Below, in pieces: positions 1 through 64,000 of a DNA stretch of 64,000 nucleotides. How positions within the stretch are numbered: position 1 is the stretch's first letter; every line of letters starts with the position of its first letter. The translations under genes and the position numbers were made by a program. The notes under the pieces were generated by a model, which saw only the letters and a program-made list of their open reading frames with translations, was not told the origin of the DNA and searched no databases. Source of the stretch: Salipiger pallidus (GTDB lineage Bacteria; Pseudomonadota; Alphaproteobacteria; Rhodobacterales; Rhodobacteraceae); the NCBI RefSeq assembly GCF_014643635.1, contig NZ_BMJV01000004.1:62001-126000 (forward strand). The letters run 5' to 3'.

Positions 1-972
1 CGTGATGACGAATCCCAAGTCTGCGCCGGTCACGATGGCCAGCACCGTCATCTCGGCCTGACCGCCGGGCGCAAAGGCAAGGAAGGCCGGCACCGGATCG
101 CCGAGACCAAGGCCCGTGACCAAGGCGGTGAACCCCGCCGCGAGCAGCGCCAGCAGCAGCACATAGGCCATGCCCGCCGCGACCACGCGTGTCAGCTCGC
201 GCCATGTCACGCCGAGGAAATGGATGCCAATACCGCAGCCGATAAAGAACTGCGCCGCGAGGATTGCCTCTGCCGGGGGACGGAAATGGACCACGCCGGT
301 CAAGGACAGCATTGCCGTGACGATCATCGGACCGAGAATCGAGGCCCCGAAGAGGCCGATGCGCTCTCCTCCTTTCCAGCCGATCACCGCCGCCAGCCCC
401 ATGATCGCCAGCTCGTGCCATGGCAGATCCGCCACCGGCGCACCGATTGGATTGCTCAGCTCAGCACCGTAAAAGTGCCCGAGGAAGAGCGGCGCGAGCG
501 TCACGATCAGCAGCACACGGGTTGCGTGGATGAGTGACAGGGCGCGCGGATTGCCACCCGCTTCTGTGCCGAAGATGACCATGTCCTGCAGGCCGCCCGG
601 CATCGCCGCGTAATAGGCGGTGGGCAGGTCAAAGCCCCAGATTCGCCGAAAGAACGGCACGCCCACCACTGCGATCACCGCAATGAAGATAGGCACCAGT
701 GCCACCGACATTGCCATGCGCGGCAGCTCTGCAATCACCTCTGGCGTGATCGACGCACCCACGGCCACACCGAGGATCGTGCGGGCTGCGACGGACACCT
801 GCCCGAAGCCTTTCAGCGGCAGATGCAGAAGCGCCCCGGCCAGGCAGAAGGCCATGGGCCCAAAGAGGAAGGGCAGGGGAAGGCCGAGCCACCAGAACAG
901 CCCGGTGCCAAGGGCTGCTATCACGAAGGTCAGCGCGCGGCGCATGTGGGGCTGTGTGAGATGTTGGCGCAA
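1..972 (-). CDS. AbrB-family (ammonia monooxygenase-type) membrane protein, 3' end cut by window
   Basis: The translation is almost entirely hydrophobic helices in two similar halves, as in the AbrB duplication family of putative transporters. Typical motifs are AAMPGGLQDM near the middle and FAPGGQAEM near the left edge. At least 324 codons are present against a usual length of about 350, so only the C-terminus is missing. I chose a TTG start at 972 because GGAGG lies 5 nt upstream; the first in-frame ATG (945) has no ribosome site. It is divergent from the GntR gene and shares a palindromic operator with it, so it is probably co-regulated with tcuAB and may carry tricarballylate or a related acid. 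The substrate is inference. Confidence 0.8.
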   Translation of the reverse strand, partial: MRQHLTQPHMRRALTFVIAALGTGLFWWLGLPLPFLFGPMAFCLAGALLHLPLKGFGQVSVAARTILGVAVGASITPEVIAELPRMAMSVALVPIFIAVIAVVGVPFFRRIWGFDLPTAYYAAMPGGLQDMVIFGTEAGGNPRALSLIHATRVLLIVTLAPLFLGHFYGAELSNPIGAPVADLPWHELAIMGLAAVIGWKGGERIGLFGASILGPMIVTAMLSLTGVVHFRPPAEAILAAQFFIGCGIGIHFLGVTWRELTRVVAAGMAYVLLLALLAAGFTALVTGLGLGDPVPAFLAFAPGGQAEMTVLAIVTGADLGFVIT

Positions 973-1010
973 AACGTCCTCCGAATGGCTTGACGTGAAA
1001 ATGAATACGC

Positions 1011-1030
1011 TTGTATCCAGTTGGATACAA
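1011..1030. promoter_or_regulatory. Perfect palindrome, probable GntR (FadR/FCD-type) operator
   Basis: The site reads TTGTATCCAGTTGGATACAA, two perfect 8-bp arms around a 4-bp centre. It sits between the divergent AbrB-family and GntR genes, 30 bp before the regulator's ATG. FCD-type GntR proteins bind such TTGTATnnnnATACAA-like palindromes, so it is the likely autoregulatory site controlling both directions. This is inference from position and symmetry. Confidence 0.7.
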
Positions 1031-1059
1031 GAATCGATTTGAGCGAATGGAGGGTGACC

Positions 1060-1740
1060 ATGACAGCCGACGACGGCACGCCACAGGGCAACAGCGCCTA
1101 TGCGCGCCTGCTCATGGAGCTGCGCGAGGGACGCCTGAACCCGGGTGACCGTCTGCGCGAAACTGAATTGGCAGAGCGTCTGGGCATGTCGCGCACCCCG
1201 GTGCGCGAGGCCATCCGTCAGCTCGAGGCGGACGGGATCGTCACCCATTTGCCCCGGCAGGGCGCGAGCATCCGCAGCCTCGACTACGCAGAGGTCATGG
1301 AGCTTTACGAGATGCGCGCCGTGCTCGAAGGCACCGCCGCTCGGCTGGCCACGCGGGCGGCCTCGGATATCGAGATCGAGGAGCTTTTTGACATGAACCG
1401 ACAGATGAAATCGCTTGGCAGCGCGCCAGAGGCTTTCATCCTGAACCGACAGTTTCATGCCGCGCTGCTGGATGCCTCCAAGAACCGATTTCTCACGCGG
1501 TCGATCCACGCGCTGCAACGCGCGTTGATGATCCTCGGCCCGACGACCCTTACCGAACCGGACCGGGCCGAGAAGGCGGTGGAAGAGCATTTCGGTGTGC
1601 TCGATGCGATCAAGGCGCGCGACGGCAGCCTGGCCGAGGCCGCCATGCGCGCCCACATCGAGGCAGCCCAGCGCGTCCGCGTTCGGGCCCTGCGCGCCCG
1701 TCCTGATCAAACGCCCAGCTATGATGGAGACCTGCTGTGA
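1060..1740 (+). CDS. GntR-family transcriptional regulator (FadR/FCD subfamily)
   Basis: An N-terminal winged helix (about residues 8-75) carries the GntR signature LRETELAERLGMSRTPVREA. It is followed by an all-helical FCD ligand-binding domain that keeps His residues in FHAALLD, EEHFGVLD and AMRAHI, the usual metal/carboxylate ligands of this family. The start ATG at 1060 has GGAGG 6 nt upstream; an upstream in-frame TTG at 1021 would lie inside the operator and is less likely. The stop overlaps the GTG start of tcuA. It probably represses tcuAB and the divergent transporter until a tricarboxylate binds. The Salmonella tcu locus uses a LysR regulator instead. Confidence 0.88.
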   Translation: MTADDGTPQGNSAYARLLMELREGRLNPGDRLRETELAERLGMSRTPVREAIRQLEADGIVTHLPRQGASIRSLDYAEVMELYEMRAVLEGTAARLATRAASDIEIEELFDMNRQMKSLGSAPEAFILNRQFHAALLDASKNRFLTRSIHALQRALMILGPTTLTEPDRAEKAVEEHFGVLDAIKARDGSLAEAAMRAHIEAAQRVRVRALRARPDQTPSYDGDLL

Positions 1741-3131
1741 CCTCTGACAGTCCAGACATCACTATCATCGGCGGCGGCAATGCGGCCCTCTGTGCAGCCA
1801 TCACCGCAGCCGAGGCCGGTGCGCGCGTGCTGATCCTCGAAACCGCGCCAAAACCCTATCGCGGCGGAAACTCCCGCCACACCCGCAATTTTCGCTGCAT
1901 GCACCACGGCCCGCTCGGGCCGCTGGTAGATAGCTACACCGAAGAAGAATACCTCGCCGATCTGATGAAGGTCACCGGGGGCAAGACCGACGAAGGCCTC
2001 GCACGGCTGGCCATCCGCTCCTCTGAAGAGTGCCTGCCATGGATGCAGGAACACGGCGTGCGCTTTCAGCCGTCGCTGTCCGGCACGTTGTCATTGGCAC
2101 GCACGAATGCCTTTTTCCTTGGCGGCGGCAAGAGCTTGGTGAATGCCTACTACCGCACCGCCGATCGGCTGGGCGTGCAGGTCGAATACGAGGCCGCGGT
2201 CACCCATCTGGACCTCGACGATGATCGCGTGACGCGCATCGACTACACGCAGGACGGCAAGCGCCACTCGATTGCGCCGAAATCCGTCGTCGTTGCGTCG
2301 GGCGGGTTCCAGGCCGATACCGACTGGCTTGCGCGTGCATGGGGACCTGCGGCGAAGAACTTCCTCATTCGCGGCACGCCCTACAACCGTGGCGTTGTGC
2401 TGGCTGACCTGCTGGATCAGGGCATCGAACAGGTAGGTGACCCGACGCAATGCCACGCCGTGGCCATCGACGGCCGCGCGCCGAAGTTCGACGGCGGCAT
2501 CGTCACACGGCTGGACTGCGTGCCGTTTTCCATCGTGGTGAACAAGGACGCGCAGCGCTTTTACGACGAAGGCGAAGATGTTTGGCCCAAACGATACGCC
2601 ATCTGGGGCCGGCTGGTGGCCGCGCAACCCGATCAGGTGGGCTATGTGATCATCGACGCCAAGTCGCTGGAATTGTTCATGCCCTCGGTCTTCCCGCCGA
2701 TAAAGGCCGACACGCTGGAAGAACTGGCCGACAAGATGGGTCTGCCCGCCGACGCGCTGGTGCAGACCGTGGCCGAGTTCAACAACAGCTGCGGCGACAC
2801 GTCCCAGTTTCACCCGACCGAGCTGGATGGTGTCTCGACCACCGGCCTCAACCCGCCCAAGACCAACTGGGCCCGCCCGATCACCGAGCCGCCGTTCTAC
2901 GGCTACTCGCTGCGCACTGGCGTGACCTTCACCTATCTCGGGCTGAAGGTGGATGACCGCGCGCAATGCGCCATCGGCAATCGCCCGGTCACGAACCTCT
3001 GGGCCGCCGGGGAAACCATGGCCGGGTCGATCCTCGGCCAAGGCTATCTTGCCGGGTTCGGCATGACCATCGGAACCGTCTTTGGACGCATCGCAGGCAA
3101 GGAGGCCGCCGCCCATGCAAATGCAACCTGA
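1737..3131 (+). CDS. tcuA: FAD-dependent tricarballylate dehydrogenase TcuA
   Basis: This 464-aa flavoprotein is of the fumarate reductase/succinate dehydrogenase flavoprotein type. An FAD Rossmann motif IIGGGNAALCAAITAAEAG lies at about residues 9-27, and the C-terminal FAD-binding WAAGETMAGSILGQGYLAGFG is split across about 425-445. TcuA oxidises tricarballylate to cis-aconitate. The GTG start overlaps the regulator stop (GTGA), and tcuB overlaps its 3' end by 17 nt, so the three genes form one operon. The identification rests on family motifs and on the adjacent, diagnostic TcuB. Confidence 0.88.
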   Translation: MTSDSPDITIIGGGNAALCAAITAAEAGARVLILETAPKPYRGGNSRHTRNFRCMHHGPLGPLVDSYTEEEYLADLMKVTGGKTDEGLARLAIRSSEECLPWMQEHGVRFQPSLSGTLSLARTNAFFLGGGKSLVNAYYRTADRLGVQVEYEAAVTHLDLDDDRVTRIDYTQDGKRHSIAPKSVVVASGGFQADTDWLARAWGPAAKNFLIRGTPYNRGVVLADLLDQGIEQVGDPTQCHAVAIDGRAPKFDGGIVTRLDCVPFSIVVNKDAQRFYDEGEDVWPKRYAIWGRLVAAQPDQVGYVIIDAKSLELFMPSVFPPIKADTLEELADKMGLPADALVQTVAEFNNSCGDTSQFHPTELDGVSTTGLNPPKTNWARPITEPPFYGYSLRTGVTFTYLGLKVDDRAQCAIGNRPVTNLWAAGETMAGSILGQGYLAGFGMTIGTVFGRIAGKEAAAHANAT

Positions 3132-4182
3132 TCTGCTGCAGGAGGCCCGTCGTCAGGCCGAGATCTGCAACGCCTGCCGTTACTGCGAAGGCTATTGTTC
3201 GGTCTTCCCGGCGCTGCATGCCGAACGCGCCTTTGCCGATGGGGATCTGACGCAACTGGCCAACCTGTGCCACAATTGCCGGGGCTGCTATTACGCTTGC
3301 CAGTATACGGCCCCCCACGAGTTTGACCTGAACCTGCCACAGGCGCTGGCCAATGTACGGCAGGACAGCTGGGAGGAACTTGCCTTCCCGCGTGCCGCCG
3401 GCAAGGCGTTCCAGAAGAATGGCGCGCTGATTGCACTGGTGACGGTGCTGGGATTTTCCCTGCTGTTCTGGGCCGCGCGTGCCCTGGCCTCGGTGGGCGG
3501 AGAAGGGTTCTACGCCGTACTGTCCCACAATGCGATGGTTGCCATCTTCCTGCCTGCCTTCCTGTTTCCGCTGGTCAGTATCGGCGTCAGCTTGCGCCGC
3601 TACTGGCGGCATGTCGGGGCAGGGCCGTTGCGTCCCGGCCAGGTTCTCGCGGCCTTGCGCAGCGCAGCGCAGATGAAGAACCTGAAGGGCGGGCACGGTG
3701 ACGGCTGCAATTTCGAGGACGAAGACCGGTTCACCCACGCCCGACGCGCCGTGCATCAGGCGGTGATGTACGGCTTCCTTTTGTGTTTTGCCGCGACCAG
3801 CGTCGCAACGGTCATGCACTATGTGTTCGGCATGCCCGCGCCGTACGGGCTGTTTTCCGTGCCGAAACTGTTGGGAATCGCGGGCGGCCTGCTGCTGACC
3901 GCGGGCTGCGTCGAGATGATCCGGCTGAAGCTGCGCGCGGATCGCCAGCTTGGCGCGGTGCGCGCCTTTGGCGGCGAGCTTGCCTTCATCGGGTTGCTGG
4001 GTTTTGTGGCCTTCAGCGGGCTGGCGCTCTACGCTCTTGGCCAGACCCCTGCGATGCCGGTGCTGCTGGTGCTGCATCTTGGCGCCGTGCTGGCCTTTTT
4101 CCTGCTGACGCCCTTCACCAAGATGGCACATGGTTTTTACCGTCTTGCCGCACTGACCCTGGATGCGCAGCGCAAGGGCTGA
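3115..4182 (+). CDS. tcuB: Tricarballylate utilization Fe-S membrane protein TcuB
   Basis: Two ferredoxin-like cysteine clusters lie near the N-terminus, C18-x2-C-x2-C-x3-C28 and C52-x2-C-x2-C-x3-C62. About six membrane helices follow from residue 115 on. This layout is characteristic of TcuB/CitB, which passes electrons from reduced TcuA to the quinone pool. I chose ATG 3115 (MQMQPDLL) because GGAGG lies at 3101-3105; an upstream in-frame ATG at 3082 would overlap tcuA by 50 nt. No tcuC transporter follows. The divergent AbrB-family gene is the only candidate carrier in view. Confidence 0.9.
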   Translation: MQMQPDLLQEARRQAEICNACRYCEGYCSVFPALHAERAFADGDLTQLANLCHNCRGCYYACQYTAPHEFDLNLPQALANVRQDSWEELAFPRAAGKAFQKNGALIALVTVLGFSLLFWAARALASVGGEGFYAVLSHNAMVAIFLPAFLFPLVSIGVSLRRYWRHVGAGPLRPGQVLAALRSAAQMKNLKGGHGDGCNFEDEDRFTHARRAVHQAVMYGFLLCFAATSVATVMHYVFGMPAPYGLFSVPKLLGIAGGLLLTAGCVEMIRLKLRADRQLGAVRAFGGELAFIGLLGFVAFSGLALYALGQTPAMPVLLVLHLGAVLAFFLLTPFTKMAHGFYRLAALTLDAQRKG

Positions 4183-4188
4183 CACCGT

Positions 4189-4214
4189 CCCGGACCCGAC
4201 CTGACGGGTCCGGG
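4189..4214 (+). terminator. Hairpin after tcuB
   Basis: A perfect 10-bp stem (CCCGGACCCG / CGGGTCCGGG) with a 6-nt loop starts 6 nt after the tcuB stop. There is no strong T-run, so termination may be partial or bidirectional. Confidence 0.65.
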
Positions 4215-4439
4215 CGCTCATTCATACCGATGCAGAGCGAGGTGCCAGCCGCAGACCCCGGGTGGCGCCATTGGCAAAGCCTTTCCAGAAACAGTGATCG
4301 GCGTGCCGCGGGCCATGGACCAGACGCCGTTCTCTTCTGTTTCAAGGAGGCCGATGAGGGGCGGGACGGCCGCCTCGCCCCTCATGTGCAGATACACGAT
4401 AGTGCCGCAACGCGTCGCGCAGGATCGCCGATCTTCCGA
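4215..4439. other. Spacer without a confident gene
   Basis: The only notable item is a 55-codon minus-strand frame (4385 to 4218) that is open further upstream and ends at the tcuB hairpin. I do not recognise it. It may be the tail of a decayed gene continuous with the broken transposase on its right. Confidence 0.3.
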
Positions 4440-5590
4440 GAGGTCTGTAGCCGATCAGAATGCCACGGCGGGCAGCCCGGTGGGAGGATTGTCGGCGATG
4501 CGGGCCGGGGTTTATGGGTCATGTAATGGCGCGCTACGGCCCGTTCACCTTCGGTCTCCGGCGTCAGCCCGGCAGGCGATGGCTGGAGTGTTGGGAAAGA
4601 TCCTGATGACATCAGCGCGCCGTTTCACCTCGCGGTTCGTGCGCCTGAGGGGATTGGTTGAAGCGATCTGGGTCCAATGCTCGCGCGGAACGGACATGTT
4701 GCACAGGGCATACTCGGGGGAGGTGTCCATCGCTCCGCTGAGCTTCGGCTGTTTCTCGCGAAGGATACCGGCAACGATGCTCCGCTGCGCTTCAGCGCCG
4801 GTCCTGCTTTCTTGGGCGAAGATCGTCTTCAGCATCGCCGCCACAGCGGTACGCTGCTTCGCCGGGGGGCGCGCCAGGGCCTTGCACAGCTGGTCAATGC
4901 GGGGGCGTTGAATATTTCGGCTACGATTGCCCCCCCGGATCGAGCGTGTAACGCCTCCAGCATGGAAGACGCGTCGCGCAGCGGCCCGTGGCCCCCTGTG
5001 ATCGTCCCTTGCCCGGCTGGCGATTTGGCATGGCCAAATCTGCTGAGAGGGGTCTTTGACCAGCTTGACGCCCCGCAGCCCACGATCGGTCAGTGACCGA
5101 AAGAGCTTCTGCTTTAGAGAGGCTGGTGGCCACGCCCGGAACCTCGCGTTTCCCGCCCACCGCCCGACAGGGCTCTGTGCAGCAAGGTTCCCAGAGGGAT
5201 CGTTCACGGCTACAACGAGTGTCACTGCCTTGTCCTCCTTCCCTGAGCTCGATATATCTGGCGTCGAGCTGCTGGCAGGTCCACGGCTCTTCAGGGGACG
5301 GGCCAGAAAGGCGTCGACGCGCTCGTCGATTTCCATGCAAAACCGGCTGATCTGGCTCTTGGACATGCCACCGGTGGCCCTCTTGGCAGATTGCGTCGCA
5401 ATCGCCTGCCGGGCAATGCATGGCCTTGACCAGTTCATCAATCCGAGACGCACAAAGACATGGTGAGCGTATATTGCCTTGTGGGGACATGTACGAAGGC
5501 CATCAGGCATTGCGTGACCGGGCATCCCGCTATGATAATCCTCTTTCACGGAACGTAATCTCGCGCAGAACAACAGCTGGCTCAAGGCAC
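4440..5590 (-). pseudogene. Decayed IS256 (Mutator)-family transposase
   Basis: Fragments of an IS256-type transposase appear in order but in alternating frames. IDELVKAM and LDARYIELREGGQ are in one frame. KSQISRFCMEIDERVDAFL, TLVVAVNDPSG, SLTDRGLRGVKLV, STNPLRRTNREVKRRADV and IFPN are in another. A third frame near 4520-4540 gives RHYMTHK, matching the conserved RRYM tail. The first catalytic Asp region survives, but the SDAHEGL-type second Asp block is lost, so the protein is dead. Although one frame stays open for 350 codons, that frame alone does not encode a coherent transposase. I could not define terminal inverted repeats. Confidence 0.8.
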
Positions 5591-5636
5591 AGCCCATTCC
5601 AGTGCTGAAGCTTCACGGCACTCAGAACAATGAAAC

Positions 5637-6170
5637 TTAAGCTGAGGCAGTAGCAAGCGCGCTCGCATCCTCTGACGCGGAGGCCATGGCTTCGCTGCTC
5701 GTTTCGATGTGAAAGGTCACACTGCCCATTTCATTCGCTTGATCCTCTGTTCGCTTGGCGAGGTCCTCGGAGGCCGAGCCAATGTTCTTCGTGTCCGCCT
5801 TGATCCGCGTTGTGAGATCCCCTGCCGTCAATTCGGCCAATGCCGTGCTGATTTGCTCCATGACGTTGGATTGTTCCGTTTCCTTTCTCGTCAGGTGTTC
5901 CGGGAAGCCATCAGGCTGAGTGGCCGCAATAGCGAGAAGCACAAGTGAGGCGGGCGTCGGGCCGACGGAACGTCCGCCCGCACGGTGCAGGATTTCCGGC
6001 AGACCGTTCATCAGTCCGATAGTGAGAAAAGTGGCTTCTGCCTGAAAGGTACGACTTGGCAGAGCCAACACAGGCGCCGCGATCATGGACATGGAAACAA
6101 CAAAATCATGGTGGCAGAGACCCGCGTCCCGGACTCCCGAGGGACTCGATACATGCGGTGGAGATACCAT
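5637..6170 (-). pseudogene. Truncated methyl-accepting chemotaxis protein remnant
   Basis: The frame contains an intact-looking HAMP segment (EQISTALAELTAGDLTTRI). It is followed directly by ASEDLAKRTEDQANEMGSV, which resembles the start of the coiled signalling domain (SxDLSRRTEQQAxxLEE). The frame then stops shortly afterwards. The periplasmic sensor and the whole methylation and signalling hairpin tip are missing, so it cannot work as a receptor. It lies beside the decayed transposase, which suggests an insertion or deletion event destroyed it. Confidence 0.6.
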
Positions 6171-6294
6171 TGATACTTCACCTTGCGGTTAAGCTGCCCC
6201 CATATGCCAGTCGCGGAGGGTAGCTTGCCGCTGGACTGCCAATTGACAGATTTGATGCCCGGGTCTACCTCCTGCAGATTCCAAGGAGGCCGTC

Positions 6295-6960
6295 ATGCCC
6301 AAACAGAAGTCTCGTAGTTTCGCCGTCATCGGCCTCGGAACTTTCGGCACAACTGTCGCGTCCGAGCTGGCCCGGTTCGGCAACCATGTACTTGGCGTCG
6401 ACCTCCAGGAACGCAACGTTTCACGCATCGCTGACACGATTGCCGAGGCGGTGATCGCTGATGGCCGCGACGATCAGGCTCTGCGCGAGGTTGGGGTCGG
6501 TAGCTACGATGTTGCCGTTGTCGCCATCGGTGAAGAGCTCGACGCCAACATCCTTTGCACCATGAACGTCAAAATGCTTGGCGTGCCGACGGTCTGGGTG
6601 AAGGCGATCAACCGCACGCACCATCGCATCCTGTCCAAGCTTGGTGCCGACAGGGTGATCCTGCCCGAGCAGGAAATCGGTCGCCACATCGCCCAGATGC
6701 TGCACAACCCGCTGGTTCGCGATTACGTGAGCCTCGGCAACGGCTTTCACGTGGTGGACTTCCGTGTCCCCCAAAGCCTCGACGGCACGCGTATCGACAA
6801 GGTCGGCCTTATCGAGAGGTTCGATCTTCGGGCTCTGGGGCTCATGCGCGGCAGCGACTATGTGGCTTGTCAGGACGGGGCGACCGAACTGAGGGCCGAC
6901 GACAAGCTGCTGCTGCTCGGACGCAGGGAAAACCTGCGCCGCTTTGCGGACGGGCTCTGA
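6295..6960 (+). CDS. ktrA: Potassium uptake regulatory subunit KtrA (RCK protein)
   Basis: This 221-aa cytoplasmic protein starts with an RCK_N nucleotide-binding fold (VIGLGTFGTTVASEL at about 12-26, VDLQERN after strand 2). It ends with a TrkA_C domain from about residue 145. Such rings bind ATP/ADP or NAD and gate the KtrB channel. AAGGAGG-like bases precede the ATG. The ktrB gene follows on the same strand, so the pair is an operon. Length and two-domain layout match KtrA/KtrC rather than the double-length TrkA. Confidence 0.92.
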   Translation: MPKQKSRSFAVIGLGTFGTTVASELARFGNHVLGVDLQERNVSRIADTIAEAVIADGRDDQALREVGVGSYDVAVVAIGEELDANILCTMNVKMLGVPTVWVKAINRTHHRILSKLGADRVILPEQEIGRHIAQMLHNPLVRDYVSLGNGFHVVDFRVPQSLDGTRIDKVGLIERFDLRALGLMRGSDYVACQDGATELRADDKLLLLGRRENLRRFADGL

Positions 6961-6999
6961 ACGCCGATGCGGCCCGTCTGGCCCAAGGGGGTATGGCAC

Positions 7000-8307
7000 A
7001 TGCAACTGCCCCCGCCCGCGATCCTCGCCGGCCTCTACGCGGTGCTGATCGCCGTAGGTGGCGCTTTGCTGATGCTGCCTGCGGCGACAGCGATGCCGAT
7101 TGCGTGGTCTGACGCGATCTTCACCGCCGCCTCGGCCGTGACTGTAACCGGCCTCGTGCTGTCGGACACCGGCAGCCAGTTTACCCTGCTCGGGCAGGGG
7201 ATCATCATGGTGCTGATCCAGCTGGGCGGGCTGGGGCTTATGACCTTTGCGGTGCTGCTGTTGTCCATGCTGGGCCTTCCCGTGACCATCTCGCAGCGCA
7301 TTTTCCTGCGTGAAGATCTCAACCAGACCTCGATCAGCGACCTGCTCCATCTGGTCCGCATGATCCTCAAGACCGTGCTGGCCTGCGAACTTTTGGGCGT
7401 CGCGTTGCTGTCTTGCGTCTTCGTTCCGGAATTCGGCTGGGGCAAGGGACTTTGGCAGGCACTTTTCCATACCGTCTCGGCGTTCAACAACGCGGGGTTT
7501 GCGCTCTTTCCCGACAGTTTGTCGCGCTATGTGGGCAACCCTATCGTCAACCTCACAATCCCGGCGCTCTTTATCTTCGGGGGACTGGGGTTCATCGTGG
7601 TCACCGAGGCCTACGGCAAGCGCCGCTGGAGGGCGTTCTCGCTGCACACAAAGCTCATGGTGGTCGGCACGCTGGCTCTGATCGTCTGGTCCGTTCTGAC
7701 ATTCGCCGCGCTGGAATGGACCAACCCTGCGACGCTGGGCGGGCTTGCCAGTACCGGTGACAGGCTGTGGGCCAGCTGGTTCCAGGGGGTGACAACCCGC
7801 ACCGCAGGCTTCAACACCGTCGACATCGGTGGGATCCATGACAGCACTTCGCTGATGTTCATGTCGCTTATGGTAATCGGCGGCGGCAGCACCTCGACCG
7901 CCGGGGGAATCAAGGTCACCACCTTCATCGTGCTGCTGCTTGCGACCATTGCCTTCTTCCGCCGCAGCCAGCAGCTTCATGTCTTCGGGCGGAGCATCGG
8001 GGCCGAAGAGATCATGAAGGTCTTGGCGCTGACCATGGTAAGCCTGATGACGGTACTGGTCGCGATCTTCCTCGTGACCCTGTCCCACGATGGGAACTTC
8101 ATCGATCTTGCGTTCGAGGTGACCTCGGCCTTCGGTACGGTCGGATTGTCACGGGGGACCACCGGAGAGCTGGACGGCTTCGGTCGCGCGGTGATCATCG
8201 CGGTGATGTTTGTCGGCAGGGTTGGCCCCCTGACCCTGGGTTTCTTCCTTGCAACACGATCCAAGCCACGAGTTGGGTACCCTGCGAGCAAGGTTTATCT
8301 CGGGTAG
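7000..8307 (+). CDS. ktrB: Potassium uptake channel subunit KtrB (TrkH family)
   Basis: This is a polytopic protein of about 435 aa with four pore repeats. The filter segments read AVTVTGL, SAFNNAGF, TTRTAGFN and SAFGTVGLS, the order expected for the KtrB/TrkH pseudo-tetramer. The flexible gating loop is represented by IGGGSTSTAGGIK in the third repeat. I prefer ATG 7000 (MQLPPP) because AAGGGGG lies at 6985-6991; the in-frame ATG 6967, 7 nt after ktrA, has no clear ribosome site but would add 11 residues. With KtrA it forms a Na+-stimulated K+ uptake system of use in osmoadaptation. Confidence 0.93.
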   Translation: MQLPPPAILAGLYAVLIAVGGALLMLPAATAMPIAWSDAIFTAASAVTVTGLVLSDTGSQFTLLGQGIIMVLIQLGGLGLMTFAVLLLSMLGLPVTISQRIFLREDLNQTSISDLLHLVRMILKTVLACELLGVALLSCVFVPEFGWGKGLWQALFHTVSAFNNAGFALFPDSLSRYVGNPIVNLTIPALFIFGGLGFIVVTEAYGKRRWRAFSLHTKLMVVGTLALIVWSVLTFAALEWTNPATLGGLASTGDRLWASWFQGVTTRTAGFNTVDIGGIHDSTSLMFMSLMVIGGGSTSTAGGIKVTTFIVLLLATIAFFRRSQQLHVFGRSIGAEEIMKVLALTMVSLMTVLVAIFLVTLSHDGNFIDLAFEVTSAFGTVGLSRGTTGELDGFGRAVIIAVMFVGRVGPLTLGFFLATRSKPRVGYPASKVYLG

Positions 8308-8900
8308 TCCTGCGCAAGAACCTGCTGATACGGGCCCTGACCGAGCCGCTCTTTGGTCGCGACCTCGGTCACGGGCTTCTTGGCGAACGAAAAGAGCGCT
8401 CGATGCCTGCTTTCATGGCAATGTCTACCACCCGTTGAGGGTCGTCTATCCTCTCTTCCAGCAAGACCTCCCGATCCAGCGGCACAGATCCAGCAACTGC
8501 AGCGGACGGCAGAGAACTCCGCTCTGCAGGCTTCCACCCGCGGAAATGCTGCGCGATCCGGCAGCGGTATAACCGCGGCGGAACACGATGAAGACCGTCC
8601 CGGAACCTGTTCAGATAGACCGAGCTACGTCTTTGCGGGATGTACACCTGTCAGGCGGTCGCGAATTTTGCCCGGCTATCGGTGTCCTGCAGAATTTCCC
8701 TCATCTGACATAGCTTTCAGGATATAGCCCAGCCGCCAAGGCGCGCAGCCGGCTCCGGTTAGCTGATCAGGCGCGTGTTCCGGCGCGTCAGCCCGCTTTG
8801 CCGGCTTCGACATGCTGCAGTGGTGGTTTAGCCATCGGTGCAGGGGAAGGGCGCATCAGGCCATGCTCGTGTGGTCGGGACACCGCCCTCCCGCAAGGTC
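8308..8900. other. No supportable gene
   Basis: About 590 bases follow ktrB without a convincing gene. Minus-strand frames near 8300-8650 read as plausible protein only in pieces (for example LLEERIDDPQRVVDIAMKAG in one frame and VTEVATKERLGQGPYQQVL in the next), as if a gene had been frameshifted. I cannot name the family. Confidence 0.3.
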
Positions 8901-8904
8901 TTAT

Positions 8905-8920
8905 GTTCCCATTTTGGAAC
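8905..8920. promoter_or_regulatory. GTTCC-N6-GGAAC palindrome upstream of the ThDP-enzyme operon
   Basis: Perfect 5-bp arms around CATTTT lie about 85 bp before the first gene of the catabolic cluster, in an AT-rich stretch (8900-8960) unlike its surroundings. IclR-type regulators bind TTCC-N5/6-GGAA-like sites, so this may be an operator. The regulator is unknown. Confidence 0.4.
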
Positions 8921-9003
8921 GTTAGGTAAAATAAAATGAACTTTTGTCATGATATGGCGCCGCCTAGAGTGAGCTCAGACGAAGATCAGGCCAATGGCGA
9001 GAC

Positions 9004-10644
9004 ATGAAAGACACGGCGGATACCATGAAACTTCATCAGGGACTGGCACAGGCGCTTGTCGCGCATGGGGCAACCCAACTGTACGGCCTTGTGGGCGATG
9101 CCAACCTCTTCATGGTGGACGCTTACGTTGATGCCGGGGCAGGGCGCTACATCGCCTGCACCCATGAAGCCAACGCTGTACTTGCCGCCATCGGCTATGC
9201 TCAGGTCACGGGCACCACCGGTGTCGCGACCATCACCCATGGACCGGCCCTGACCAACGCGGTTACCGCGCTGGCTGAGGCGGCGCGGGGTGGCATCCCG
9301 CTCGTGCTGCTGTGCGGCGATACCACGCCCGGTGACCTTCAGCATCTCCAGAACATCGATCAGCGCGAAGTGGTCGCGGCCTCCGGTGCCGCCTTCGTCG
9401 AGATGCGCAGCGCGCTGACCGCCATCGAGGACCTGGACCGCGCCTTTCGCATCGCGGCCCATCGCCGCTGTCCGGTGGTGTTCAACATGCGCGTGGACAT
9501 GATGTGGGACGGGTTTGCCCCGTCCGAGATCGCCCCGGTGCCGACGGTGACACTGGCACCTGCCTCGGAAGCTGGAATCGAGGATGCGGCCGGCATGCTT
9601 GCCTCGGCCCGGCGTCCGCTGATCCTTGCCGGGCGCGGCGCCTGCACCCCCGAAGCGCGCGCCGCCCTGATCGCGCTGGCGCGCCGGATCGAGGCGCCGC
9701 TGGCCACCACGCTCAAGGCGCAGGGTCTGTTCGAGGGCGAAGCCTTCAACCTCGGCATTTGCGGCGGGCTCAGCCATGCCACGGCGATCGAGGCGATTGC
9801 CCAGTCGGACTGCATCCTCGCCTTCGGTGCCAGTCTCAGCAAGCATACCACCGAGGAACGCGCCTACACCCGTGGCAAGCGGGTGGTGCAGGTGTTGCCT
9901 GACATGGAGGAAACGCCGCGCCTCGATGTGCCGTCCCTACGCCTTGTCGGGGACATCGCGGGCACCGCGCGGGCGATCACCGACTTGCTGGACGTGGCAG
10001 AGATCCCCGGATCGGGGGCCACAGACGACCTTGCGGACAAGCTTGCCGCCGAGGCCGAGGCCTTCGCAACCGTGCCCGCTTTTGCTCCGACGGCGCCTGG
10101 TACCGTCGACATGGTCCCGGCGCTGCGCCGCCTGCACCAAGCGTTGCCGAAAGAGCGGGTGCTGGTTGCCGACCTCGGGCGGTTCGTCACCACCGCGTGG
10201 CGCAACCTGCCGGTCACCCGGCCCGAAGATCTTGTCTACACCTCTCATTTCGGCTCGATCGGGCTAGGGCTCGGCGAGGCCATCGGCACGGCCACGGCCA
10301 TCACTGACCGGCCCACGGTGCTGGTCGCAGGTGATGGCGGCTTCACCCTGTCGGGCCTCAGTGAGCTGGTCACCGCCGTGCGCGAACGGGCCGACCTGAT
10401 CGTGATCCTCTGCAACGACGGCAGTTATGGCGCCGAACACGTCCAGTTCACCAATCGCAAGATGGACCCGGAGCTGTCGATGATCGCCCGCATCGACTTT
10501 GCCGAGACTTGCGCGACCTTGGGTTTTGCCACCGTCAAGGTCACGGACGAGTCCAGCCTCGATGCTGCTTGTGCCGCCATTGAGGGCCGCAGCGGTCCGG
10601 TTCTTGTCGACCTGCGCCTCGATGCCGAGAAAATCGACATGTAA
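9004..10644 (+). CDS. Thiamine diphosphate-dependent enzyme (acetolactate synthase / glyoxylate carboligase-like)
   Basis: This 546-aa protein has the three-domain layout of ThDP decarboxylases and carboligases. The N-terminal PYR domain carries the catalytic Glu in CTHEANAVLAAIGYAQ (about residue 56). The middle domain includes LAGRGA. The C-terminal PP domain carries the ThDP/Mg motif GDGGF ... ILCNDGSYG. The substrate cannot be read from sequence. Its place at the head of a cluster of ureide-type hydrolases suggests it condenses or decarboxylates a 2-oxoacid such as glyoxylate formed downstream. Start 9004 is used; ATG 9025, with GGCGG upstream, is an alternative. A promoter probably lies in the AT-rich 8920-8970. 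Confidence 0.85.
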   Translation: MKDTADTMKLHQGLAQALVAHGATQLYGLVGDANLFMVDAYVDAGAGRYIACTHEANAVLAAIGYAQVTGTTGVATITHGPALTNAVTALAEAARGGIPLVLLCGDTTPGDLQHLQNIDQREVVAASGAAFVEMRSALTAIEDLDRAFRIAAHRRCPVVFNMRVDMMWDGFAPSEIAPVPTVTLAPASEAGIEDAAGMLASARRPLILAGRGACTPEARAALIALARRIEAPLATTLKAQGLFEGEAFNLGICGGLSHATAIEAIAQSDCILAFGASLSKHTTEERAYTRGKRVVQVLPDMEETPRLDVPSLRLVGDIAGTARAITDLLDVAEIPGSGATDDLADKLAAEAEAFATVPAFAPTAPGTVDMVPALRRLHQALPKERVLVADLGRFVTTAWRNLPVTRPEDLVYTSHFGSIGLGLGEAIGTATAITDRPTVLVAGDGGFTLSGLSELVTAVRERADLIVILCNDGSYGAEHVQFTNRKMDPELSMIARIDFAETCATLGFATVKVTDESSLDAACAAIEGRSGPVLVDLRLDAEKIDM

Positions 10645-10767
10645 GGCGACCCCGAGATCCCGCCGCCAGCGCAGCGGGTTAACATGGCCGGCCACTGGCA
10701 TTTGCTCCCCAACCGTCAGGGCGCCGGTCGAATGACAAAGAAGCACATCAACAGGAGAGAGTCTCTC

Positions 10768-11799
10768 ATGAACCTCACCCGACGCAACTTCCTCCGGTCC
10801 TCGGCCGGTGCCGCGGCCCTCGGCGCAATCGGCGCTCCAGCGTTCGCCCAAGACGACACCTTCATCGTCAACATGTTCGGCGGCCGCTGGGAAAACGACT
10901 GGCGCCAGCACGTGATGCCGAAATTCGCCGAGCAGATCGGCCGTGATTTCGACCTCGATATCGGCCTCGGCATGGCTTGGATTTCCAACTTCCAGGCCGC
11001 CGGTCCCGAGAACCCTCCGTTCCCGGCCGTCATGCTGAACGAGAAATACACCGCGATGATCCGCAATGACGGCTACTTCGCGGAACTGACCCCCGAGAAC
11101 GTGCCGAACATGGCAGACGTGATCGAACCCGCGATCCTCAAGGGCAACACCGCCGTCACCGGCATGCTGGCGCCGCTGGTCATCGCCTACCGCACCGACC
11201 TCGTGTCCGAGCCGCCCAAGGGCTGGGCCGACCTCTGGGACGAGCGTTTCAAGGGCCAGCTGGGTCTTTACAAGATCACCAACTCCGCCGCGACCATGAT
11301 GGCGATGTGGGCGGGCGAGCACTTCGGTTCGGGCCGCGACGACATCGAGACCGCCGTTGCCAAGTTCAAGGAACTTGGGCCCTTCCCGCAGATTGGCTAT
11401 TCCGCGCAGCTCACCCCGCTGCTGTCGCAGGGTCAGGTGGCCGTCGCTCCGATCGACCTCGGCGAGGTCAAGTCCATGCAGGAAGCCGGCATCCCGATCG
11501 ACTACGTCGTGCCTGAAGAAGGCATGCTGGTGTTCGACCACTCGTTCTCGGTCTTCGAGAACAGCCCCGACAAGCAGACCGGCTTTGACTACGTCAACTT
11601 CGTGCTCAGCCCCGAAATCCAGCTGTGGATGGCGGAAAACTGGCTCATCGCACCGACCAACAAGACGGTCGAGCTGCCCGAGGAGCTTCAGAAGTGGCCG
11701 CTGCAGCCGGAAGTCGTCAGTCAGGCAATCCGCTTCGATTGGGACGAGACGCTGGCCATCATGCCGGCCCTGAACGACCTCTGGGAACGGACGATATAA
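10768..11799 (+). CDS. ABC transporter substrate-binding protein, PotD/spermidine-putrescine family
   Basis: This 343-aa protein begins with a Tat signal (RRNFLRSSAGAAALGAIGAPAFA, twin Arg at residues 5-6), so it is exported folded to the periplasm. The mature part has PotD-like features such as KGWADLWDERFKGQLGLY and VVPEEGMLVFDHSFSVFEN. The start ATG at 10768 has AGGAGAG upstream; the longer in-frame ATG at 10732 would bury the Tat motif. The ATPase gene follows 3 nt after the stop. The family carries polyamines but also amino acids, opines and other small nitrogenous solutes, so the ligand is open; the neighbouring hydrolases point to a ureide or N-acyl compound. Confidence 0.85.
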   Translation: MNLTRRNFLRSSAGAAALGAIGAPAFAQDDTFIVNMFGGRWENDWRQHVMPKFAEQIGRDFDLDIGLGMAWISNFQAAGPENPPFPAVMLNEKYTAMIRNDGYFAELTPENVPNMADVIEPAILKGNTAVTGMLAPLVIAYRTDLVSEPPKGWADLWDERFKGQLGLYKITNSAATMMAMWAGEHFGSGRDDIETAVAKFKELGPFPQIGYSAQLTPLLSQGQVAVAPIDLGEVKSMQEAGIPIDYVVPEEGMLVFDHSFSVFENSPDKQTGFDYVNFVLSPEIQLWMAENWLIAPTNKTVELPEELQKWPLQPEVVSQAIRFDWDETLAIMPALNDLWERTI

Positions 11800-11802
11800 G
11801 AC

Positions 11803-12861
11803 ATGGCGACGGTTGAAGTCAGGGATCTGCGCAAGCGGTATCAGGATTTCCTCGCGCTCGACGGGGTGTCGCTGAAGGCCGAAACCGGCCAGCTGGTGAC
11901 CCTCCTCGGGCCCTCGGGATGCGGCAAGAGCACCACCTTGCGGTGCCTTGCGGGCTTTCTCGAGGCGAATGGCGGCGAGATCACGGTAGACGGGGAGTCC
12001 ATCCTCGGGACCCCTGCCAACCGTCGCGGTTTCGGCGTGGTTTTCCAGAACTACGCTCTTTTCCCGCACATGACCGTAGCCGAGAACATCGGCTACGGAC
12101 TCAAGATCCAGAAGCTCCCCAAGTCCGAGATCGAGACCCGCGTCTATGACGCCATGAAGCTGGTCCGGCTCGACGGCCTGGGCGACCGGCTGCCGCGCGC
12201 CATCTCTGGCGGCCAGCAGCAGCGCGTCGCCTTGGCGCGCGCGCTGGTGCTGAAGCCGAAGCTCCTGCTGCTCGACGAGCCACTGGCCAACCTCGATGCG
12301 CGGCTGCGCGACGAGGTGCGCTGGCTGATCCGTGACCTGCAACAGCAGTCCGGCATTACCGCCTTCTACGTCACCCACGACCAGTCCGAGGCGATGGCCA
12401 TGTCCGACATGGTCGCCGTGATGAAGGCGGGCCGCGTGGCGCAGTTCGCCACCCCGCGCGAGATCTACCAGAAGCCCACCGAACGCTACGTCGCCGACTT
12501 CACCGGCGAGGCGAATTTCATCCCCTGCCAGTCGGTGACACCGCAGGGTGAAGGCCGCTATGCCATCACCGCCGCCGGTGCCACGCTGGAACTCGAAGGC
12601 GTGCCGGGCATCACCGGCCCCGCCGAGCTGCTGCTGCGCCCCGAGGCACTGTCGCTGACCGCGCCCGAGGCAGGCACCTTCAAGGGCACGGTGACGAAAT
12701 CGGCCTTCCTTGGCGCCGCGCTGCATTGCGAGATAACGCTGCCGGACGGCTCCATGCTCAAGCTTGCTGCGGAACCCAACCACAAGGTTCGGACCGGCGA
12801 AGTGGTCGGCATCGCCATCGACAACAGCCATGCGTGGCTGATGCCCGAGGTCGCGCCATGA
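11803..12861 (+). CDS. ABC transporter ATP-binding protein, PotA-like
   Basis: This 352-aa ATPase has Walker A GPSGCGKST (about 33-41), Q-loop VVFQNYALFPHMT, signature SGGQQQR, Walker B LLLLDEP, the switch His in YVTHDQSEA, and a C-terminal TOBE domain from about residue 240. That set is typical of the PotA/CysA/UgpC import ATPases. It overlaps the following permease by ATGA. It energises import together with the binding protein and the two permeases. Confidence 0.93.
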   Translation: MATVEVRDLRKRYQDFLALDGVSLKAETGQLVTLLGPSGCGKSTTLRCLAGFLEANGGEITVDGESILGTPANRRGFGVVFQNYALFPHMTVAENIGYGLKIQKLPKSEIETRVYDAMKLVRLDGLGDRLPRAISGGQQQRVALARALVLKPKLLLLDEPLANLDARLRDEVRWLIRDLQQQSGITAFYVTHDQSEAMAMSDMVAVMKAGRVAQFATPREIYQKPTERYVADFTGEANFIPCQSVTPQGEGRYAITAAGATLELEGVPGITGPAELLLRPEALSLTAPEAGTFKGTVTKSAFLGAALHCEITLPDGSMLKLAAEPNHKVRTGEVVGIAIDNSHAWLMPEVAP

Positions 12862-13712
12862 GCTTGAAGAACCCGAAGCTCTTGCTCGCCATCCCGGCGA
12901 TCGCGCTCATCTTCGTGTTCATGATCCTGCCGATCACCAACATGGTCGAGATGAGCTTTCGCACGCCGGGGACCTCCGCACCCTTCGGCGACGATTACAC
13001 CGCGCAGCATTACGACCGCATCCTGAGCGACGGCCACTACTGGTCCGTCCTCATTCGGTCGCTGCTGACGGCGGGGCTCGTGACAGTGCTTTGCCTGATC
13101 GTCAGCTACCCGATCGCCTGGCACATGTCGAAGGCGCGGGGGATGAAGGCGGTGTTCCTTTATGCCTGCATCGCCTCGCCGCTGATGACCGGCGTGCTGG
13201 TGCGCAACTTCGGCTGGATGATCGCCGCCGCGCTCAACGGTCCGCTGAACCAGACGCTGCTTGGCCTCGGCATCATCGAGATGCCGCTGCGGCTGCTGTT
13301 CACCCAAGGGCTGGTGATCCTGGCGCTGGTGCATGTCTTTGTGCCCTTCATGGTGCTGCCGATCAACAACGCCCTGCGCAACATTTCCCCGACGCTGATC
13401 GAGGCATCCTCATCGATGGGCGCCACCCGCCGCGAGGTGTTCCGCGACATCATCCTGCCGCTGAGCTTTCCGGGCATCTACCCCGGCATGATCCTTGTCT
13501 ATGTCCTCGCTGTCGCGGCCTATGTCACCCCGGCGCTGCTGGGCGGAGCCATGGTCAGCTACATGCCGACGCTCATCATCGGAGAGCTGACCGGCACCTT
13601 CCAGTGGCCCTTCGGTTCGGCGCTTGCCATCGTGCTGTCGGTCTCCACCATCCTCGTTGTCGCGCTGTTCACCGCGCTGACCTCACGTCTCATGGAAAGG
13701 TCCAAGGCATGA
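12858..13712 (+). CDS. ABC transporter permease, PotB-like
   Basis: This 284-aa inner-membrane protein has about six helices and the EAA loop (EASSSMGATRREVFRDIILP, about residues 182-201) that docks on the ATPase. The ATG overlaps the ATPase stop (ATGA), so translation is coupled. It pairs with the next gene as a heterodimeric permease. Confidence 0.92.
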   Translation: MSLKNPKLLLAIPAIALIFVFMILPITNMVEMSFRTPGTSAPFGDDYTAQHYDRILSDGHYWSVLIRSLLTAGLVTVLCLIVSYPIAWHMSKARGMKAVFLYACIASPLMTGVLVRNFGWMIAAALNGPLNQTLLGLGIIEMPLRLLFTQGLVILALVHVFVPFMVLPINNALRNISPTLIEASSSMGATRREVFRDIILPLSFPGIYPGMILVYVLAVAAYVTPALLGGAMVSYMPTLIIGELTGTFQWPFGSALAIVLSVSTILVVALFTALTSRLMERSKA

Positions 13713-14521
13713 GCGAGATGACCAACACCTTCGGCCACCAGAAGACGATGAACATCGGCTTCGGCGTGCTCATCGTGCTGCTCTACGTGTTCCTGATGGC
13801 CCCGCTGGTGATGATCGTCGGCGCGTCCTTCACCGAAAGCCTGATGATCGAGTTTCCGCCGCAGGGCCTGTCCTTCCGCTGGTATTTCGAGTTCTTCAAC
13901 CGTCAGGACCTTGTGGATGGCCTGCTCATGTCTCTGCGCATCGGCGCCGTGACGGCCATCGTCACCATGAGCGTGGCGATGATGGCGGCGATGGCCGGGC
14001 AGGTGATCGCGGGCCGGCTGTCGGGCTGGTTCCAGCTGGGCATGACGCTGCCCCTGCTGGTGCCCGAGCTGCTGACCGCGGTGGGGCTGCTGTTCTTCCT
14101 CTACAAGATCGAGATGGCCAAGACCGTCCTGGGCCTGCAGATGGGGCACATCCTGATGTCCTTCCCCTATGCCTACGTGTCCATCGCCGCGGCGATGCGG
14201 CAGGTGCCCCATTCGCTGGAAGAGGCCTCGCAGAGCCTTGGCGCGAACGGCTGGCAGACCTTCCGGCTGGTGATCCTGCCGCTGGTGATGCCGGGGCTGG
14301 CGATGGGCGGGATCTTTGCCTTCATCAACAGCTTCGATCTCTACACCATCTCGCTGCTGCTCAAGCCGCTCGGGGGCAACACCCTGCCGCTCGCGCTGTT
14401 CGACTTCCTGACCTACGAGTTCAAGCCCACCGCCGCCGCCGCCGCGACCCTGTCGATCCTGCTGTCGATTGCCGGCGTGGCCCTTGTGCAGAGACTCGTC
14501 GGCCTGCAACGCGCTTTCTGA
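13709..14521 (+). CDS. ABC transporter permease, PotC-like
   Basis: This 270-aa inner-membrane protein has about six helices and an EAA loop (EEASQSLGANGWQTFRLVIL). Its ATG overlaps the stop of the first permease (ATGA). Its stop codon lies within a small UUCG-capped hairpin, after which the enzyme genes begin. Confidence 0.92.
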   Translation: MSEMTNTFGHQKTMNIGFGVLIVLLYVFLMAPLVMIVGASFTESLMIEFPPQGLSFRWYFEFFNRQDLVDGLLMSLRIGAVTAIVTMSVAMMAAMAGQVIAGRLSGWFQLGMTLPLLVPELLTAVGLLFFLYKIEMAKTVLGLQMGHILMSFPYAYVSIAAAMRQVPHSLEEASQSLGANGWQTFRLVILPLVMPGLAMGGIFAFINSFDLYTISLLLKPLGGNTLPLALFDFLTYEFKPTAAAAATLSILLSIAGVALVQRLVGLQRAF

Positions 14522-14534
14522 CCCTTCGGGGTCA
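14519..14534 (+). promoter_or_regulatory. UUCG-tetraloop hairpin between the transporter and enzyme genes
   Basis: TGACCC-TTCG-GGGTCA is a perfect 6-bp stem with a UUCG tetraloop that includes the permease stop codon. No T-run follows, so it more likely stabilises or processes the operon mRNA than terminates it. Confidence 0.5.
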
Positions 14535-14564
14535 GGAGCCTCCCTTTCGAAAGACCGCAAGACC

Positions 14565-15299
14565 ATGACCGACCCGTCGGCACCCCCACGCATTCTCTAT
14601 CAACTGGCCAGCCCGCTGCACCTGACCGCCGGCACCGAGGTGGTGGGCAAGCGTTTGCGGATGCTGCGCGGCTGGGCGCCCTCGGCCGAGGTCGCGATCG
14701 ACTCGCCGCAGACCGGCCCCCGCGCCATCGAAAGCACGGCGGATGCGGCGATGGTCTTCCCCGCCCTGCGCGAAGCGGCGGCGGACTGGTCGGACAAGCA
14801 CGACGCCGTGCTGATCGGCTGCTTCAGCGATCCCGCCGTCGATGCGCTGACCGAGATCGCCGGCATCCCGGTGATCGGCCCCGGCGAGGCGGGGATGCTT
14901 GCCGCCGTGCAGCTAGGCGAGCGCTTTTCGGTGCTGTCCTCCGACCCCACGCCCAAGGGCCTGCGCCGCCGCATTCGCGGCATCGGCATTGAGGGCAGTT
15001 TCGTGTCCGAGATCACCGTGGGCGGATCGGTCGCCGATCTCAACCGCGACCCGGACACACACCTGCCCGCCATCGTCGAACGGGCGCAAAGCTGCGTGGC
15101 GCAGGGGGCCGACGTGCTGGTGCTGGGCTGCTTCGCGCTGTCCTTCATCCCGGGCCTGCCCGAACGGCTCACACAGGCGGTCGGCGTGCCGGTCGTCAAC
15201 CCGGTGATCGCCGGTCTCAAGGCCGCCGAGGCGGCTGTCCTCTACCGCGCGGGCCTGCCGCGCGGCGCAATGCAACAGACCATCCGGAGTGCGGAATGA
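14565..15299 (+). CDS. Asp/Glu/hydantoin racemase-family protein (allantoin/hydantoin racemase-like)
   Basis: This 244-aa cytoplasmic protein has the two catalytic cysteines of the family, in LIGCFSDPAVDAL and LVLGCFALSF. Hydantoin and allantoin racemases (HyuE, HpxA) are the closest types by these motifs; AroM and Asp/Glu racemases share the fold. ATG 14565 is the first usable start in frame. Its stop overlaps the ATG of the next gene (ATGA). In a ureide-type pathway it would interconvert stereoisomers before a stereospecific hydrolase acts. Confidence 0.8.
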   Translation: MTDPSAPPRILYQLASPLHLTAGTEVVGKRLRMLRGWAPSAEVAIDSPQTGPRAIESTADAAMVFPALREAAADWSDKHDAVLIGCFSDPAVDALTEIAGIPVIGPGEAGMLAAVQLGERFSVLSSDPTPKGLRRRIRGIGIEGSFVSEITVGGSVADLNRDPDTHLPAIVERAQSCVAQGADVLVLGCFALSFIPGLPERLTQAVGVPVVNPVIAGLKAAEAAVLYRAGLPRGAMQQTIRSAE

Positions 15300-16195
15300 C
15301 CTCCCCAGCTACCCCCGCCATGGCCCAGGACGATTTCCAGGCCCTCGTCGATACGGCCCGTTTCCAGCGCAGCCGCCGCATCCCGATCCCGGATTTCGCA
15401 TACCCCGAGGGCGTGAAGATCGCGGTGAACTTCACCCTAGATTTCGACGCGATGCTGCTGCGCCGCCTGCTGAACGAGCCTTGGGGCCAGAAGGCCAAGG
15501 GCGAATTTGGTGGCCGCGTCGGCGTCTGGCGCATCATGGAGATGTTCGACGAAGAGGAGGTCAAGGTCACGCTCTTCACCCCCGGTCGCATCTGTGAGCT
15601 CTACCCCGAGGTGCTGAAGGAGGTCGTGAAGAACGGCCACGAACTCGCTGACCACATGTGGGAGCACGAGGTTTATCCCGACCCGGTCATCGAGGACGCG
15701 CATCTGACCCGCACTCTCGCCGCGCTGAGTGCCGTGCACGGCAAGCCCATCACCGGCACCCGGTCGAGCCACACGCCCGGCCTGCTGAAATCCAAGGGCG
15801 TGGTCTACAACTCTTTCACCTCGGCCCATGACATGCCGTTCTACGAGCTGGATGCCCAAGGCCGGAACCCGATCCTGCAGCTGCCCTTTCACTACGCGCT
15901 CGACGACGCGATGTATTTCAGCTTCGGCTGGCTCGACACGCCCAACGATGCGCAGCGGGTCATGGATGTCGACGAGGTGTTCGAGATCTGGTGGGCGGCC
16001 TTCCTCCAGCAATACAAACAGGGCGGCTACGTCAACTTCCTGCTGCACCCGTTCGTGTCGGGCCATGCCATGCGGGTCGATATGATCCAGCGGCTGATCC
16101 AGCGGATGAAGACTCTGCCGGGCGTCTGGTTCCCGACCTGCGACGACCTTGCCCAGCACATCCTGACCAACCACCCGATGCCGGAGGCGAAGTAA
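15296..16195 (+). CDS. Polysaccharide deacetylase (NodB)-fold hydrolase, PuuE/HpPgdA-like
   Basis: This 299-aa NodB-fold protein keeps the metal-site residues of the HpPgdA/PuuE branch: NFTLDFDAM near residue 45 and GHELADHMWEHE near residue 112. There is no signal peptide or membrane segment, so it acts in the cytoplasm rather than on cell-wall polymer. In this branch PuuE is an allantoinase that hydrolyses a cyclic ureide. It is translationally coupled to the racemase and followed 4 nt later by a degenerate paralogue. The true substrate is unknown. Confidence 0.82.
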   Translation: MTSPATPAMAQDDFQALVDTARFQRSRRIPIPDFAYPEGVKIAVNFTLDFDAMLLRRLLNEPWGQKAKGEFGGRVGVWRIMEMFDEEEVKVTLFTPGRICELYPEVLKEVVKNGHELADHMWEHEVYPDPVIEDAHLTRTLAALSAVHGKPITGTRSSHTPGLLKSKGVVYNSFTSAHDMPFYELDAQGRNPILQLPFHYALDDAMYFSFGWLDTPNDAQRVMDVDEVFEIWWAAFLQQYKQGGYVNFLLHPFVSGHAMRVDMIQRLIQRMKTLPGVWFPTCDDLAQHILTNHPMPEAK

Positions 16196-16199
16196 TCCC

Positions 16200-17138
16200 A
16201 TGCCCTGGAAAGACCATTACACCACCTCCGACGAGATCGGCATCCGCGACAGCGCCATTCAATGGCCCGCCGGGCAGCAGATGGCGCTTGGCCTGACGGT
16301 GAACCTCAACCCCGCCGGGGCTGGAAAGGGCATCACCGCCAAGGATCTCGCCTACCCGACATGGCATTATGGGCTGAACGAGGGGCTTGACCGCTTCCTG
16401 TCGCTTTTTGCCGAACTGGGCATCCGCGCCACCTTCGCCACCCCCGCCGTGATCGCCGAAAGCTATCCCGACGTGATCGAACGCATCCTCGGGCAGGGCC
16501 ACGAGATCGCGGCCCAAGGGCTTTACGGCGAGAACCTCGCGCTGCTTGCCCCGGGCGTCGAGGCAGAGCACATGGACCGCGCGTTGGAGGTGCTTGCCCG
16601 CGTCACTGGCGTCGCGCCGAAGGGATGGTTCGCCCTGTCACGCCCTGACGATCGCGCCGCCACCGGCTGCGCCACGGATGGCACCATCGGCCTGCTCAAG
16701 GCGCGCGGCTACGACTACTTTGGCAACGGCCTTGCGGATGACGCGCCCTATTACTGGGTCTCGGACCCCGCAAAGCAGGAGGCGCTGCTTGCGCTGCCCT
16801 ATTACTATCATTTCGACGATACATTCTTCCTGATGTTCCCCCGCGAAGGAACGGGCCTCGAGCGCCCGCAAGCGCTGCTGAACAACTGGCGGGCCGAGTT
16901 TCGGGCGCAGTATCGCCGGGGCCGCTACTTCAACCTTTGCGTCTCGCCGGCACGCTCGGGCTGGGGGCACCGCTTCGACAACCTCGCCACCGTGCTGCGC
17001 GAGGCCATGGCGCACCCCGGCGTCTGGGCCGCCACCGGCACCGAGATTGCCGGGCATTGGCTGGTTGCTCATCCCGCCCACACCTCGCTGAAGCTCGCCC
17101 CGAGCATCTGGCAGGATTACGAAGACAGCCTGAGCTGA
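16200..17138 (+). CDS. Degenerate NodB-fold paralogue, probable pseudoenzyme or partner subunit
   Basis: This 312-aa protein is homologous in layout to the preceding hydrolase, but its key sites have changed. The DFD strand is replaced by TVNLNPAG (about residues 33-40), and the HxxxH region reads GHEIAAQGLYGENL (about 100-113), with both later His residues absent. The frame is intact and within an operon, so it is probably selected for. It may be a structural partner of its active neighbour or bind ligand only. The next gene starts 3 nt after its stop. Confidence 0.75.
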   Translation: MPWKDHYTTSDEIGIRDSAIQWPAGQQMALGLTVNLNPAGAGKGITAKDLAYPTWHYGLNEGLDRFLSLFAELGIRATFATPAVIAESYPDVIERILGQGHEIAAQGLYGENLALLAPGVEAEHMDRALEVLARVTGVAPKGWFALSRPDDRAATGCATDGTIGLLKARGYDYFGNGLADDAPYYWVSDPAKQEALLALPYYYHFDDTFFLMFPREGTGLERPQALLNNWRAEFRAQYRRGRYFNLCVSPARSGWGHRFDNLATVLREAMAHPGVWAATGTEIAGHWLVAHPAHTSLKLAPSIWQDYEDSLS

Positions 17139-17141
17139 GCC

Positions 17142-18278
17142 GTGACCGACATGATGAAGAGCGAAGACATCCTCCAAGGCCTCATGGCCTGGGTCGAGAT
17201 CGATACTCCCACCGGCGACGTCGTGGGCATCGGCAAGCTTGTCGACCTGATCCAGTCGCAGTTGGACCCGCTGGGCTGCGACATTGAACGCATCCCCGGC
17301 CGTGACGGCATGGGCGACCACCTTGTCGCCCGGTTCAAGGGCGGCGAGGGGCCAGGCGTGCTGGTCACGTCACATATCGACACGGTCTGCGCCCCGGGCG
17401 CGGTCGAGATCCGCCGCGACGGCGATCGCCAGTATGGGCCCGGCATCGCCGACATGAAGGGCGGCGGCTATCTCGCGCTCTGTGCCATGCGCGAGATCGT
17501 CGCCAGCGGCACGCCGCTGCCCGGCCCGGTGACGCTGATCTACAACTCTGATGAGGAGATTGGCTCTCCGACCTCGCATGAGCTGATCCAGGCCGAGGCG
17601 CGCAAGATGGGCACGGCGCTTATCCCCGAGCCCGCTCGCGGCGATGAGGCGATCACCTTCCGCAAGGGCCGCGCCAAGTACACGCTCGACTTCCACGGGG
17701 TCGAAAGCCACGCCGGGTCGGCCTTTGCTGACGGGCGCTCTGCGATCTTGCAGATGGCCCGCACCATTGGGCAGCTTGAGGCGATGACCGATCTTGCGAC
17801 AGAAACCACCGTCAACGTCGGCCGCGTGCGCGGCGGCACCGAGCCCAACGTCGTCGCGGGCCACGCCGCCTGCGACATCGACGTGCGCTTTGCCGACGAT
17901 GCGCTGGGGGTGGCCGTCGAGGATGCGCTCAAGGCGCTGCAATCGCATGACCCCGACGTCACGATCACCCTCTTGGGCGAGATCGAGAAGCCGAGCCTTG
18001 CGCGCACGCCGGAAACCCTCGCCATGTTCGCCCGGGCGCGAGAGGTCAACGCGGCCCTCGGCGCCCAGATGATCGAGACCCGCTCCGGCGGCGGCAGCGA
18101 CGGCAATTTCACTTGCGCCGCGGGCGTGCCAACCCTCGACGGGCTCGGAGCCATCGGCAACAACTGGCATTCGCCGCAGGAACACATCCTCGTCTCGCCG
18201 CTGGCGCGCCGCATGGCGCTGCTGCGCGAACTGATCCTGACCTATGCGGGCACCCGCCCCACTGGAGAGACCCAATGA
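17142..18278 (+). CDS. M20-family metallopeptidase/amidohydrolase (carboxypeptidase G2-like)
   Basis: This 378-aa cytoplasmic enzyme has all five metal-ligand blocks of clan MH: SHIDTV, GIADMKGG, NSDEEIGSP (with the catalytic Glu pair), IPEPAR and NNWHSPQEH. A dimerisation domain lies between about residues 170 and 290. M20 enzymes cleave N-acyl and N-carbamoyl amino acids; allantoate amidohydrolase and carboxypeptidase G2 are members. The GTG start at 17142 is used, with ATG at 17151 or 17154 as alternatives. The following cupin overlaps it by ATGA. In context it probably opens the linear product of the NodB-fold hydrolase. Confidence 0.86.
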   Translation: MTDMMKSEDILQGLMAWVEIDTPTGDVVGIGKLVDLIQSQLDPLGCDIERIPGRDGMGDHLVARFKGGEGPGVLVTSHIDTVCAPGAVEIRRDGDRQYGPGIADMKGGGYLALCAMREIVASGTPLPGPVTLIYNSDEEIGSPTSHELIQAEARKMGTALIPEPARGDEAITFRKGRAKYTLDFHGVESHAGSAFADGRSAILQMARTIGQLEAMTDLATETTVNVGRVRGGTEPNVVAGHAACDIDVRFADDALGVAVEDALKALQSHDPDVTITLLGEIEKPSLARTPETLAMFARAREVNAALGAQMIETRSGGGSDGNFTCAAGVPTLDGLGAIGNNWHSPQEHILVSPLARRMALLRELILTYAGTRPTGETQ

Positions 18279-19012
18279 ACCCCAGCTTAGGACAGACCCG
18301 TTCCGAGATCCGCCGCAACCACGCGCTGCTGACCCCGGAAAGCCACGAGTGGATCACCCAGCCGGACTGGCCGGGGGCAGAGATCGCCTTCCTCATCAGC
18401 CCCGACATGGGCGCGAAATTCGCAATGGGTCTCGTGCGGTCGGCGCATGGCCTGAACGATATTGCCCCCGCCGCCCCCGGCGTCGCGCGCTTCGTCTTCG
18501 TGCTCGACGGCGAGATCAGCGTCTCGTCCGGCGAGACGCTCGGCCTCGAGTGCTATGGCTTCCTGCCGCCGGAAACGGACGTGACCGTCAACGCGACGCC
18601 CGGAGCCTCCTTCCTGCTGATGGAATGGCACTTCGTGGCACGCGGCGACATCCCCGCGCCGGTCTTCGGCAAGCTCTCGGACATCGAGGGCACGCCCCTG
18701 CGCGGCGACGATTGGCTCATGGTGCAGAAGATGCTGCCCACCGAGGCCGGGTTCGACGGCGAGGTCAACATCATGACCTTCCACCCCGGAGCCTCGCTTG
18801 CCTACGTGGAGACGCATTTCATGGAACACGGCCTGCTGATGCTGGACGGCGGCGGGGTCTACCGGCTGGATGACCGGTGGTATCCGGTCGGCAAGGGCGA
18901 CGCGATCTGGATGGGCCCGCACGTGCCGCAATGGTTCGGCGCGCTGGGGCGCACGCCGTCGCGTTACCTCATCTACAAGAACTACAACCGCTCTCCGCTC
19001 GAGCGGCGATGA
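18275..19012 (+). CDS. Bicupin, (S)-ureidoglycine aminohydrolase (AllE)-like
   Basis: This 245-aa protein has two cupin barrels and no signal peptide. It begins GQTRSEIRRNHALLTPESH, as AllE/YlbA proteins do. The C-terminal barrel has the metal-binding pattern of AllE (YVETHFMEHGLLMLDGGGVY, then IWMGPHVPQWF). AllE releases ammonia from ureidoglycine. The start ATG has GGAG upstream and overlaps the M20 stop. The two-barrel match makes membership of the family likely, but the exact substrate could differ given the divergent neighbours. Confidence 0.82.
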   Translation: MNPSLGQTRSEIRRNHALLTPESHEWITQPDWPGAEIAFLISPDMGAKFAMGLVRSAHGLNDIAPAAPGVARFVFVLDGEISVSSGETLGLECYGFLPPETDVTVNATPGASFLLMEWHFVARGDIPAPVFGKLSDIEGTPLRGDDWLMVQKMLPTEAGFDGEVNIMTFHPGASLAYVETHFMEHGLLMLDGGGVYRLDDRWYPVGKGDAIWMGPHVPQWFGALGRTPSRYLIYKNYNRSPLERR

Positions 19013-19017
19013 CCGGC

Positions 19018-19938
19018 TCAGCCGCCATAGTTCACGAAGATCGTCTTGATGGACGCGGCAAAGGCCGCGGACGAGGCCGTCGGGGCCCGTCCGGCCATGC
19101 GACAGCAGGCCACGGGCGGGCTTTCGAATGGCAGGTCCAGCAGCTCCACGAAGGCGAGACGCTCGCGGCGGATCTGCAGGAAACTGCCAAAGACAATTCC
19201 GATGCCCATGCCGCTTTCGACCATCTGGCGCAGCAGGGTAAAGCTGTTGGTGTTCATTACCTCGCGCACCTCCACCCCTGCCTGCGCCAGGGCGTTCTCG
19301 AGCAGATGGCGCATGGGGATCGAGGTATCAGGAAAGATCACCTTTTCCCCGTCGATTTCCGACAGCCGCACCTGCCGCAGCCGTGCCATGGGATGATCAA
19401 GCGATGTGATCGCGTAGGTGCGCCGGCGCAGGGTCGCCAGCGTCTCGATCTCGGGCGTAGGCGGGAAGTTGTAGCCAAGGCCGATGTCGATCTCGCCTTC
19501 CTGCAGGCGCTGGACGATCTCGCGGGTGTTCTCGACGACGATGTGGAATTTCAGCCCGGGATGGTTGTAGCTCATGTCGCGCAGGATGCCGGGCAGCAGG
19601 TCGGAGGCCAGCACCTCATTCACCCCCAGCCGCAATTCGCCCCGTTGCAGGCCGCGGAGCTCGGCAATCTCGTCCTGCGCGATGGTCAGCTCGTTGACCA
19701 CTGAGGCGCAGCGGAACATCAGGATCTCGCCGGCCTCGGTCAGCTCCAGCCCGCCACGACCACGATCGCGGCGGAACAGTTCGGTGTCGAGAGCGAGCTC
19801 GAGGTTCTTGATCTGCTTGCTCACAGCGGACGGGGCCACGTGCAGCTTGTCCGCTGCAGCCCGGAACGAGCCCTGCCGGGCGACCTCGATGAAATGCCGG
19901 AGGCCGGGCAGGCGTCCGAGAAGTGTGCTGGGTTGCAT
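19018..19938 (-). CDS. LysR-family transcriptional regulator
   Basis: This 306-aa protein has an N-terminal winged helix-turn-helix (GSFRAAADKLHVAPSAVSKQ, residues 23-42) and a periplasmic-binding-protein-like effector domain from about residue 95. Its 3' end converges on the bicupin with 5 nt between. Its 5' end is divergent from the flavoprotein, so it probably controls that gene and perhaps the long operon. The 48-bp divergent gap is short, so promoter and operator must overlap. Confidence 0.93.
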   Translation of the reverse strand: MQPSTLLGRLPGLRHFIEVARQGSFRAAADKLHVAPSAVSKQIKNLELALDTELFRRDRGRGGLELTEAGEILMFRCASVVNELTIAQDEIAELRGLQRGELRLGVNEVLASDLLPGILRDMSYNHPGLKFHIVVENTREIVQRLQEGEIDIGLGYNFPPTPEIETLATLRRRTYAITSLDHPMARLRQVRLSEIDGEKVIFPDTSIPMRHLLENALAQAGVEVREVMNTNSFTLLRQMVESGMGIGIVFGSFLQIRRERLAFVELLDLPFESPPVACCRMAGRAPTASSAAFAASIKTIFVNYGG

Positions 19939-19986
19939 CGGGGCCTTTCACGATCAAACTGCCAAGCGTCAAGGAGCGCAGCATAA

Positions 19987-21462
19987 ATGGACCAGATCGG
20001 CATTCAACACGACAATTTCCGAACTGCCGCGCTGGACGAGTTGGCCGTGGCGCTGGGGCACAAGGGCATACTGACCGCCCCCGGCGATTGCGTCCGCTAT
20101 GCCTCGGATCAATCGGGATTGCACGGAGCCGCGCCGCTCGCGGTTCTGCGTCCGGCGTCCACCGAAGAGGTCTCGGGCCTGCTCGCCATCTGTCACCGCC
20201 ACCGCATCGGCGTGGTCCCGCAAGGGGGGCGCACAGGCCTGTCGGGCGGCGCTTGCGCCCCTGCGGGCACGGTGGTGCTGTCCACCGAACGCATGACCGG
20301 CGTGATCGAGATCGACGAGGACGCCATGACCCTCACCGCATGGGCAGGCACCCCGCTCGAGACTGTGCAGGAGGCCGCGCGGACCGCAGGCCTCGATTAC
20401 CCGGTAGATATCGGGGCGCGGGGCACGGCCACCATCGGCGGCACCATCGCCACCAATGCGGGTGGTATAAGGGTGCTGCAGCACGGAATGACCCGCGCCA
20501 ACGTGCTGGGCCTCGAGGCGGTACTGGCAGACGGGTCGGTGATCTCGCGGCTGGGCAAGACGGTGAAGGACAACTCGGGCTTCGATCTCAAGCAGGTGTT
20601 CATCGGCTCTGAGGGTGTGCTGGGCGTGGTGACCCGCGCGGTCCTGCAGCTGCGCCGCTACGTGACGCAAAGCGCGCTGGCCCTGTTCGCCATGCCCGAC
20701 CACGACGCGGCGCTCAAATGCCTCGTGGCGGCGCGCCAGCGTTTCGGCAGCCGGATCACCGCCTTCGAGGGCATGTGGCCTGACTACTGGGATTTCGTCT
20801 GTCACGAGACCTCGCTTGCCAGCGCGCCGTTGGAGGGGCGGCACGGCTTCTACCTGCTGATCGAGATCGAGGCCGAGGCCGCCGGGAGCGAAGCCGAGCT
20901 GGAAGAGTTCTTTGCCGAGCTCTTCGAGCAGGAGCTTGTGGAGGACGGCGTGCTTGCCAAGTCCCTCAGCGAGGCGCAGGCGCTATGGAAGGTGCGCGAG
21001 GCAGTGGGCGAGGTGGACGGTGATTTCGGTCATCACATCAACTTCGACATCGGCGTGTCCCCGTCGGCACTTGGCCGGTTCTGCACTGCGGCCGATGCGC
21101 GACTGGCGCAGCTGCCCGAAGCGGGCGCTGCGCTCAAGGTCGGGCACGTGGGTGACGGCAACGTGCACCTGCTGGTGGCCCATGACGGCAGTGCCGCCGC
21201 CGAAGAGCGGATCGAGGCGGTGATCTACGCGCTTCTTGAGGAATGGGATGGTGCGGTTACCGCCGAACACGGCATCGGACGGATCAAGGCGCGCTGGATT
21301 TCGCACAGCCGCAGTGCCGAAGAACTTGCGATGATGCGTGGCCTCAAGGCGCAGCTGGACCCGCTGGGCATCCTGAACCCCGGAGCGGTGCTGCAGGCAG
21401 CACAGGACTCACGGGAGGGGAGGTGGCGATACCGCGCCAACCCGGCGCGTGAGCTTCCGTAG
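19987..21462 (+). CDS. FAD-linked 2-hydroxyacid oxidase/dehydrogenase (GlcD / D-2-hydroxyglutarate dehydrogenase family)
   Basis: This 491-aa flavoprotein has a VAO-type FAD domain (PQGGRTGLSGGA, TATIGGTIATNAGG, DLKQVFIGSEGVLGVVT). The C-terminal substrate domain carries the metal and catalytic residues in KVGHVGDGNVHLLV and TAEHGIGRIK. The family oxidises D-lactate, glycolate or D-2-hydroxyglutarate. It is divergent from the LysR gene and follows the ureide-type enzymes. A glycolate/glyoxylate role would fit the pathway but is inference. No GlcE or GlcF subunit lies next to it, which favours a stand-alone dehydrogenase. Confidence 0.87.
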   Translation: MDQIGIQHDNFRTAALDELAVALGHKGILTAPGDCVRYASDQSGLHGAAPLAVLRPASTEEVSGLLAICHRHRIGVVPQGGRTGLSGGACAPAGTVVLSTERMTGVIEIDEDAMTLTAWAGTPLETVQEAARTAGLDYPVDIGARGTATIGGTIATNAGGIRVLQHGMTRANVLGLEAVLADGSVISRLGKTVKDNSGFDLKQVFIGSEGVLGVVTRAVLQLRRYVTQSALALFAMPDHDAALKCLVAARQRFGSRITAFEGMWPDYWDFVCHETSLASAPLEGRHGFYLLIEIEAEAAGSEAELEEFFAELFEQELVEDGVLAKSLSEAQALWKVREAVGEVDGDFGHHINFDIGVSPSALGRFCTAADARLAQLPEAGAALKVGHVGDGNVHLLVAHDGSAAAEERIEAVIYALLEEWDGAVTAEHGIGRIKARWISHSRSAEELAMMRGLKAQLDPLGILNPGAVLQAAQDSREGRWRYRANPARELP

Positions 21463-21736
21463 GCAGGGAAGGGGCGGCACGAATACCCGGCACGTCCCCT
21501 GCGGCGCTTGGGGGCGGCCGTTACCGGCAGAGGGTTTGCCGTCGCGGGACGCGAAGCGCGGACTCCGCCGCAGAACGGCGTCGCGGCACTGTTCAACTTT
21601 CCTGTCTGCCGGCCCCGCCCCATGACGCAAGGCCAATGAGGCCGTTCGAGAGTGGCCGGCCGTGCAAGTCCCGGACCATGCCATGCCGTTGAGGGCGGGC
21701 TGCCCCATCCCGCTGATGGACTGGGGCCGGCCGGCG

Positions 21737-22576
21737 CTAATGCTTGATCTCACCCGCCACCTGCCCGTAGGCCATCAGCGCGAAAAGGCCGGTGCCACCG
21801 AGGATATTCCCCAGCAATGCGCCACTGCCTACCGAAAGTGCATGCGCAACCCCGATCTCGCCTGACATCAGCAGCAGGAACAGCTCGGCTGAGCCGGCGA
21901 TCACGTGTGTGAATTCCGCGATGGCAATCAGGTAGGTGAAAAGGAAGATCACGAGGATCCCAGCGCTGCCGGCCGCGGGCATCATCCAAACGATGGCGGC
22001 AATGTAGAACCCCGAGGGGATGCCGTAGCGCAACGCCTCGGAAAAGCTCAGCTCTCCGAAATGCCGCGAGATCGCCAGCATCGAGTCCAGCGTTTCGGGT
22101 TTGAGCGTTCCGGCCCAGACACCCAAAGCCATGGAAAGGAACGTGCCGGCGAAGTTGGCCAGCAGGATCACAGACCACAGCCGCGCGGTGACCCAGAGCG
22201 TGTGCAGCTTGCGATGGGTCAGCAGCGGCAGGATAGCGCTCAGGGTGTTCTCTGTGAACAGCTGCAGCCGCCCCAGGATCACGAGGATGAACCCCACCGT
22301 GTAGCCAAGGTTTTCGATGGCGGCGCGATAGGGGTGGTCCTCGTAGATGCCGTGCAGGATGCCTTCCGCAAGCACCGAGGTCGAGATCCCCATGCCGGCT
22401 GCCACACCGGACCACCACAGGGACATCAACGGACGGCTGAGCTCATCGGTGCCGCTACGGTGGATGATCCCGTAAACGGATACGGCACTGAGGCCTTGGT
22501 TCTTTTCGATATCGCGCCGTTCCGAATGCGTCGGGTGACGAGGCTTGTTGGAGGGATCGGGTTCTGGCGTGGTCAT
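21737..22576 (-). CDS. Formate/nitrite transporter-family (FocA/NirC, YfdC-like) membrane protein
   Basis: This 279-aa protein has a 45-residue charged N-terminal tail and then six hydrophobic segments. FNT-type features include SLWWSGVAAGMGISTSVLAE and FTENTLSAILPLL in the first half and EFTHVIAGSAE in the second. It forms pentameric channels for formate, nitrite or other small monovalent ions. The YfdC-like subgroup has no settled substrate. It stands alone between the flavoprotein and the PQQ dehydrogenase, all three with gaps over 250 bp. Confidence 0.85.
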   Translation of the reverse strand: MTTPEPDPSNKPRHPTHSERRDIEKNQGLSAVSVYGIIHRSGTDELSRPLMSLWWSGVAAGMGISTSVLAEGILHGIYEDHPYRAAIENLGYTVGFILVILGRLQLFTENTLSAILPLLTHRKLHTLWVTARLWSVILLANFAGTFLSMALGVWAGTLKPETLDSMLAISRHFGELSFSEALRYGIPSGFYIAAIVWMMPAAGSAGILVIFLFTYLIAIAEFTHVIAGSAELFLLLMSGEIGVAHALSVGSGALLGNILGGTGLFALMAYGQVAGEIKH

Positions 22577-22930
22577 GGGCGGTCCTTGGTCGGTGGGCCG
22601 CCTCGGGCTGGGCGTCCTGTGGCGGGGGGCAGGCGCAGGGCAGCGCCACCCTGTTCGGCACGAGGTTCGGCGCGCGCGCCGGTATCCTGTTCAGCACAGG
22701 AATATGGAGCGGGGAGACGCCGCGGAAAGTGCTCATTATTCGCGAGGACTTGTGCGCGCGGCTCATGACGTCGAAATGCAACCGGGGCGCGCAGGGGGAC
22801 GCTTGGCACTGCGGCGGCGGACCAACCGCTGCGGAAGGGCGTGCCAGATGCCGACTGCAGCAATGCTCCGCGCATGAAGAACGGCGCCCCGGAGGGGGCG
22901 CCGCAGGGTCGCATCGGGAGGGGATGCGGA
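22577..22930. other. Intergenic region with a hairpin, no gene
   Basis: No coherent protein is seen. A short symmetric hairpin TCCTGT-TCAGC-ACAGGA lies at 22685-22701, and the PQQ-dehydrogenase terminator lies at 22882-22903. The remainder probably holds the promoter of the FNT gene. Confidence 0.4.
22882..22903 (-). terminator. Terminator of the PQQ dehydrogenase gene
   Basis: A perfect 9-bp stem (CGGCGCCCC / GGGGCGCCG) with loop GGAG lies 28 nt beyond the stop codon. On the minus strand it is followed by TTCTTCATG, a weak T-rich tail. Confidence 0.65.
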
Positions 22931-24697
22931 TCAGTTCGCCGAAGCCAGCTGTTTCGGCAGTTTGAACGTCCAGACGGTGCCACCCTGGTTGAGGTAGTTG
23001 ACCTTCTTGGCCACCTCTCCGCCCCAGAGCGGAACTGCGCCGCCCCAGCCGGACACGACCGACACATACTGCTCGCCGTCCATGTCCCAGGTGACGGGCT
23101 GGCCGACGATGCCGGACCCGGTCTGGAACGACCACAGCTCTTCGCCGGTCTCGTCATCGAGCGCAATGAACTTGCCCTCGGGCGTGCCGAAGAACACCAG
23201 GCCGCCCGCGGTGGTCATGGCGCCACCCCAGAGCGGTGCGTCGTTCTTGTATTCCCACTTCCATTCGCCGGTGGCTGGGTCGATGGCTTTCAGAGAGCCG
23301 ATGTGATCCTCGTACATCGGCTTGATGGTGAAGCCGGACCCGAGATAGGCCGCGCCCTTCTTGTAGGTCACCGGCTCGTTCCAGATATCCATGCCCCATT
23401 CGTTTGACGGCACGTAGAAGAGACCCGTGTTCTGGCTGTAGGCCATGGGCATCCAGTTCTTGCCACCAAGGAAGCCGGGGGCCGAGAACACCACCTCGCC
23501 CTTGCCACCATCGGCCGCCGCCGAGGGATCGCCGGGGCGGTTGTCCTCGTTGAAGATCGGGCGGCCGTTGTCGTCGATGCCGCTGGCCCAGGTGATGTCC
23601 TTAACGAACGGGTAGGCGTCGACGAAGGCGCCATCCTCTCGGTTCAGCACATAGAAGAACCCGTTGCGGTCGGCGGTGGCGTAGCGCTTGTTGCCCTCCG
23701 CGTCCTCGTAGGCGACCACCTCGTTGACGCCGTCGTAATCCCAGCCTTCGCGGGGCGTGGTCTGGAAGTGCCACTTGATCTCGCCGGTGGCGGGGTCGAT
23801 GCCGACGCGGCTCGCGGCATAGAGGTTGTCACCCGAATTGTCGTCCTTGGGCGTGCCCGCGCCACGCAGGTGGCTGTTCCACGGGGCGGGGTTGCCCGCG
23901 CCGAAGATCAGCGTGTCGGTGTCGGCGTCATACGAGCCGCCAAGCCAGGTCGCGCCGCCGCCGGTCTTCCACAGATCGCCCGGCCACGTGGCGTTGAGCG
24001 TGCCGGTCATGGTCGACTCTTCGCCGTTGAGTGTGCCCATGTGGCCTTCGATCATCGGGCGGGTCCAGATCATGTCGCCGGTTTCGGCGTTGCGGGCCTG
24101 CACCTCACCGACGATGCCGAACTCGCCACCCGAGTTGCCGGTGATGACCATGCCGTTCACCACGAGCGGCGCAGCGGTGTAGGAATACCCGGCCTTGTAG
24201 TCGGCGATCTTGTCGCGCCACACCACGTCGCCGGTCTTTCGATCCAGCGCCACGAGCCGCGCATCCAGTGTGCCGAAAATCACGAGGTCGCCGTAGATCG
24301 CGGCGCCGCGGTTGATCACATCGCAGCAGGGGAGGATGCCTTCGGGAAGGCGCGCGTCGTATTGCCAAAGCTCCTCGCCGGACGCGAGGTCGATGGCATA
24401 GAGCCGCGAATACGAGCCGGTGACGTACATGATGCCGTCATAGATGATCGGCTGGGTTTCCTGCCCGCGCTGCTTTTCGCCGCCCATGGAGAACGCCCAT
24501 GCGGGCATCAGGTTCTTGACGTTATCCTTGTTGAGGATGTCGAGCGGGCTGTAGCGCTGCAGGTGGCGGCCCATGCCGTTGGTCACGACCTGGCTGGTCA
24601 TGGTCTGATCGTTGGCGAGGTCTTCCTCGGTGACCTGCGCCTGCGCCACGCCGGTGGCGAGCAGGCTCGCGGTCACGGCCAGGATGAATTTGTTCAT
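22931..24697 (-). CDS. PQQ-dependent alcohol dehydrogenase, lanthanide type (XoxF/ExaF/PedH-like)
   Basis: This 588-aa periplasmic quinoprotein has a Sec signal (residues 1-20, cut after AQA) and an eight-bladed propeller of tryptophan-docking repeats. The vicinal cysteine pair is in [12 protein letters not shown] (about 124-125). The catalytic segment is GWDYDGVNE (about 317-325). The second Asp, two residues after the catalytic Asp, is the hallmark of lanthanide-dependent enzymes; calcium MxaF enzymes have Ala there. A GGAGG site precedes the ATG. No cytochrome cL (xoxG), xoxJ or pqq gene is adjacent. Substrates could be methanol, ethanol or other alcohols. Confidence 0.88.
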
Positions 24698-24955
24698 GTC
24701 GTCCTCCCTGTAGACGGTTCCGGGTGATCCGGCTGGCCCGCTCGGGCCGCGCCTCTCCTCCGGGGAACAGCATCACCGTGTGACCCCGCGTTATGAATTG
24801 CACCATGGTCGTACCCGGCGCGCAGCGAAGGATGCAGGCGCGGCGTCGATGGCCTGCCCTTGGTGGAAAAGCGGAAGGTATGTCAGGGGGTTGCGCCGTG
24901 TGCTGCGGCGCAGGGCAGGGTGGGAAGCGGTGGTCTATGCCACCTTGGTCCAATG
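24698..24955. other. Intergenic region, no gene
   Basis: This holds the leader of the PQQ dehydrogenase (minus strand) and spacer DNA. I see no open frame with recognisable protein features and no clear promoter boxes. Confidence 0.4.
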
Positions 24956-24987
24956 CCCCCCTTGCCCTCTCCAAAAAGCAAGGGGGG
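24956..24987 (-). terminator. Hairpin after the FMN dehydrogenase gene
   Basis: A perfect 10-bp stem (CCCCCCTTGC / GCAAGGGGGG) with a 12-nt loop starts 13 nt beyond the stop at 25000. The T-run lies in the loop rather than after the stem, so termination strength is uncertain. Confidence 0.6.
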
Positions 24988-24999
24988 ATCCGGCGATGG

Positions 25000-26166
25000 T
25001 CACTCCTCCCAGTCGCCGGAAAATCCTTTGGGGATCATGAGGATGTCACGGTCCACGCTGTTGATGTCGGTGCGCCCGCACAGCCCCATGGAGGTGTCGA
25101 GCTCGGTGCGCATGACCCGCAGCGCTTCGGACACGCCCTGTTCGCCCATGGCCCCGAGACCATAGATGTAGGCCCGCCCGATCCACGCGCCCTTGGCGCC
25201 CATGGCCACGGCCTTGAGCACGTCCTGGCCCGACCGGATGCCGCTATCGATATGCACCTCGATCCGGTTGCCCACCGCATCGAGGATCGGACCCAGCGCC
25301 CGGATCGAACTCAGCGCGCCATCAAGCTGCCGCCCGCCGTGGTTGCTGACCACGATGGCGTCGGCGCCGACGTTGCACGCCTCGAGCGCATCGCGCGGGT
25401 CCATGATGCCCTTGATGATAAGCGGGCCATCCCACATCTTGCGGAACTGCCGGATGCGGTCCCAGTCCAGCGCCTGGTCAAAGGCATTGGCGGTCCAGGC
25501 CGCAAGGTTGCTCGGATCATCGACCCCCTTGGCATGGCCGACGATATTGCCGAAGAACCGGCGCTTGGTCTGCAACATCTCGAGGCCCCATGGCACCTTT
25601 GTCGCCATGTTGGCGACGGAGGCGGGCGTCAGCTTGGGCGGGGCCGACAGACCGTTTTTGATGTCCTTGTGGCGCTGTCCCAGCATCTGCAGGTCCACTG
25701 TGATCACCGCCGCCGAACATTTGGCGGCCTTGGCCCGGTCGAACAGGCGCTGCATGAACTCGTCGTCCTTGAGCGTGTAGACCTGCAGCCAGAACGGCTT
25801 GTCGGTGTTCTCGGCCACGTCCTCGATCGAACAGATCGACATGGTCGACAGGGTGTAAGGCACCCCCGCCTTACCGGCGGCACGGGCGGCGTGGATCTCG
25901 CCGTCGGCGTGCTGCATCCCGGTCATGCCCACCGGCGCGAGCGCCAGCGGCATCGACACATCCTGCCCGATCATCTGGGTGGCAAGGCTGCGCCCGGTCA
26001 TGTCGATGGCCACCCTCTGGCGCAGGTAGATGTCATCGAAATCGGATGAATTCTCACGGAAGGTCTGCTCTGTCCAGCTGCCGGACTCGCAGTAGTCGAA
26101 GAACATCTTGGGGACCCGGCGGCGGTAGATCCGCTTGAGATCCTCGATTTCGGTGATCTTCGGCAT
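25000..26166 (-). CDS. FMN-dependent alpha-hydroxy acid dehydrogenase (LldD/glycolate oxidase family)
   Basis: This 388-aa TIM-barrel flavoprotein has the family signature VSNHGGRQLDGA, with the catalytic His and substrate-binding Arg. Other FMN contacts are in LALAPVGMTGMQHADGE, LQVYT, VTVDLQMLGQRHKDIKNG and HIDSGIRSGQDVLKAVAMGA. L-lactate dehydrogenase LldD is the most common role, with glycolate or mandelate possible. The ATG at 26166 begins MPKITEIEDLKR, the usual N-terminus. It faces the same way as the PQQ dehydrogenase but is about 300 bp away, so it is probably a separate unit. Confidence 0.9.
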   Translation of the reverse strand: MPKITEIEDLKRIYRRRVPKMFFDYCESGSWTEQTFRENSSDFDDIYLRQRVAIDMTGRSLATQMIGQDVSMPLALAPVGMTGMQHADGEIHAARAAGKAGVPYTLSTMSICSIEDVAENTDKPFWLQVYTLKDDEFMQRLFDRAKAAKCSAAVITVDLQMLGQRHKDIKNGLSAPPKLTPASVANMATKVPWGLEMLQTKRRFFGNIVGHAKGVDDPSNLAAWTANAFDQALDWDRIRQFRKMWDGPLIIKGIMDPRDALEACNVGADAIVVSNHGGRQLDGALSSIRALGPILDAVGNRIEVHIDSGIRSGQDVLKAVAMGAKGAWIGRAYIYGLGAMGEQGVSEALRVMRTELDTSMGLCGRTDINSVDRDILMIPKGFSGDWEE

Positions 26167-26359
26167 GGGCTGTCCTTCATCTGGCGCAGATCGGTCAGGT
26201 TTCCTTACCGCTTTGCCGCACCGTGCGCAACGCCCGGTGTGATGCATTGCATGAGGTTCTGAAACCGGGACCGGCCTGCACACCGTGTTTGCCGCTGCCA
26301 CGTTCCCATCGGGAAACCGATCTGCTAAACGCACGGCAACATCCAAAGGAGGGCACAGC

Positions 26360-27292
26360 ATGGCCTGGAACGTGTTCATCGACGGCGAAGCAGGAACGAC
26401 CGGATTGCAGATCCGAGAGCGTCTCGAGCAGCGGCCCGATATTACCCTGGTCCAGGTCCCGCACGAGCTGCGCAAGGACACCGGCGCCCGTTCCGAGGCG
26501 CTGGCCAAGGCCGACGTGGCCATCCTGTGCCTGCCCGACGACGCCGCACGCGAAACCGTGGCTCTGGCCGAACCGCATGGCACCAAGATCATCGATGCCT
26601 CGACCGCGCACCGGGTGGCGGACGGCTGGACCTTCGGTTTCCCCGAGATGACCGCCGGCCAGCGCGAGGCCATCGCGGGCGCACGGCTGGTATCGAACCC
26701 CGGCTGCTGGTCCACCTGCGCCATCGCCCTCATCCGTCCGCTGGTTGAGGCCGGCGTGCTGCCCGCCGATGCGTCCCCGTCGATCTCCGGCGTGTCCGGC
26801 TATTCGGGCGGCGGAAAGGCTATGATCGCCGAATTCGAGGACGGGGGCAGCTCCGGCAGTTTCCTTTACGGCGTGTCCCAGCGCCACAAGCACCTGCCCG
26901 AAATCTCGAAACACGGCCTGTTGACGAAGCCGGTCACCTTCGTGCCGTCCGTGGGCCAGTACGCGCAAGGAATGGCGGTGGCGGTCCAGCTTCCGGACCT
27001 CGGGGAGGGCGGCCTGAAGGCAGCCGAGGCTGCCCTGCGCAAGGCCTACGAGGGCGAACGCTTCGTGTCGGTCGTCGAGGCCTCGGCCAACGAGCCACGC
27101 GTCATGCCGCAGCGCCTCAACGGTACCAACGCGCTGGAGCTGTCGGTGCATGGCAATGCTGAAACGGGCACGGCGGTGCTGGTCGCGGTCCTCGACAATC
27201 TCGGCAAGGGGGCGTCGGGCGCCGCGGTTCAGAACCTCAACATCATGCTCGGCTGCGACGAGGGCGCAGGCCTCGACGCCGCTCCGCGCTGA
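26360..27292 (+). CDS. argC: N-acetyl-gamma-glutamyl-phosphate reductase ArgC (short type)
   Basis: This 310-aa enzyme of arginine biosynthesis reduces N-acetylglutamyl phosphate to the semialdehyde with NADPH. It has the short-type ArgC N-terminus ([17 protein letters not shown]), LPDDAARE, the catalytic Cys116 in SNPGCWSTC, and the conserved [18 protein letters not shown] lies before the ATG at 26360. A strong terminator follows, so it is monocistronic and not in an arg operon. Confidence 0.94.
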
Positions 27293-27313
27293 AGCACCAC
27301 GAAAGACCGATGA

Positions 27314-27335
27314 GGGGGCCACGTGCCCCCTTTTT
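27314..27335 (+). terminator. Rho-independent terminator of argC
   Basis: GGGGGC-CACGT-GCCCCC is followed by TTTTT, 22 nt after the argC stop. Confidence 0.88.
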
Positions 27336-27380
27336 CATGTCCGGCCCCACCCGCCCGCGCGGCGTCGATGTTGCCTCAAG

Positions 27381-27414
27381 CTTCCTTTGACCTCAAATAT
27401 CCCCGCCGGAGGCC
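27381..27414 (-). repeat. Dispersed intergenic element (CTCCGGCGGGGATATTTG type)
   Basis: Read on the minus strand it is CCTCCGGCGGGGATATTTG followed by an AAAGGAAG tail. Related copies or part-copies lie at 47557-47583, 53712-53744, 53777-53798 (inverted) and 57601-57622. All are outside genes and mostly just past gene ends. Confidence 0.55.
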
Positions 27415-27466
27415 GGCCGACCCTGATCCACGCAATGCACCGCCGATATACCGCGCCAACCAATTG

Positions 27467-27504
27467 AAAAGGGCGCCCAGACCTCTCCAGTCCGGAACGC
27501 CCCC
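27467..27504 (-). terminator. Probable terminator of trpA
   Basis: On the minus strand an imperfect GC-rich hairpin (GGGCGTTCCGGAC ... GTCTGGGCGCCC) is followed by TTTTC, starting about 25 nt after the trpA stop. Confidence 0.6.
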
Positions 27505-27528
27505 TCGATCATTCGACCTGAAGTCCGG

Positions 27529-28320
27529 TCAGGCCCGGTGCGCCCCGTCCGACAGGCTCTTGACGAAGGCCAGCACCTCGGCGGCGGGCTTGCCCTCGGC
27601 CTGCGCGGCAACGATGGCGGACCCCACGACGCAACCATCCGCAACCGAAGCGATGGCCTCGGCGCTTTGCGGCGTGCGGATGCCGAAGCCGACGATGACC
27701 GGCAGGTCGGTGGCGGCCTTGATGCGCGCAACCTCGGGGGCCACGTCGGTGGCCTCGGCGGCAGCGGCACCGGTGATGCCGGTGATTGACACGTAGTAGA
27801 CAAAGCCCGAGGTGTTCTGCAGCACCTTGGGAAGCCGCGCGTCATCCGTGGTGGGCGTGGCAAGGCGGATGAAGTTCAGCCCGGCCTTCTGCGCCGGAAT
27901 GCACAGCTCGTCGTCTTCCTCGGGCGGCAGGTCCACCACGATCAGCCCGTCGATCCCGGCCTCTGCGGCATCGGCAAGGAACCTGTCCACGCCGCGGCTG
28001 TAGATCGGGTTGTAATAGCCCATGAGGACGATCGGCGTGGTGTCGTCGTCGGCGCGGAAATCGCGCACCATCTGCAACGTCTTCTCGAGGGTCATTCCAG
28101 CCTCGAGCGAACGCTGACCGGCCAGCTGGATGGTCGGGCCGTCTGCCATGGGATCGGTGAAGGGCAGGCCCAGCTCGATGACATCGACACCGGCGGCAGG
28201 CAGACCGCGCACCACCTCGAGAGAGGCGTCGTAATCGGGGTCTCCGGCCATGACATAGGCGACGAAGGCCTTCTTTCCTTCGGCTTTCAGCGCGGCGAAC
28301 TTGGCGTCGATGCGGCTCAT
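27529..28320 (-). CDS. trpA: Tryptophan synthase alpha subunit
   Basis: This 263-aa TIM-barrel enzyme cleaves indole-3-glycerol phosphate to indole. It has the catalytic Glu in [16 protein letters not shown], the catalytic Asp in IVVDLPPEE, the loop [11 protein letters not shown], and the phosphate-binding VGFGIRTPQ and VVGSAIV. No trpB is adjacent in this window. It is divergent from ppk2, with a FnrL-type box between them. Confidence 0.95.
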
Positions 28321-28431
28321 GACGGTCCTTCCCTTATGATCGGGAGAGGGATGCCGGAACGGCGGGGGAAAATCAATGCCCCGCGCAGCAGGGCACCGTT
28401 TTGTCCGGGGCGGGGAGGGGCAGCAGCCTTG

Positions 28432-28445
28432 TTGATGCGCATCAA
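28432..28445. promoter_or_regulatory. Perfect FNR/FnrL box
   Basis: TTGAT-GCGC-ATCAA matches the FNR/FnrL consensus exactly. It is centred about 63 bp before the ppk2 start and about 118 bp before trpA, so ppk2 is the likelier target. Low-oxygen control is inference. Confidence 0.72.
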
Positions 28446-28501
28446 GGCAGGGCCACGTCGCATGGGGCAGGATTGGATACGCCATGCCGGGAAGGATAGC
28501 C

Positions 28502-29479
28502 ATGACTGACTGGACACAGCCCGCCGCCTCCGCCCTCGACGCCGCCGCTGATGACAGAATGCCGCCTGCCAACGATGGCAGCGCGTCGCCGCCCACCGAT
28601 CCGACGGGCAAGCCTCACGCTCGTGGCCCGGACGAAATCCGCCACGCCTTCGAAACCGGTGAATATCCATACACCACCCGCCTGTCTCGGCGCAGTTACG
28701 AACGCCAGAAAGCGCAGCTGCAGGCCGAGCTCCTGAAGGTGCAGCACTGGAACCAGCAGACCGGCCAGCGCTGCGTCCTGCTGTTCGAGGGCCGCGATGC
28801 TGCCGGAAAAGGCGGCACCATCAAGCGGTTCACCGAACATCTCAACCCCCGCGCCGCGCGGGTGGTAGCCCTGAACAAGCCCACCGAGACCGAACGCGGC
28901 CAGTGGTATTTCCAGCGCTACATCGAACACATGCCCACCGCCGGGGAAATCGTGCTCTATGATCGCTCGTGGTACAACCGCGCCGGGGTCGAGCGGGTGA
29001 TGGGTTTCTGCGAGCCCAACGAGTACCTCGAGTTCATGCGCCAGACCCCCGAGCTCGAGCGCATGTTCGTGCGGTCGGGGACGCGGCTCTGCAAGTACTG
29101 GTTCTCGGTCACCCGCGAGGAACAGCTGCGCCGCTTCAAATCACGCGAGACCGATCCGCTCAAGCAGTGGAAGCTGTCGCCCATCGACAAGGCCAGCCTC
29201 GACAAATGGGACGATTACACCGAGGCCAAGGAGGCGATGTTCTTCTACACCGACACCGCCGACGCGCCCTGGACCGTGGTGAAATCGGACGACAAGAAAC
29301 GCGCACGGCTGGCCTGCATGCGGCATTTCCTGTCGACACTGGACTATCCAGGCAAGGACCGGCGCATCGCGACACCGCCCGATCCGCTCATCGTCGGAGG
29401 AGCGAACCACGTGATCCACCGGTCGGAGCATATCCTCGGCCCCGCTTTACATGCGGCGGGGCGCCACGCCGAGCGCTGA
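28502..29479 (+). CDS. ppk2: Polyphosphate kinase 2 (PPK2 class I)
   Basis: This 325-aa cytoplasmic enzyme has Walker [12 protein letters not shown] (about 97-107), Walker [20 protein letters not shown] and lid Arg residues in [15 protein letters not shown]. That is the single-domain PPK2 layout, transferring phosphate between polyphosphate and NDP or NMP. The first 45 residues are low-complexity. ATG 28502 has GGAAGGA upstream; ATG 28484 is an in-frame alternative. An FNR-type box upstream suggests induction when oxygen is low. Confidence 0.93.
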
Positions 29480-29572
29480 ACGGCGGGTCTGCCGCAGTGA
29501 AGCTCCGAACGGCGCCGCATTGGCAGCATCATTGGCGGGGCCTGCCGTGATCGACTGCCGTACGCAGGATCG

Positions 29573-30847
29573 TCAGATCCGGGCCGAGGCGGCGTGGATC
29601 ATGGTGGCGCCCAGTTCGTACCAGCCTTCGCGGAGGCGGGGCAGGGTTTCGCCGTGGGATTGGGTCACCGACAAAGGCAGGCCAGAGCGATCTCCACTCA
29701 GAAGTGCCTCGGCGGCAGCGGCCCCGAAAACGGTTCCTGGCCCGATCCCGCGCCCTGAATAGCCAAAGCAGGCCAACCCGCTGTCCCCGAGGAGGAGGAT
29801 CTTGGGCACGTGGTCCGACGTCATCGCGATGCGCCCGGACCAGCCGTGCTCGAAGGGCAGATCCGCCGCCTGCGGGAAAAGCTGGTGCAGCTTGCGCCGC
29901 GCCCAAGCCGTGTGGATGCCGCCGCCGGGGCCGCTCAGGTTGCCCATACCGCCGATCACCAGCCGCCCGGCAGCGTCGGTCCGGAACGACGACATGACCA
30001 GCGCCGTGTCCCAGCAGCCCTCACCTCCGGGCAGGATCCTGTCGCGCAGGGTGTCCGGCATGGGAGCGGTCGCGAACTGGCCGTAGTGAACGGCAGTGAA
30101 GGCGGGGGCGGCAAGGCCGGGGATCGCCTCGTGGTAGGCATTGGTGGCCAACAGAAGCGCACCGGCGCGCACCGTGTGGCCGCGGCAGGCCAACTCCCAG
30201 CCGTTGGCGGTCTGGCGTAGGGCGGTCACCGGGCTCTGGCCATGCAGACGTGCGCCCGCCGTGATGGCCGCGCGCGCAAGGCCATGGCAGTAGGCCAGCG
30301 GCTGCACGGTTCCTGCGCGTGGATCAAACAGGGCGCCGTGCACGGCGGAGCTTCCGGTGCGCTCGCGGGCCTCGCTGGCATCGAGAAGTTGCAGAGGGGC
30401 GCCGGCGGCGTTGCCCTGGCGAAAACGGTCCTGCAGATCTTCCATCCCCTTGGCCGAGTGGGCGCAATGCAGGGTCCCATTGCGTGTCGCCTCGCAGGCG
30501 ATGCCCTCGCGGGCGATGATGTCGAAGACCCGGTCCGGCGCCTGGCCCAGTCGGTCGATCAGCGCGCGCCCGGTCTGCGGGCCAAGCGTGGCGGCGATCT
30601 CGTCAGGCTTGAGCCAGAGCCCGGCGTTCACCAGCCCCACGTTGCAACCTGAGCCGCCCTGGCCCGGCTCCTGCGCTTCAAGCAGCGCGACGCTGGCACC
30701 CCGCCGGGCAGCCTCGAGCGCGGCCGAGCAGCCGGTGAAGCCGCCGCCAATCACCGCAAGGTCGACATCGACATCTCCTGAGAGGGGAGGCGCGTCCACG
30801 CGTTCGGCGCTGCTGGCGCGCCAGAGACTGTCGATCGGGGGCTTCAT
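29573..30847 (-). CDS. FAD-dependent amine/amino-acid oxidoreductase (DadA / PuuB-like)
   Basis: This 424-aa flavoprotein of the DAO family has the FAD motif AVIGGGFTGCSAALEAARRG near residue 32 and the C-terminal FAD-contact block CFGYSGRGIGPGTVFG. Members oxidise D-amino acids, glycine, sarcosine or gamma-glutamylputrescine. The motif GGSGCNVGLVNAGLW resembles the PuuB-like group. The ATG at 30847 has AAGGAGAT upstream. It lies alone between ppk2 (convergent) and the cox cluster, so substrate cannot be inferred from context. Confidence 0.85.
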   Translation of the reverse strand: MKPPIDSLWRASSAERVDAPPLSGDVDVDLAVIGGGFTGCSAALEAARRGASVALLEAQEPGQGGSGCNVGLVNAGLWLKPDEIAATLGPQTGRALIDRLGQAPDRVFDIIAREGIACEATRNGTLHCAHSAKGMEDLQDRFRQGNAAGAPLQLLDASEARERTGSSAVHGALFDPRAGTVQPLAYCHGLARAAITAGARLHGQSPVTALRQTANGWELACRGHTVRAGALLLATNAYHEAIPGLAAPAFTAVHYGQFATAPMPDTLRDRILPGGEGCWDTALVMSSFRTDAAGRLVIGGMGNLSGPGGGIHTAWARRKLHQLFPQAADLPFEHGWSGRIAMTSDHVPKILLLGDSGLACFGYSGRGIGPGTVFGAAAAEALLSGDRSGLPLSVTQSHGETLPRLREGWYELGATMIHAASARI

Positions 30848-31021
30848 CCGGATCTCCTTGAGGGGCTGCCCGACCAGTGGTGCAGCCTTTGCCCGGGGGA
30901 TGCAATGGGGGCCTGCGATTGGGCCATGGAAACGCTGCCCGGGCTGTGGAGGTGGCCGCTCCGATGCCCGTACCTGCTGCGGCCTTGTCCTGTGCCTGTC
31001 CTGCTGCAGCGTCCATCCAAG

Positions 31022-31049
31022 AAAAAAGGGCGAGCCCGCAGGCCCGCCG
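31022..31049 (-). terminator. Terminator of the cox operon
   Basis: On the minus strand GGCGGGC ... GCTCGCC (one G-U pair) is followed by a run of six T, about 25 nt beyond the coxC stop. Confidence 0.8.
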
Positions 31050-31075
31050 CTTCTCACGCTGCGATTGGTATAGCG

Positions 31076-31876
31076 TCAGCCGCCCCAGACGTAGACGGCG
31101 GCGAAGAGGAACAGCCACACCACGTCGACGAAGTGCCAGTACCAGGCGGCGGCCTCGAAGCCGACATGCTTGGTCTGGGTGAAATCGCCTTTCTGCAAGC
31201 GGATCAGGCACACAAAGAGGAAGATGGTGCCGATGATCACGTGAGCCCCGTGGAAGCCGGTCGCCATGAAGAAGTTGGCGCCGTAGATGTTCCCCGAGAA
31301 ACCGAAAGCTGCATGGCTGTATTCATAGGCCTGGAAGACCGAGAATATCGCGCCGAGCACGATGGCAAGGATCAGACCCCACTTCATGTCCTGGCGGTTG
31401 TTCTCGTGCACGAGCGCGTGGTGCGCCCAGGTTGCGGCGCAGCCCGAGCACAGCAGGATCATCGTGTTGATCAGCGGCAGGTGCCACGGATCGAACGTCT
31501 CGATCCCGGCGGGGGGCCAGACGCCGTCGACTGCCGGAGAGTTCGGTCCCATCGGGTACATGGCGTGCTTGAAGAAGCTCCAGAACCACGCGAAGAAGAA
31601 CATCACCTCGGACATGATGAAGAGGATGAAGCCGTACTTGAGGCCGATCTGCACAACCGGGGTGTGATCCCCGACGCGGCTTTCGGCGATCACGTCCGAC
31701 CACCAGCCGAACATGACGTACAGCACGCCGACGAACCCCGCGAGGAAGATCCACGGGCCGCTGCCGTGCATCCACAGCACCGAGCCGAACAGCATGACGA
31801 ACGCCGCGATGGACGCCATGAAAGGCCAGATGGAGGGGTTCAGAATGTGGTAGTCGTGGTCTTTTGCGTGCGCCAT
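31076..31876 (-). CDS. ctaE: Cytochrome c oxidase subunit III
   Basis: This 266-aa protein has seven hydrophobic segments and the subunit III signatures [39 protein letters not shown] and [19 protein letters not shown]. It stabilises subunit I and helps proton uptake in aa3-type oxidase. It is the last gene of the minus-strand coxB-ctaB-small ORF-ctaG-coxC cluster and is followed by a terminator. No SURF1 gene follows here. Confidence 0.96.
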
Positions 31877-31901
31877 CTCATGTCCCTCGTTGGATAGGCG
31901 T

Positions 31902-32486
31902 TCAGTTCACGGAGCTTTCGTCCGTGTTCCCTTGATCGAGATCGGCCCGCTCCTCCTGGGGAAGGTCGATCTCGTAGAAAGTATAGCTGAGCGTGATGTG
32001 GTTGGTATGCTTGGCATCCCGATCGTCGACGATCTCGGGGTCGACGTAGAAGCTCACCGGCATCATAACGCGTTCGCCGGGTTGCAGCACCTGTTCGGTG
32101 AAGCAGAAGCATTCGATCTTGTCGAAGAAGGCACCGGCCTCGTAGGGGTAGACGTTGTAGCTTGCCTGGCCCGCGATCACTCGGTCGGTGGGGTTGTAGG
32201 CTTCGTAGAAGGCAAGGCCCTCTTCGCCGATGCGGATCGTCATCTCGGTCTGGGCAGGTTTGAATTCCCAGCCGAAACCACGCGCTTTGGATCCGTCGAA
32301 GCGGATCTTGATGGTACGGTCGAGGATCTCGGACGAGGTGCCATCGGCCACGTTCGTGGTGCCGCCAAAGCCGGTGACCCGGCAGAACCAGTCGTAGAAC
32401 GGCACCGATGCCCAGGCCAAGGCGCCCATGAACACCACGACGCCGACCAGCTGGAATACGGTTTTCGTCTTCGGATCAGTTGCCAT
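31902..32486 (-). CDS. ctaG: Cytochrome c oxidase assembly protein CtaG (Cox11)
   Basis: This 194-aa protein has one N-terminal membrane helix (about 9-28) and a periplasmic copper-delivery domain. The copper-binding motif CFCFTEQ lies near residue 115, with a further Cys in [13 protein letters not shown]. Cox11 proteins insert CuB into subunit I. I chose ATG 32486 (MATDPKTK); the frame stays open to an earlier ATG at 32513. The start overlaps the end of the upstream small gene by 11 nt, which implies coupling. Confidence 0.94.
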
Positions 32487-32673
32487 CCGGCGCCTCTCTG
32501 GCGTCGGAGCCACCCTGCATCCCGCTCTGGATCGCGGCGTTGAAATTGCCGTTGGTGACCTTCACCACGGTCATGCCAAAGACGATTACGATGAAGGCCA
32601 CGAGCAGCAGGCCAACGCCCACGTTGCGGCCAAAGCGACGCTTGTGCAGTTCATGTTCGGGCGCGATTGCCAT
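32476..32673 (-). CDS. Small single-helix protein of the cox operon (CoxF-like)
   Basis: This 65-aa protein has a charged N-terminus (HELHKRRFGRN) and one membrane helix (about residues 17-38, VGVGLLLVAFIVIVFGMTVV). Its ATG overlaps the ctaB stop (TAATG) and its end overlaps ctaG. A similarly placed small membrane ORF exists in related oxidase operons (CoxF in Paracoccus). Function is unknown, presumably oxidase assembly. Confidence 0.8.
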   Translation of the reverse strand: MAIAPEHELHKRRFGRNVGVGLLLVAFIVIVFGMTVVKVTNGNFNAAIQSGMQGGSDAREAPDGN

Positions 32674-33617
32674 TACCAGCCTCCGTATCCGAATTTGGTG
32701 AGCCCCGCCTCGAGCAGGATCGCGCCGAAATGCGCGAAAAGGTAAAGCAGCGAGAGCTTGAAGAAGCTGCGCTCGGCCTTGAAGTTGTCCGCCTCGGACG
32801 CGTTCTCGTCGCGGCGGTAGATCGACCATGCGCCGTGCAGGAACATCGCGTTCAGCACCAGCGCCACGGCGAGGTAGACCGGACCGCCGATCGAGGTGAA
32901 CGCAGTACCCACCGCCAGCGCCGCCAGCAGGATTGTATAGACAAGGATGTGCACGCGGGTCGAGCGGCGGCCGTGGGTCACGGTCAGCATGGGCACACCC
33001 GCATCGTCGTAGTCCGAGCGCATGAACAGCGCCAACGCCCAGAAGTGGGGCGGGGTCCACATGAAGGTCAGGCAGAACATCAGCATGGATTCGATGCCGA
33101 TCTGGCCGGTCGCGGCGGCCCAGCCGATCATCGGGGGAAAGGCGCCCGCCGCGCCGCCGATGACGATGTTCTGCGGCGTCGAGCGTTTCAGCCACATGGT
33201 GTAGATCACCACGTAGAAGAAGATGGTGAACGCCAGCAGCCCCCCGGCCAGCCAATTGGTCGCCAGCCCGAGAAACACGCAGGAGAAGGCCGACAGCGCC
33301 AGCCCGATGGCCAGCGCCTCGCCCTTGTCGACGCGACCGGCGGGGATGGGGCGCTTGGCGGTGCGCTTCATCACCTGGTCGATGTCCGCATCCCACCACA
33401 TGTTGAGCGCGCCGGACGCGCCCCCGCCCACGGCGATGAACAACACGGCGCAAAAGCCGATGAAGGGGTGCACCGCGACTGGCGCTGCCAGCAGGCCCAC
33501 GAAGGCGGTGAACACCACGAGCGTCATCACCCGCGGCTTGAGCAGCGCGAAGTAGTCGGCGAACTGGGCATCGCCGCTCTGCGTGTCGACGGTGCTGTTG
33601 GTGCTGAGATCGGTCAT
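32673..33617 (-). CDS. ctaB: Protoheme IX farnesyltransferase (heme o synthase)
   Basis: This 314-aa UbiA-family membrane prenyltransferase has the first Asp-rich motif NMWWDADIDQVMKRTAKRPI and the second in MRSDYDDAGVPM, with about eight helices. It makes heme o from heme b on the way to heme a for aa3 oxidase. It lies in the cox operon 67 nt after coxB and overlaps the small gene that follows. Confidence 0.95.
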   Translation of the reverse strand: MTDLSTNSTVDTQSGDAQFADYFALLKPRVMTLVVFTAFVGLLAAPVAVHPFIGFCAVLFIAVGGGASGALNMWWDADIDQVMKRTAKRPIPAGRVDKGEALAIGLALSAFSCVFLGLATNWLAGGLLAFTIFFYVVIYTMWLKRSTPQNIVIGGAAGAFPPMIGWAAATGQIGIESMLMFCLTFMWTPPHFWALALFMRSDYDDAGVPMLTVTHGRRSTRVHILVYTILLAALAVGTAFTSIGGPVYLAVALVLNAMFLHGAWSIYRRDENASEADNFKAERSFFKLSLLYLFAHFGAILLEAGLTKFGYGGW

Positions 33618-33684
33618 CGGGTTGCTGGGCTTCTCGGTCTAGGTGGCTGTGCCGCGCCCCGGTGGGGGCACGGCAGGGCGTGGA

Positions 33685-34563
33685 TCAGGAGTTGGCCAGG
33701 AACTGGTTGACCTCCACGTAGCCGCCGTCCTCCTTGGAGGCCGCGAGCCAGGCATCGTAGGCCTCCTGGCTGACCACCTTGACGGTGATGGGCATGTAGG
33801 CGTGGGAAATGCCGCACAGTTCCGAGCACTGGCCGAAATAGACGCCTTCGCGCTCGGCTGCAAACCACAGCTCCGCGATCCGGCCCGGCACCGCGTCCTG
33901 CTTCACACCGAAGGCGGGGATGGTCCACGAGTGGATCACGTCCGCGCCGGTCACCTGCATGACCACGGTGGCGCCTACGGGCACGACCACGGCGGTGTCG
34001 GTGGCCAGCAGCCATTCGTCGCGGGAATAGCCGGCCTCGGTCAGCTGCGCCTCGACATCGGCATTGAGACGGTTGTCGCCGCCGGTGGCGGGCGCGCCGA
34101 TCATGTAGCCGTCATAGGCGAGGTCCTCGCCCACGTATTCATAGCCCCAGTACCATTGGTAGCCGGTCACCTTGATGACGAGGTCGCCTTCGGGAATTTC
34201 CTGCTGTTTGAACAGGATGGGCAGCGAGAACACACCGATCACCAGAAGGATCAGGATCGGAACGATGGTCCACGCGATCTCGACCGGGGTGTGGTGGGTG
34301 AACGATGCCGGGGTCGGGTTGGCGCGGCGGTTGAAGCGCACGAAGGCGTAGATCAGCAGCCCTACCACGAAGAGGCAGATCAGCGAGATGATCCACAGCA
34401 GCATCCCGTCCAGCCATTGCAGGTCGCGAGCGACCTCCGTCACTGCGGGCTGGAAGCCGATACCGCCCTGATGCGGACGCCCCACCAGCTCGAGATCCTG
34501 TGCAAAGGCCGGAGCGGCTAGGAAGCTGGATGTGAGGCCCGTTGCCATCGTAATCTTGCGCAT
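33685..34563 (-). CDS. ctaC: Cytochrome c oxidase subunit II
   Basis: This 292-aa protein has a signal peptide (cut near AFAQD, residue 22), two membrane helices and a periplasmic cupredoxin domain. The CuA ligands are complete in [15 protein letters not shown] (Cys, Glu, Cys, His, Met), and the electron-entry segment [10 protein letters not shown] is present. It accepts electrons from cytochrome c. Subunit I is not in this window, as is usual in Rhodobacteraceae where ctaD is elsewhere. It is the first gene of the cluster and is divergent from tldD. Confidence 0.96.
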
Positions 34564-34751
34564 GTGTCTGTCACCTGGTCCGGTTGTTCTGTTCTACAGT
34601 CGTTCGCAGGGGGTTAACCCCGGGTTGGTCGCAGGGCATTTTGCCCCGGGTGTTGCCCGTGGTTTCCTCCTCCCTTGCATGTCCCGCACTTTAAAGAGCA
34701 GGTATTGCCTACCAAATAAACCGGATGACGGGTCGCAAAAAAGCGATTTTT

Positions 34752-34765
34752 TTGACTTGGATCAA
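34752..34765. promoter_or_regulatory. FNR/FnrL-type box between the cox operon and tldD
   Basis: TTGAC-TTGG-ATCAA differs from TTGAT-N4-ATCAA by one base and matches the common alphaproteobacterial variant. It lies 17 bp before the tldD ATG and about 190 bp before the coxB start. So close to tldD it would block that promoter, whereas from the cox side it could act as a distal site. Confidence 0.6.
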
Positions 34766-34781
34766 ATAAGACGAGGAAACT

Positions 34782-36203
34782 ATGTCCGAACTCCCCTTCC
34801 GTCCCTTCGAAAGCGCCTTGGATCATGATCGTTCGCTCGCTCAACTGCGGGCTGCGCTGGACGGTGCGGATGACGGCGAGCTGTTCCTCGAACGGCGCCG
34901 CGCCGAGGCGCTGGTGCTCGATGACGGGCGAATCAGGACCGCGAGCTACGATGCCACGGAAGGGTTCGGCCTGCGGGCGGTGCGCGGCGAGGTTACGGGC
35001 TACGCCCATTCGTCCGAGCTGTCCGAAGCCGCCATTGCCCGCGCCTCCAAAACCGTACGCCTTGCGGTGGGGGACGGCGGCGGCGTGATGGCGCCGCCCC
35101 CCTCCGGGACCAACCACAAGCTGTACACCGATGCCGACCCGATCGCGGGGCACGCTTTCGGCGTGAAGGTTGATATCCTGCGCGAGATCGACGCCTACGC
35201 CCGCGCTCTTGATCCGCGCGTGGTGCAGGTGACCGCCACCGTCGCCGCCAGCTGCCAGGAGGTGGCGATCCTGCGCCCCGAGGGGGGGCTGGTGACCGAC
35301 ATCCGGCCCATGACACGCGTCACCGTCAGCGTCATTGTCGAGGACGCTGGTCGCCGCGAGGCCGGCAGCGCTTCGGGGGGCGGGCGCTTCGTGCTTGACG
35401 GGCTGCTGCAGCCCGAGGATTGGCAAGGCAAGGCCCGAGAGGCGCTGCGCATCGCACTGGTGAACCTGCGCGCCGAGGCCGCGCCTGCCGGCGTCATGGA
35501 CATCGTGCTCGGGCCGGGCTGGCCGGGGATTCTCCTGCACGAGGCCATTGGCCACGGGCTCGAGGGGGACTTCAACCGCAAGGGCAGCAGCGCCTTTGCG
35601 GGGCTGATGGGCCAGCGCATCGCTGCGCCGGGGGTGACTGTGCTTGATGACGGCACGATCCCGGATCGGCGCGGGTCGATTTCGGTGGATGACGAGGGCA
35701 CGCCGTCGGGCAAGAACGTGCTGATCGAGGACGGCATCCTCGTCGGCTACATGCAGGACCGCCAGAACGCGCGCCTGATGGGCGTGGAACCCACCGGCAA
35801 CGGCCGCCGCGAAAGCCACGCCCACGCGCCCATGCCCCGCATGACCAACACCTACATGCTGGGCGGCGACGTGGCGCCCGGGGACATCGTGGCGGATCTC
35901 AAGGATGGGATCTGGGCCACGGGATTTGGCGGCGGCCAGGTGGACATCACTAACGGCAAGTTCGTCTTCTCCTGCACCGAGGCTTACCGGGTGAAGGATG
36001 GCAAGGTCGGCGCCCCGGTGAAGGGCGCCACCCTGATCGGCGATGGTGCCACCGCGCTGCAGCAGATCCGCGCCATCGGCAATGACATGGCGCTTGATCC
36101 CGGCATGGGCAACTGCGGCAAGCAGGGCCAGTGGGTGCCGGTGGGCGTGGGCCAGCCGACCATCATGATCGGCGGGCTGACCGTGGGCGGCTCGGGGTCC
36201 TGA
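34782..36203 (+). CDS. tldD: Metalloprotease TldD
   Basis: This 473-aa cytoplasmic zinc protease subunit has the HExxxH motif in LLHEAIGHGLEGDFNRKGSS and the C-terminal GNCGKQGQ and GGLTVGGSGS blocks. TldD works with TldE (PmbA) to cut unfolded peptides. PmbA is not in view. It is divergent from coxB, a conserved pairing in related genomes as far as I recall. Confidence 0.95.
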   Translation: MSELPFRPFESALDHDRSLAQLRAALDGADDGELFLERRRAEALVLDDGRIRTASYDATEGFGLRAVRGEVTGYAHSSELSEAAIARASKTVRLAVGDGGGVMAPPPSGTNHKLYTDADPIAGHAFGVKVDILREIDAYARALDPRVVQVTATVAASCQEVAILRPEGGLVTDIRPMTRVTVSVIVEDAGRREAGSASGGGRFVLDGLLQPEDWQGKAREALRIALVNLRAEAAPAGVMDIVLGPGWPGILLHEAIGHGLEGDFNRKGSSAFAGLMGQRIAAPGVTVLDDGTIPDRRGSISVDDEGTPSGKNVLIEDGILVGYMQDRQNARLMGVEPTGNGRRESHAHAPMPRMTNTYMLGGDVAPGDIVADLKDGIWATGFGGGQVDITNGKFVFSCTEAYRVKDGKVGAPVKGATLIGDGATALQQIRAIGNDMALDPGMGNCGKQGQWVPVGVGQPTIMIGGLTVGGSGS

Positions 36204-36254
36204 TTCGGCACCTTTCGGCCTTGTCGGTCTCATCGAGATGTTCATGCATGATTT

Positions 36255-36279
36255 CCCCCGCCCTGTCGCCGGGGGTTTT
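36255..36279 (+). terminator. Terminator of tldD
   Basis: CCCCCG ... CGGGGG with a 9-nt loop is followed by TTTT, about 50 nt after the stop. Confidence 0.75.
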
Positions 36280-36400
36280 CGTTTGGAACCAGTCCCATGA
36301 AGAGCAGGGGTGAGAATTTCTGCTGATGGTTGGGCAACGGTTTACCTCTGGTTAAGCATCCCGGCGCTACACCTTGTCCTGCAAGCAGATGGAGTACGGG

Positions 36401-37579
36401 ATGACCGAGGACAGCAGCAGCTACTCTTCCACTCACCCCCCAATCCCACCCACCACGGAAGATGATCGGGTGTCCTGGCTTCGTCTCTTGCGCTCTCGCA
36501 GGGTTGGTATCGCCACCTTTTGGCGGCTTCTGCAGGAACAGGGCAGCGCCGCGGCCGCGCTGGATGCGCTGCCGGGTATCGCCGCCGCCGCCGGTGTGGA
36601 TGGCTACGAGGTCTGCCCCGCGGGGGTTGCCCACGCGGAACTCTCCAACGGCCGCCGCCATGGCGCGCGCCTCGTTTTCCATGGTGAGCCTGAGTTTCCC
36701 CCTCTGCTGGCGGAGATCGTCGATGCCCCGCCGTTCCTTTGGGTAGTCGGCGATCCACAGGTGCTGGCCCGCCCCCAGATCGCCATGGTCGGCGCCCGCA
36801 ATGCCTCGTCCCTCGGGCTGCGCATGACGCGGTCTCTTGCGAAGGGACTGGGTGAGCATGGGGCCTGCATATCTTCGGGCCTGGCGCGCGGCATCGACAC
36901 TGCCGCTCATGCCGCCGCAGTGGACACCGGTACCGTCGCCGTACTCGCGGGCGGGGTAGACATTCTTTACCCCTCCGAGAACACGCGCCTTGCCGAACAG
37001 ATCCGCGACACCGGTGGCGCGCTCATCTCCGAGCACTCCTTGGGCATGCAGCCCCATGCGCGCCATTTTCCTGCGCGCAACCGCATCGTGTCGGGCATGT
37101 CCGCCGCAACCGTGGTGGTCGAGGCGGCGGCCAAGTCCGGATCGCTCATCACCGCGCGCTGTGCGCTCGACCAGGGCCGCGAGGTGTTGGCGGTTCCGGG
37201 TCATCCGCTTGATGCGCGGGCAGGGGGCTGCAACCTGCTGATCCGCGACGGCGCCCGTCTCGTACGCAATGCTGATGATGTGCTGGAAGCGGTGGGCCCG
37301 CTGCTCGCCTCTCCGGCGCAGCGTGAACTGCCGCTCGCCGCCGCCGCACCGCAGCCGAAGGCCGTCCCCGAGGGGCCGCCAGAACGGCGCGGCCTGCGCG
37401 AAACCGCGGACCTGCATTCGCAGATCCTCGCCCGGCTCGGATCCGCGCCGCTGGCCGAAGATCAGCTTATCCGCGATCTTGCGGCACCCTCGGGGCAGGT
37501 GGCCCCAGCCCTGACCGACCTTGAGCTCGAAGGCCGGATCAGCCGCCGTGCGGGGGGGCTTTTGACCATCGTGAACTAG
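36401..37579 (+). CDS. dprA: DNA-processing protein DprA
   Basis: This 392-aa protein loads RecA on incoming single-stranded DNA during transformation. It has the Rossmann-like core: GARNASSLGLRMTRSLAKGL, ISSGLARGIDTAAHAAA, FPARNRIVSGMS and KSGSLITARCALDQGREV. A C-terminal winged-helix domain begins at about residue 330. The start ATG at 36401 has GGAG upstream; an ATG 12 nt earlier is an alternative. topA follows, the usual alphaproteobacterial order. Confidence 0.95.
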   Translation: MTEDSSSYSSTHPPIPPTTEDDRVSWLRLLRSRRVGIATFWRLLQEQGSAAAALDALPGIAAAAGVDGYEVCPAGVAHAELSNGRRHGARLVFHGEPEFPPLLAEIVDAPPFLWVVGDPQVLARPQIAMVGARNASSLGLRMTRSLAKGLGEHGACISSGLARGIDTAAHAAAVDTGTVAVLAGGVDILYPSENTRLAEQIRDTGGALISEHSLGMQPHARHFPARNRIVSGMSAATVVVEAAAKSGSLITARCALDQGREVLAVPGHPLDARAGGCNLLIRDGARLVRNADDVLEAVGPLLASPAQRELPLAAAAPQPKAVPEGPPERRGLRETADLHSQILARLGSAPLAEDQLIRDLAAPSGQVAPALTDLELEGRISRRAGGLLTIVN

Positions 37580-37713
37580 GGTCAGCAGTAGGTCGGGCCG
37601 GAGCTGCGGTCTCGGCGCGGATTGACAATTCCCCCTTGCACCCCACATCTAGCGCCGCCATACGCGAGCCGCGGCCAGCGCGTCGTCCCCAGTTCAGGAA
37701 AGGTGGTCTGTCC

Positions 37714-40476
37714 ATGCCCGTTGTCGTTGTCGAATCCCCGGCCAAGGCCAAGACGATCAACAAGTACCTGGGGTCCGACTACACCGTCCTCGCCTCTTAC
37801 GGGCACGTGCGGGATCTGCCGCCGAAGGATGGCTCGGTCGACACTGACCATGATTTCGAGATGAAATGGGAGATCGCGAACGACTCGCGCAAGCATGTCG
37901 CCGCCATCGCCGAAGCGCTGAAATCCGACAACGCACTGATCCTCGCGACTGACCCCGATCGCGAAGGCGAAGCGATCTCGTGGCACCTCAAGGAGGCGCT
38001 GACCAAGCGGCGGTCGATCAAGAAGGACACCGCCGTCAGCCGCGTGACCTTCAACGCCATCACACAAGCCGCGGTCACCGAGGCGATGAAGAACCCGCGC
38101 GAGATCGACGCGCCGCTGGTCGAGGCCTACCTCGCCCGCCGCGCGCTTGATTACCTCGTGGGCTTCAACCTGTCGCCGGTTCTGTGGCGCAAGCTGCCCG
38201 GCGCGCGAAGCGCGGGCCGGGTGCAGTCCGTCTGCCTGCGCCTCATCGTCGAACGCGAGACCGAGATTGAAGCGTTCAATCCGCGCGAATACTGGCAGGT
38301 CAAAGCGCTGCTCAGCACCCCGCGCGGGCAGGAATACGAGGCGCGTCTGACCCTGCTGGGCGGCAAGAAGCTCGACCGGTTCGACATTGCCGACGCCACG
38401 CAGGCCGAGATGGCGGTGCATGCGATCACCACGCGCGCTCTCAAGGTCGACAGCGTCGAGGCCAAGCCCGGCAGCCGCAACCCGTCAGCACCTTTCATGA
38501 CCTCGACCCTTCAGCAGGAGGCGTCGCGCAAGTTTGGCATGGGCGCACGGGCTTGCATGAACGCGGCGCAGCGGCTCTACGAGGCCGGGCACATCACCTA
38601 CATGCGGACCGACGGCATCGACATGGCCCCCGAGGCGGTCAGCGCCTGCCGCGATGCCATCGCCGACCGCTATGGCAAGGACTATGTCCCGTCGAGCCCA
38701 CGCATCTACAAGAACAAGGCCAAGAACGCGCAGGAAGCGCACGAATGTATCCGTCCCACGGACATGACCAAGGACGCCGCCAGCCTCAAGCTGCGCGAGG
38801 ACGACCAGCGCAAGCTTTATGACCTGATCTGGAAGCGCACCCTTGCCGCCCAGATGGAAGGCGCCCGGCTGGAACGCACCACGGTCGAGATCCGCTCCGA
38901 GGATGGCGAGGTCGGGCTGCGCGCCACCGGTCAGGTGGTGCTGTTCGACGGCTTCCTGCGAGTCTACGAGGAAGGGCGCGACGACGTAACCGACGAGGAT
39001 GACAACCGCCTGCCGCAGATCATGCAGGGGGAACCTGCGAACTTCGGCAAGCAGAGCCTTCAGGACCAGTTCGTCAAAGCTGCCGAGAAGGGTGGCGACA
39101 TCGAGGCCTCGGGCGGCATGCGCCGCAGCGGCTCGGCTGTCATGGCCGACAAGGCGCCCGTTCTGGCCACCCAAAGCCACACCCAGCCGCCGCCCCGCTA
39201 CACCGAGGCGACGCTGGTCAAACGCATGGAAGAGCTCGGCATCGGGCGCCCGTCGACCTACGCCAGCGTCATTACGACGATCCAGGACCGCGAATATGTC
39301 CGCAAGGAACAGAACCGCCTGTTCCCCGAGGACAAGGGCCGCATCGTCACCATCTTCCTGCTGAACTTCTTCCGCACCTACGTGGGCTACGAGTTCACTG
39401 CGGAGCTCGAGAACGAGCTCGACGAGGTCTCGGCGGGCGAGATGGACTACAAGGCGCTGCTGGAAAAGTTCTGGCGCGATTTCTCGGCGGCGATCTCGGA
39501 AACCTCCGAGCTGCGCATTTCCGAGGTGCTGGACGTGCTCGACGATGCTCTGGCGCCGCAGCTCTACCCGCCGCGCGAGGACGGATCTGATCCGCGCATC
39601 TGCCCCAAGTGCGGGCAGGGGCGTCTGCACCTCAAGACCTCGCGCACCGGCGGGTTCGTCGGCTGCGGCAACTACCCCGAATGCACCTACACCCGCCCCA
39701 TCGCGGGCGAGGGTGCCGACGGCGAGGAAAAGCTGCTCGGCATGGATGGCGAGGACGAGATCTGGCTCAAGGCCGGCCGTTTCGGCCCCTATGTCCAGCG
39801 CGGCGAGCCGACGCCCGAGAACAAGAAGCCCCCGCGCGCCTCTCTGCCCAAGAAGGGTGGGGCCTACCTGCCCGGATGGTCGCCGGATGACGTGAACCTG
39901 GAAAAGGCGGTGACGCTGCTGACCCTCCCGCGGGTCGTTGGCGCGCACCCGGAGGGCGGCGAGATCAAGTCGAACCTCGGGCGCTTTGGCCCCTACATCA
40001 TGCACCAGCGCCCCGACGAGGAAAAACCGGTCTACGTCAACCTCAAGGAATTCCAGGAGGTGTTCGAGATCGGCATGAACCACGCGGTGGAGCTGCTGGC
40101 CGAGAAACGCGCCAACCCTGGCCGGGGGCGTGGCAGCGCCGCCAAGGCGATCAAGGAGCTGGGCGATCACCCCGATGGCGGCAAGATCGCCGTGTTCGAA
40201 GGGCGTTACGGGCCGTACGTGAAGTGGGAAAAGGTGAACGCCACCCTGCCCAAGGACGTGGAACCTGCTGACCTCAGCATGGAGAAGGCGCTGGAGCTGA
40301 TTGCCGAGAAGGCCGCCAAGAAGGGCGGCACCAAGAAGAAGGCGCCGGCCAAGTCCACGGCCAAGAAGGCTGCGCCCAAGAAGACCGCAGCGAAGACCAC
40401 CGCCAAGAAGACCACCACGGCCAAGAAGGCCCCGGCCAAGAAAACCGCTGCCAAGAAGGATGACGGCGAGGGCTGA
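37714..40476 (+). CDS. topA: DNA topoisomerase I
   Basis: This 920-aa type IA topoisomerase relaxes negative supercoils. It has the Toprim Glu in VVVESPAKAKTI, the acidic triad in TDPDREGEAISWH, and the catalytic Tyr296 in ITYMRTDG. A C4 zinc ribbon (CPKCGQGRLHLKTSRTGGFV, then CGNYPEC) lies near residue 630, followed by further ribbon-like repeats (GRFGPYV, GRFGPYI, GRYGPYV). The last 50 residues are a Lys/Ala/Thr-rich tail of KKAPAK-type repeats that should bind DNA. ATG 37714 begins MPVVVVESPAKAK, the standard start. Confidence 0.97.
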   Translation: MPVVVVESPAKAKTINKYLGSDYTVLASYGHVRDLPPKDGSVDTDHDFEMKWEIANDSRKHVAAIAEALKSDNALILATDPDREGEAISWHLKEALTKRRSIKKDTAVSRVTFNAITQAAVTEAMKNPREIDAPLVEAYLARRALDYLVGFNLSPVLWRKLPGARSAGRVQSVCLRLIVERETEIEAFNPREYWQVKALLSTPRGQEYEARLTLLGGKKLDRFDIADATQAEMAVHAITTRALKVDSVEAKPGSRNPSAPFMTSTLQQEASRKFGMGARACMNAAQRLYEAGHITYMRTDGIDMAPEAVSACRDAIADRYGKDYVPSSPRIYKNKAKNAQEAHECIRPTDMTKDAASLKLREDDQRKLYDLIWKRTLAAQMEGARLERTTVEIRSEDGEVGLRATGQVVLFDGFLRVYEEGRDDVTDEDDNRLPQIMQGEPANFGKQSLQDQFVKAAEKGGDIEASGGMRRSGSAVMADKAPVLATQSHTQPPPRYTEATLVKRMEELGIGRPSTYASVITTIQDREYVRKEQNRLFPEDKGRIVTIFLLNFFRTYVGYEFTAELENELDEVSAGEMDYKALLEKFWRDFSAAISETSELRISEVLDVLDDALAPQLYPPREDGSDPRICPKCGQGRLHLKTSRTGGFVGCGNYPECTYTRPIAGEGADGEEKLLGMDGEDEIWLKAGRFGPYVQRGEPTPENKKPPRASLPKKGGAYLPGWSPDDVNLEKAVTLLTLPRVVGAHPEGGEIKSNLGRFGPYIMHQRPDEEKPVYVNLKEFQEVFEIGMNHAVELLAEKRANPGRGRGSAAKAIKELGDHPDGGKIAVFEGRYGPYVKWEKVNATLPKDVEPADLSMEKALELIAEKAAKKGGTKKKAPAKSTAKKAAPKKTAAKTTAKKTTTAKKAPAKKTAAKKDDGEG

Positions 40477-40507
40477 TCGCCTCCCGAAATGACCCGAATT
40501 AGACAGA

Positions 40508-40535
40508 GTGCCCCCGGTCGTCGCGCCGGGGGCAC
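40508..40535 (+). terminator. Terminator of topA
   Basis: A perfect 10-bp stem (GTGCCCCCGG / CCGGGGGCAC) with an 8-nt loop is followed by ATTTAT. Confidence 0.82.
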
Positions 40536-40623
40536 ATTTATGTGATGGGAACGCCACACATGGCGCCTGCGTTGGATGGGAAAGCTGCTGCCACAGCATA
40601 ACCCCGAAACGAGAGGACGCCAG

Positions 40624-41211
40624 ATGACTGCCCCCCGGTATTCCCGCCGCATGCTGCTTGGCGCTGTCGGTGCCGCGATGGTTCTGCCCGTCGTGCCCGC
40701 GCGCGCCCAAAGCTCCAACCTCACCGATCCGACCCCTGGCGCTGGGAACGTGCGCCACAACGCCTCGAGCTTCACCACGCAGCACTGGCGTGACCACTTC
40801 GACACCTTGGGCGCCGGGGCCATCGTGGCCGACACCGGCAGCCGCGCGCTGTTCTTCTGGAGCGGTGACGGCAACACCCATCGTGTCTATCCAACCTCGG
40901 TGCCCAAAACCGACGCGCTGACCAAGCGCGGCTATACCTCCATCGTGCGCAAGAAGGTCGGCCCGTCCTGGACGCCCACGCCGTCGCAGCTGGAACGATT
41001 CCCCGACTGGGAGCCGATCGGGCCGGGGCCCAACAACCCCCTTGGTACTCACGCAATGTACCTGGGCTGGCCCGCCTACATCATCCATGGCACCCACGAC
41101 ACGCGCAAGATCGGTCGCCGGTCGTCCGATGGCTGCATCGGTCTTTACAATGAAAAGATCGCCGAGCTGTTCCAGATGTGCCCCGTGGGCACGCAGGTAC
41201 GGGTGATCTGA
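40624..41211 (+). CDS. L,D-transpeptidase (YkuD domain), Tat-exported
   Basis: This 195-aa protein has a twin-arginine-like signal (RRMLLGAVGAAMVLPVVPARA, Arg8-9) and then a YkuD domain. The active-site pattern is IHGTHDTRKIG ... SSDGCIGL, with catalytic Cys171 and the upstream His. The usual Arg after the Cys (GCIRM) is replaced by Gly (GCIGL). Such enzymes make 3-3 peptidoglycan cross-links or anchor outer-membrane proteins. It stands alone between topA and scoA. Confidence 0.9.
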   Translation: MTAPRYSRRMLLGAVGAAMVLPVVPARAQSSNLTDPTPGAGNVRHNASSFTTQHWRDHFDTLGAGAIVADTGSRALFFWSGDGNTHRVYPTSVPKTDALTKRGYTSIVRKKVGPSWTPTPSQLERFPDWEPIGPGPNNPLGTHAMYLGWPAYIIHGTHDTRKIGRRSSDGCIGLYNEKIAELFQMCPVGTQVRVI

Positions 41212-41325
41212 TCGCCTCCCCATTAGCTTACGCGATGGCGGCCGCAGGGTGCGTGCCGCCTTCGTTGACTCTGCTGCTGCGGCGCGGCACAACTTTCGGG
41301 AACAGCTTCAGGAGGAGATTATTCC

Positions 41326-42030
41326 ATGAAGAAAGTCTACGGGTCGGCGTCTGAGGCGCTTGACGGACTTCTGCATGACGGCATGCTGATCGCTGCGGGG
41401 GGCTTCGGCCTTTGCGGCATTCCCGAATTGCTCATCGACGCCATAGTCGAAGCGGGCACCAAGGATCTGACCATCGCGTCGAACAACTGCGGGGTCGACG
41501 GGTTCGGTCTTGGCAAGCTGCTCGATTCCAAGCAGATCAAGAAAATGATGAGCTCCTACGTGGGCGAGAACGCCGAGTTCATGCGCCAGTACCTGAACGA
41601 GGAGCTCGAGCTGGAGTTCAACCCGCAGGGCACGCTGGCCGAGCGCATGCGCGCCGGTGGTGCGGGTATCCCGGGCTTCTACACCAAGACCGGCGTCGGC
41701 ACCCAGATTGCCGAGGGCAAGGAAGTAAAGCAGTTCCACGGTGAGGATTATATCCTCGAGGAGGGCATCTTTGCGGACCTGTCCATCGTGAAGGCGTGGA
41801 AGGCGGACGACACCGGCAACCTCGTGTTCCGCAAGACCGCCCGCAACTTCAACCCGCCGGCCGCCATGTGCGGCAAGGTCTGCGTGGTTGAGGTGGAAGA
41901 GATCGTAGAGCGCGGCAGCCTCGATCCCGATCACATCCACCTGCCGGGCATCTACGTGCACCGCATCATTCAGGGGCAGCACGAGAAGCGCATCGAGAAA
42001 GTCACCACGCGTAGCCGGGAGGAAGCATGA
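41326..42030 (+). CDS. scoA: 3-oxoacid CoA-transferase subunit A
   Basis: This 234-aa subunit has the CoA-binding pattern [15 protein letters not shown] near residues 25-40, [15 protein letters not shown], and the block [15 protein letters not shown]. It pairs with the next gene to move CoA from succinyl-CoA to acetoacetate, which fits the nearby PHB genes. AGGAGGAG precedes the ATG. The subunit B start overlaps its stop by 4 nt. Confidence 0.93.
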
Positions 42031-42671
42031 TGCCCAGTGAAGCAATGGGTTGGGACCGCAACCAGATGGCCGCCCGGGCGGCAGACGAGCTTGAAGACGG
42101 CTGGTACGTGAACCTTGGGATCGGCATTCCGACGCTGGTCGCCAACTACGTGGGCGACAAGGACATCACGCTGCAATCTGAAAACGGCATGCTGGGCATG
42201 GGTCCTTTCCCCTACGAGGGCGAGGAAGACCCCGATCTCATCAACGCCGGCAAGCAGACCATCACTGAACTGTCGCGCACGTCCTATTTCGACAGCGCCA
42301 CCAGCTTCGGCATGATCCGTGGCGGCAAGATCGCGGCGGCGATCCTCGGGGCGATGGAAGTGGCTGAGAACGGTGATCTTGCGAACTGGATGATCCCTGG
42401 CAAGCTCGTCAAGGGCATGGGCGGCGCCATGGACCTCGTGGCCGGCGTAGGCCGGGTCATCGTGGTGATGGATCACCAGAACAAGGCGGGCGAAAGTAAG
42501 CTGCTGAAATCCTGCACCCTGCCGCTGACCGGCACAGGCGTCGTCGACCGCATCATCACCAACCTTGGTGTGCTGGACGTGGTCGAAGGCGGGCTCAAGA
42601 TCGTGGAGCTGGCTGATGGCGTGACCGAAGAGCAGCTGCGCGAGGCTACCGAGGCGACGATCGTCAACTGA
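42027..42671 (+). CDS. scoB: 3-oxoacid CoA-transferase subunit B
   Basis: This 214-aa subunit carries the catalytic Glu in [14 protein letters not shown] and the nucleotide-like glycine segment GLGIGIPT variant [14 protein letters not shown]. It is translationally coupled to scoA (ATGA overlap) and followed by a strong terminator, so the two form a complete operon. Confidence 0.94.
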
Positions 42672-42696
42672 TCCCGTCTGTGGAAGGCATCGCAGA

Positions 42697-42728
42697 GGCG
42701 CGGCTCCCCGGGGACCGCGCCTTTTCAT
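42697..42728 (+). terminator. Terminator of scoAB
   Basis: GGCGCGG ... CCGCGCC with an inner TCCCC/GGGGA helix is followed by TTTT. Confidence 0.82.
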
Positions 42729-42792
42729 TGCGTCTCGGTTTTACGCTGTTCTGGTTTGTGGCGATGGACCGGGGGGAACGGGGTTGCCCATG

Positions 42793-42825
42793 AAAAAGGC
42801 CCGCCTCTAACGTGAGGCGGGCCTT
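42793..42825 (-). terminator. Terminator of the first phasin gene, possibly bidirectional
   Basis: A perfect 12-bp stem (AAGGCCCGCCTC / GAGGCGGGCCTT) with loop TAACGT is followed on the minus strand by a T-run. Confidence 0.85.
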
Positions 42826-42850
42826 GATGCATCTTGGGGCAGGGGCCGGA

Positions 42851-43372
42851 TCAGGCCTTGTCGGCTGTCTCTGCCGCGGCAGCAGTCGTCTTCTTCGCCA
42901 CTGCGGTGGTGCGACGGGTGGCGGCGCTGGCAGCAGCGGTGGACTTGGTTGCGGCGGTCTCGGTCGCCTCGGCAGCAGTGGCGCCGGCAGCGGTCGCGTC
43001 ATCGGCCATGGTTTTGCCGGCGGACAGCATCAGGTCCAGCGTATCAGTCTGCACACCGCGTGCAACTTCGCCGAGGGCGGTCATGTGCTCGGTCATGCTG
43101 GTCAACTGGGCCGAGGCAAAATCCGACATCGCCTGCGCATAGTCAGACACTTCGGGGCGCGCCTTGGCGAGATCACCCATGCGGCCATAGGTTTCCATGG
43201 CCCAGCCCATGGTGATGTCGGTGGTCTTGTCCGCCGCGTCGAGCGCGATGGCCGATGCCTTTTCGCCGAAGGCGGCAGAGGTCTTCCATGCGTCTTCGGC
43301 GGCGTCAGTGTTGACCGGGAAGCTGCCCATCATGTCCTTCATGAAGGTGCCGAAATCCTGTGTCGTTGCCAT
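42851..43372 (-). CDS. Phasin-family protein with a long Ala/Thr/Lys tail
   Basis: This 173-aa amphipathic helical protein opens with TTQDFGTFMKDMMGSFPVNT, nearly the same as the second phasin 300 bp upstream, so the two are paralogues. The last 50 residues are Ala/Thr/Lys-rich (KSTAAASAATRRTTAVAKKT), longer than in its partner and histone-tail-like. Phasins coat PHB granules, and the basic tail might also bind DNA, as PhaM/PhaF-type proteins do. A TGC-rich stretch upstream (about 43437-43460) may be a PhaR site. Confidence 0.82.
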   Translation of the reverse strand: MATTQDFGTFMKDMMGSFPVNTDAAEDAWKTSAAFGEKASAIALDAADKTTDITMGWAMETYGRMGDLAKARPEVSDYAQAMSDFASAQLTSMTEHMTALGEVARGVQTDTLDLMLSAGKTMADDATAAGATAAEATETAATKSTAAASAATRRTTAVAKKTTAAAAETADKA

Positions 43373-43551
43373 GGTGTATCTCCTCCTTAAGGGATGCTTG
43401 GCGGATTCTCCGCCCGGCTACGCCCTTGGAAGTGTCGTTGCCGCACTGCAGCAATGCAAGGGGCCGGGCGATCGAGAGAGGGTGTTTTCAGAAAAAATTC
43501 ACGTATTGCGAATGTACTGAGTTCAACAAGAGGGCAGAATCTGCCCGAATG

Positions 43552-43584
43552 AAAAAGGGGCGGGTCCGTAATTGAACCCGCCCC
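43552..43584 (-). terminator. Terminator of the second phasin gene
   Basis: On the minus strand GGGGCGGGT ... ACCCGCCCC is followed by TTTTTC, about 80 nt beyond the stop. Confidence 0.82.
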
Positions 43585-43663
43585 GTTCGATTGCGCCAAT
43601 CTGGGAGGAGAGGAGGCGCAATCTCGCGGTCACCGGTGCCGGGAGCGGGCACCGATGCAGTAA

Positions 43664-44110
43664 TTACTTCGTCGTTGCCTTCTTGGCAGCGGTGCTCATG
43701 TCGTCGGTCGCCTTCTTCATGGCGGCGGTCGCATCTTCCGAGAAGTCCTTGCCGGCGGCCATCATCAGCTCGACGGTGTCCATCTGGACCTTCTTGGCGA
43801 TCTCGGCGTAGGCGGCCATGTGCTCGGCGGCGGTCTCGGCTTGTGCGGACGCGAAATCGGTCATCGCCTTGGCGTAATCGGCCGGCTCTTTCTTGATCTT
43901 GGACATGTCGGACATCTTCGACAGGGTGTCCTTGGTCCACTTGGTCGAGATCTCGGTCGACTTTTCAGCGGCTTCCAGGGCAACTGCCGACAGCTTTTCA
44001 TTCAGCGTGGCGGTGGTCTTGAAGGCTTCGTCCATCGCCTTGGTATCGACGGGGAAAGAACCCATCATGTCCTTCATCATGGCGGAGAAGTCTTGCGTCT
44101 TGGCGGCCAT
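43664..44110 (-). CDS. phaP: Phasin, PHB granule-coat protein
   Basis: This 148-aa, highly helical, charged protein has no membrane segment or signal. The opening AKTQDFSAMMKDMMGSFPVD and the repeated amphipathic helices (DYAKAMTDFASAQAETAAEH) are typical of alphaproteobacterial phasins. It lies downstream of phaC, from which it is separated by two PhaR-type sites, and has its own terminator, so it is probably induced separately when PHB accumulates and sequesters the repressor. An AGGAA ribosome site lies 9 nt before the ATG. Confidence 0.87.
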   Translation of the reverse strand: MAAKTQDFSAMMKDMMGSFPVDTKAMDEAFKTTATLNEKLSAVALEAAEKSTEISTKWTKDTLSKMSDMSKIKKEPADYAKAMTDFASAQAETAAEHMAAYAEIAKKVQMDTVELMMAAGKDFSEDATAAMKKATDDMSTAAKKATTK

Positions 44111-44133
44111 TTCTAAAATTCCTGTTCTTTGCC

Positions 44134-44172
44134 TCGGGGGCCCACCCCCCGAATTGATCGGCTGAGATCAAT
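44134..44172 (-). promoter_or_regulatory. Two adjacent inverted repeats in the phaP leader
   Basis: ATTGATC-GGCTGA-GATCAAT (44153-44172) abuts TCGGGGG-CCCAC-CCCCCGA (44134-44152). They lie between the PhaR sites and the phaP ribosome site. They could be a phaC terminator without a U-run, a leader hairpin, or an operator. Confidence 0.4.
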
Positions 44173-44179
44173 ATGAATG

Positions 44180-44218
44180 CTGCACCGCAGCATTTCAAGG
44201 GAAATTTCTGCGGTGCAG
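44180..44218. promoter_or_regulatory. Paired PhaR-type operator sites
   Basis: CTGC-ACC-GCAG (44180-44190) and CTGC-GGT-GCAG (44208-44218) both match CTGC-N3-GCAG, the motif described for PhaR of Paracoccus denitrificans. The two are centred 28 bp apart upstream of phaP. PhaR represses phasin genes until it binds PHB. Confidence 0.72.
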
Positions 44219-44241
44219 CAAAAGCAAGCAATTCAGGACGT

Positions 44242-46035
44242 TTACTGGTTGGCCTTGACCAGAACGTAGGTTCCGGGCGCATCACAAAGCGGCTCAAGAT
44301 CCGAATCGCCGGGTTGTCTGGCGTCTATCTTTTTCCCGGATCGCTTGTGCAGCCAGCCAGTCCAGAACGGCCACCACGATCCTTGGTGGAAGTCGCCATC
44401 GCTCTGCCATTGCTCGACGGGCAGGCTGAGATCAGGGTTGAGGTAGTGGCCATATTTCTTTTTGCTGGGTGGGTTTACGATGCCGGCAATATGGCCGGAT
44501 TCCGACAGCACGAAGGTCTTCGACCGCGAGCCCATCTTCTGCACCCCGCGGTAGCAGTCCTTCCACGCGGCGATATGATCGGTCTCGGCGGTGATCGAGA
44601 TAAGGGGCACGTCCACGTCCGCGAGGTCCAGCGTCTCGCCCATCAGCTCGAACCGCCCTTCGGAAAACTCGTTGTTCTGGCACAGTTGGCGCAGGTACTG
44701 CATGGTCATCTTGCCGGGCAGGTTGGCGCCGTCGCCGTTCCAGTAAAGCAGATCGAAGGCCGGGGGCGTCTCGCCCATCATGTAGGATCGGATTGCGGGC
44801 GTGTAGATCAGGTCGGTCGAGCGCAGGTAGGAAAAGGTGCGCGACATGATGAAGCTTTTGAGGATGCCGGTTTCGGCGATCTCGGCCTCGATCCCGTCTA
44901 CGAAATCATTCTGCAGGAAGGGCACGAATTCACCCTGGTCACTGAAATCCGTGAGCGCGGTGAAGAAGGTGGCGGACTTCACCTGCTTGTCGCCGCGTTT
45001 CTTAAGCAGCGACAGGGTCAGCGCCAGAGTGGTGCCCGCGATGCAGTAGCCCACCACGTTCAGCCGCTCCACACCGCAGGTCTCGCGGACGATGCGCATG
45101 GCGGTGAGGTAGCCCTCCTCGATGTAATCCTCGAGCCCAACGTCGCGGTAGCTTTCGTCGGCGTTGACCCAGGACACCATGAAGATCGTGTAGCCCTCGT
45201 CCACGAGGTACTGGATCAGGCTATTCTGCTTCTTGAGATCGAGGATGTAGAACTTGTTGATCCAGGGCGGAAAGATCACCAACGGCGTCTCGTGCACCTT
45301 GTCGGTGGTGGGGCTGTACTGGATCAGCTCCATCATCCGGTTGCGGTAGACGACCTTGCCCTTGGCGGTTGCGATGTTGCGGCCAACCTCGAAAGCTTCC
45401 TCGTCCACCAGCCGCACCACCAGCTCGCCATGGTTGGCCTCAAGATCCGCGACGAGGTTCTCGAGCCCCTTCACGAGGCTGTCGCCCTCGGTCTCGACGG
45501 CCTTCTGCAGGGCGTCGGGGTTGGTGGCGAAGAAATTGGTGGGCGCCATCAGGTCGGTGATCTGCTGGGCGAAAAAGCGCAGGCGGCGCTTTTCCAGTGG
45601 GTCCATCCCGTCGATCTCATCGACTGAGGCGCGGATCGCGCCGGCGTTGATCAGGTACTGCTGCTTGATGAAGTTGAAATAGGGGTGGCTGTCCCAGAGC
45701 GGGTTGCGGAAACGCTTGTCGCTGGGGCCGGTGTCTTCTGGCGGTGTCAGCCTGCCGCTGGCGAGGGCCTGCTGCGCTTCCATGAAATGTCCGAGCGACT
45801 TGCCCCAGTGCTCGACCTGCTGTTCGAAGACCTTTGCGGGATTGTTAATCCATTCCTGCCAGTATGCCTGTGCTGCTTCGGCATAAAGTATGGGGTCGGG
45901 ACCGTTCAGGGCGGAATTGATAGGCTTTCGGTGGGCAAGAACATCCACCAGCCGTCGAGAGAGCGTTTCGATCTTCTCGAGATTCTCTTCGAACTTGCGG
46001 TGTTCCGAACCCACGATGTCCGCATTTGTTGTCAT
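44242..46035 (-). CDS. phaC: Class I poly(3-hydroxyalkanoate) synthase
   Basis: This 597-aa enzyme polymerises hydroxyacyl-CoA, chiefly 3-hydroxybutyryl-CoA. It has an alpha/beta hydrolase core with the modified lipase box GYCIAGT holding catalytic Cys331, Asp in ITAETDHIAAW and His in SESGHIAGIVNPP. Length and the single-subunit layout are class I. It is divergent from the depolymerase phaZ, and the phasin genes follow downstream, so granule synthesis, coating and breakdown are together. Confidence 0.96.
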   Translation of the reverse strand: MTTNADIVGSEHRKFEENLEKIETLSRRLVDVLAHRKPINSALNGPDPILYAEAAQAYWQEWINNPAKVFEQQVEHWGKSLGHFMEAQQALASGRLTPPEDTGPSDKRFRNPLWDSHPYFNFIKQQYLINAGAIRASVDEIDGMDPLEKRRLRFFAQQITDLMAPTNFFATNPDALQKAVETEGDSLVKGLENLVADLEANHGELVVRLVDEEAFEVGRNIATAKGKVVYRNRMMELIQYSPTTDKVHETPLVIFPPWINKFYILDLKKQNSLIQYLVDEGYTIFMVSWVNADESYRDVGLEDYIEEGYLTAMRIVRETCGVERLNVVGYCIAGTTLALTLSLLKKRGDKQVKSATFFTALTDFSDQGEFVPFLQNDFVDGIEAEIAETGILKSFIMSRTFSYLRSTDLIYTPAIRSYMMGETPPAFDLLYWNGDGANLPGKMTMQYLRQLCQNNEFSEGRFELMGETLDLADVDVPLISITAETDHIAAWKDCYRGVQKMGSRSKTFVLSESGHIAGIVNPPSKKKYGHYLNPDLSLPVEQWQSDGDFHQGSWWPFWTGWLHKRSGKKIDARQPGDSDLEPLCDAPGTYVLVKANQ

Positions 46036-46078
46036 GGTGCCGAATCCCCCCTATCTTCCTACCAAAGCAGGATAACGA

Positions 46079-46103
46079 CGCTGCCATGCAACTCAAGGCA
46101 GCG
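46079..46103. promoter_or_regulatory. CGCTGCC-N11-GGCAGCG inverted repeat between phaC and phaZ
   Basis: The 7-bp arms are perfect and the spacer contains TGCA, giving a TGC/GCA-rich site. It lies 44 bp before phaC and 115 bp before phaZ and may be a PhaR-like operator shared by both. Confidence 0.45.
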
Positions 46104-46217
46104 AATTGGTTTGACAACTGGCCTACAGCGCGCGCAGGGGAGGGCGGCGGGCGGTACGGTCCGGCAGACTGCGACCGCCGGACGTTCCGGCTGGCCGGGA
46201 CACAGGAGAAGACGCAC

Positions 46218-47483
46218 ATGCGCTACATGGCGACCTACGATCTGATGGAATCCCTCCGCAACACCAACCAGTGGATGGGCGCAACGGCCAAGGCAATGGC
46301 TTCGTACCCGGCGATGGCTGCGCTGCCGAACCCCATGCTGACCTGGATGGGAGCCTGGGGCGAAGTGGCCGAGCGCAGCTTCGAACGCATGACCGTCAAG
46401 CCCAGCTGGGGCATCCGGTCCATCACCTGCAACGACGGCAAGGACCATCTCGTCCAGATCGAGACGATGATGGAGAAGGATTTCGGCAATCTCATCCATT
46501 TCAACGTGACCGAACGCGAGGAAAAAAGGCGCAAGGTCCTGCTGGTCGCGCCCATGTCGGGCCACTACGCGACGCTCCTCCGCTCGACGGTGATCTCGCT
46601 CATCCCGGATGCGGAGGTCTACGTCACGGACTGGAAGAACGCCCGCGACATCCCGGTGTCCGCCGGCAAGTTCGACGTCGAGGATTATACCCTTTACCTC
46701 GTTGATTTCATGCGCGCTCTTGGTCCCGATACCAACGTGATCGCGGTCTGCCAGCCTGCGCCTCTGACGCTTGCGGCCACCGCCTACCTCGCAGAGCGCG
46801 AGCCCGACGCACAGCCGCGCACGCTGACGCTGATCGGCGGGCCGATCAACCCGGATGCATCGCCGACCGAGGTGACCGATTTCGGCAACCGCGTGACCAT
46901 GGGCCAGCTCGAGGAAGCCATGATTCAGCGGGTCGGTTTCAACTACAAGGGTGTCGGGCGGCTCGTCTACCCGGGGCTGCTGCAGCTGACCTCGTTCATG
47001 GCGATGAACGCCGAACGCCACTCAAAAGCCTTCAACGAGCAGATCCTTCGCGTAAGCCGTGGCGAGGCGCGGGACCACGATGCCCACAACCGCTTTTACG
47101 ACGAATATCTCGCGGTGATGGACATGCCGGCGGAATTCTACCTCTCGACGGTGGAGCGGATCTTCAAGAACTGCGAAGTGGCCAAGAACACCTTCGTCGT
47201 GGATGGCAGCCGCGTGGATATCGGGCGGATCACAGATGTGGCCGTGAAAACCGTAGAGGGCGCGAAGGACGACATCTCCGCGCCGGGGCAATGCGTTGCG
47301 GCTCTCGAACTCTGCACCGGCCTGCCGGATTCGAAGAAGGCCAGCCACCTCGAGCCCGGGGCAGGCCATTACGGCATCTTCGCGGGCAAGAGCTGGCGCA
47401 ACAACATCCGCCCGCTGGTGCTCGACTTCATCGACGCCAACGCGGACACCCCGCGCAAGGCGACCAAGGCGAACGCCGCCTGA
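46218..47483 (+). CDS. phaZ: Intracellular polyhydroxyalkanoate depolymerase
   Basis: This 421-aa protein has no signal peptide, so it acts on intracellular granules. The nucleophile box is IAVCQPAPLTLA with Cys178, as in PhaZ1-type depolymerases where Cys replaces Ser. The C-terminal His is in EPGAGHYGIFAGKSWRNNI. AGGAGAAG precedes the ATG. It is divergent from phaC. No granule-associated oligomer hydrolase is adjacent. Confidence 0.94.
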   Translation: MRYMATYDLMESLRNTNQWMGATAKAMASYPAMAALPNPMLTWMGAWGEVAERSFERMTVKPSWGIRSITCNDGKDHLVQIETMMEKDFGNLIHFNVTEREEKRRKVLLVAPMSGHYATLLRSTVISLIPDAEVYVTDWKNARDIPVSAGKFDVEDYTLYLVDFMRALGPDTNVIAVCQPAPLTLAATAYLAEREPDAQPRTLTLIGGPINPDASPTEVTDFGNRVTMGQLEEAMIQRVGFNYKGVGRLVYPGLLQLTSFMAMNAERHSKAFNEQILRVSRGEARDHDAHNRFYDEYLAVMDMPAEFYLSTVERIFKNCEVAKNTFVVDGSRVDIGRITDVAVKTVEGAKDDISAPGQCVAALELCTGLPDSKKASHLEPGAGHYGIFAGKSWRNNIRPLVLDFIDANADTPRKATKANAA

Positions 47484-47814
47484 CGTTTTCTCTGCCCGTG
47501 CCGAGACCTGGCGCGGGTGACCTGCGAACGGCAGCGAGGGGCCAGCCCCGCGCGCTCCCCGGCGTATTTTTCTGAAGAGAAGAAGGGGCGGGAGCACTCG
47601 GGCGCTGGGTGCTCCGCTCGCATCGCTGCGGGGCTTCGCCTTGGGTCGTCATCGGGCCCCGTCGGCAAGCGGCGAAGTGCCGTGGTGCCGGTCATCAAAA
47701 TGTTGCGTCCAACCTCGCCCAAGTACTCCGCTTGGAGGTCACCGCAGCTCTTTGTTTTTCTCTACTCAAATACGCGAGAATCCTGAGCGTCGGATCAAGC
47801 GCCACGTTTGGATG
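47484..47814. other. Intergenic region with repeat element
   Basis: No gene is supportable. The stretch contains CCCCGGCGTATTTTT followed by CTGAAGAGAAGAAG (47556-47584), a copy of the dispersed intergenic element, and a reversed CAAATACGC core near 47767-47775. Confidence 0.45.
47557..47583 (+). repeat. Dispersed intergenic element copy
   Basis: CCCGGCGTATTTTTCTGAAG then AGAAGAAG resembles the element near 27381-27414 and lies about 75 nt after phaZ. Confidence 0.5.
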
Positions 47815-48354
47815 TCAGAGCCCGTCGAAGGCACAGAGCGCGTGAACGTCCATCCCTAGTTCCTCGAGCCGCTTGCGCCCTCCCAGCTCTGGCAGGTCCA
47901 CCACAAAGGCACAGCCTGCAATCTCTCCGCCCAGCCGCTCAACGAGTTTGATGCCCGCTTCGGCGGTGCCGCCAGTGGCAAGAAGGTCGTCAACAAGCAG
48001 GACGCGTTCCCCGGCGGTGATGGCGTCATCGTGCAGTTCGACCTCTGCCTCTCCGTATTCCAGCGTATAGCGTTCCGAGATCACCGCACCCGGCAGCTTG
48101 CCCTTCTTACGGATCGGCACGAAGCCCACGGACAGCTGGTGCGCCACCGCACCGCCCAGGATGAAGCCGCGCGCCTCGAGCCCCACCACCTTGTCCACCC
48201 GCAGCCCTGCATAGGGCTGTAGCAGCTGGTCCACCGCCATCCGCAGGCCACGCGGGTCGGAGAACAGCGTCGTGACATCGCGGAAGATGATGCCTTCGTG
48301 CGGGAAGTCGGGGATGGAGCGGATATAATCCCGCACCTCTTTGGGCTTGCTCAT
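47815..48354 (-). CDS. apt: Adenine phosphoribosyltransferase
   Basis: This 179-aa enzyme makes AMP from adenine and PRPP. The PRPP-binding motif is [14 protein letters not shown] (about 127-140), preceded by [14 protein letters not shown] and the flexible loop [11 protein letters not shown] 48354 ([11 protein letters not shown]) is the normal start. It follows mtaP by 28 nt on the same strand, so adenine released by MTA phosphorylase is salvaged directly. Confidence 0.96.
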
Positions 48355-48382
48355 GTCGCGGTCTTTCCTGTCGCTGAAATGG

Positions 48383-49255
<873 letters not shown>

Positions 49256-49567
49256 GCGTTCACCCCCTGCTGTGCCTTGCAGGAGAATGGCGAGAATATA
49301 ATCATGATCAACCGCTTTGGCCTTGGTGGAATCGGTTTGCATAGCCAGCGTGACGGATCTGCGCTTGGGACCGGGACGGAGTGCCGTGAGCAGGCCACGC
49401 GTCCGTAAGACGTCGCTACCGGAGAGCGGCAATCTGCATCCCATTGAGGGTGGACAGAAAAGTTCGGCGCACCGCCAGCAACTGCCCAAGATGTGAACGA
49501 CTGGTCTTTTTTGCTGCATTGCCGTATCAGCGCCGCAACGAATTCACTGAAAAGACAGGACGCGCAC
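49256..49567. other. Divergent intergenic region, no gene
   Basis: This spacer of about 310 bp lies between mtnP (minus) and the SulP gene (plus) and should hold both promoters. I see no palindrome, FNR box or coherent small protein in it. Confidence 0.4.
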
Positions 49568-51196
49568 ATGGCAAAGGCATTGCTGGCAAGATTTGCCAAT
49601 GGCATCACCAAGCCCGATCTGCGGGTGGCTCCGACCACCGCGCTGAGCCCGGGACAATTCCGCACCGATGTGCTGTCGGGGCTGACCGTCGCCCTCGCGC
49701 TTGTCCCCGAAGCGGTGGCCTTTGCCTTCGTCGCCGGGGTGCACCCGCTGGTCGGTCTTTACGCGGCCTTCATGGTCGGGCTTATCACCGCGATCTTCGG
49801 CGGTCGGCCTGGCATGATCTCGGGGGCGACCGGCGCGCTTGCGGTGGTCATGGTAGCGCTGGTGGCGCAGCACGGGGTGGAATATCTCTTTGCCACCGTC
49901 GTGCTCATGGGCATTCTCCAGCTCATCGCCGGGGCGATGCACTGGGGCAAGTTCATCCGGCTGGTGCCGCATCCGGTGATGCTTGGGTTCGTCAACGGGC
50001 TGGCCATCGTGATCTTCATGGCGCAGCTGACCCAGTTCAAGGTGCCGGGCACCGCCGATCCGTCGGGCCATGGGGCAGGCGGCGGTGAATGGCTGTCGGG
50101 CCTTCCGCTGGCGCTGATGCTGGGCCTCGTGGTGCTGACCATGGCGGTGATCTGGCTGCTGCCGCGCTTCACCAAGCTGATCCCCGCACCGCTTGCCGGC
50201 ATTGCGGTGACCGCCGTGCTGGTGATCGTCTTCGGTCTCGACACTCCGCGCGTCGGCGACATGGCCTCGATCGAGGGCGGCTTGCCGGCCTTCCACATCC
50301 CCGCCGTGCCGCTCAACTGGGAGACGCTGCAGATCATCCTGCCCTACGCAGTGATCCTTGCCGCCATCGGGCTCATTGAATCGCTGCTGACCCTCAACCT
50401 CGTGGGCGAGATGACCGGCCAGCGGGGCGGTGCGAGCCAGGAGTGCATGGCGCAAGGCGCGGCCAACCTTGTCACCGGCTTCTTCGGCGGCATGGGCGGC
50501 TGTGCGATGATCGGCCAGTCGATGATCAACGTGAACTCTGGTGGACGCACCCGGATCGCTGGCATCGTCGCCGCACTGTTCCTGCTGAGCTTCATCCTCT
50601 TTGCCGCCCCCCTGATCGAGCTTATCCCGCTCGCCGCGCTGGTGGGGGTGATGTTCATGGTGGTGATCGGGACCTTTGCGTGGAATTCGCTGCGCATCCT
50701 CGCCAAGGTGCCGTTGATCGACGCCTTCGTCATCATTCTGGTAACCGTGGTGACCGTCTATGAGGACCTCGCGGTTGCCGTGGTCGTGGGGGTCATCGTC
50801 TCGGCGCTGGCCTATGCGTGGAACAACGCCCGCCGCATTCATGCCGAGACCGAGGTGACCGCTGCCGGCGCCAAGATCTACAAGGTGCAGGGGCCGCTGT
50901 TCTTCGGCTCGACCGACGGTTTCGCCGAGCTCTTCGATCCCGAGACCGACCCCGATCTCGTCGTCGTCGATTTCGCCGGCAGCCGTGTGGTGGACCAGTC
51001 GGCGCTGCAGGCGATCGAGGCGATTGCGGGCAAGTACGAAGCGGCGGGCAAAACCCTCCAGCTGCGCCATTTGTCGCGCGACTGCCACAAGCTGCTGACC
51101 AAGGCCGGCCACCTCGTGGTGGACAGCGACGATGACCCCGACTACGCGCTTGCCGCGGACTACAATGTCCGGACCGGCATCCTCGGCGGACACTGA
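49568..51196 (+). CDS. SulP-family anion transporter with STAS domain
   Basis: This 542-aa inner-membrane protein has about 12-14 helices. SulP motifs are VALALVPEAVAFAFVAGVHP and GLYAAFMVG near the start and ANLVTGFFGGMGGCAMIGQS in the middle. A cytoplasmic STAS domain runs from about residue 430 (LVVVDFAGSRVVDQSALQAI). The family carries sulfate, bicarbonate or dicarboxylates. No carbonic anhydrase or cys gene is adjacent, so the substrate is open. ATG 49568 gives MAKALLARF. Confidence 0.93.
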   Translation: MAKALLARFANGITKPDLRVAPTTALSPGQFRTDVLSGLTVALALVPEAVAFAFVAGVHPLVGLYAAFMVGLITAIFGGRPGMISGATGALAVVMVALVAQHGVEYLFATVVLMGILQLIAGAMHWGKFIRLVPHPVMLGFVNGLAIVIFMAQLTQFKVPGTADPSGHGAGGGEWLSGLPLALMLGLVVLTMAVIWLLPRFTKLIPAPLAGIAVTAVLVIVFGLDTPRVGDMASIEGGLPAFHIPAVPLNWETLQIILPYAVILAAIGLIESLLTLNLVGEMTGQRGGASQECMAQGAANLVTGFFGGMGGCAMIGQSMINVNSGGRTRIAGIVAALFLLSFILFAAPLIELIPLAALVGVMFMVVIGTFAWNSLRILAKVPLIDAFVIILVTVVTVYEDLAVAVVVGVIVSALAYAWNNARRIHAETEVTAAGAKIYKVQGPLFFGSTDGFAELFDPETDPDLVVVDFAGSRVVDQSALQAIEAIAGKYEAAGKTLQLRHLSRDCHKLLTKAGHLVVDSDDDPDYALAADYNVRTGILGGH

Positions 51197-51202
51197 ATGC
51201 AA

Positions 51203-51226
51203 AAGGGGCGGCGCGGGCCGCCCCTT
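51203..51226 (+). terminator. Terminator between the convergent SulP and flavin-reductase genes
   Basis: A perfect 10-bp stem (AAGGGGCGGC / GCCGCCCCTT) with loop GCGG. A-rich bases to the left and T-rich bases to the right mean it can serve both directions. Confidence 0.8.
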
Positions 51227-51249
51227 CTACCTTGTCTTGTTCAAGTGGT

Positions 51250-51852
51250 TCATTCGCCCGGGCGCTTGAGGGCGAACACCTCCCGGATCACCGCGTAATC
51301 GCGGTAGCCCAGGCGGCTCAGCGGCTCGAAGCGGGTCACGTCGAAGCGCCCCTCGGACAGGCAATCGTCGCGCATGTGGATGCCGGTGACCTCTCCGAAC
51401 ACCGCGAAATTCGCCTCGCCTTCGAGAGGCACGATCTGCGTCACCCTGCATTCCAGAGACGCCGGCGCCGAGGCCACGCGCGGGCAGTCGATGGTCTCGC
51501 ACTCGGCCTTGTCGATACCGGCCATGGCGAACTCGTCTTCGCCAGCCTTCCACGGGCCGGAGGTCGCGTTCATCGCGTCCCGCGCTGCGTATTCCACGAT
51601 ATTGACGCAGAAGACGCCGCTTTCCCGCAATTGGGCGACGCTGTCCTTGGTGCCGTCGCGGTCAGGCTTGGCCGAGGTCGAGGCGAACATCACCTGCGGG
51701 GGCACATAGGCGACTGCGTTGAAGAAGCTGTAGGGCGCGAGGTTGTCGCCAAGCGTGCCACGCGTGGAAATCCAGCCTATGGGCCGGGGCGTGACGATGG
51801 CGTTGAACGGGTTATGTGGCAGTCCGTGACCATCTTCGGGGCGGTAGAACAT
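51250..51852 (-). CDS. Flavin reductase-like (FMN-binding split barrel) protein
   Basis: This 200-aa cytoplasmic protein of the flavin reductase domain family has RPIGWISTRGTLGDNLAPYS and FFNAVAYVPPQVMFAS at the flavin site. The family reduces or binds FMN for partner oxygenases, but none is adjacent. It starts with MFYRPEDGHGLPHNPF and is divergent from the acetyltransferase. Confidence 0.88.
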   Translation of the reverse strand: MFYRPEDGHGLPHNPFNAIVTPRPIGWISTRGTLGDNLAPYSFFNAVAYVPPQVMFASTSAKPDRDGTKDSVAQLRESGVFCVNIVEYAARDAMNATSGPWKAGEDEFAMAGIDKAECETIDCPRVASAPASLECRVTQIVPLEGEANFAVFGEVTGIHMRDDCLSEGRFDVTRFEPLSRLGYRDYAVIREVFALKRPGE

Positions 51853-51942
51853 GGCTGTCCTCTTGGAAAAAACTGAATATATGTCCCGTCATAGGCCGCA
51901 GGGCCGCTCTTTGCACGGATCATTCAACAGGGAGACAGACCG

Positions 51943-52428
51943 CTGTTCACACTGAGCCAGGAAAAGCCCGGGGATTGGTGGGAGGTCGAAACGCTGTACG
52001 ATCTGTGTTTCGCACCGGGACGGACGCTGTTGTCATCGTACCGGCTGAGGGACGGAGTGGCTCCGGTGCCCGAGCTGTGCCGCGTGGCGCGCGATGAAGG
52101 CGGCACTCTTGGCGGCGCGATCCGCTACTGGCCGATCCGTATCGGGCGCTGGCAGGCGCTTTTGCTTGGGCCGGTTGCGGTCCACCCGATTGCGCAGGGC
52201 GAAGGGCTTGGTGCGGCGCTGATCCGCGACACGCTGGAACGGGCGCGTGACCTGGAATGGGGCAGGGTGCTGCTGGTGGGGGATGAGCCCTATTACAAGC
52301 GCTTCGGCTTCGTGAAGCTTGAAGGGGTCGAGATGCCGCCCCCCACCAACCCCGACCGCATCCTCGGGGTCGAATTGAAGCCCTGCGCCTGGCAGGGCGT
52401 CACCGGCGAGGTCGAGCGCAGCGCTTGA
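51943..52428 (+). CDS. GNAT-family N-acetyltransferase with a probable CTG start
   Basis: This protein of about 161 aa has the acetyl-CoA site VHPIAQGEGLGAALIRDTLE and the YYKRFGF motif of YhbS-like acetyltransferases. No ATG, GTG or TTG in frame lies upstream of a TTG at 52030. That TTG would cut off a conserved-looking segment (FTLSQEKPGDWWEVETLYDL) needed for the first strand and helix. A CTG at 51943 has AGGGAG 8 nt upstream and restores a full-length protein (M-FTLSQEK...), so I use it. The substrate is unknown. Confidence 0.8.
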   Translation: MFTLSQEKPGDWWEVETLYDLCFAPGRTLLSSYRLRDGVAPVPELCRVARDEGGTLGGAIRYWPIRIGRWQALLLGPVAVHPIAQGEGLGAALIRDTLERARDLEWGRVLLVGDEPYYKRFGFVKLEGVEMPPPTNPDRILGVELKPCAWQGVTGEVERSA

Positions 52429-52476
52429 TTTCCGGCCCGACGGCACGATCTTCAAAAGAAGAACAAGGATGCCAGC

Positions 52477-53229
52477 ATGACCGGAACCAACCTCGTGACC
52501 ACCGACCAGACCAGCACGGAAATCGCCGCCCTCGCCAAGCGCTACCGCGCGGCAGGGGGCATTGGGATCCAGATTCTCAATGTCATTGGCGGGCAGGCGG
52601 AGAACCTGCTCGAACGGCTGCCAGAAAAGGTGAAGGACCGCCTTGAAGCGGCGACAAGCACGGCGCTGGAGCTTGCGATGAACGCCGCCAGCGGCTCGCG
52701 CGGGGTCGTGCCGGACCAGAAAGGCTGGCTGAACACCGCGCTTGCGACCGCGATGGGCGCGGCTGGCGGGGCTGGCGGCCTCCCCACGGCGCTGGCCGAG
52801 CTGCCGGTGACCACGACAGTGCTGTTGCGCGCCATTCAGGGGGTGGCGGCGGACCACGGGTTCGACCCCAATGACCCCGAAATCCGGCGGGAATGCATCG
52901 CTGTCTTTGCTGCGGCCGGCCCACTGGCCAGCGACGACGGGTCCGACATGGGCTTCCTGTCGGCGCGGGTGACCCTGACCGGCGCGAGTGTGCATGGGCT
53001 TATCGCCAAAGTGTCGCCACGGCTGGCGACCGTCATGGGGCAGAAGCTTGCGGCGCAAACCGTGCCGCTGCTGGGCGCGGCCGCCGGGGCGGCGACGAAC
53101 TACGCCTACACAAGCTATTACCAGCAGATGGCGCAGGTCCAGTTCGGCCTTCTGAAGCTGTCACAGGAGACGGGCCGGGACCGGGAGTCGCTCGTGGCCG
53201 AACTGCGGGACGCCCTAGCACGCCGTTAA
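52477..53229 (+). CDS. EcsC-family protein
   Basis: This 250-aa protein has the EcsC-domain features AAGGAGGLPTALAELPVTTT (a glycine-rich amphipathic helix) and RRECIAVFAAAGPLA, with QKLAAQTVPLLGAAAGAATN near the end. EcsC homologues are often near membrane transport or peptidase genes, but their biochemical role is unsettled. It follows the acetyltransferase by 48 nt and may be cotranscribed with it. Confidence 0.85.
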   Translation: MTGTNLVTTDQTSTEIAALAKRYRAAGGIGIQILNVIGGQAENLLERLPEKVKDRLEAATSTALELAMNAASGSRGVVPDQKGWLNTALATAMGAAGGAGGLPTALAELPVTTTVLLRAIQGVAADHGFDPNDPEIRRECIAVFAAAGPLASDDGSDMGFLSARVTLTGASVHGLIAKVSPRLATVMGQKLAAQTVPLLGAAAGAATNYAYTSYYQQMAQVQFGLLKLSQETGRDRESLVAELRDALARR

Positions 53230-53711
53230 CCTCATCTTTCCGACTCGGATGGTAGGCCCTTAGGCGAGGGCGACAAAACCGCCTCAGGGTCCATCAGGTC
53301 CAGATGGGGGCGCTCACAAAGGGTTCTGGGGGCTGCCTGTCCGGAGGATGCCGGAACACTGAAGGGCCACCGCCTGTGCAGAAGGTACGGGTAGCGTCCG
53401 TCGCCAAAAAGGCGCGAGGCGCGAGACTTCTACAGCCCGGCCGCCGCAGGATTACGGACGGTCGGGCACTTTATCGGGGGCAAAGCCCCAGGTGCATTGC
53501 GTGGTTCGAGGGGCGTGATGACAGTGCCGGACGAAGCCTCTCTGAGGATGGGCCTTGCATGGTCTCTAGAGTATCGGCCTCGTCGCGAGAGGGCCTGATC
53601 GAGGGCTTCCCTGTTGCCGGCTCGCCGTGCGGTGGGCTAGGGCAAAGCCCTCATGAGGCGATCACTTGTGCTTAACGTGGCACCGCATTGTCGAAGCTGC
53701 GGGGTAGCGAC

Positions 53712-53744
53712 GCCTCCGGCGGGCGTGCTTCTCAAGAGAAGATG
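53712..53744 (+). repeat. Dispersed intergenic element, left half of an inverted pair
   Basis: GCCTCCGGCGGGCGTGCTTC then TCAAGAGAAGATG shares the CCTCCGGCGGG head and the AAGAGAAGA tail with the other copies. Confidence 0.5.
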
Positions 53745-53776
53745 CGCAGGGTCGTCCCCCTGTTCCTGCTCGCGCG

Positions 53777-53798
53777 CTTCTTCTCTTTCCAAATACGC
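53777..53798 (-). repeat. Dispersed intergenic element, right half of an inverted pair
   Basis: Read on the minus strand it is GCGTATTTGGAAAGAGAAGA followed by AG, the best TATTTGG core in the window. Confidence 0.55.
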
Positions 53799-53885
53799 AT
53801 GTCCCAAGCTATCGGCCGGCCGCAGCGCCGGGGCTATACGATGCTCGCCGAGGACCGCCCGGTCTCAGGCCGACAACTTTGCTGT

Positions 53886-56120
53886 TCAGCCGTTCCAGCG
53901 CAGGTATTCCATGACCGATTCCCGGGCCGATTGTTCGCCCCGTTCGCGCGCGTCGCAGATCACGTCGTAAAGCGCATCGAGATCCGTGCGCATGATGAGG
54001 CTCTTGACCGGCCCGATGGAGGCGGGCCGCATGGACAGCCGGTTGATGCCGATGGCCGCAAGGCAAACCGCTTCGATGGGGCGGCCCGCATCCTCGCCAC
54101 AAAAGCTCAGCGGTGTCCCGGTCTCGGAGCAGCGCTGCACGATGCCTTCGAGGAAGGTCAGGAAGCTGACATTGAGCGTATCGTAGCGGCGGCGCACCCG
54201 TTCGTTCTCGCGGTCGGCGGCAAAGAAGAACTGCTTGAGATCGTTGCCACCGATGGAGATGAAGGCCACGTCCTCGAAGAACTTGCTTGATGCGTAAGCC
54301 AGGCTGGGGGTTTCCAGCATGGTGCCGATCGTCACGCTTTCGGGGACCACGTGGCCCAGCTTGCGTTCGATGGCGAGGGCCTTGTCCACCTCGGTGCGGG
54401 CGGCGGTGAATTCGCTGTATTGCGCCACGAAAGGGAACATGACGTTCAGGGGACGGCCTTCGGCGGCGCGCAGAAGGGCCTGCATCTGCATGCGCATGAC
54501 CCCGGGCTTGTCGAGGCCCACCCGGATCGCCCGCCAGCCAAGCGCGGGGTTCGGCTCGTCGTTGGGCTTCATGTAGGGCAGGACCTTGTCCGAGCCGATG
54601 TCGAGTGTCCGGAAGATCACCGGCGTGTCTCCGGCGGCGTCCATCACCCGCTTGTAGACCTCGGCCAGCTCGGTCCGCTTGGGCATCTGGTTGCGGATCA
54701 GGAACTGCAGCTCGGTGCGGAAGAGGCCCACGCCCTCGGCGCCGGAGCTGGGCAGGGAGGGCAGGTCCGCCAGAAGGCCCGCGTTCATGTAAAGGTGGAT
54801 GCGGCGACCGCAGACCGACACCGCCGGCCGCTTGCGGATCGAGGCATAGCGCTCCTGCGCCTGTGCCTGCATCGCCATCTTGTCGCGGAAGGCGCTGACG
54901 ACGGTGTCGTCGGGGCGCAGGTGGACCACCCCTTGGTCGCCGTCGATCATGATGTGATCGCCGTTCAGCGCCTCGTTGGTGATCCGGCCCGCGTGCACCA
55001 CCAGCGGGATCGCGAGCGCCCGGGCCACGATGGCCGCGTGGCTGCCGACCGAGCCTTCCTCAAGCACGATGCCGCGCAGGGAACGTCCGTAATCCAGCAG
55101 CTCTGCGGGGCCGATGTTGCGGGCGATGAGGATGGGATGTTCGGGCATCTCGGCGCCGGTCTCGCGGCCCTGGCCGGTGAGGATGCGAAGCAGGCGGTTG
55201 GACAGATCGTCAAGATCGTTGAGCCGTTCGCGCAGGTAGGGGTCGGCCACCTGGCCCATGCGGGCACGGGCGGTGGACTGCTCTTTTTCCACCGCGGCCT
55301 CTGCCGACAGCCCGCGGTCGATGTCCTCTTCCATTCGGGTCCGCCAGCCCTTGGAATTGGCGAACATGCGGTAGGCTTCGAGTACCTCGAGCTGTTCGCC
55401 CTCGGCACCTTCGAGCATTTCGTCGACGCTGACCCGAAGCTGTTCGATGGCGGACTGCAACCGTTCGCGCTCGCTGTCGGAATCGTCTGCGACGAGGTTG
55501 GTCACCACGACGCGGGGCTCGTGCAGCCAGACGTTGCCCTCGGCCGTGCCTTCCTGGCCGGTGATGCCACGGATCAGCGAAGGCTGGGTGTGCCGCGCCT
55601 TGAGCGCCGCACTATCACCGACGAAGACACCAAGCTCGGCCATCTCGGCCAGTACCATGGCCACGACCTCAAGGGCGTAGATCTCGTCCGAGGTAAAGAC
55701 GCGCTGTTCCTTGGTCTGCACCACCAGCACGCCCAGCTTTTCGCCCAGACGCTGGATCGGCAGGCCGAGAAAGCTGGAAAATACCTCTTCGCCGGTCTCG
55801 GGCATGTAGCGGAAGCCGCGCTCGGCGGGTGCGTCAGCGGTGTTGACCATCTTTCCGGTACGCGCGACCCGGCCCACAAGGCCTTCGCCCAACTTCATGC
55901 GGGTCTGGTGGACGGCCTCCTGCTTGAGGCCTTCGGTGGCGCATAGCTCGAGCGTCTGCTCGTCGCGGAAAAGGTAGATCGAGCACACCTCTGTGCCCAT
56001 GGAATCGGCGGTCAGATGGGTGATCTTGTCCAACCGCTCCTGTCCCGCGGCCTCTTCGGCCATGGTGTCTCGCAGCCGCACGAGCAGCTTTCGGCTCTCG
56101 CTTTCGGTCCGGTCGATCAT
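53886..56120 (-). CDS. ptsP: Phosphoenolpyruvate-protein phosphotransferase PtsP (EI-Ntr)
   Basis: This 744-aa enzyme has an N-terminal GAF domain (about 10-150) and then the Enzyme I modules. The phospho-His is H361 in GSVGSHAAIVARAL, and the PEP-binding barrel has GLFRTELQFLI, FRTLDIGSDKVLPY and the Cys of SFCGEDAGRP. It starts the nitrogen PTS phosphorelay to NPr and EIIA-Ntr, linking PEP and nitrogen status to K+ and other regulation. ATG 56120 (MIDRTESESR) is used; a GTG 21 nt before it is possible. lysC precedes it on the same strand. Confidence 0.94.
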   Translation of the reverse strand: MIDRTESESRKLLVRLRDTMAEEAAGQERLDKITHLTADSMGTEVCSIYLFRDEQTLELCATEGLKQEAVHQTRMKLGEGLVGRVARTGKMVNTADAPAERGFRYMPETGEEVFSSFLGLPIQRLGEKLGVLVVQTKEQRVFTSDEIYALEVVAMVLAEMAELGVFVGDSAALKARHTQPSLIRGITGQEGTAEGNVWLHEPRVVVTNLVADDSDSERERLQSAIEQLRVSVDEMLEGAEGEQLEVLEAYRMFANSKGWRTRMEEDIDRGLSAEAAVEKEQSTARARMGQVADPYLRERLNDLDDLSNRLLRILTGQGRETGAEMPEHPILIARNIGPAELLDYGRSLRGIVLEEGSVGSHAAIVARALAIPLVVHAGRITNEALNGDHIMIDGDQGVVHLRPDDTVVSAFRDKMAMQAQAQERYASIRKRPAVSVCGRRIHLYMNAGLLADLPSLPSSGAEGVGLFRTELQFLIRNQMPKRTELAEVYKRVMDAAGDTPVIFRTLDIGSDKVLPYMKPNDEPNPALGWRAIRVGLDKPGVMRMQMQALLRAAEGRPLNVMFPFVAQYSEFTAARTEVDKALAIERKLGHVVPESVTIGTMLETPSLAYASSKFFEDVAFISIGGNDLKQFFFAADRENERVRRRYDTLNVSFLTFLEGIVQRCSETGTPLSFCGEDAGRPIEAVCLAAIGINRLSMRPASIGPVKSLIMRTDLDALYDVICDARERGEQSARESVMEYLRWNG

Positions 56121-56259
56121 TGCGCCGATGTCCTCTCCAGTCACGCCAGCTATAGGGGACGCGAAGAAGCAGGGAAAGGGCAATCATTACTCAACCCTGA
56201 GAAGATTGCCCTTTAAAGGCCTATGGATACCGGCGCAGCCCTGCCGCGCCGGGGAGGCC

Positions 56260-57498
56260 TCAGGCAGCCTTGTCGAGCTCGAAGGCAGTGTGCAGGGCCT
56301 GCACGGCAAGTTCCATGTACTTGCGATCCACAAGCACCGAGATCTTGATCTCGGAGGTGGTGATGACCTTGATGTTGATGCCCTCGTTCGACAGCACCTT
56401 GAACATTTTGGCAGCAACGCCGGTATGGGAGCGCATGCCGATGCCCACCACCGAGATCTTGCAAACATCGGTGTCGGCCACGAGATCGTGGAAGTTGATG
56501 CTTCCCGCGTCCTGTGCGGCTTTGAGGGCCTGTTCGGCCCGCGCAACCTGGTTGGTAGGGCAGGAGAAGGTCATGTCGGTGCGGCCATCTTCGGAGATGT
56601 TCTGCACGATCATGTCCACGTTCACGCCCGCCTCGGAGAGGGGCGAGAAGATGGCGGCGGCGATGCCCGGACGGTCGGCGACCGAGATCAGGGTCATTTT
56701 CGCTTCGTCGCGCGAGTGGGCGACACCGGAGACAACGTTCAGTTCCATGATTTCCTCCTCGTCGCAGACCAGCGTGCCGGCCTCGTCCGATTGTTCTTCG
56801 AAGCTGGAGAGCACCCGCAGCTTCACCTTGTAGCGCATGGCAAGTTCGACGGAGCGGGTCTGCAGGACCTTGGCCCCGAGCGAGGCGAGTTCGAGCATTT
56901 CCTCAAACGCGATCTTGTCGAGCTTGCGGGCCTTGTCGCAGATCCGTGGGTCGGTGGTGTAGACCCCGTCCACGTCGGTGTAGATGTCGCAGCGTTCCGC
57001 GCCGAAGGCGGCGGCGAAAGCGACGGCGGTGGTGTCGGAGCCGCCACGGCCCAGCGTGGTGATGCGGCCCTCGGGCGAGATGCCCTGGAAGCCCGCGACC
57101 ACGGCCACGCGCATGCCTTCGCCGAACTTGCGGTTGATGTTGTCGGTGGGGATGTTGACGATGCGGGCCGAGCTGTGGGCGCTGGTGGTTTCCAGCGGCA
57201 CTTGCCAGCCCTGCCAGCTGCGTGCGGGCACGTCCATTTCCTGCAAGGTCAGCGCCATGAGCCCGGCGGTCACGTTCTCGCCCGAGGAGACGACGGCGTC
57301 GTATTCGCGGGCATCGAAGAGCGGCGAGGTTTCCTCGACGTAGCCGACAAGCTTGTTGGTTTCCCCGGACATGGCCGAGACGATGACGATGACGTCGTAG
57401 CCCTTGGCCACCTCGACACCGACGCGTTTCGCGGCCCGCCGGATGCGGTCGAGCGTGGCGACGGAGGTGCCGCCGAATTTCATCACGAGAACGGGCAT
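56260..57498 (-). CDS. lysC: Aspartate kinase
   Basis: This 412-aa enzyme phosphorylates aspartate, the first step to Lys, Thr and Met. The kinase domain has LVMKFGGTSVA, VVSSGENVTAGLMAL, TLGRGGSDTTAVAFAAAFGA and IYTDVDGVYTTDPR. Two C-terminal ACT domains (from about 265 and 345) give feedback control. It lies 139 bp upstream of ptsP on the same strand. Confidence 0.96.
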   Translation of the reverse strand: MPVLVMKFGGTSVATLDRIRRAAKRVGVEVAKGYDVIVIVSAMSGETNKLVGYVEETSPLFDAREYDAVVSSGENVTAGLMALTLQEMDVPARSWQGWQVPLETTSAHSSARIVNIPTDNINRKFGEGMRVAVVAGFQGISPEGRITTLGRGGSDTTAVAFAAAFGAERCDIYTDVDGVYTTDPRICDKARKLDKIAFEEMLELASLGAKVLQTRSVELAMRYKVKLRVLSSFEEQSDEAGTLVCDEEEIMELNVVSGVAHSRDEAKMTLISVADRPGIAAAIFSPLSEAGVNVDMIVQNISEDGRTDMTFSCPTNQVARAEQALKAAQDAGSINFHDLVADTDVCKISVVGIGMRSHTGVAAKMFKVLSNEGINIKVITTSEIKISVLVDRKYMELAVQALHTAFELDKAA

Positions 57499-57826
57499 GA
57501 GGGTGACCCCCGGGCAAAGAACTGTTTGGGGCGCGGTTTACTGTGCGTCCATGTGGCGCGCAAGGCCCGACGTTCACGCGCGCGTTAGGGCGTGGATTTT
57601 GCGTATTTGGACAGCGAAGACGCGGCAGGGCGCGCTCTTGCCGGCGAGTCGGATCCATCATGTGGAGGCGCAAGCCCGGCCCGCAACTTGGGCGCGGCGC
57701 GAGGTTCCGCAGGCCGGATCGTCGGTTCGGGCCGCCAGCTTTAATTTGCCAGCCCAGCCCGCCAACCCGGTCCGCCGCGCGGGGCGGATCAGCGAGGCCG
57801 TCGGGTAGGGCTGCCGATCACGGTTG
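57499..57826. other. Intergenic region, no gene
   Basis: This region lies upstream of lysC and past the end of the DUF1178 gene. It contains GCGTATTTGGACAGCGAAGA (57601-57620), a part-copy of the dispersed element. No coherent protein is seen. Confidence 0.4.
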
Positions 57827-58264
57827 TCAGTTGGTCTTGCGCGTGGGGCGGAAGGGAAGCGGGACGACTGGCACGCCGTCATTGATCAGCTTCTTTGCTT
57901 CATCGCCGCGGGCCTCGCCCCAGATCGGACGGTGGTCCTGTTCGCCCTCGTGCATGGCGCGGGCTTCGCGGGCGAAATCGCGCCCGACGTATTCCGAGCT
58001 TGCTTCCACCTTGCGGCGCAGCTCGCGCAGGGCCTGTTCGGCGGGAGAGGCGGGGGCCGAGAGGTCGGCCTTCGGCTGCGGCGCGGTATCGTCCTTTGAG
58101 CGGGCGTTGACGCGGGGGGCCATAAGGTCCTTTTGCACGTCTGACGAGCCGCAGACGGCGCATGTGACCATGCCGGCGGCGTGCAGCTTGTCGAAGGCGG
58201 TTGCGGACTGGAACCAGCTTTCGAAGCGGTGTCCGTCGTCGCATCTGATGGAATACTGGATCAT
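57827..58264 (-). CDS. DUF1178 family protein
   Basis: This protein of about 145 aa opens with MIQYSIRCDDGHRFESWFQS and has a CAVCGSSDVQKDLMAP zinc-ribbon-like segment, the two DUF1178 hallmarks. The middle is polar and variable, and the C-terminus has GEQDHRPIWGEARGDEAKKL, also conserved in the family. Function is unknown. The Kdo transferase gene lies upstream on the same strand. Confidence 0.88.
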   Translation of the reverse strand: MIQYSIRCDDGHRFESWFQSATAFDKLHAAGMVTCAVCGSSDVQKDLMAPRVNARSKDDTAPQPKADLSAPASPAEQALRELRRKVEASSEYVGRDFAREARAMHEGEQDHRPIWGEARGDEAKKLINDGVPVVPLPFRPTRKTN

Positions 58265-58314
58265 GTCATCAGGCTCGGGGAATGTTGATTCATGTAACCG
58301 TTTCCTGCCGCGTT

Positions 58315-59532
58315 TCAAGATGGGGGCGCGTGGGGCAGGTGCCGCGCGATGGCGGCGACAAGGGCCTTGGCATCCGCCTCCGGTTTCAGTGCGGCGCGGG
58401 CGGCATCGGCCTGGCTGCGCTGCGCTTCGGGGGATTTCAGGCGGACCAGGGCAGCGGCAAGCTCGTGGGAATCCGTGATGGCACTGGCGGCGCCAGCGGC
58501 GTCAAGTCGGGCAAAGGGCGCGCGGAAATTGGCCACGTCAGGCCCGTGGATCAAGGCGGCGCCGTGGGCGGCGGGCTCGTAGGGGGTGTGGCCACCGCGA
58601 TCTGTGAGGGTCCCCCCGATAAACACGCGGCCCGCCAGAGGGTAGATCAGGTCCATGTCGCCCAATGTGTCGACAAGGTAGACCGGCGCGTCACCGGGCG
58701 GTTCGGAGCGGCTGCGGCGAGCGCAGCCAAGGCCGCGGGCGGTGATGAGCGCCTCAATCTCGTCGCCCCGCCGGGGATGGCGTGGTGCGAGGATGAGCTT
58801 CAGGTCCGGCTCGTGCATCAGGGCCATGCGGTGGGCATCGAGCACCGTTTCCTCTTCGCCGTCATGTGTGGAAGCGGCGAGCCAGGTGGCCATTCGGTCG
58901 AAGCCTGCCGACAGCTCCGGGTCGTGGCGGGGCGTTGCGGTGTAAAGCGCCTTGAGGTCCACCAGCGGACCCTGCGCCGCTTTCGGCAGGCCGGCGGCCG
59001 CATAGCGGGTGGCCGAGCCTTCGTCCTGCGGTGAAACCAGTGCGAGGCGGCCCAGAACCCGCTTCAGCAGCCCGCCGAACAGCCCCCATGTGCGCGCGGT
59101 CGGGGCGCTGAGCCGTCCGCCCATCACCATCACCGGGCCGGGGCATGACAGCACGCGGTTGGGCCAGAGTTCGGATTCCATGGCAATATGGGCGCGCACG
59201 TTCCAGTCCCGGTGCATGCGGCGCACGACCCAGGACAGGTCCAGTGGGGCGAGCCGAGCGGCCATGCCCCAGCGCTGCGCCAACGCCACGCCGGTCGCGG
59301 AGTTGCAGGTCACTAGAAGAGGCAGGTCGGGACGGGCTGCGCGCAGGGCGTCGACGAGAGGGCGGGCTGAGGCCAGTTCTCCGTTCGAAGCGGCGTGTAG
59401 CCAGATGTGCGGGGCGGGGTCCGCCGGGCTACGGGCAAGCCGCTGTGACAGCGCCGTCCAGTCGCGCGCGATCACCAGCCGGACGACGACCCAGAGGGCA
59501 AAGAGCGAGACGAGCAGGCGGTAGAGCGGCAT
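58315..59532 (-). CDS. waaA: 3-deoxy-D-manno-octulosonic acid (Kdo) transferase
   Basis: This 405-aa GT-B glycosyltransferase has an N-terminal membrane anchor (LLVSLFALWVVVRLVIA). The acceptor-site Glu lies in WLHAASNGELASARPLV, and the donor domain carries LILAPRHPRRGDEI, VDTLGDMDLIYPLAGRVFIG and GGHTPYEPAAHG. It adds Kdo to lipid A precursor. ATG 59532 has AAAGGATCC upstream. Confidence 0.92.
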   Translation of the reverse strand: MPLYRLLVSLFALWVVVRLVIARDWTALSQRLARSPADPAPHIWLHAASNGELASARPLVDALRAARPDLPLLVTCNSATGVALAQRWGMAARLAPLDLSWVVRRMHRDWNVRAHIAMESELWPNRVLSCPGPVMVMGGRLSAPTARTWGLFGGLLKRVLGRLALVSPQDEGSATRYAAAGLPKAAQGPLVDLKALYTATPRHDPELSAGFDRMATWLAASTHDGEEETVLDAHRMALMHEPDLKLILAPRHPRRGDEIEALITARGLGCARRSRSEPPGDAPVYLVDTLGDMDLIYPLAGRVFIGGTLTDRGGHTPYEPAAHGAALIHGPDVANFRAPFARLDAAGAASAITDSHELAAALVRLKSPEAQRSQADAARAALKPEADAKALVAAIARHLPHAPPS

Positions 59533-59907
59533 GGATCCTTTCCCGGGGCGCGGCGGCGCTGCCGGGGGGATTAGGCCGTGGTGATGCGTCTGGCAAGGGG
59601 CAGGCCGTTGCTCCGGCACGCCGACGCGGGCAACAACGCTCGCAAGGGCGCCTAAGCGTGCGCCGATCCCGGTGCAGGGAGAGAGGCCGCGTGACAGCGG
59701 GCTGCCAGTCCGTGAACGTGCTGCTTTTGATGCCGATCTCGCAGCTCCAAGGGGCGGCTTGGAGTCAGCCCTTGACGCAGGTCAGGGAGCCACGAGCCCC
59801 GATCCCGCAAGGAGCCTTGGCCGTCGTGAGCCCGCGGCGACGGCCAGGGGAAGGCGCCACTGCGTGAAGCGTTTGTGCCCGGCGGCCCCGTCCGCCGCAG
59901 TGCCGGA
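59533..59907. other. Intergenic region, no gene
   Basis: It has a small imperfect hairpin CCCTTGAC-GCAG-GTCAGGG near 59769-59787 and GC-rich spacer. I see no protein or RNA gene. Confidence 0.4.
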
Positions 59908-60492
59908 TCAGGCCTGGAGTTCGGCATCCCAGTAGAGGAAATCCACCCAGCTTTCGTGCAGGTGGTTGGGAGGGAACTTGCGCCCGGTGTCCATCAGTTC
60001 GGACGCGCCGGGCTGGCGCGGCGGCTTGCGCAGGCACATGTGAGCCTGCCGCAGGGATTTCGACCCTTTGCGCAGGTTGCACGGCGAACAGGCCGCCACC
60101 ACGTTTTCCCAGCTTGTGATCCCCCCCGAGGCGCGCGGCACCACGTGATCGAAGGTCAGATCCCCCTTCGATCCGCAATACTGGCAGCGGAATTCATCCC
60201 TCAGAAAAAGATTGAAGCGCGTGAATGCCACGCGCTTCCTTGGTTTTACGTAATCTTTCAGGACCACCACGCTGGGGATCTTGAGCGTCATCGAGGGGCT
60301 TCGCACCTCCTCGTCGTACTCGGCGATGATGTCGACCCGGTCGAGGAAGGCCGCCTTGATCGCCTCCTGCCAGGGCCAGAGCGACAGCGGGTAGTAGGAA
60401 AGCGGTCGGTAGTCCGCGTTCAGCACCAGCGCCGGGTGGTGTTTGAGCGCCGAGGGCTCTCGTACGAAATGAGTTCTGAAGTCGCCGTCCAT
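59908..60492 (-). CDS. HNH endonuclease
   Basis: This 194-aa protein has a C-terminal HNH nuclease motif: FRCQYCGSKGDLTFDHVVPR ... ENVVAACSPCNLRKGSK. It has two CxxC zinc pairs and the catalytic His of TFDHV. The N-terminal half contains ALVLNADYRPLSYYPLSLWP, typical of a widespread chromosomal HNH family (often annotated McrA-like). I chose ATG 60492 (MDGDFRTHFV); the frame is open to an ATG at 60582. It stands alone, with no restriction or toxin partner. Confidence 0.92.
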   Translation of the reverse strand: MDGDFRTHFVREPSALKHHPALVLNADYRPLSYYPLSLWPWQEAIKAAFLDRVDIIAEYDEEVRSPSMTLKIPSVVVLKDYVKPRKRVAFTRFNLFLRDEFRCQYCGSKGDLTFDHVVPRASGGITSWENVVAACSPCNLRKGSKSLRQAHMCLRKPPRQPGASELMDTGRKFPPNHLHESWVDFLYWDAELQA

Positions 60493-60675
60493 GGAATGAA
60501 TCGTTCCCTGCTCTGTCTGCTTCTTCGAAAGCACCAGAGCGGGGAGCCCGCCCCAGCTGAAACCACTATATCTCGCGTTCACTTTCTGACAAGCCTCGCA
60601 AGATGCTGTGGTGCTTCCGAGGCTATCGCGGTTACGTAAAGCCCAGATGACAGGCGTTCGCGGTGGCTTCCGGCC

Positions 60676-61545
60676 TCAGGAATGGCCCGACAGGGCGAAG
60701 GCCGCAGCTTCGGCCGGGGCTTCGGAGGGACCGTGGCAGAATGCGGCCACTGTGCGCGGCGGCGTGGCACTGGGGAAATGGTACACCGCGCCCGCGCTGA
60801 ACGGCCCGGCGCCGGAATGGCCGATCGCAGGCTGGCCGTGCATGTCGCCGATCATCAGCCCGAGCCCGTAGCCGCAGCGCGTCCATGGCCGATCCGGCAG
60901 CGCGCCGCCCACGGGACGGGTGGTCAGCATCTCCTCCAGAAGGAGCGGTGGCAACACTGCCCCGCCAAGCAGCGCATGCAGCAGGCGCGCGGCGTCGCCC
61001 GCCGTGCCGATGAGGCAGCCGTGGTAGACCCAGCCGGGGTGGTAGCGCCGTGCCTCCGGCCAGTGGACCATGGCGAAATCCTCGCGGCTTCGCGCCAGTC
61101 TCACGCGGGTCAGACCAAGCGGGTCGGTGATATAGCTGGCAATGGCTTCTCCGAGGGGCAGACCCGAGGCCGCCTCGATCCGCTCTCGCGCCAACATGTA
61201 GCCAAGATTGGAATAGCGAAAGCCGGTGCCTGGTGTGTCGCAGCCCTGCGCCATGGCGGCCTTTGTCAGGCGGCCCCTTTTCCAAGGCTCCTCGTCTGCG
61301 CGGACCGCGGCCGCATAGCTGGGCAGGGGCCCGTAATCGGGAAGGCCAGCAGTGTGGGTCAGTAGCTGGCGCAGGGTCATCCCGTCTCCCCGGGCATCGA
61401 GCGCCAGCTTGCCGTGACCGGCGAGGCTCAGGGCAAGCGCGGCGATCACCGTCTTGGTAAAGCTCCACCACGGAAAGACGTGAGGCGGGCCATCCTGCCT
61501 GTGGGTCTCGTCGATCCACGCGACATGGCAGTCTGGCGCGGCCAT
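60676..61545 (-). CDS. Serine hydrolase of the class C beta-lactamase family
   Basis: This 289-aa protein has the SxxK motif S28-F-T-K31, Tyr in RYSNLGYML and HSG in IGHSGAGPFSAGAV in place of KTG. There is no signal peptide, so it is cytoplasmic, and the family covers esterases and peptidases more than true beta-lactamases. The lipoprotein gene ends 4 nt upstream... on the same strand its stop at 61552 is 6 nt before this start, so the two are an operon. Confidence 0.88.
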   Translation of the reverse strand: MAAPDCHVAWIDETHRQDGPPHVFPWWSFTKTVIAALALSLAGHGKLALDARGDGMTLRQLLTHTAGLPDYGPLPSYAAAVRADEEPWKRGRLTKAAMAQGCDTPGTGFRYSNLGYMLARERIEAASGLPLGEAIASYITDPLGLTRVRLARSREDFAMVHWPEARRYHPGWVYHGCLIGTAGDAARLLHALLGGAVLPPLLLEEMLTTRPVGGALPDRPWTRCGYGLGLMIGDMHGQPAIGHSGAGPFSAGAVYHFPSATPPRTVAAFCHGPSEAPAEAAAFALSGHS

Positions 61546-61551
61546 CCGGTT

Positions 61552-61947
61552 TCAGCCCTCGGCGGGCTCTTTTGGGTAGGTTGCGTGGCACTGGGCAACG
61601 TCCGCCTCGGCGGTGCGGCGCAGGCCGGGCAGGGAAAGGGCGAGTTGCGCGTCACGGGCGCGCAGGGCGGCGGTGTCGACAGGGACCTTGCGGGTGCGCG
61701 GCTGGGTGTCGGTTTCCCAGCAGGGGATGAGCCCCCCGGCGCTGGTGCCGCACATGCGCATGCGGGTCGTGCGCTCGAACTCGGTCTCGAAGGTGTAGCC
61801 TCGGGCAAGATCGGCGGCGATGCGTTCACGCTCCTTGAGGGCGGACCGCCATGGCCCGGCCGCGTCGCTGAGACAGGCCTCGCGCGGGGTGGCGCAGGCA
61901 GCAAGGGCAAGAAGGCCCGCAAGGGGGATCAGCAACATCCGGCTCAT
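61552..61947 (-). CDS. Small lipoprotein of unknown function
   Basis: This 131-aa protein has a lipoprotein signal peptide (MSRMLLIPLAGLLALAAC, Cys18). The mature part has three further Cys residues (ACLSD, RMCGTS, IPCWE, plus AQCHATYP) and a central charged helix. I do not recognise a family. It directly precedes the serine hydrolase gene on the same strand. Confidence 0.75.
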   Translation of the reverse strand: MSRMLLIPLAGLLALAACATPREACLSDAAGPWRSALKERERIAADLARGYTFETEFERTTRMRMCGTSAGGLIPCWETDTQPRTRKVPVDTAALRARDAQLALSLPGLRRTAEADVAQCHATYPKEPAEG

Positions 61948-62062
61948 GATTCTACGATAGCCCGCCGAGGGCCGGAGTCGAGCCCCCACGTGGTGGCTCG
62001 ACCATAACGTGATCGGTCGCTACGCTCTATCCATTCTGGAACGATCCCGAAAGGCCTGACCC

Positions 62063-62413
62063 ATGCGTCCTATCCACCTCCTGCTACCCCTGGTTGGCCT
62101 CTGTGCCACCGCCGGCCACGCGACACCGCAGGCGATGTCCCCCGGACAGCTTGCTACCCAGCCGTCGGTCCACCGGGTTGGTCTGCAAGAGATGCTTGGC
62201 CTCTCGGCCCGGCAGGAAGAGCCAGAGACAGCCTGTAATCCCGAGCAGTGGGAGGGCTTCGTCGGTGCCAACGTGGCAGCGATCACCATGCCCGCCGATG
62301 CGGACGTGCGCATTACCGGGCCGGGCTACATGGCGACGATGGATTACCGCGTCACCCGTGCCAATCTTGAGGTCGACGAGGACGGCGTGGTGCAGCGCGT
62401 CACCTGCGGCTAG
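62063..62413 (+). CDS. I78-family peptidase inhibitor-like secreted protein
   Basis: This 116-aa protein has a signal peptide (cut near GHA-TPQ, residue 20). The mature C-terminal half matches the I78 inhibitor pattern: a Cys (TACNPEQW), FVGANVAAIT, VRITGPGYMATMDYRVTRAN, and the last DEDGVVQRVTCG with the second Cys. These small beta proteins inhibit serine proteases in the periplasm or outside. It is monocistronic. Confidence 0.87.
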   Translation: MRPIHLLLPLVGLCATAGHATPQAMSPGQLATQPSVHRVGLQEMLGLSARQEEPETACNPEQWEGFVGANVAAITMPADADVRITGPGYMATMDYRVTRANLEVDEDGVVQRVTCG

Positions 62414-62763
62414 GCCGCTTCAGGACTCCTTCGTCGGGTCCAGGGCGTGAGCAGCGCGAGGATCGGTTCGGGCGTGTGGCGGAAGGTCAGCGTGGTCCGG
62501 CTCACCCCGGCGTAGTGCTTCCGGTCGTTGAGAAGCGCCTCCTCTGACGGCATAGGGCTGCGCAGCTGTTCAGCGATCAGCGCGGTGCCAGGATCGGCGC
62601 TGGCAAGGATCCCGGGGTCATGATCGCAGCGGCAATCCATGGGTCGACAAGGCGTTCGATCCAGCAGGGCTTGACCACTGGTGACACGCCCGGCGGTTGC
62701 AACAGCCCGCCGCGCGGTCGGTTCCGTGCTGCAGCGCGGCATTTTCATGATTTTTGGGAACAA
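62410..62763 (-). CDS. Hypothetical protein, doubtful
   Basis: A 117-codon minus-strand frame converges on the I78 gene with a 4-nt overlap. The second half (SPMPSEEALLNDRKHYAGVS and on) reads like protein, while the first 40 residues are Arg/Pro/Thr-rich and less convincing. No family is recognised and no good ribosome site is seen, so the real start may lie downstream or the frame may be non-coding. Confidence 0.3.
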   Translation of the reverse strand: MFPKIMKMPRCSTEPTARRAVATAGRVTSGQALLDRTPCRPMDCRCDHDPGILASADPGTALIAEQLRSPMPSEEALLNDRKHYAGVSRTTLTFRHTPEPILALLTPWTRRRSPEAA

Positions 62764-62844
62764 TTTCGCGAGCCATGGAGTTGTTATGTCAATCGCAAGG
62801 TCGAACGACGGCCTGCAGAATAGCGGATACGAAGGATACCTAGG

Positions 62845-63123
62845 ATGAAGACCGGAGCAACCATTGGGCTTGCAGTTGTGGCCGTCGCAGTAATTGCGTT
62901 TGGTGCATACATGATCGACTTTGATGTGACCGACGAAGGCGCACTGCCTGAGGTCTCCGTCGAGGGTGGTGAAATGCCCGAAGTCGATGCAGACGTGGGC
63001 TCGATCACTACCGGCACCGAAACCGAAACCGTGGAAGTGCCCGACGTCGATGTGGACGTGAGCACCGAGGAAGCCGAAATCGAGGTCCCCACGGTGGACG
63101 TCAACCCGCCCAAAGACGACTGA
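62845..63123 (+). CDS. Small acidic membrane-anchored protein with Pro-Val-Asp repeats
   Basis: This 92-aa protein has one N-terminal helix (ATIGLAVVAVAVIAFGAYMI) followed by a very acidic tail of VDVD and EVPTVDV-type units (VEVPDVDVDVSTEEAEIEVP). It carries almost no basic residues after residue 3, so the tail is probably extracytoplasmic and extended. I recall similar short proteins in Rhodobacteraceae, but function is unknown. GAAGGATACCTAGG precedes the ATG, and a strong terminator follows. Confidence 0.75.
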   Translation: MKTGATIGLAVVAVAVIAFGAYMIDFDVTDEGALPEVSVEGGEMPEVDADVGSITTGTETETVEVPDVDVDVSTEEAEIEVPTVDVNPPKDD

Positions 63124-63156
63124 TCGCTCTCACCCTCATGAGAGTTTGGCACGAAG

Positions 63157-63186
63157 CCCCCTTCGCGGACGCGGAGGGGGTTTTTT
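63157..63186 (+). terminator. Terminator of the small acidic protein gene
   Basis: An 11-bp stem (CCCCCTTCGCG / CGCGGAGGGGG, one G-U pair) with a 2-nt loop is followed by TTTTTT. Confidence 0.9.
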
Positions 63187-63583
63187 GTTAAGAGTTCCTT
63201 AAGCAATGTCTGACGAGCCTGCTGTGCAGGAAGGATCGCCATGCCTCCTGTCGACGCGTGTCAGCGGCTTCGCGCCGAGATCGCGCCACTGCAGCAGCGT
63301 TCAGAAGAGCTGTGAGAACTTCTCCTCTCCGGTAAGGCTTCGATGCGGAGCATCGGATACGGGGTGAAGGACTGTCGACAAACCCGCAGGAGGTTAGATT
63401 TAAGACCAGCTTTCCGCCAACCTCCTGACCAATCCGCGGTTCTGGACCGAAAAGCAGTCTGGTTGCGTCCGTATTGCCCGACCCGCTAACCGCAGCGATC
63501 GCACTCGGAGCGCCCATGCGTTCATAGCGAGGCGAACGGCTGGCGAGGAGGAAGGCTTCGAGGTTATCTCGCGCTGATAGCCT
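63187..63583. other. Gap before uvrB without a convincing gene
   Basis: A 109-codon minus-strand frame (63517-63188) is open but shows no family features, and the plus strand holds nothing clear. AT-rich patches (GTTAGATTTAAGACC near 63394) differ from the surroundings, so this may be foreign or decayed DNA. Confidence 0.3.
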
Positions 63584-64000
63584 CTATTTCCCGCGCCGCT
63601 TTACATTCCCTCCACGCTGCCCCGGGCGGCCCGCCGTGGAGCGGCCGCGGGACTTGGTGGCGGCCTCGGATGCTGCCTCCACCGCCGATTGCCGCGCCAG
63701 CGGGTCGTCCGACACGGCAAGGTCCACCGCCTCGAGGCGCTTGACCTCGTCGCGCAGGCGGGCGGCTTCCTCGAACTCGAGGTTCTCGGCTGCCTTGCGC
63801 ATGTCCGCGCGCAAGCCATCCAGTACCGCCTCGAGATTGGCGCCTGGACGGCTCTCGACCGTTGCGGTCACGCGGTTCATGTCCACGTCGCCCTGGTAGA
63901 GGCCGGCGAGGATGTCATCGACGTTCTTCTTGACAGTGGCCGGCGTGATGCCGTGTTCCTCGTTGTATGCGATCTGCTTTTCGCGGCGACGATCAGTTTC
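63584..64000 (-). CDS. uvrB: UvrABC system protein B, C-terminal part (5' end beyond window)
   Basis: The visible 138 codons include REKQIAYNEEHGITPATVKK, the conserved UvrB linker. The C-terminal UVR motif that contacts UvrC follows (DMRKAAENLEFEEAARLRDE). The end is a basic tail (RGRSTAGRPGQRGGNVKRRG). The helicase domains lie beyond position 64000. UvrB is the damage-verification helicase of nucleotide excision repair. Confidence 0.93.
   Translation of the reverse strand, partial: ETDRRREKQIAYNEEHGITPATVKKNVDDILAGLYQGDVDMNRVTATVESRPGANLEAVLDGLRADMRKAAENLEFEEAARLRDEVKRLEAVDLAVSDDPLARQSAVEAASEAATKSRGRSTAGRPGQRGGNVKRRGK

Follow-up and report, generated by a model that had tools for sequence, protein, structure and literature searches.

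A conserved twelve-gene block of Salipiger pallidus as a candidate accessory ureide-type catabolic operon

The window analysed here, a 64,000-nucleotide stretch of Salipiger pallidus DNA, carries a block of twelve genes (positions 9004-21462) which, as far as sequence comparison can tell, may constitute an accessory ureide-type catabolic operon for a nucleobase-derived cyclic ureide, parallel to the canonical allantoin pathway; we hold this reading with middling confidence. The block is a rare second ureide-type route: with a threshold of E 1e-40, its protein PUUE2 is matched in 2 of the 292 genomes searched from the order, and in 5 of the 385 that sample the class. Among the matches listed in a search of open-access literature we found no paper on this cluster, which is weak evidence of absence; in the excerpts of a study on marine purine cross-feeding (PMC11698098), the purine-pathway gene list has an allantoin racemase and a ureidoglycine aminohydrolase, and these excerpts hold nothing corresponding to the twelve-gene block.

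A conserved unit of twelve genes

The genes agree in place, orientation and fold-level family with those of an earlier, sequence-only reading of the same DNA, and none of the twelve is a uricase or xanthine dehydrogenase, as that reading had also noted:

9004-10644, + strand: ThDP-dependent enzyme, acetolactate-synthase superfamily; catalytic Glu in HEANA, not Gcl-type
10768-11799, + strand: solute-binding protein, PotD/SBP_bac_8 class; Tat-like start RRNFLRSS
11803-12861, + strand: ABC importer ATPase, by profile matches
12858-13712, + strand: ABC importer permease 1, PotB-like, by profile matches
13709-14521, + strand: ABC importer permease 2, PotC-like, by profile matches
14565-15299, + strand: RAC, Asp/Glu/hydantoin racemase family; both cysteines, C86 and C189, present
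15296-16195, + strand: PUUE1, NodB-fold, metal motif intact (DFD, HMWEH, HPF); proposed catalytic cyclic amidohydrolase
16200-17138, + strand: PUUE2, co-inherited NodB-fold partner; metal ligands lost
17142-18278, + strand: M20 amidohydrolase, carboxypeptidase-G2 (CPG2) branch; zinc-ligand motifs intact
18275-19012, + strand: bicupin, (S)-ureidoglycine aminohydrolase (UGlyAH) type, by TIGR03214 score and active-site residues
19018-19938, - strand: LysR regulator, read divergently from GlcD; kept in 19 of 20 loci
19987-21462, + strand: FAD-linked 2-hydroxyacid dehydrogenase, GlcD/D-2-hydroxyglutarate dehydrogenase-like (3pm9, 292 bits)

Locus counts refer to the best 80 of 117 relatives kept from a contig scan. 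A simple gene caller gives some wrong-strand frames, and the evidence is limited to genes confirmed by profile or alignment. One genome, Paracoccus haematequi, contributes two loci (L040 and L063), both counted in the 22-row and 82-row tallies; the 22-row tally also includes L065 and L066, each missing some of the twelve genes, and L047/L096 and L045/L073 are duplicate records.

Among the 20 loci found that resemble the window most, 18 have all 12 genes, collinear and same-strand; the set spans 11 named genera, with identities down to 47%. In the 18 complete loci the distance from the start of the ThDP gene to the start of the GlcD gene is 10.0-11.1 kb, with several matches broken into pieces in one of them (L053). 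The two exceptions are L066, where the bicupin is absent, and L065, where PUUE1, PUUE2 and the M20 protein were the only ones found. Across the 20 loci the limits of the conserved unit coincide with 9004-21462: no gene family of the flanks is common to more than four loci, apart from generic ABC ATPases, which occur in several flanks at differing positions, and a screen of the flanking genes of the window-like loci for a clue to the substrate yielded nothing useful. The proposal that the block is one unit, and not a gene order conserved only in pieces, is borne out by the full order in these 18 loci and by the unshared flanks. From the importer to the bicupin, the genes look like a single coupled operon, because adjacent ones overlap by 4 bp or sit 3-43 bp apart; the ThDP gene lies 123 bp upstream of the importer genes.

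Block enzymes and the canonical allantoin set

Elsewhere in the genome, on contig C2, PuuE-UraD, AllA and a bicupin that passes the cut-off of NF040771 make up a canonical allantoin locus, whose PuuE scores 503-505 bits against the PuuE allantoinase profile TIGR03212. Because this canonical set stands elsewhere, the block is a second, accessory route parallel to the canonical pathway. Its substrate looks like an allantoin-like ring compound, probably one outside the reach of the ordinary allantoin pathway. That carriers own a PuuE (25 of 26 carrier genomes checked; 80 loci) might be taken to mean that the block feeds the canonical pathway, but this co-occurrence is uninformative, because PuuE is present in 286 of the 292 genomes of the order.

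Could the block then duplicate the canonical pathway, with a regulator of its own, and take up both enantiomers of plain allantoin with high affinity? Its racemase, ring-opener, carbamoyl hydrolase and true UGlyAH-type bicupin do correspond, one step after another, to the route via allantoate amidohydrolase. Moreover, the closest plasmid relatives of the bicupin, among the matches listed, are Deinococcus genes mostly annotated as allE, and the one neighbourhood viewed is an allantoinase - allantoate amidohydrolase - allE operon. The allantoin route (PuuE/AllB, AllC, AllE, Gcl) thus resembles the block in the fold-class order of its chemistry and in the AllE/UGlyAH type of the bicupin; it differs in that PUUE1 and PUUE2 are not PuuE, the M20 protein is not AllC and the ThDP enzyme is not Gcl. 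With the canonical set already in the genome, a canonical PuuE that is near-universal in an order where the block is rare, a PUUE1 metal site absent from PuuE and an M20 protein outside the AllC branch, we regard plain allantoin as an unlikely substrate.

The two NodB-fold proteins had been likened to PuuE allantoinase, an assignment that we reject for both: PUUE1 and PUUE2 reach 78.9 and 74.8 bits against TIGR03212, far below its cut-off of 424.6, and their metal motif differs. PuuE allantoinase is described in part of PMC10967932 as metal-independent. Its site has W for the second His and HC or HN for HP; the canonical PuuE of the genome, 3cl6, 1z7a and 3s6o show HG(Y/W)(R/K)W and H(C/N)R. 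PUUE1 instead has HMWEH and HPF, a metal site which PuuE is without and which is retained in 82 of 82 aligned rows. The folds nearest to its predicted structure (model pLDDT 85.4) are 3rxz, 3cl6, 1z7a, 3s6o and 3qbu, the small-substrate NodB group, at TM 0.72-0.82, the remaining listed structural matches having a TM-query of 0.55 or less. PUUE1 shares both this fold and the HxxxH, DD and HP motifs with the group of 3rxz and HP0310, the latter of which binds metal according to part of PMC3084791. By these motifs and fold, PUUE1 may be likened to the NodB-fold cyclic imide hydrolases (HxnM; the P. putida imidase; the related HP0310), from which it differs in standing beside a degenerate partner and inside a ureide-type operon.

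That partner, PUUE2, has changed metal ligands (D to N, H...H to Q...G, HP to SP) and is co-inherited with PUUE1, its metal site gone. Two PUUE1 loci are without PUUE2 (L088 and L090), and one of them, L090, stops at a contig edge. Our tree puts PUUE2 beside PuuE, a placement that we set aside because of its long branches. In one locus (L108) the pair is flanked by a 2OG oxygenase on one side and HyuB/HyuA on the other. Neither of the two annotated neighbourhoods viewed for plasmid relatives of PUUE1, among 30 matches listed, holds a block like the twelve-gene one.

RAC, which the earlier reading had set beside the allantoin racemase HpxA, has the PF01177 fold (117 bits) and no NCBIfam match, and its best solved relative, allantoin racemase 5lfd, is a weak one at 63.5 bits. 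C86 and C189, which we take to be the catalytic residues, are invariant in 9 of 9 sequences. The first motif reads GCFSDP in 25 of 28 proteins, the other three being Reyranella-type racemase-family proteins that follow PUUE2 (L082, L091, L094) and are not counted as racemases because their first cysteine is missing (LGGGDP).

In the M20 protein the motifs SHIDTV, GIADMKGG, DEE, EPAR and WHSPQE, presumably its zinc-ligand positions, align to 1cg2 and are conserved. An earlier comparison with allantoate amidohydrolase does not hold, as the protein belongs to the CPG2 branch and not to AllC/HyuC: the AllC/HyuC-type M20 profile TIGR01879 finds four places in the same genome at E 1e-3, the block protein not among them, and the match to E. 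coli AllC stays at 35 bits (E 1e-5). The position that binds carboxylate in CPG2 varies (RSGGG in 17 of 27, SSGGG in 7 of 27), which counts against our proposal.

The bicupin, by comparison, scores 253.7 bits against TIGR03214, the UGlyAH profile, over the cut-off of 200. It keeps equivalents of E235, H237, H241 and Q275, presumably the Mn ligands of UGlyAH, and of Y287 and K291, presumably its substrate residues (positions checked on 4e2q); the motifs VE(T/V)HFMEHG and PHVPQWFG are each found in 20 of 20 sequences. The bicupin is a genuine ureidoglycine-aminohydrolase-type protein, in agreement with the AllE-like label given to it before; the original idea of a single catabolic unit with ureide-type chemistry, its substrate left unnamed, is supported. 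The view that each member of the cluster is divergent holds for the NodB, M20 and ThDP proteins and fails for the bicupin. In 4 of 4 Bradyrhizobium loci the core RAC-PUUE1-PUUE2-M20 has another bicupin near it (identity 31-32%; in L070, the one scanned, it reaches 290 bits against TIGR03214), and this recurrence makes it unlikely that the bicupin step stands there by chance. The absence of a bicupin from L066, and from the available DNA of L065 and L069, counts against the proposal.

The ThDP enzyme, formerly compared with glyoxylate carboligase, is not Gcl: it reaches 97.2 bits against TIGR01504 (cut-off 711.2), and its catalytic Glu aligns to the Val of E. coli Gcl. A profile search of the same genome found no Gcl over the TIGR01504 cut-off. 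The GlcD-like protein scores 247.6 bits against the glycolate oxidase GlcD profile TIGR00387, below the cut-off of 567.9.

Importer and neighbourhoods of related genes

What can be discerned about the substrate from the importer, which had been called polyamine type? A polyamine-derived substrate would fit the match of its subunits to PotABCD-class profiles, as well as the polyamine importers next to which relatives of HP0310 are reported in part of PMC3084791. However, every subunit falls short of its Pot cut-off (binding protein 38 bits against 582, ATPase 325 against 355.6, permeases 158 against 348 and 108 against 326), so that the binding protein is not PotD; it scores 21.3 bits to Pfam TAT_signal, slightly below the cut-off of 22.7. 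Furthermore, the nearest plasmid relatives of the importer sit with nucleoside or nucleobase genes. In the neighbourhoods viewed (importer six, M20 four, RAC one, bicupin one, among 15 matches listed each), a 2OG oxygenase adjoins the importer in 6 of 6, with a nucleoside hydrolase in 4 of 6, a pseudouridine-5'-phosphate glycosidase (PsuG) in 4 of 6 and one or the other in 6 of 6. These findings make a polyamine-derived substrate very improbable.

Against the link to nucleosides it counts that the importer relatives behind it, several of them from near-identical plasmids, are 35-48% identical to those of the block (ATPases 44-48%). Such clusters of a Pot-type importer, 2OG-Fe(II) oxygenase and nucleoside hydrolase or pseudouridine glycosidase (Rhizobium, Neorhizobium, Thioclava) share importer subfamily and subunit order with the block, at 37-48% identity, but have no match to the PUUE pair, M20 protein or bicupin in the stretches viewed. 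The Thioclava oxygenase is 52-54% identical to those in six PUUE-pair loci. A further point against the proposal is that, of the 60 non-window-type loci, just 8 were found to have a 2OG-oxygenase relative; they belong mostly to related Reyranella-like lineages, and in 7 of them it lies about 4-8 kb from the pair.

A second group of neighbourhoods leads to hydantoins. HyuA/HyuB stand beside the closest plasmid relatives of the M20 protein in three of the four neighbourhoods viewed, the fourth being without HyuAB, and about 6 kb from the closest plasmid relative of RAC in the one viewed. Among the matches listed, the closest plasmid relatives of M20 (42-43%) and RAC (45%) belong to clusters of HyuA/HyuB, two M20 and M28 proteins, some with an Asp/Glu racemase, on plasmids of Roseomonas, Acuticoccus and Ketogulonicigenium. 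The step types proposed for them are similar, but the ring is opened by HyuAB and not by a NodB pair, and no bicupin is annotated in the stretches viewed. The substrate of the block could accordingly be a 5-substituted hydantoin or a cyclic imide unrelated to allantoin, with PUUE1/2 as hydantoinase or imidase, the M20 protein as N-carbamoyl-amino-acid hydrolase, the bicupin recruited for another hydrolysis, and the ThDP and GlcD-like enzymes acting on 2-oxo and 2-hydroxy acids. Besides the company of HyuAB, this would suit the CPG2-like M20 protein and the motifs of PUUE1, which fit the metal-binding HP0310/3rxz group, a relative of the cyclic imidase HxnM (part of PMC9304392). Since every checked UGlyAH ligand and substrate residue is kept in the bicupin, and the core is accompanied by a bicupin in another arrangement as well, we consider such a substrate fairly unlikely.

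Proposed pathway

In the accessory ureide route that we favour, the binding protein and ABC importer would take up a nucleobase-derived cyclic ureide, such as an allantoin that is modified or N-substituted, or a related hydantoin aminated at position 5; RAC would interconvert its enantiomers. PUUE1, as a metal-dependent cyclic amidohydrolase, possibly in complex with the apparently dead PUUE2, would open the ring to a carbamoyl acid of the hydantoic or allantoic type. Removal of the carbamoyl group by the CPG2-type M20 protein could then produce a geminal diamine, in which the bicupin would exchange an amine for a hydroxyl, yielding a ureidoglycolate-type 2-hydroxyacid. Its conversion to glyoxylate could be left to the canonical AllA on C2; alternatively, the GlcD-like flavoprotein may oxidise the 2-hydroxyacid and the ThDP enzyme handle the resulting 2-oxoacid.

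A bolder and rather doubtful version is a pathway devoted to substituted allantoins or to hydantoins from oxidised nucleobases, with a new two-component cyclic amidohydrolase in which PUUE2 lost its metal site stepwise and became an obligate non-catalytic partner. Candidate substrates would be N-methylated allantoins, guanidinohydantoin/iminoallantoin, and 5-hydroxyhydantoins from damaged or modified nucleosides. The trimethylallantoin branch of caffeine C-8 oxidation would need a racemase for substituted allantoin and further hydrolases; part of a 2015 review describes the racemase as undiscovered and further degradation as poorly understood (PMC4408171). The link is conceptual only, as the block is without methylxanthine genes. 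For the other candidates, a narrow literature search found no degradation routes among the matches listed.

If true, a pathway for substituted allantoins and hydantoins would provide the racemase and the later-acting hydrolases that are still missing for these compounds. The PUUE1/PUUE2 pair would present graded stages of an enzyme decaying into a partner subunit, all in living lineages. Carriers of the block include many marine and soil bacteria, and so well conserved a 12-gene unit in allantoin-competent bacteria suggests a dissolved organic compound, rich in nitrogen, that repays a pathway of its own.

Extent, conservation and rarity of the block

What defines the block as a unit? Twelve genes lie within positions 9004-21462 of the window, which covers bases 62001-126000 of contig C4 in a genome of 4.44 Mb:

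9004-10644, ThDP-dependent enzyme (ThDP)
10768-11799, solute-binding protein of the importer (SBP)
11803-12861, importer ATPase
12858-13712 and 13709-14521, two importer permeases
14565-15299, Asp/Glu/hydantoin racemase-family protein (RAC)
15296-16195, NodB-fold protein PUUE1
16200-17138, NodB-fold protein PUUE2
17142-18278, M20 amidohydrolase (M20)
18275-19012, bicupin of (S)-ureidoglycine aminohydrolase (UGlyAH) type
19018-19938, minus strand, LysR regulator
19987-21462, GlcD-like flavoprotein

Judged by their spacings (3, -4, -4, 43, -4, 4, 3 and -4 bp), the genes from SBP through the bicupin look like a single coupled operon. On the flanks, outside the block, Pfam identifies a TrkH-type cation transporter (6967-8307, plus strand), a formate/nitrite transporter family protein (21737-22576, minus strand) and a PQQ-dependent dehydrogenase propeller (22931-24697, minus strand).

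Genome contigs were scanned with PUUE1 as seed, and the best 80 of 117 loci were kept. In 18 of the 20 loci that most resemble the window (L049-L068), all twelve genes are collinear with it and keep their orientation, with identities descending from 96% to 47%. The genera represented are Sagittula, Salipiger, Donghicola, Celeribacter, Tropicibacter, Mameliella, Paracoccus, Stappia, Jiella, Rhodovulum and Agrobacterium, together with one Hyphomicrobiales MAG. The Prosthecomicrobium locus (L066) is without the bicupin, and in Mangrovicoccus (L065) PUUE1, PUUE2 and M20 alone were found. In Tropicibacter naphthalenivorans (L053) several block genes align piecewise with broken matches, suggesting decay or assembly errors. 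Beyond the twelve, no family is common to more than four of the 20 loci, generic ABC ATPases in differing places excepted. The cluster noticed in the sequence-only reading is thus confirmed and sharpened, its limits coinciding with the conserved unit. The block is also rare: among 292 genomes sampled from the order, two hold a PUUE2 match of at least 70% (the genome of the window itself and that of P. haematequi), and no match turns up at E 1e-20 in the two others sampled from the window's genus. In the class sample five of 385 genomes, the own genome included, hold matches reaching E 1e-40.

The core and its NodB pair

The core occurs in three nested ARRANGEMENTS: the twelve-gene block, RAC-PUUE1-PUUE2-M20, and the PUUE1-PUUE2 pair. 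In Bradyrhizobium (L070, L072, L074, L075) an Opp-type binding protein precedes RAC-PUUE1-PUUE2-M20. The opposite strand upstream carries a GcvA-type LysR gene as well as a bicupin, the latter some 3 kb away from RAC and sharing just 31-32% identity with that of the window; the one profiled, from L070, scores 290 bits to TIGR03214. Adjoining that bicupin, a 353-aa protein (L070:4262-5323, minus strand) matches neither NCBIfam (E 1e-10) nor Pfam (E 1e-6). Methylobacterium (L069) has the four-gene core, with no bicupin found in the DNA examined around it. Reyranella, Acetobacteraceae and many other alphaproteobacteria retain, of the four, the pair alone; its neighbours vary in the annotated loci (SDR, LIV-type binding protein, LLM monooxygenase, 2OG-Fe(II) oxygenase, one-cysteine racemase-family protein). 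The PuuE family is expanded in the genomes of L086 (Vineibacter), L087 and L099 (both Reyranella) and L094 (Rhodospirillales), with 7, 8, 4 and 8 profile matches better than E 1e-40, respectively.

PUUE1 retains the NodB metal motifs DFD, H-M-W-[EQ]-H and HPF in 82 of 82 rows, one genome being counted twice (L040 = L063). In PuuE allantoinases, the genome's own among them, the second His is replaced by W, and HP by HC or HN. PuuE is described as not metal-dependent (PMC10967932). The HxxxH, DD and HP motifs are common to PUUE1, 3qbu (HP0310) and 3rxz; PMC3084791 and PMC9304392 describe HP0310 as metal-binding and give it as the closest structural relative of the cyclic imidase HxnM. Among 50 listed matches to the PUUE1 model (pLDDT 85.4), the nearest are 3rxz, 3cl6, 1z7a, 3s6o and 3qbu (TM 0.72-0.82), the remainder having TM-query of at most 0.55.

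PUUE2, which shares the fold of PUUE1 (model pLDDT 82.4), forms a separate clade and is found together with PUUE1 in 80 of 82 rows. The distances of the two correlate (Spearman 0.87 over 80 loci; 0.56 over the 51 loci in L076-L128 that have the two genes; 0 of 499 permutations reached the observed value in either case), which partly mirrors species descent. Decay of the PUUE2 metal site goes with locus arrangement: it is intact (D, H...H, H) in 23 of 53 pair-only loci, reads D, G...H, H in all five RAC-M20 loci, and is intact in none of 22 window-type rows (19 N, Q...G, S; two D, N...G, S; one gapped). The simplest reading is that PUUE1 is the catalytic subunit and PUUE2 a partner turned pseudoenzyme, and we infer a PUUE1:PUUE2 complex.

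The other enzymes and the canonical set

RAC has both cysteines in nine of nine aligned sequences, its best solved relative being allantoin racemase (63.5 bits). The bicupin, at 253.7 bits, exceeds the UGlyAH cut-off of 200 and is 37% identical to E. coli AllE vs 29% to the genome's second bicupin. It retains the equivalents of the Mn ligands E235, H237, H241 and Q275 and the substrate residues Y287 and K291 of Arabidopsis UGlyAH (numbering checked on 4e2q); its AllE-like assignment stands. Two other proposed identities do not: the HyuC/AllC profile, searched in the own genome, misses M20, whose nearest solved structure is carboxypeptidase G2, and ThDP, with a catalytic Glu where E. coli glyoxylate carboligase (Gcl) has Val, scores 97 bits, far under the Gcl cut-off of 711. 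The flavoprotein resembles D-2-hydroxyglutarate dehydrogenase/GlcD.

Contig C2 of the same genome carries a canonical set: a fusion of PuuE with UraD (503 and 194 bits, each over its cut-off), a bicupin exceeding the NF040771 bifunctional allantoicase/UGlyAH cut-off (439 vs 350), and AllA. As this set is already present, plain allantoin is an unlikely reason for retaining twelve extra genes. Canonical PuuE occurs in 25 of 26 block-carrier genomes checked and, across the order, in 286 of 292; being near-universal, it is no pointer to a link with the block.

Substrate clues and pathway assignment

Neighbourhoods of the importer's nearest plasmid relatives (35-48% identical) were opened at six of 15 listed places, the two Thioclava loci being near-copies. 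Subunit order is the same in five of six, no further importer match being found past the binding protein in L158. A 2OG-Fe(II) oxygenase adjoins the binding protein in all six; a nucleoside hydrolase and a pseudouridine-5'-phosphate glycosidase are each present in four. Against solved structures, the Thioclava oxygenase scores highest with an ethylene/succinate-forming-type enzyme (238 bits), followed by a probable iron/ascorbate oxidoreductase (196), and reaches 129 bits with thymine dioxygenase; the neighbouring nucleoside hydrolase best matches uridine/pyrimidine-type families, below their cut-offs. Among 60 pair-type loci relatives of the Thioclava oxygenase occur at 52-54% in six and 37-40% in two more, adjoining the NodB pair solely in L108, where HyuB/HyuA flank the other side. 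The order there (L108:434-8111) is 2OG-Fe(II) oxygenase, PUUE1, PUUE2, then HyuB and HyuA about 0.6 kb beyond, HyuAB being an ATP-dependent-type hydantoinase. Five Thioclava, Rhizobium and Neorhizobium plasmid clusters (L154, L156, L157, L159, L160), in which a Pot-type importer and 2OG-Fe(II) oxygenase accompany genes for nucleoside hydrolase or for pseudouridine glycosidase/kinase, may represent an uncharacterised system for modified-nucleoside utilisation.

HyuA/HyuB lie beside the nearest plasmid relatives of M20 in three of four loci opened, and about 6 kb from that of RAC in the one opened. A HyuA/HyuB, two-M20 and M28 peptidase module recurs on Roseomonas, Acuticoccus and Ketogulonicigenium plasmids (L150, L151, L153, L161), some copies with an annotated LLM oxidoreductase or Asp/Glu racemase. 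Among the plasmid matches listed for the bicupin, the closest are Deinococcus genes, most of them annotated as allE; the one locus opened reads allantoinase, allantoate amidohydrolase, allE. Taken together, the neighbourhoods of importer, M20, RAC and bicupin relatives suggest as substrate some cyclic ureide of nucleobase origin more than a polyamine.

The earlier ureide-pathway interpretation is partly supported: the proposed series of reaction types follows the order of the known pathway, but the ring-opening pair and M20 are not orthologous to its enzymes. We file the block as a variant ureide pathway on an accessory operon, a second pathway beside the canonical allantoin pathway.
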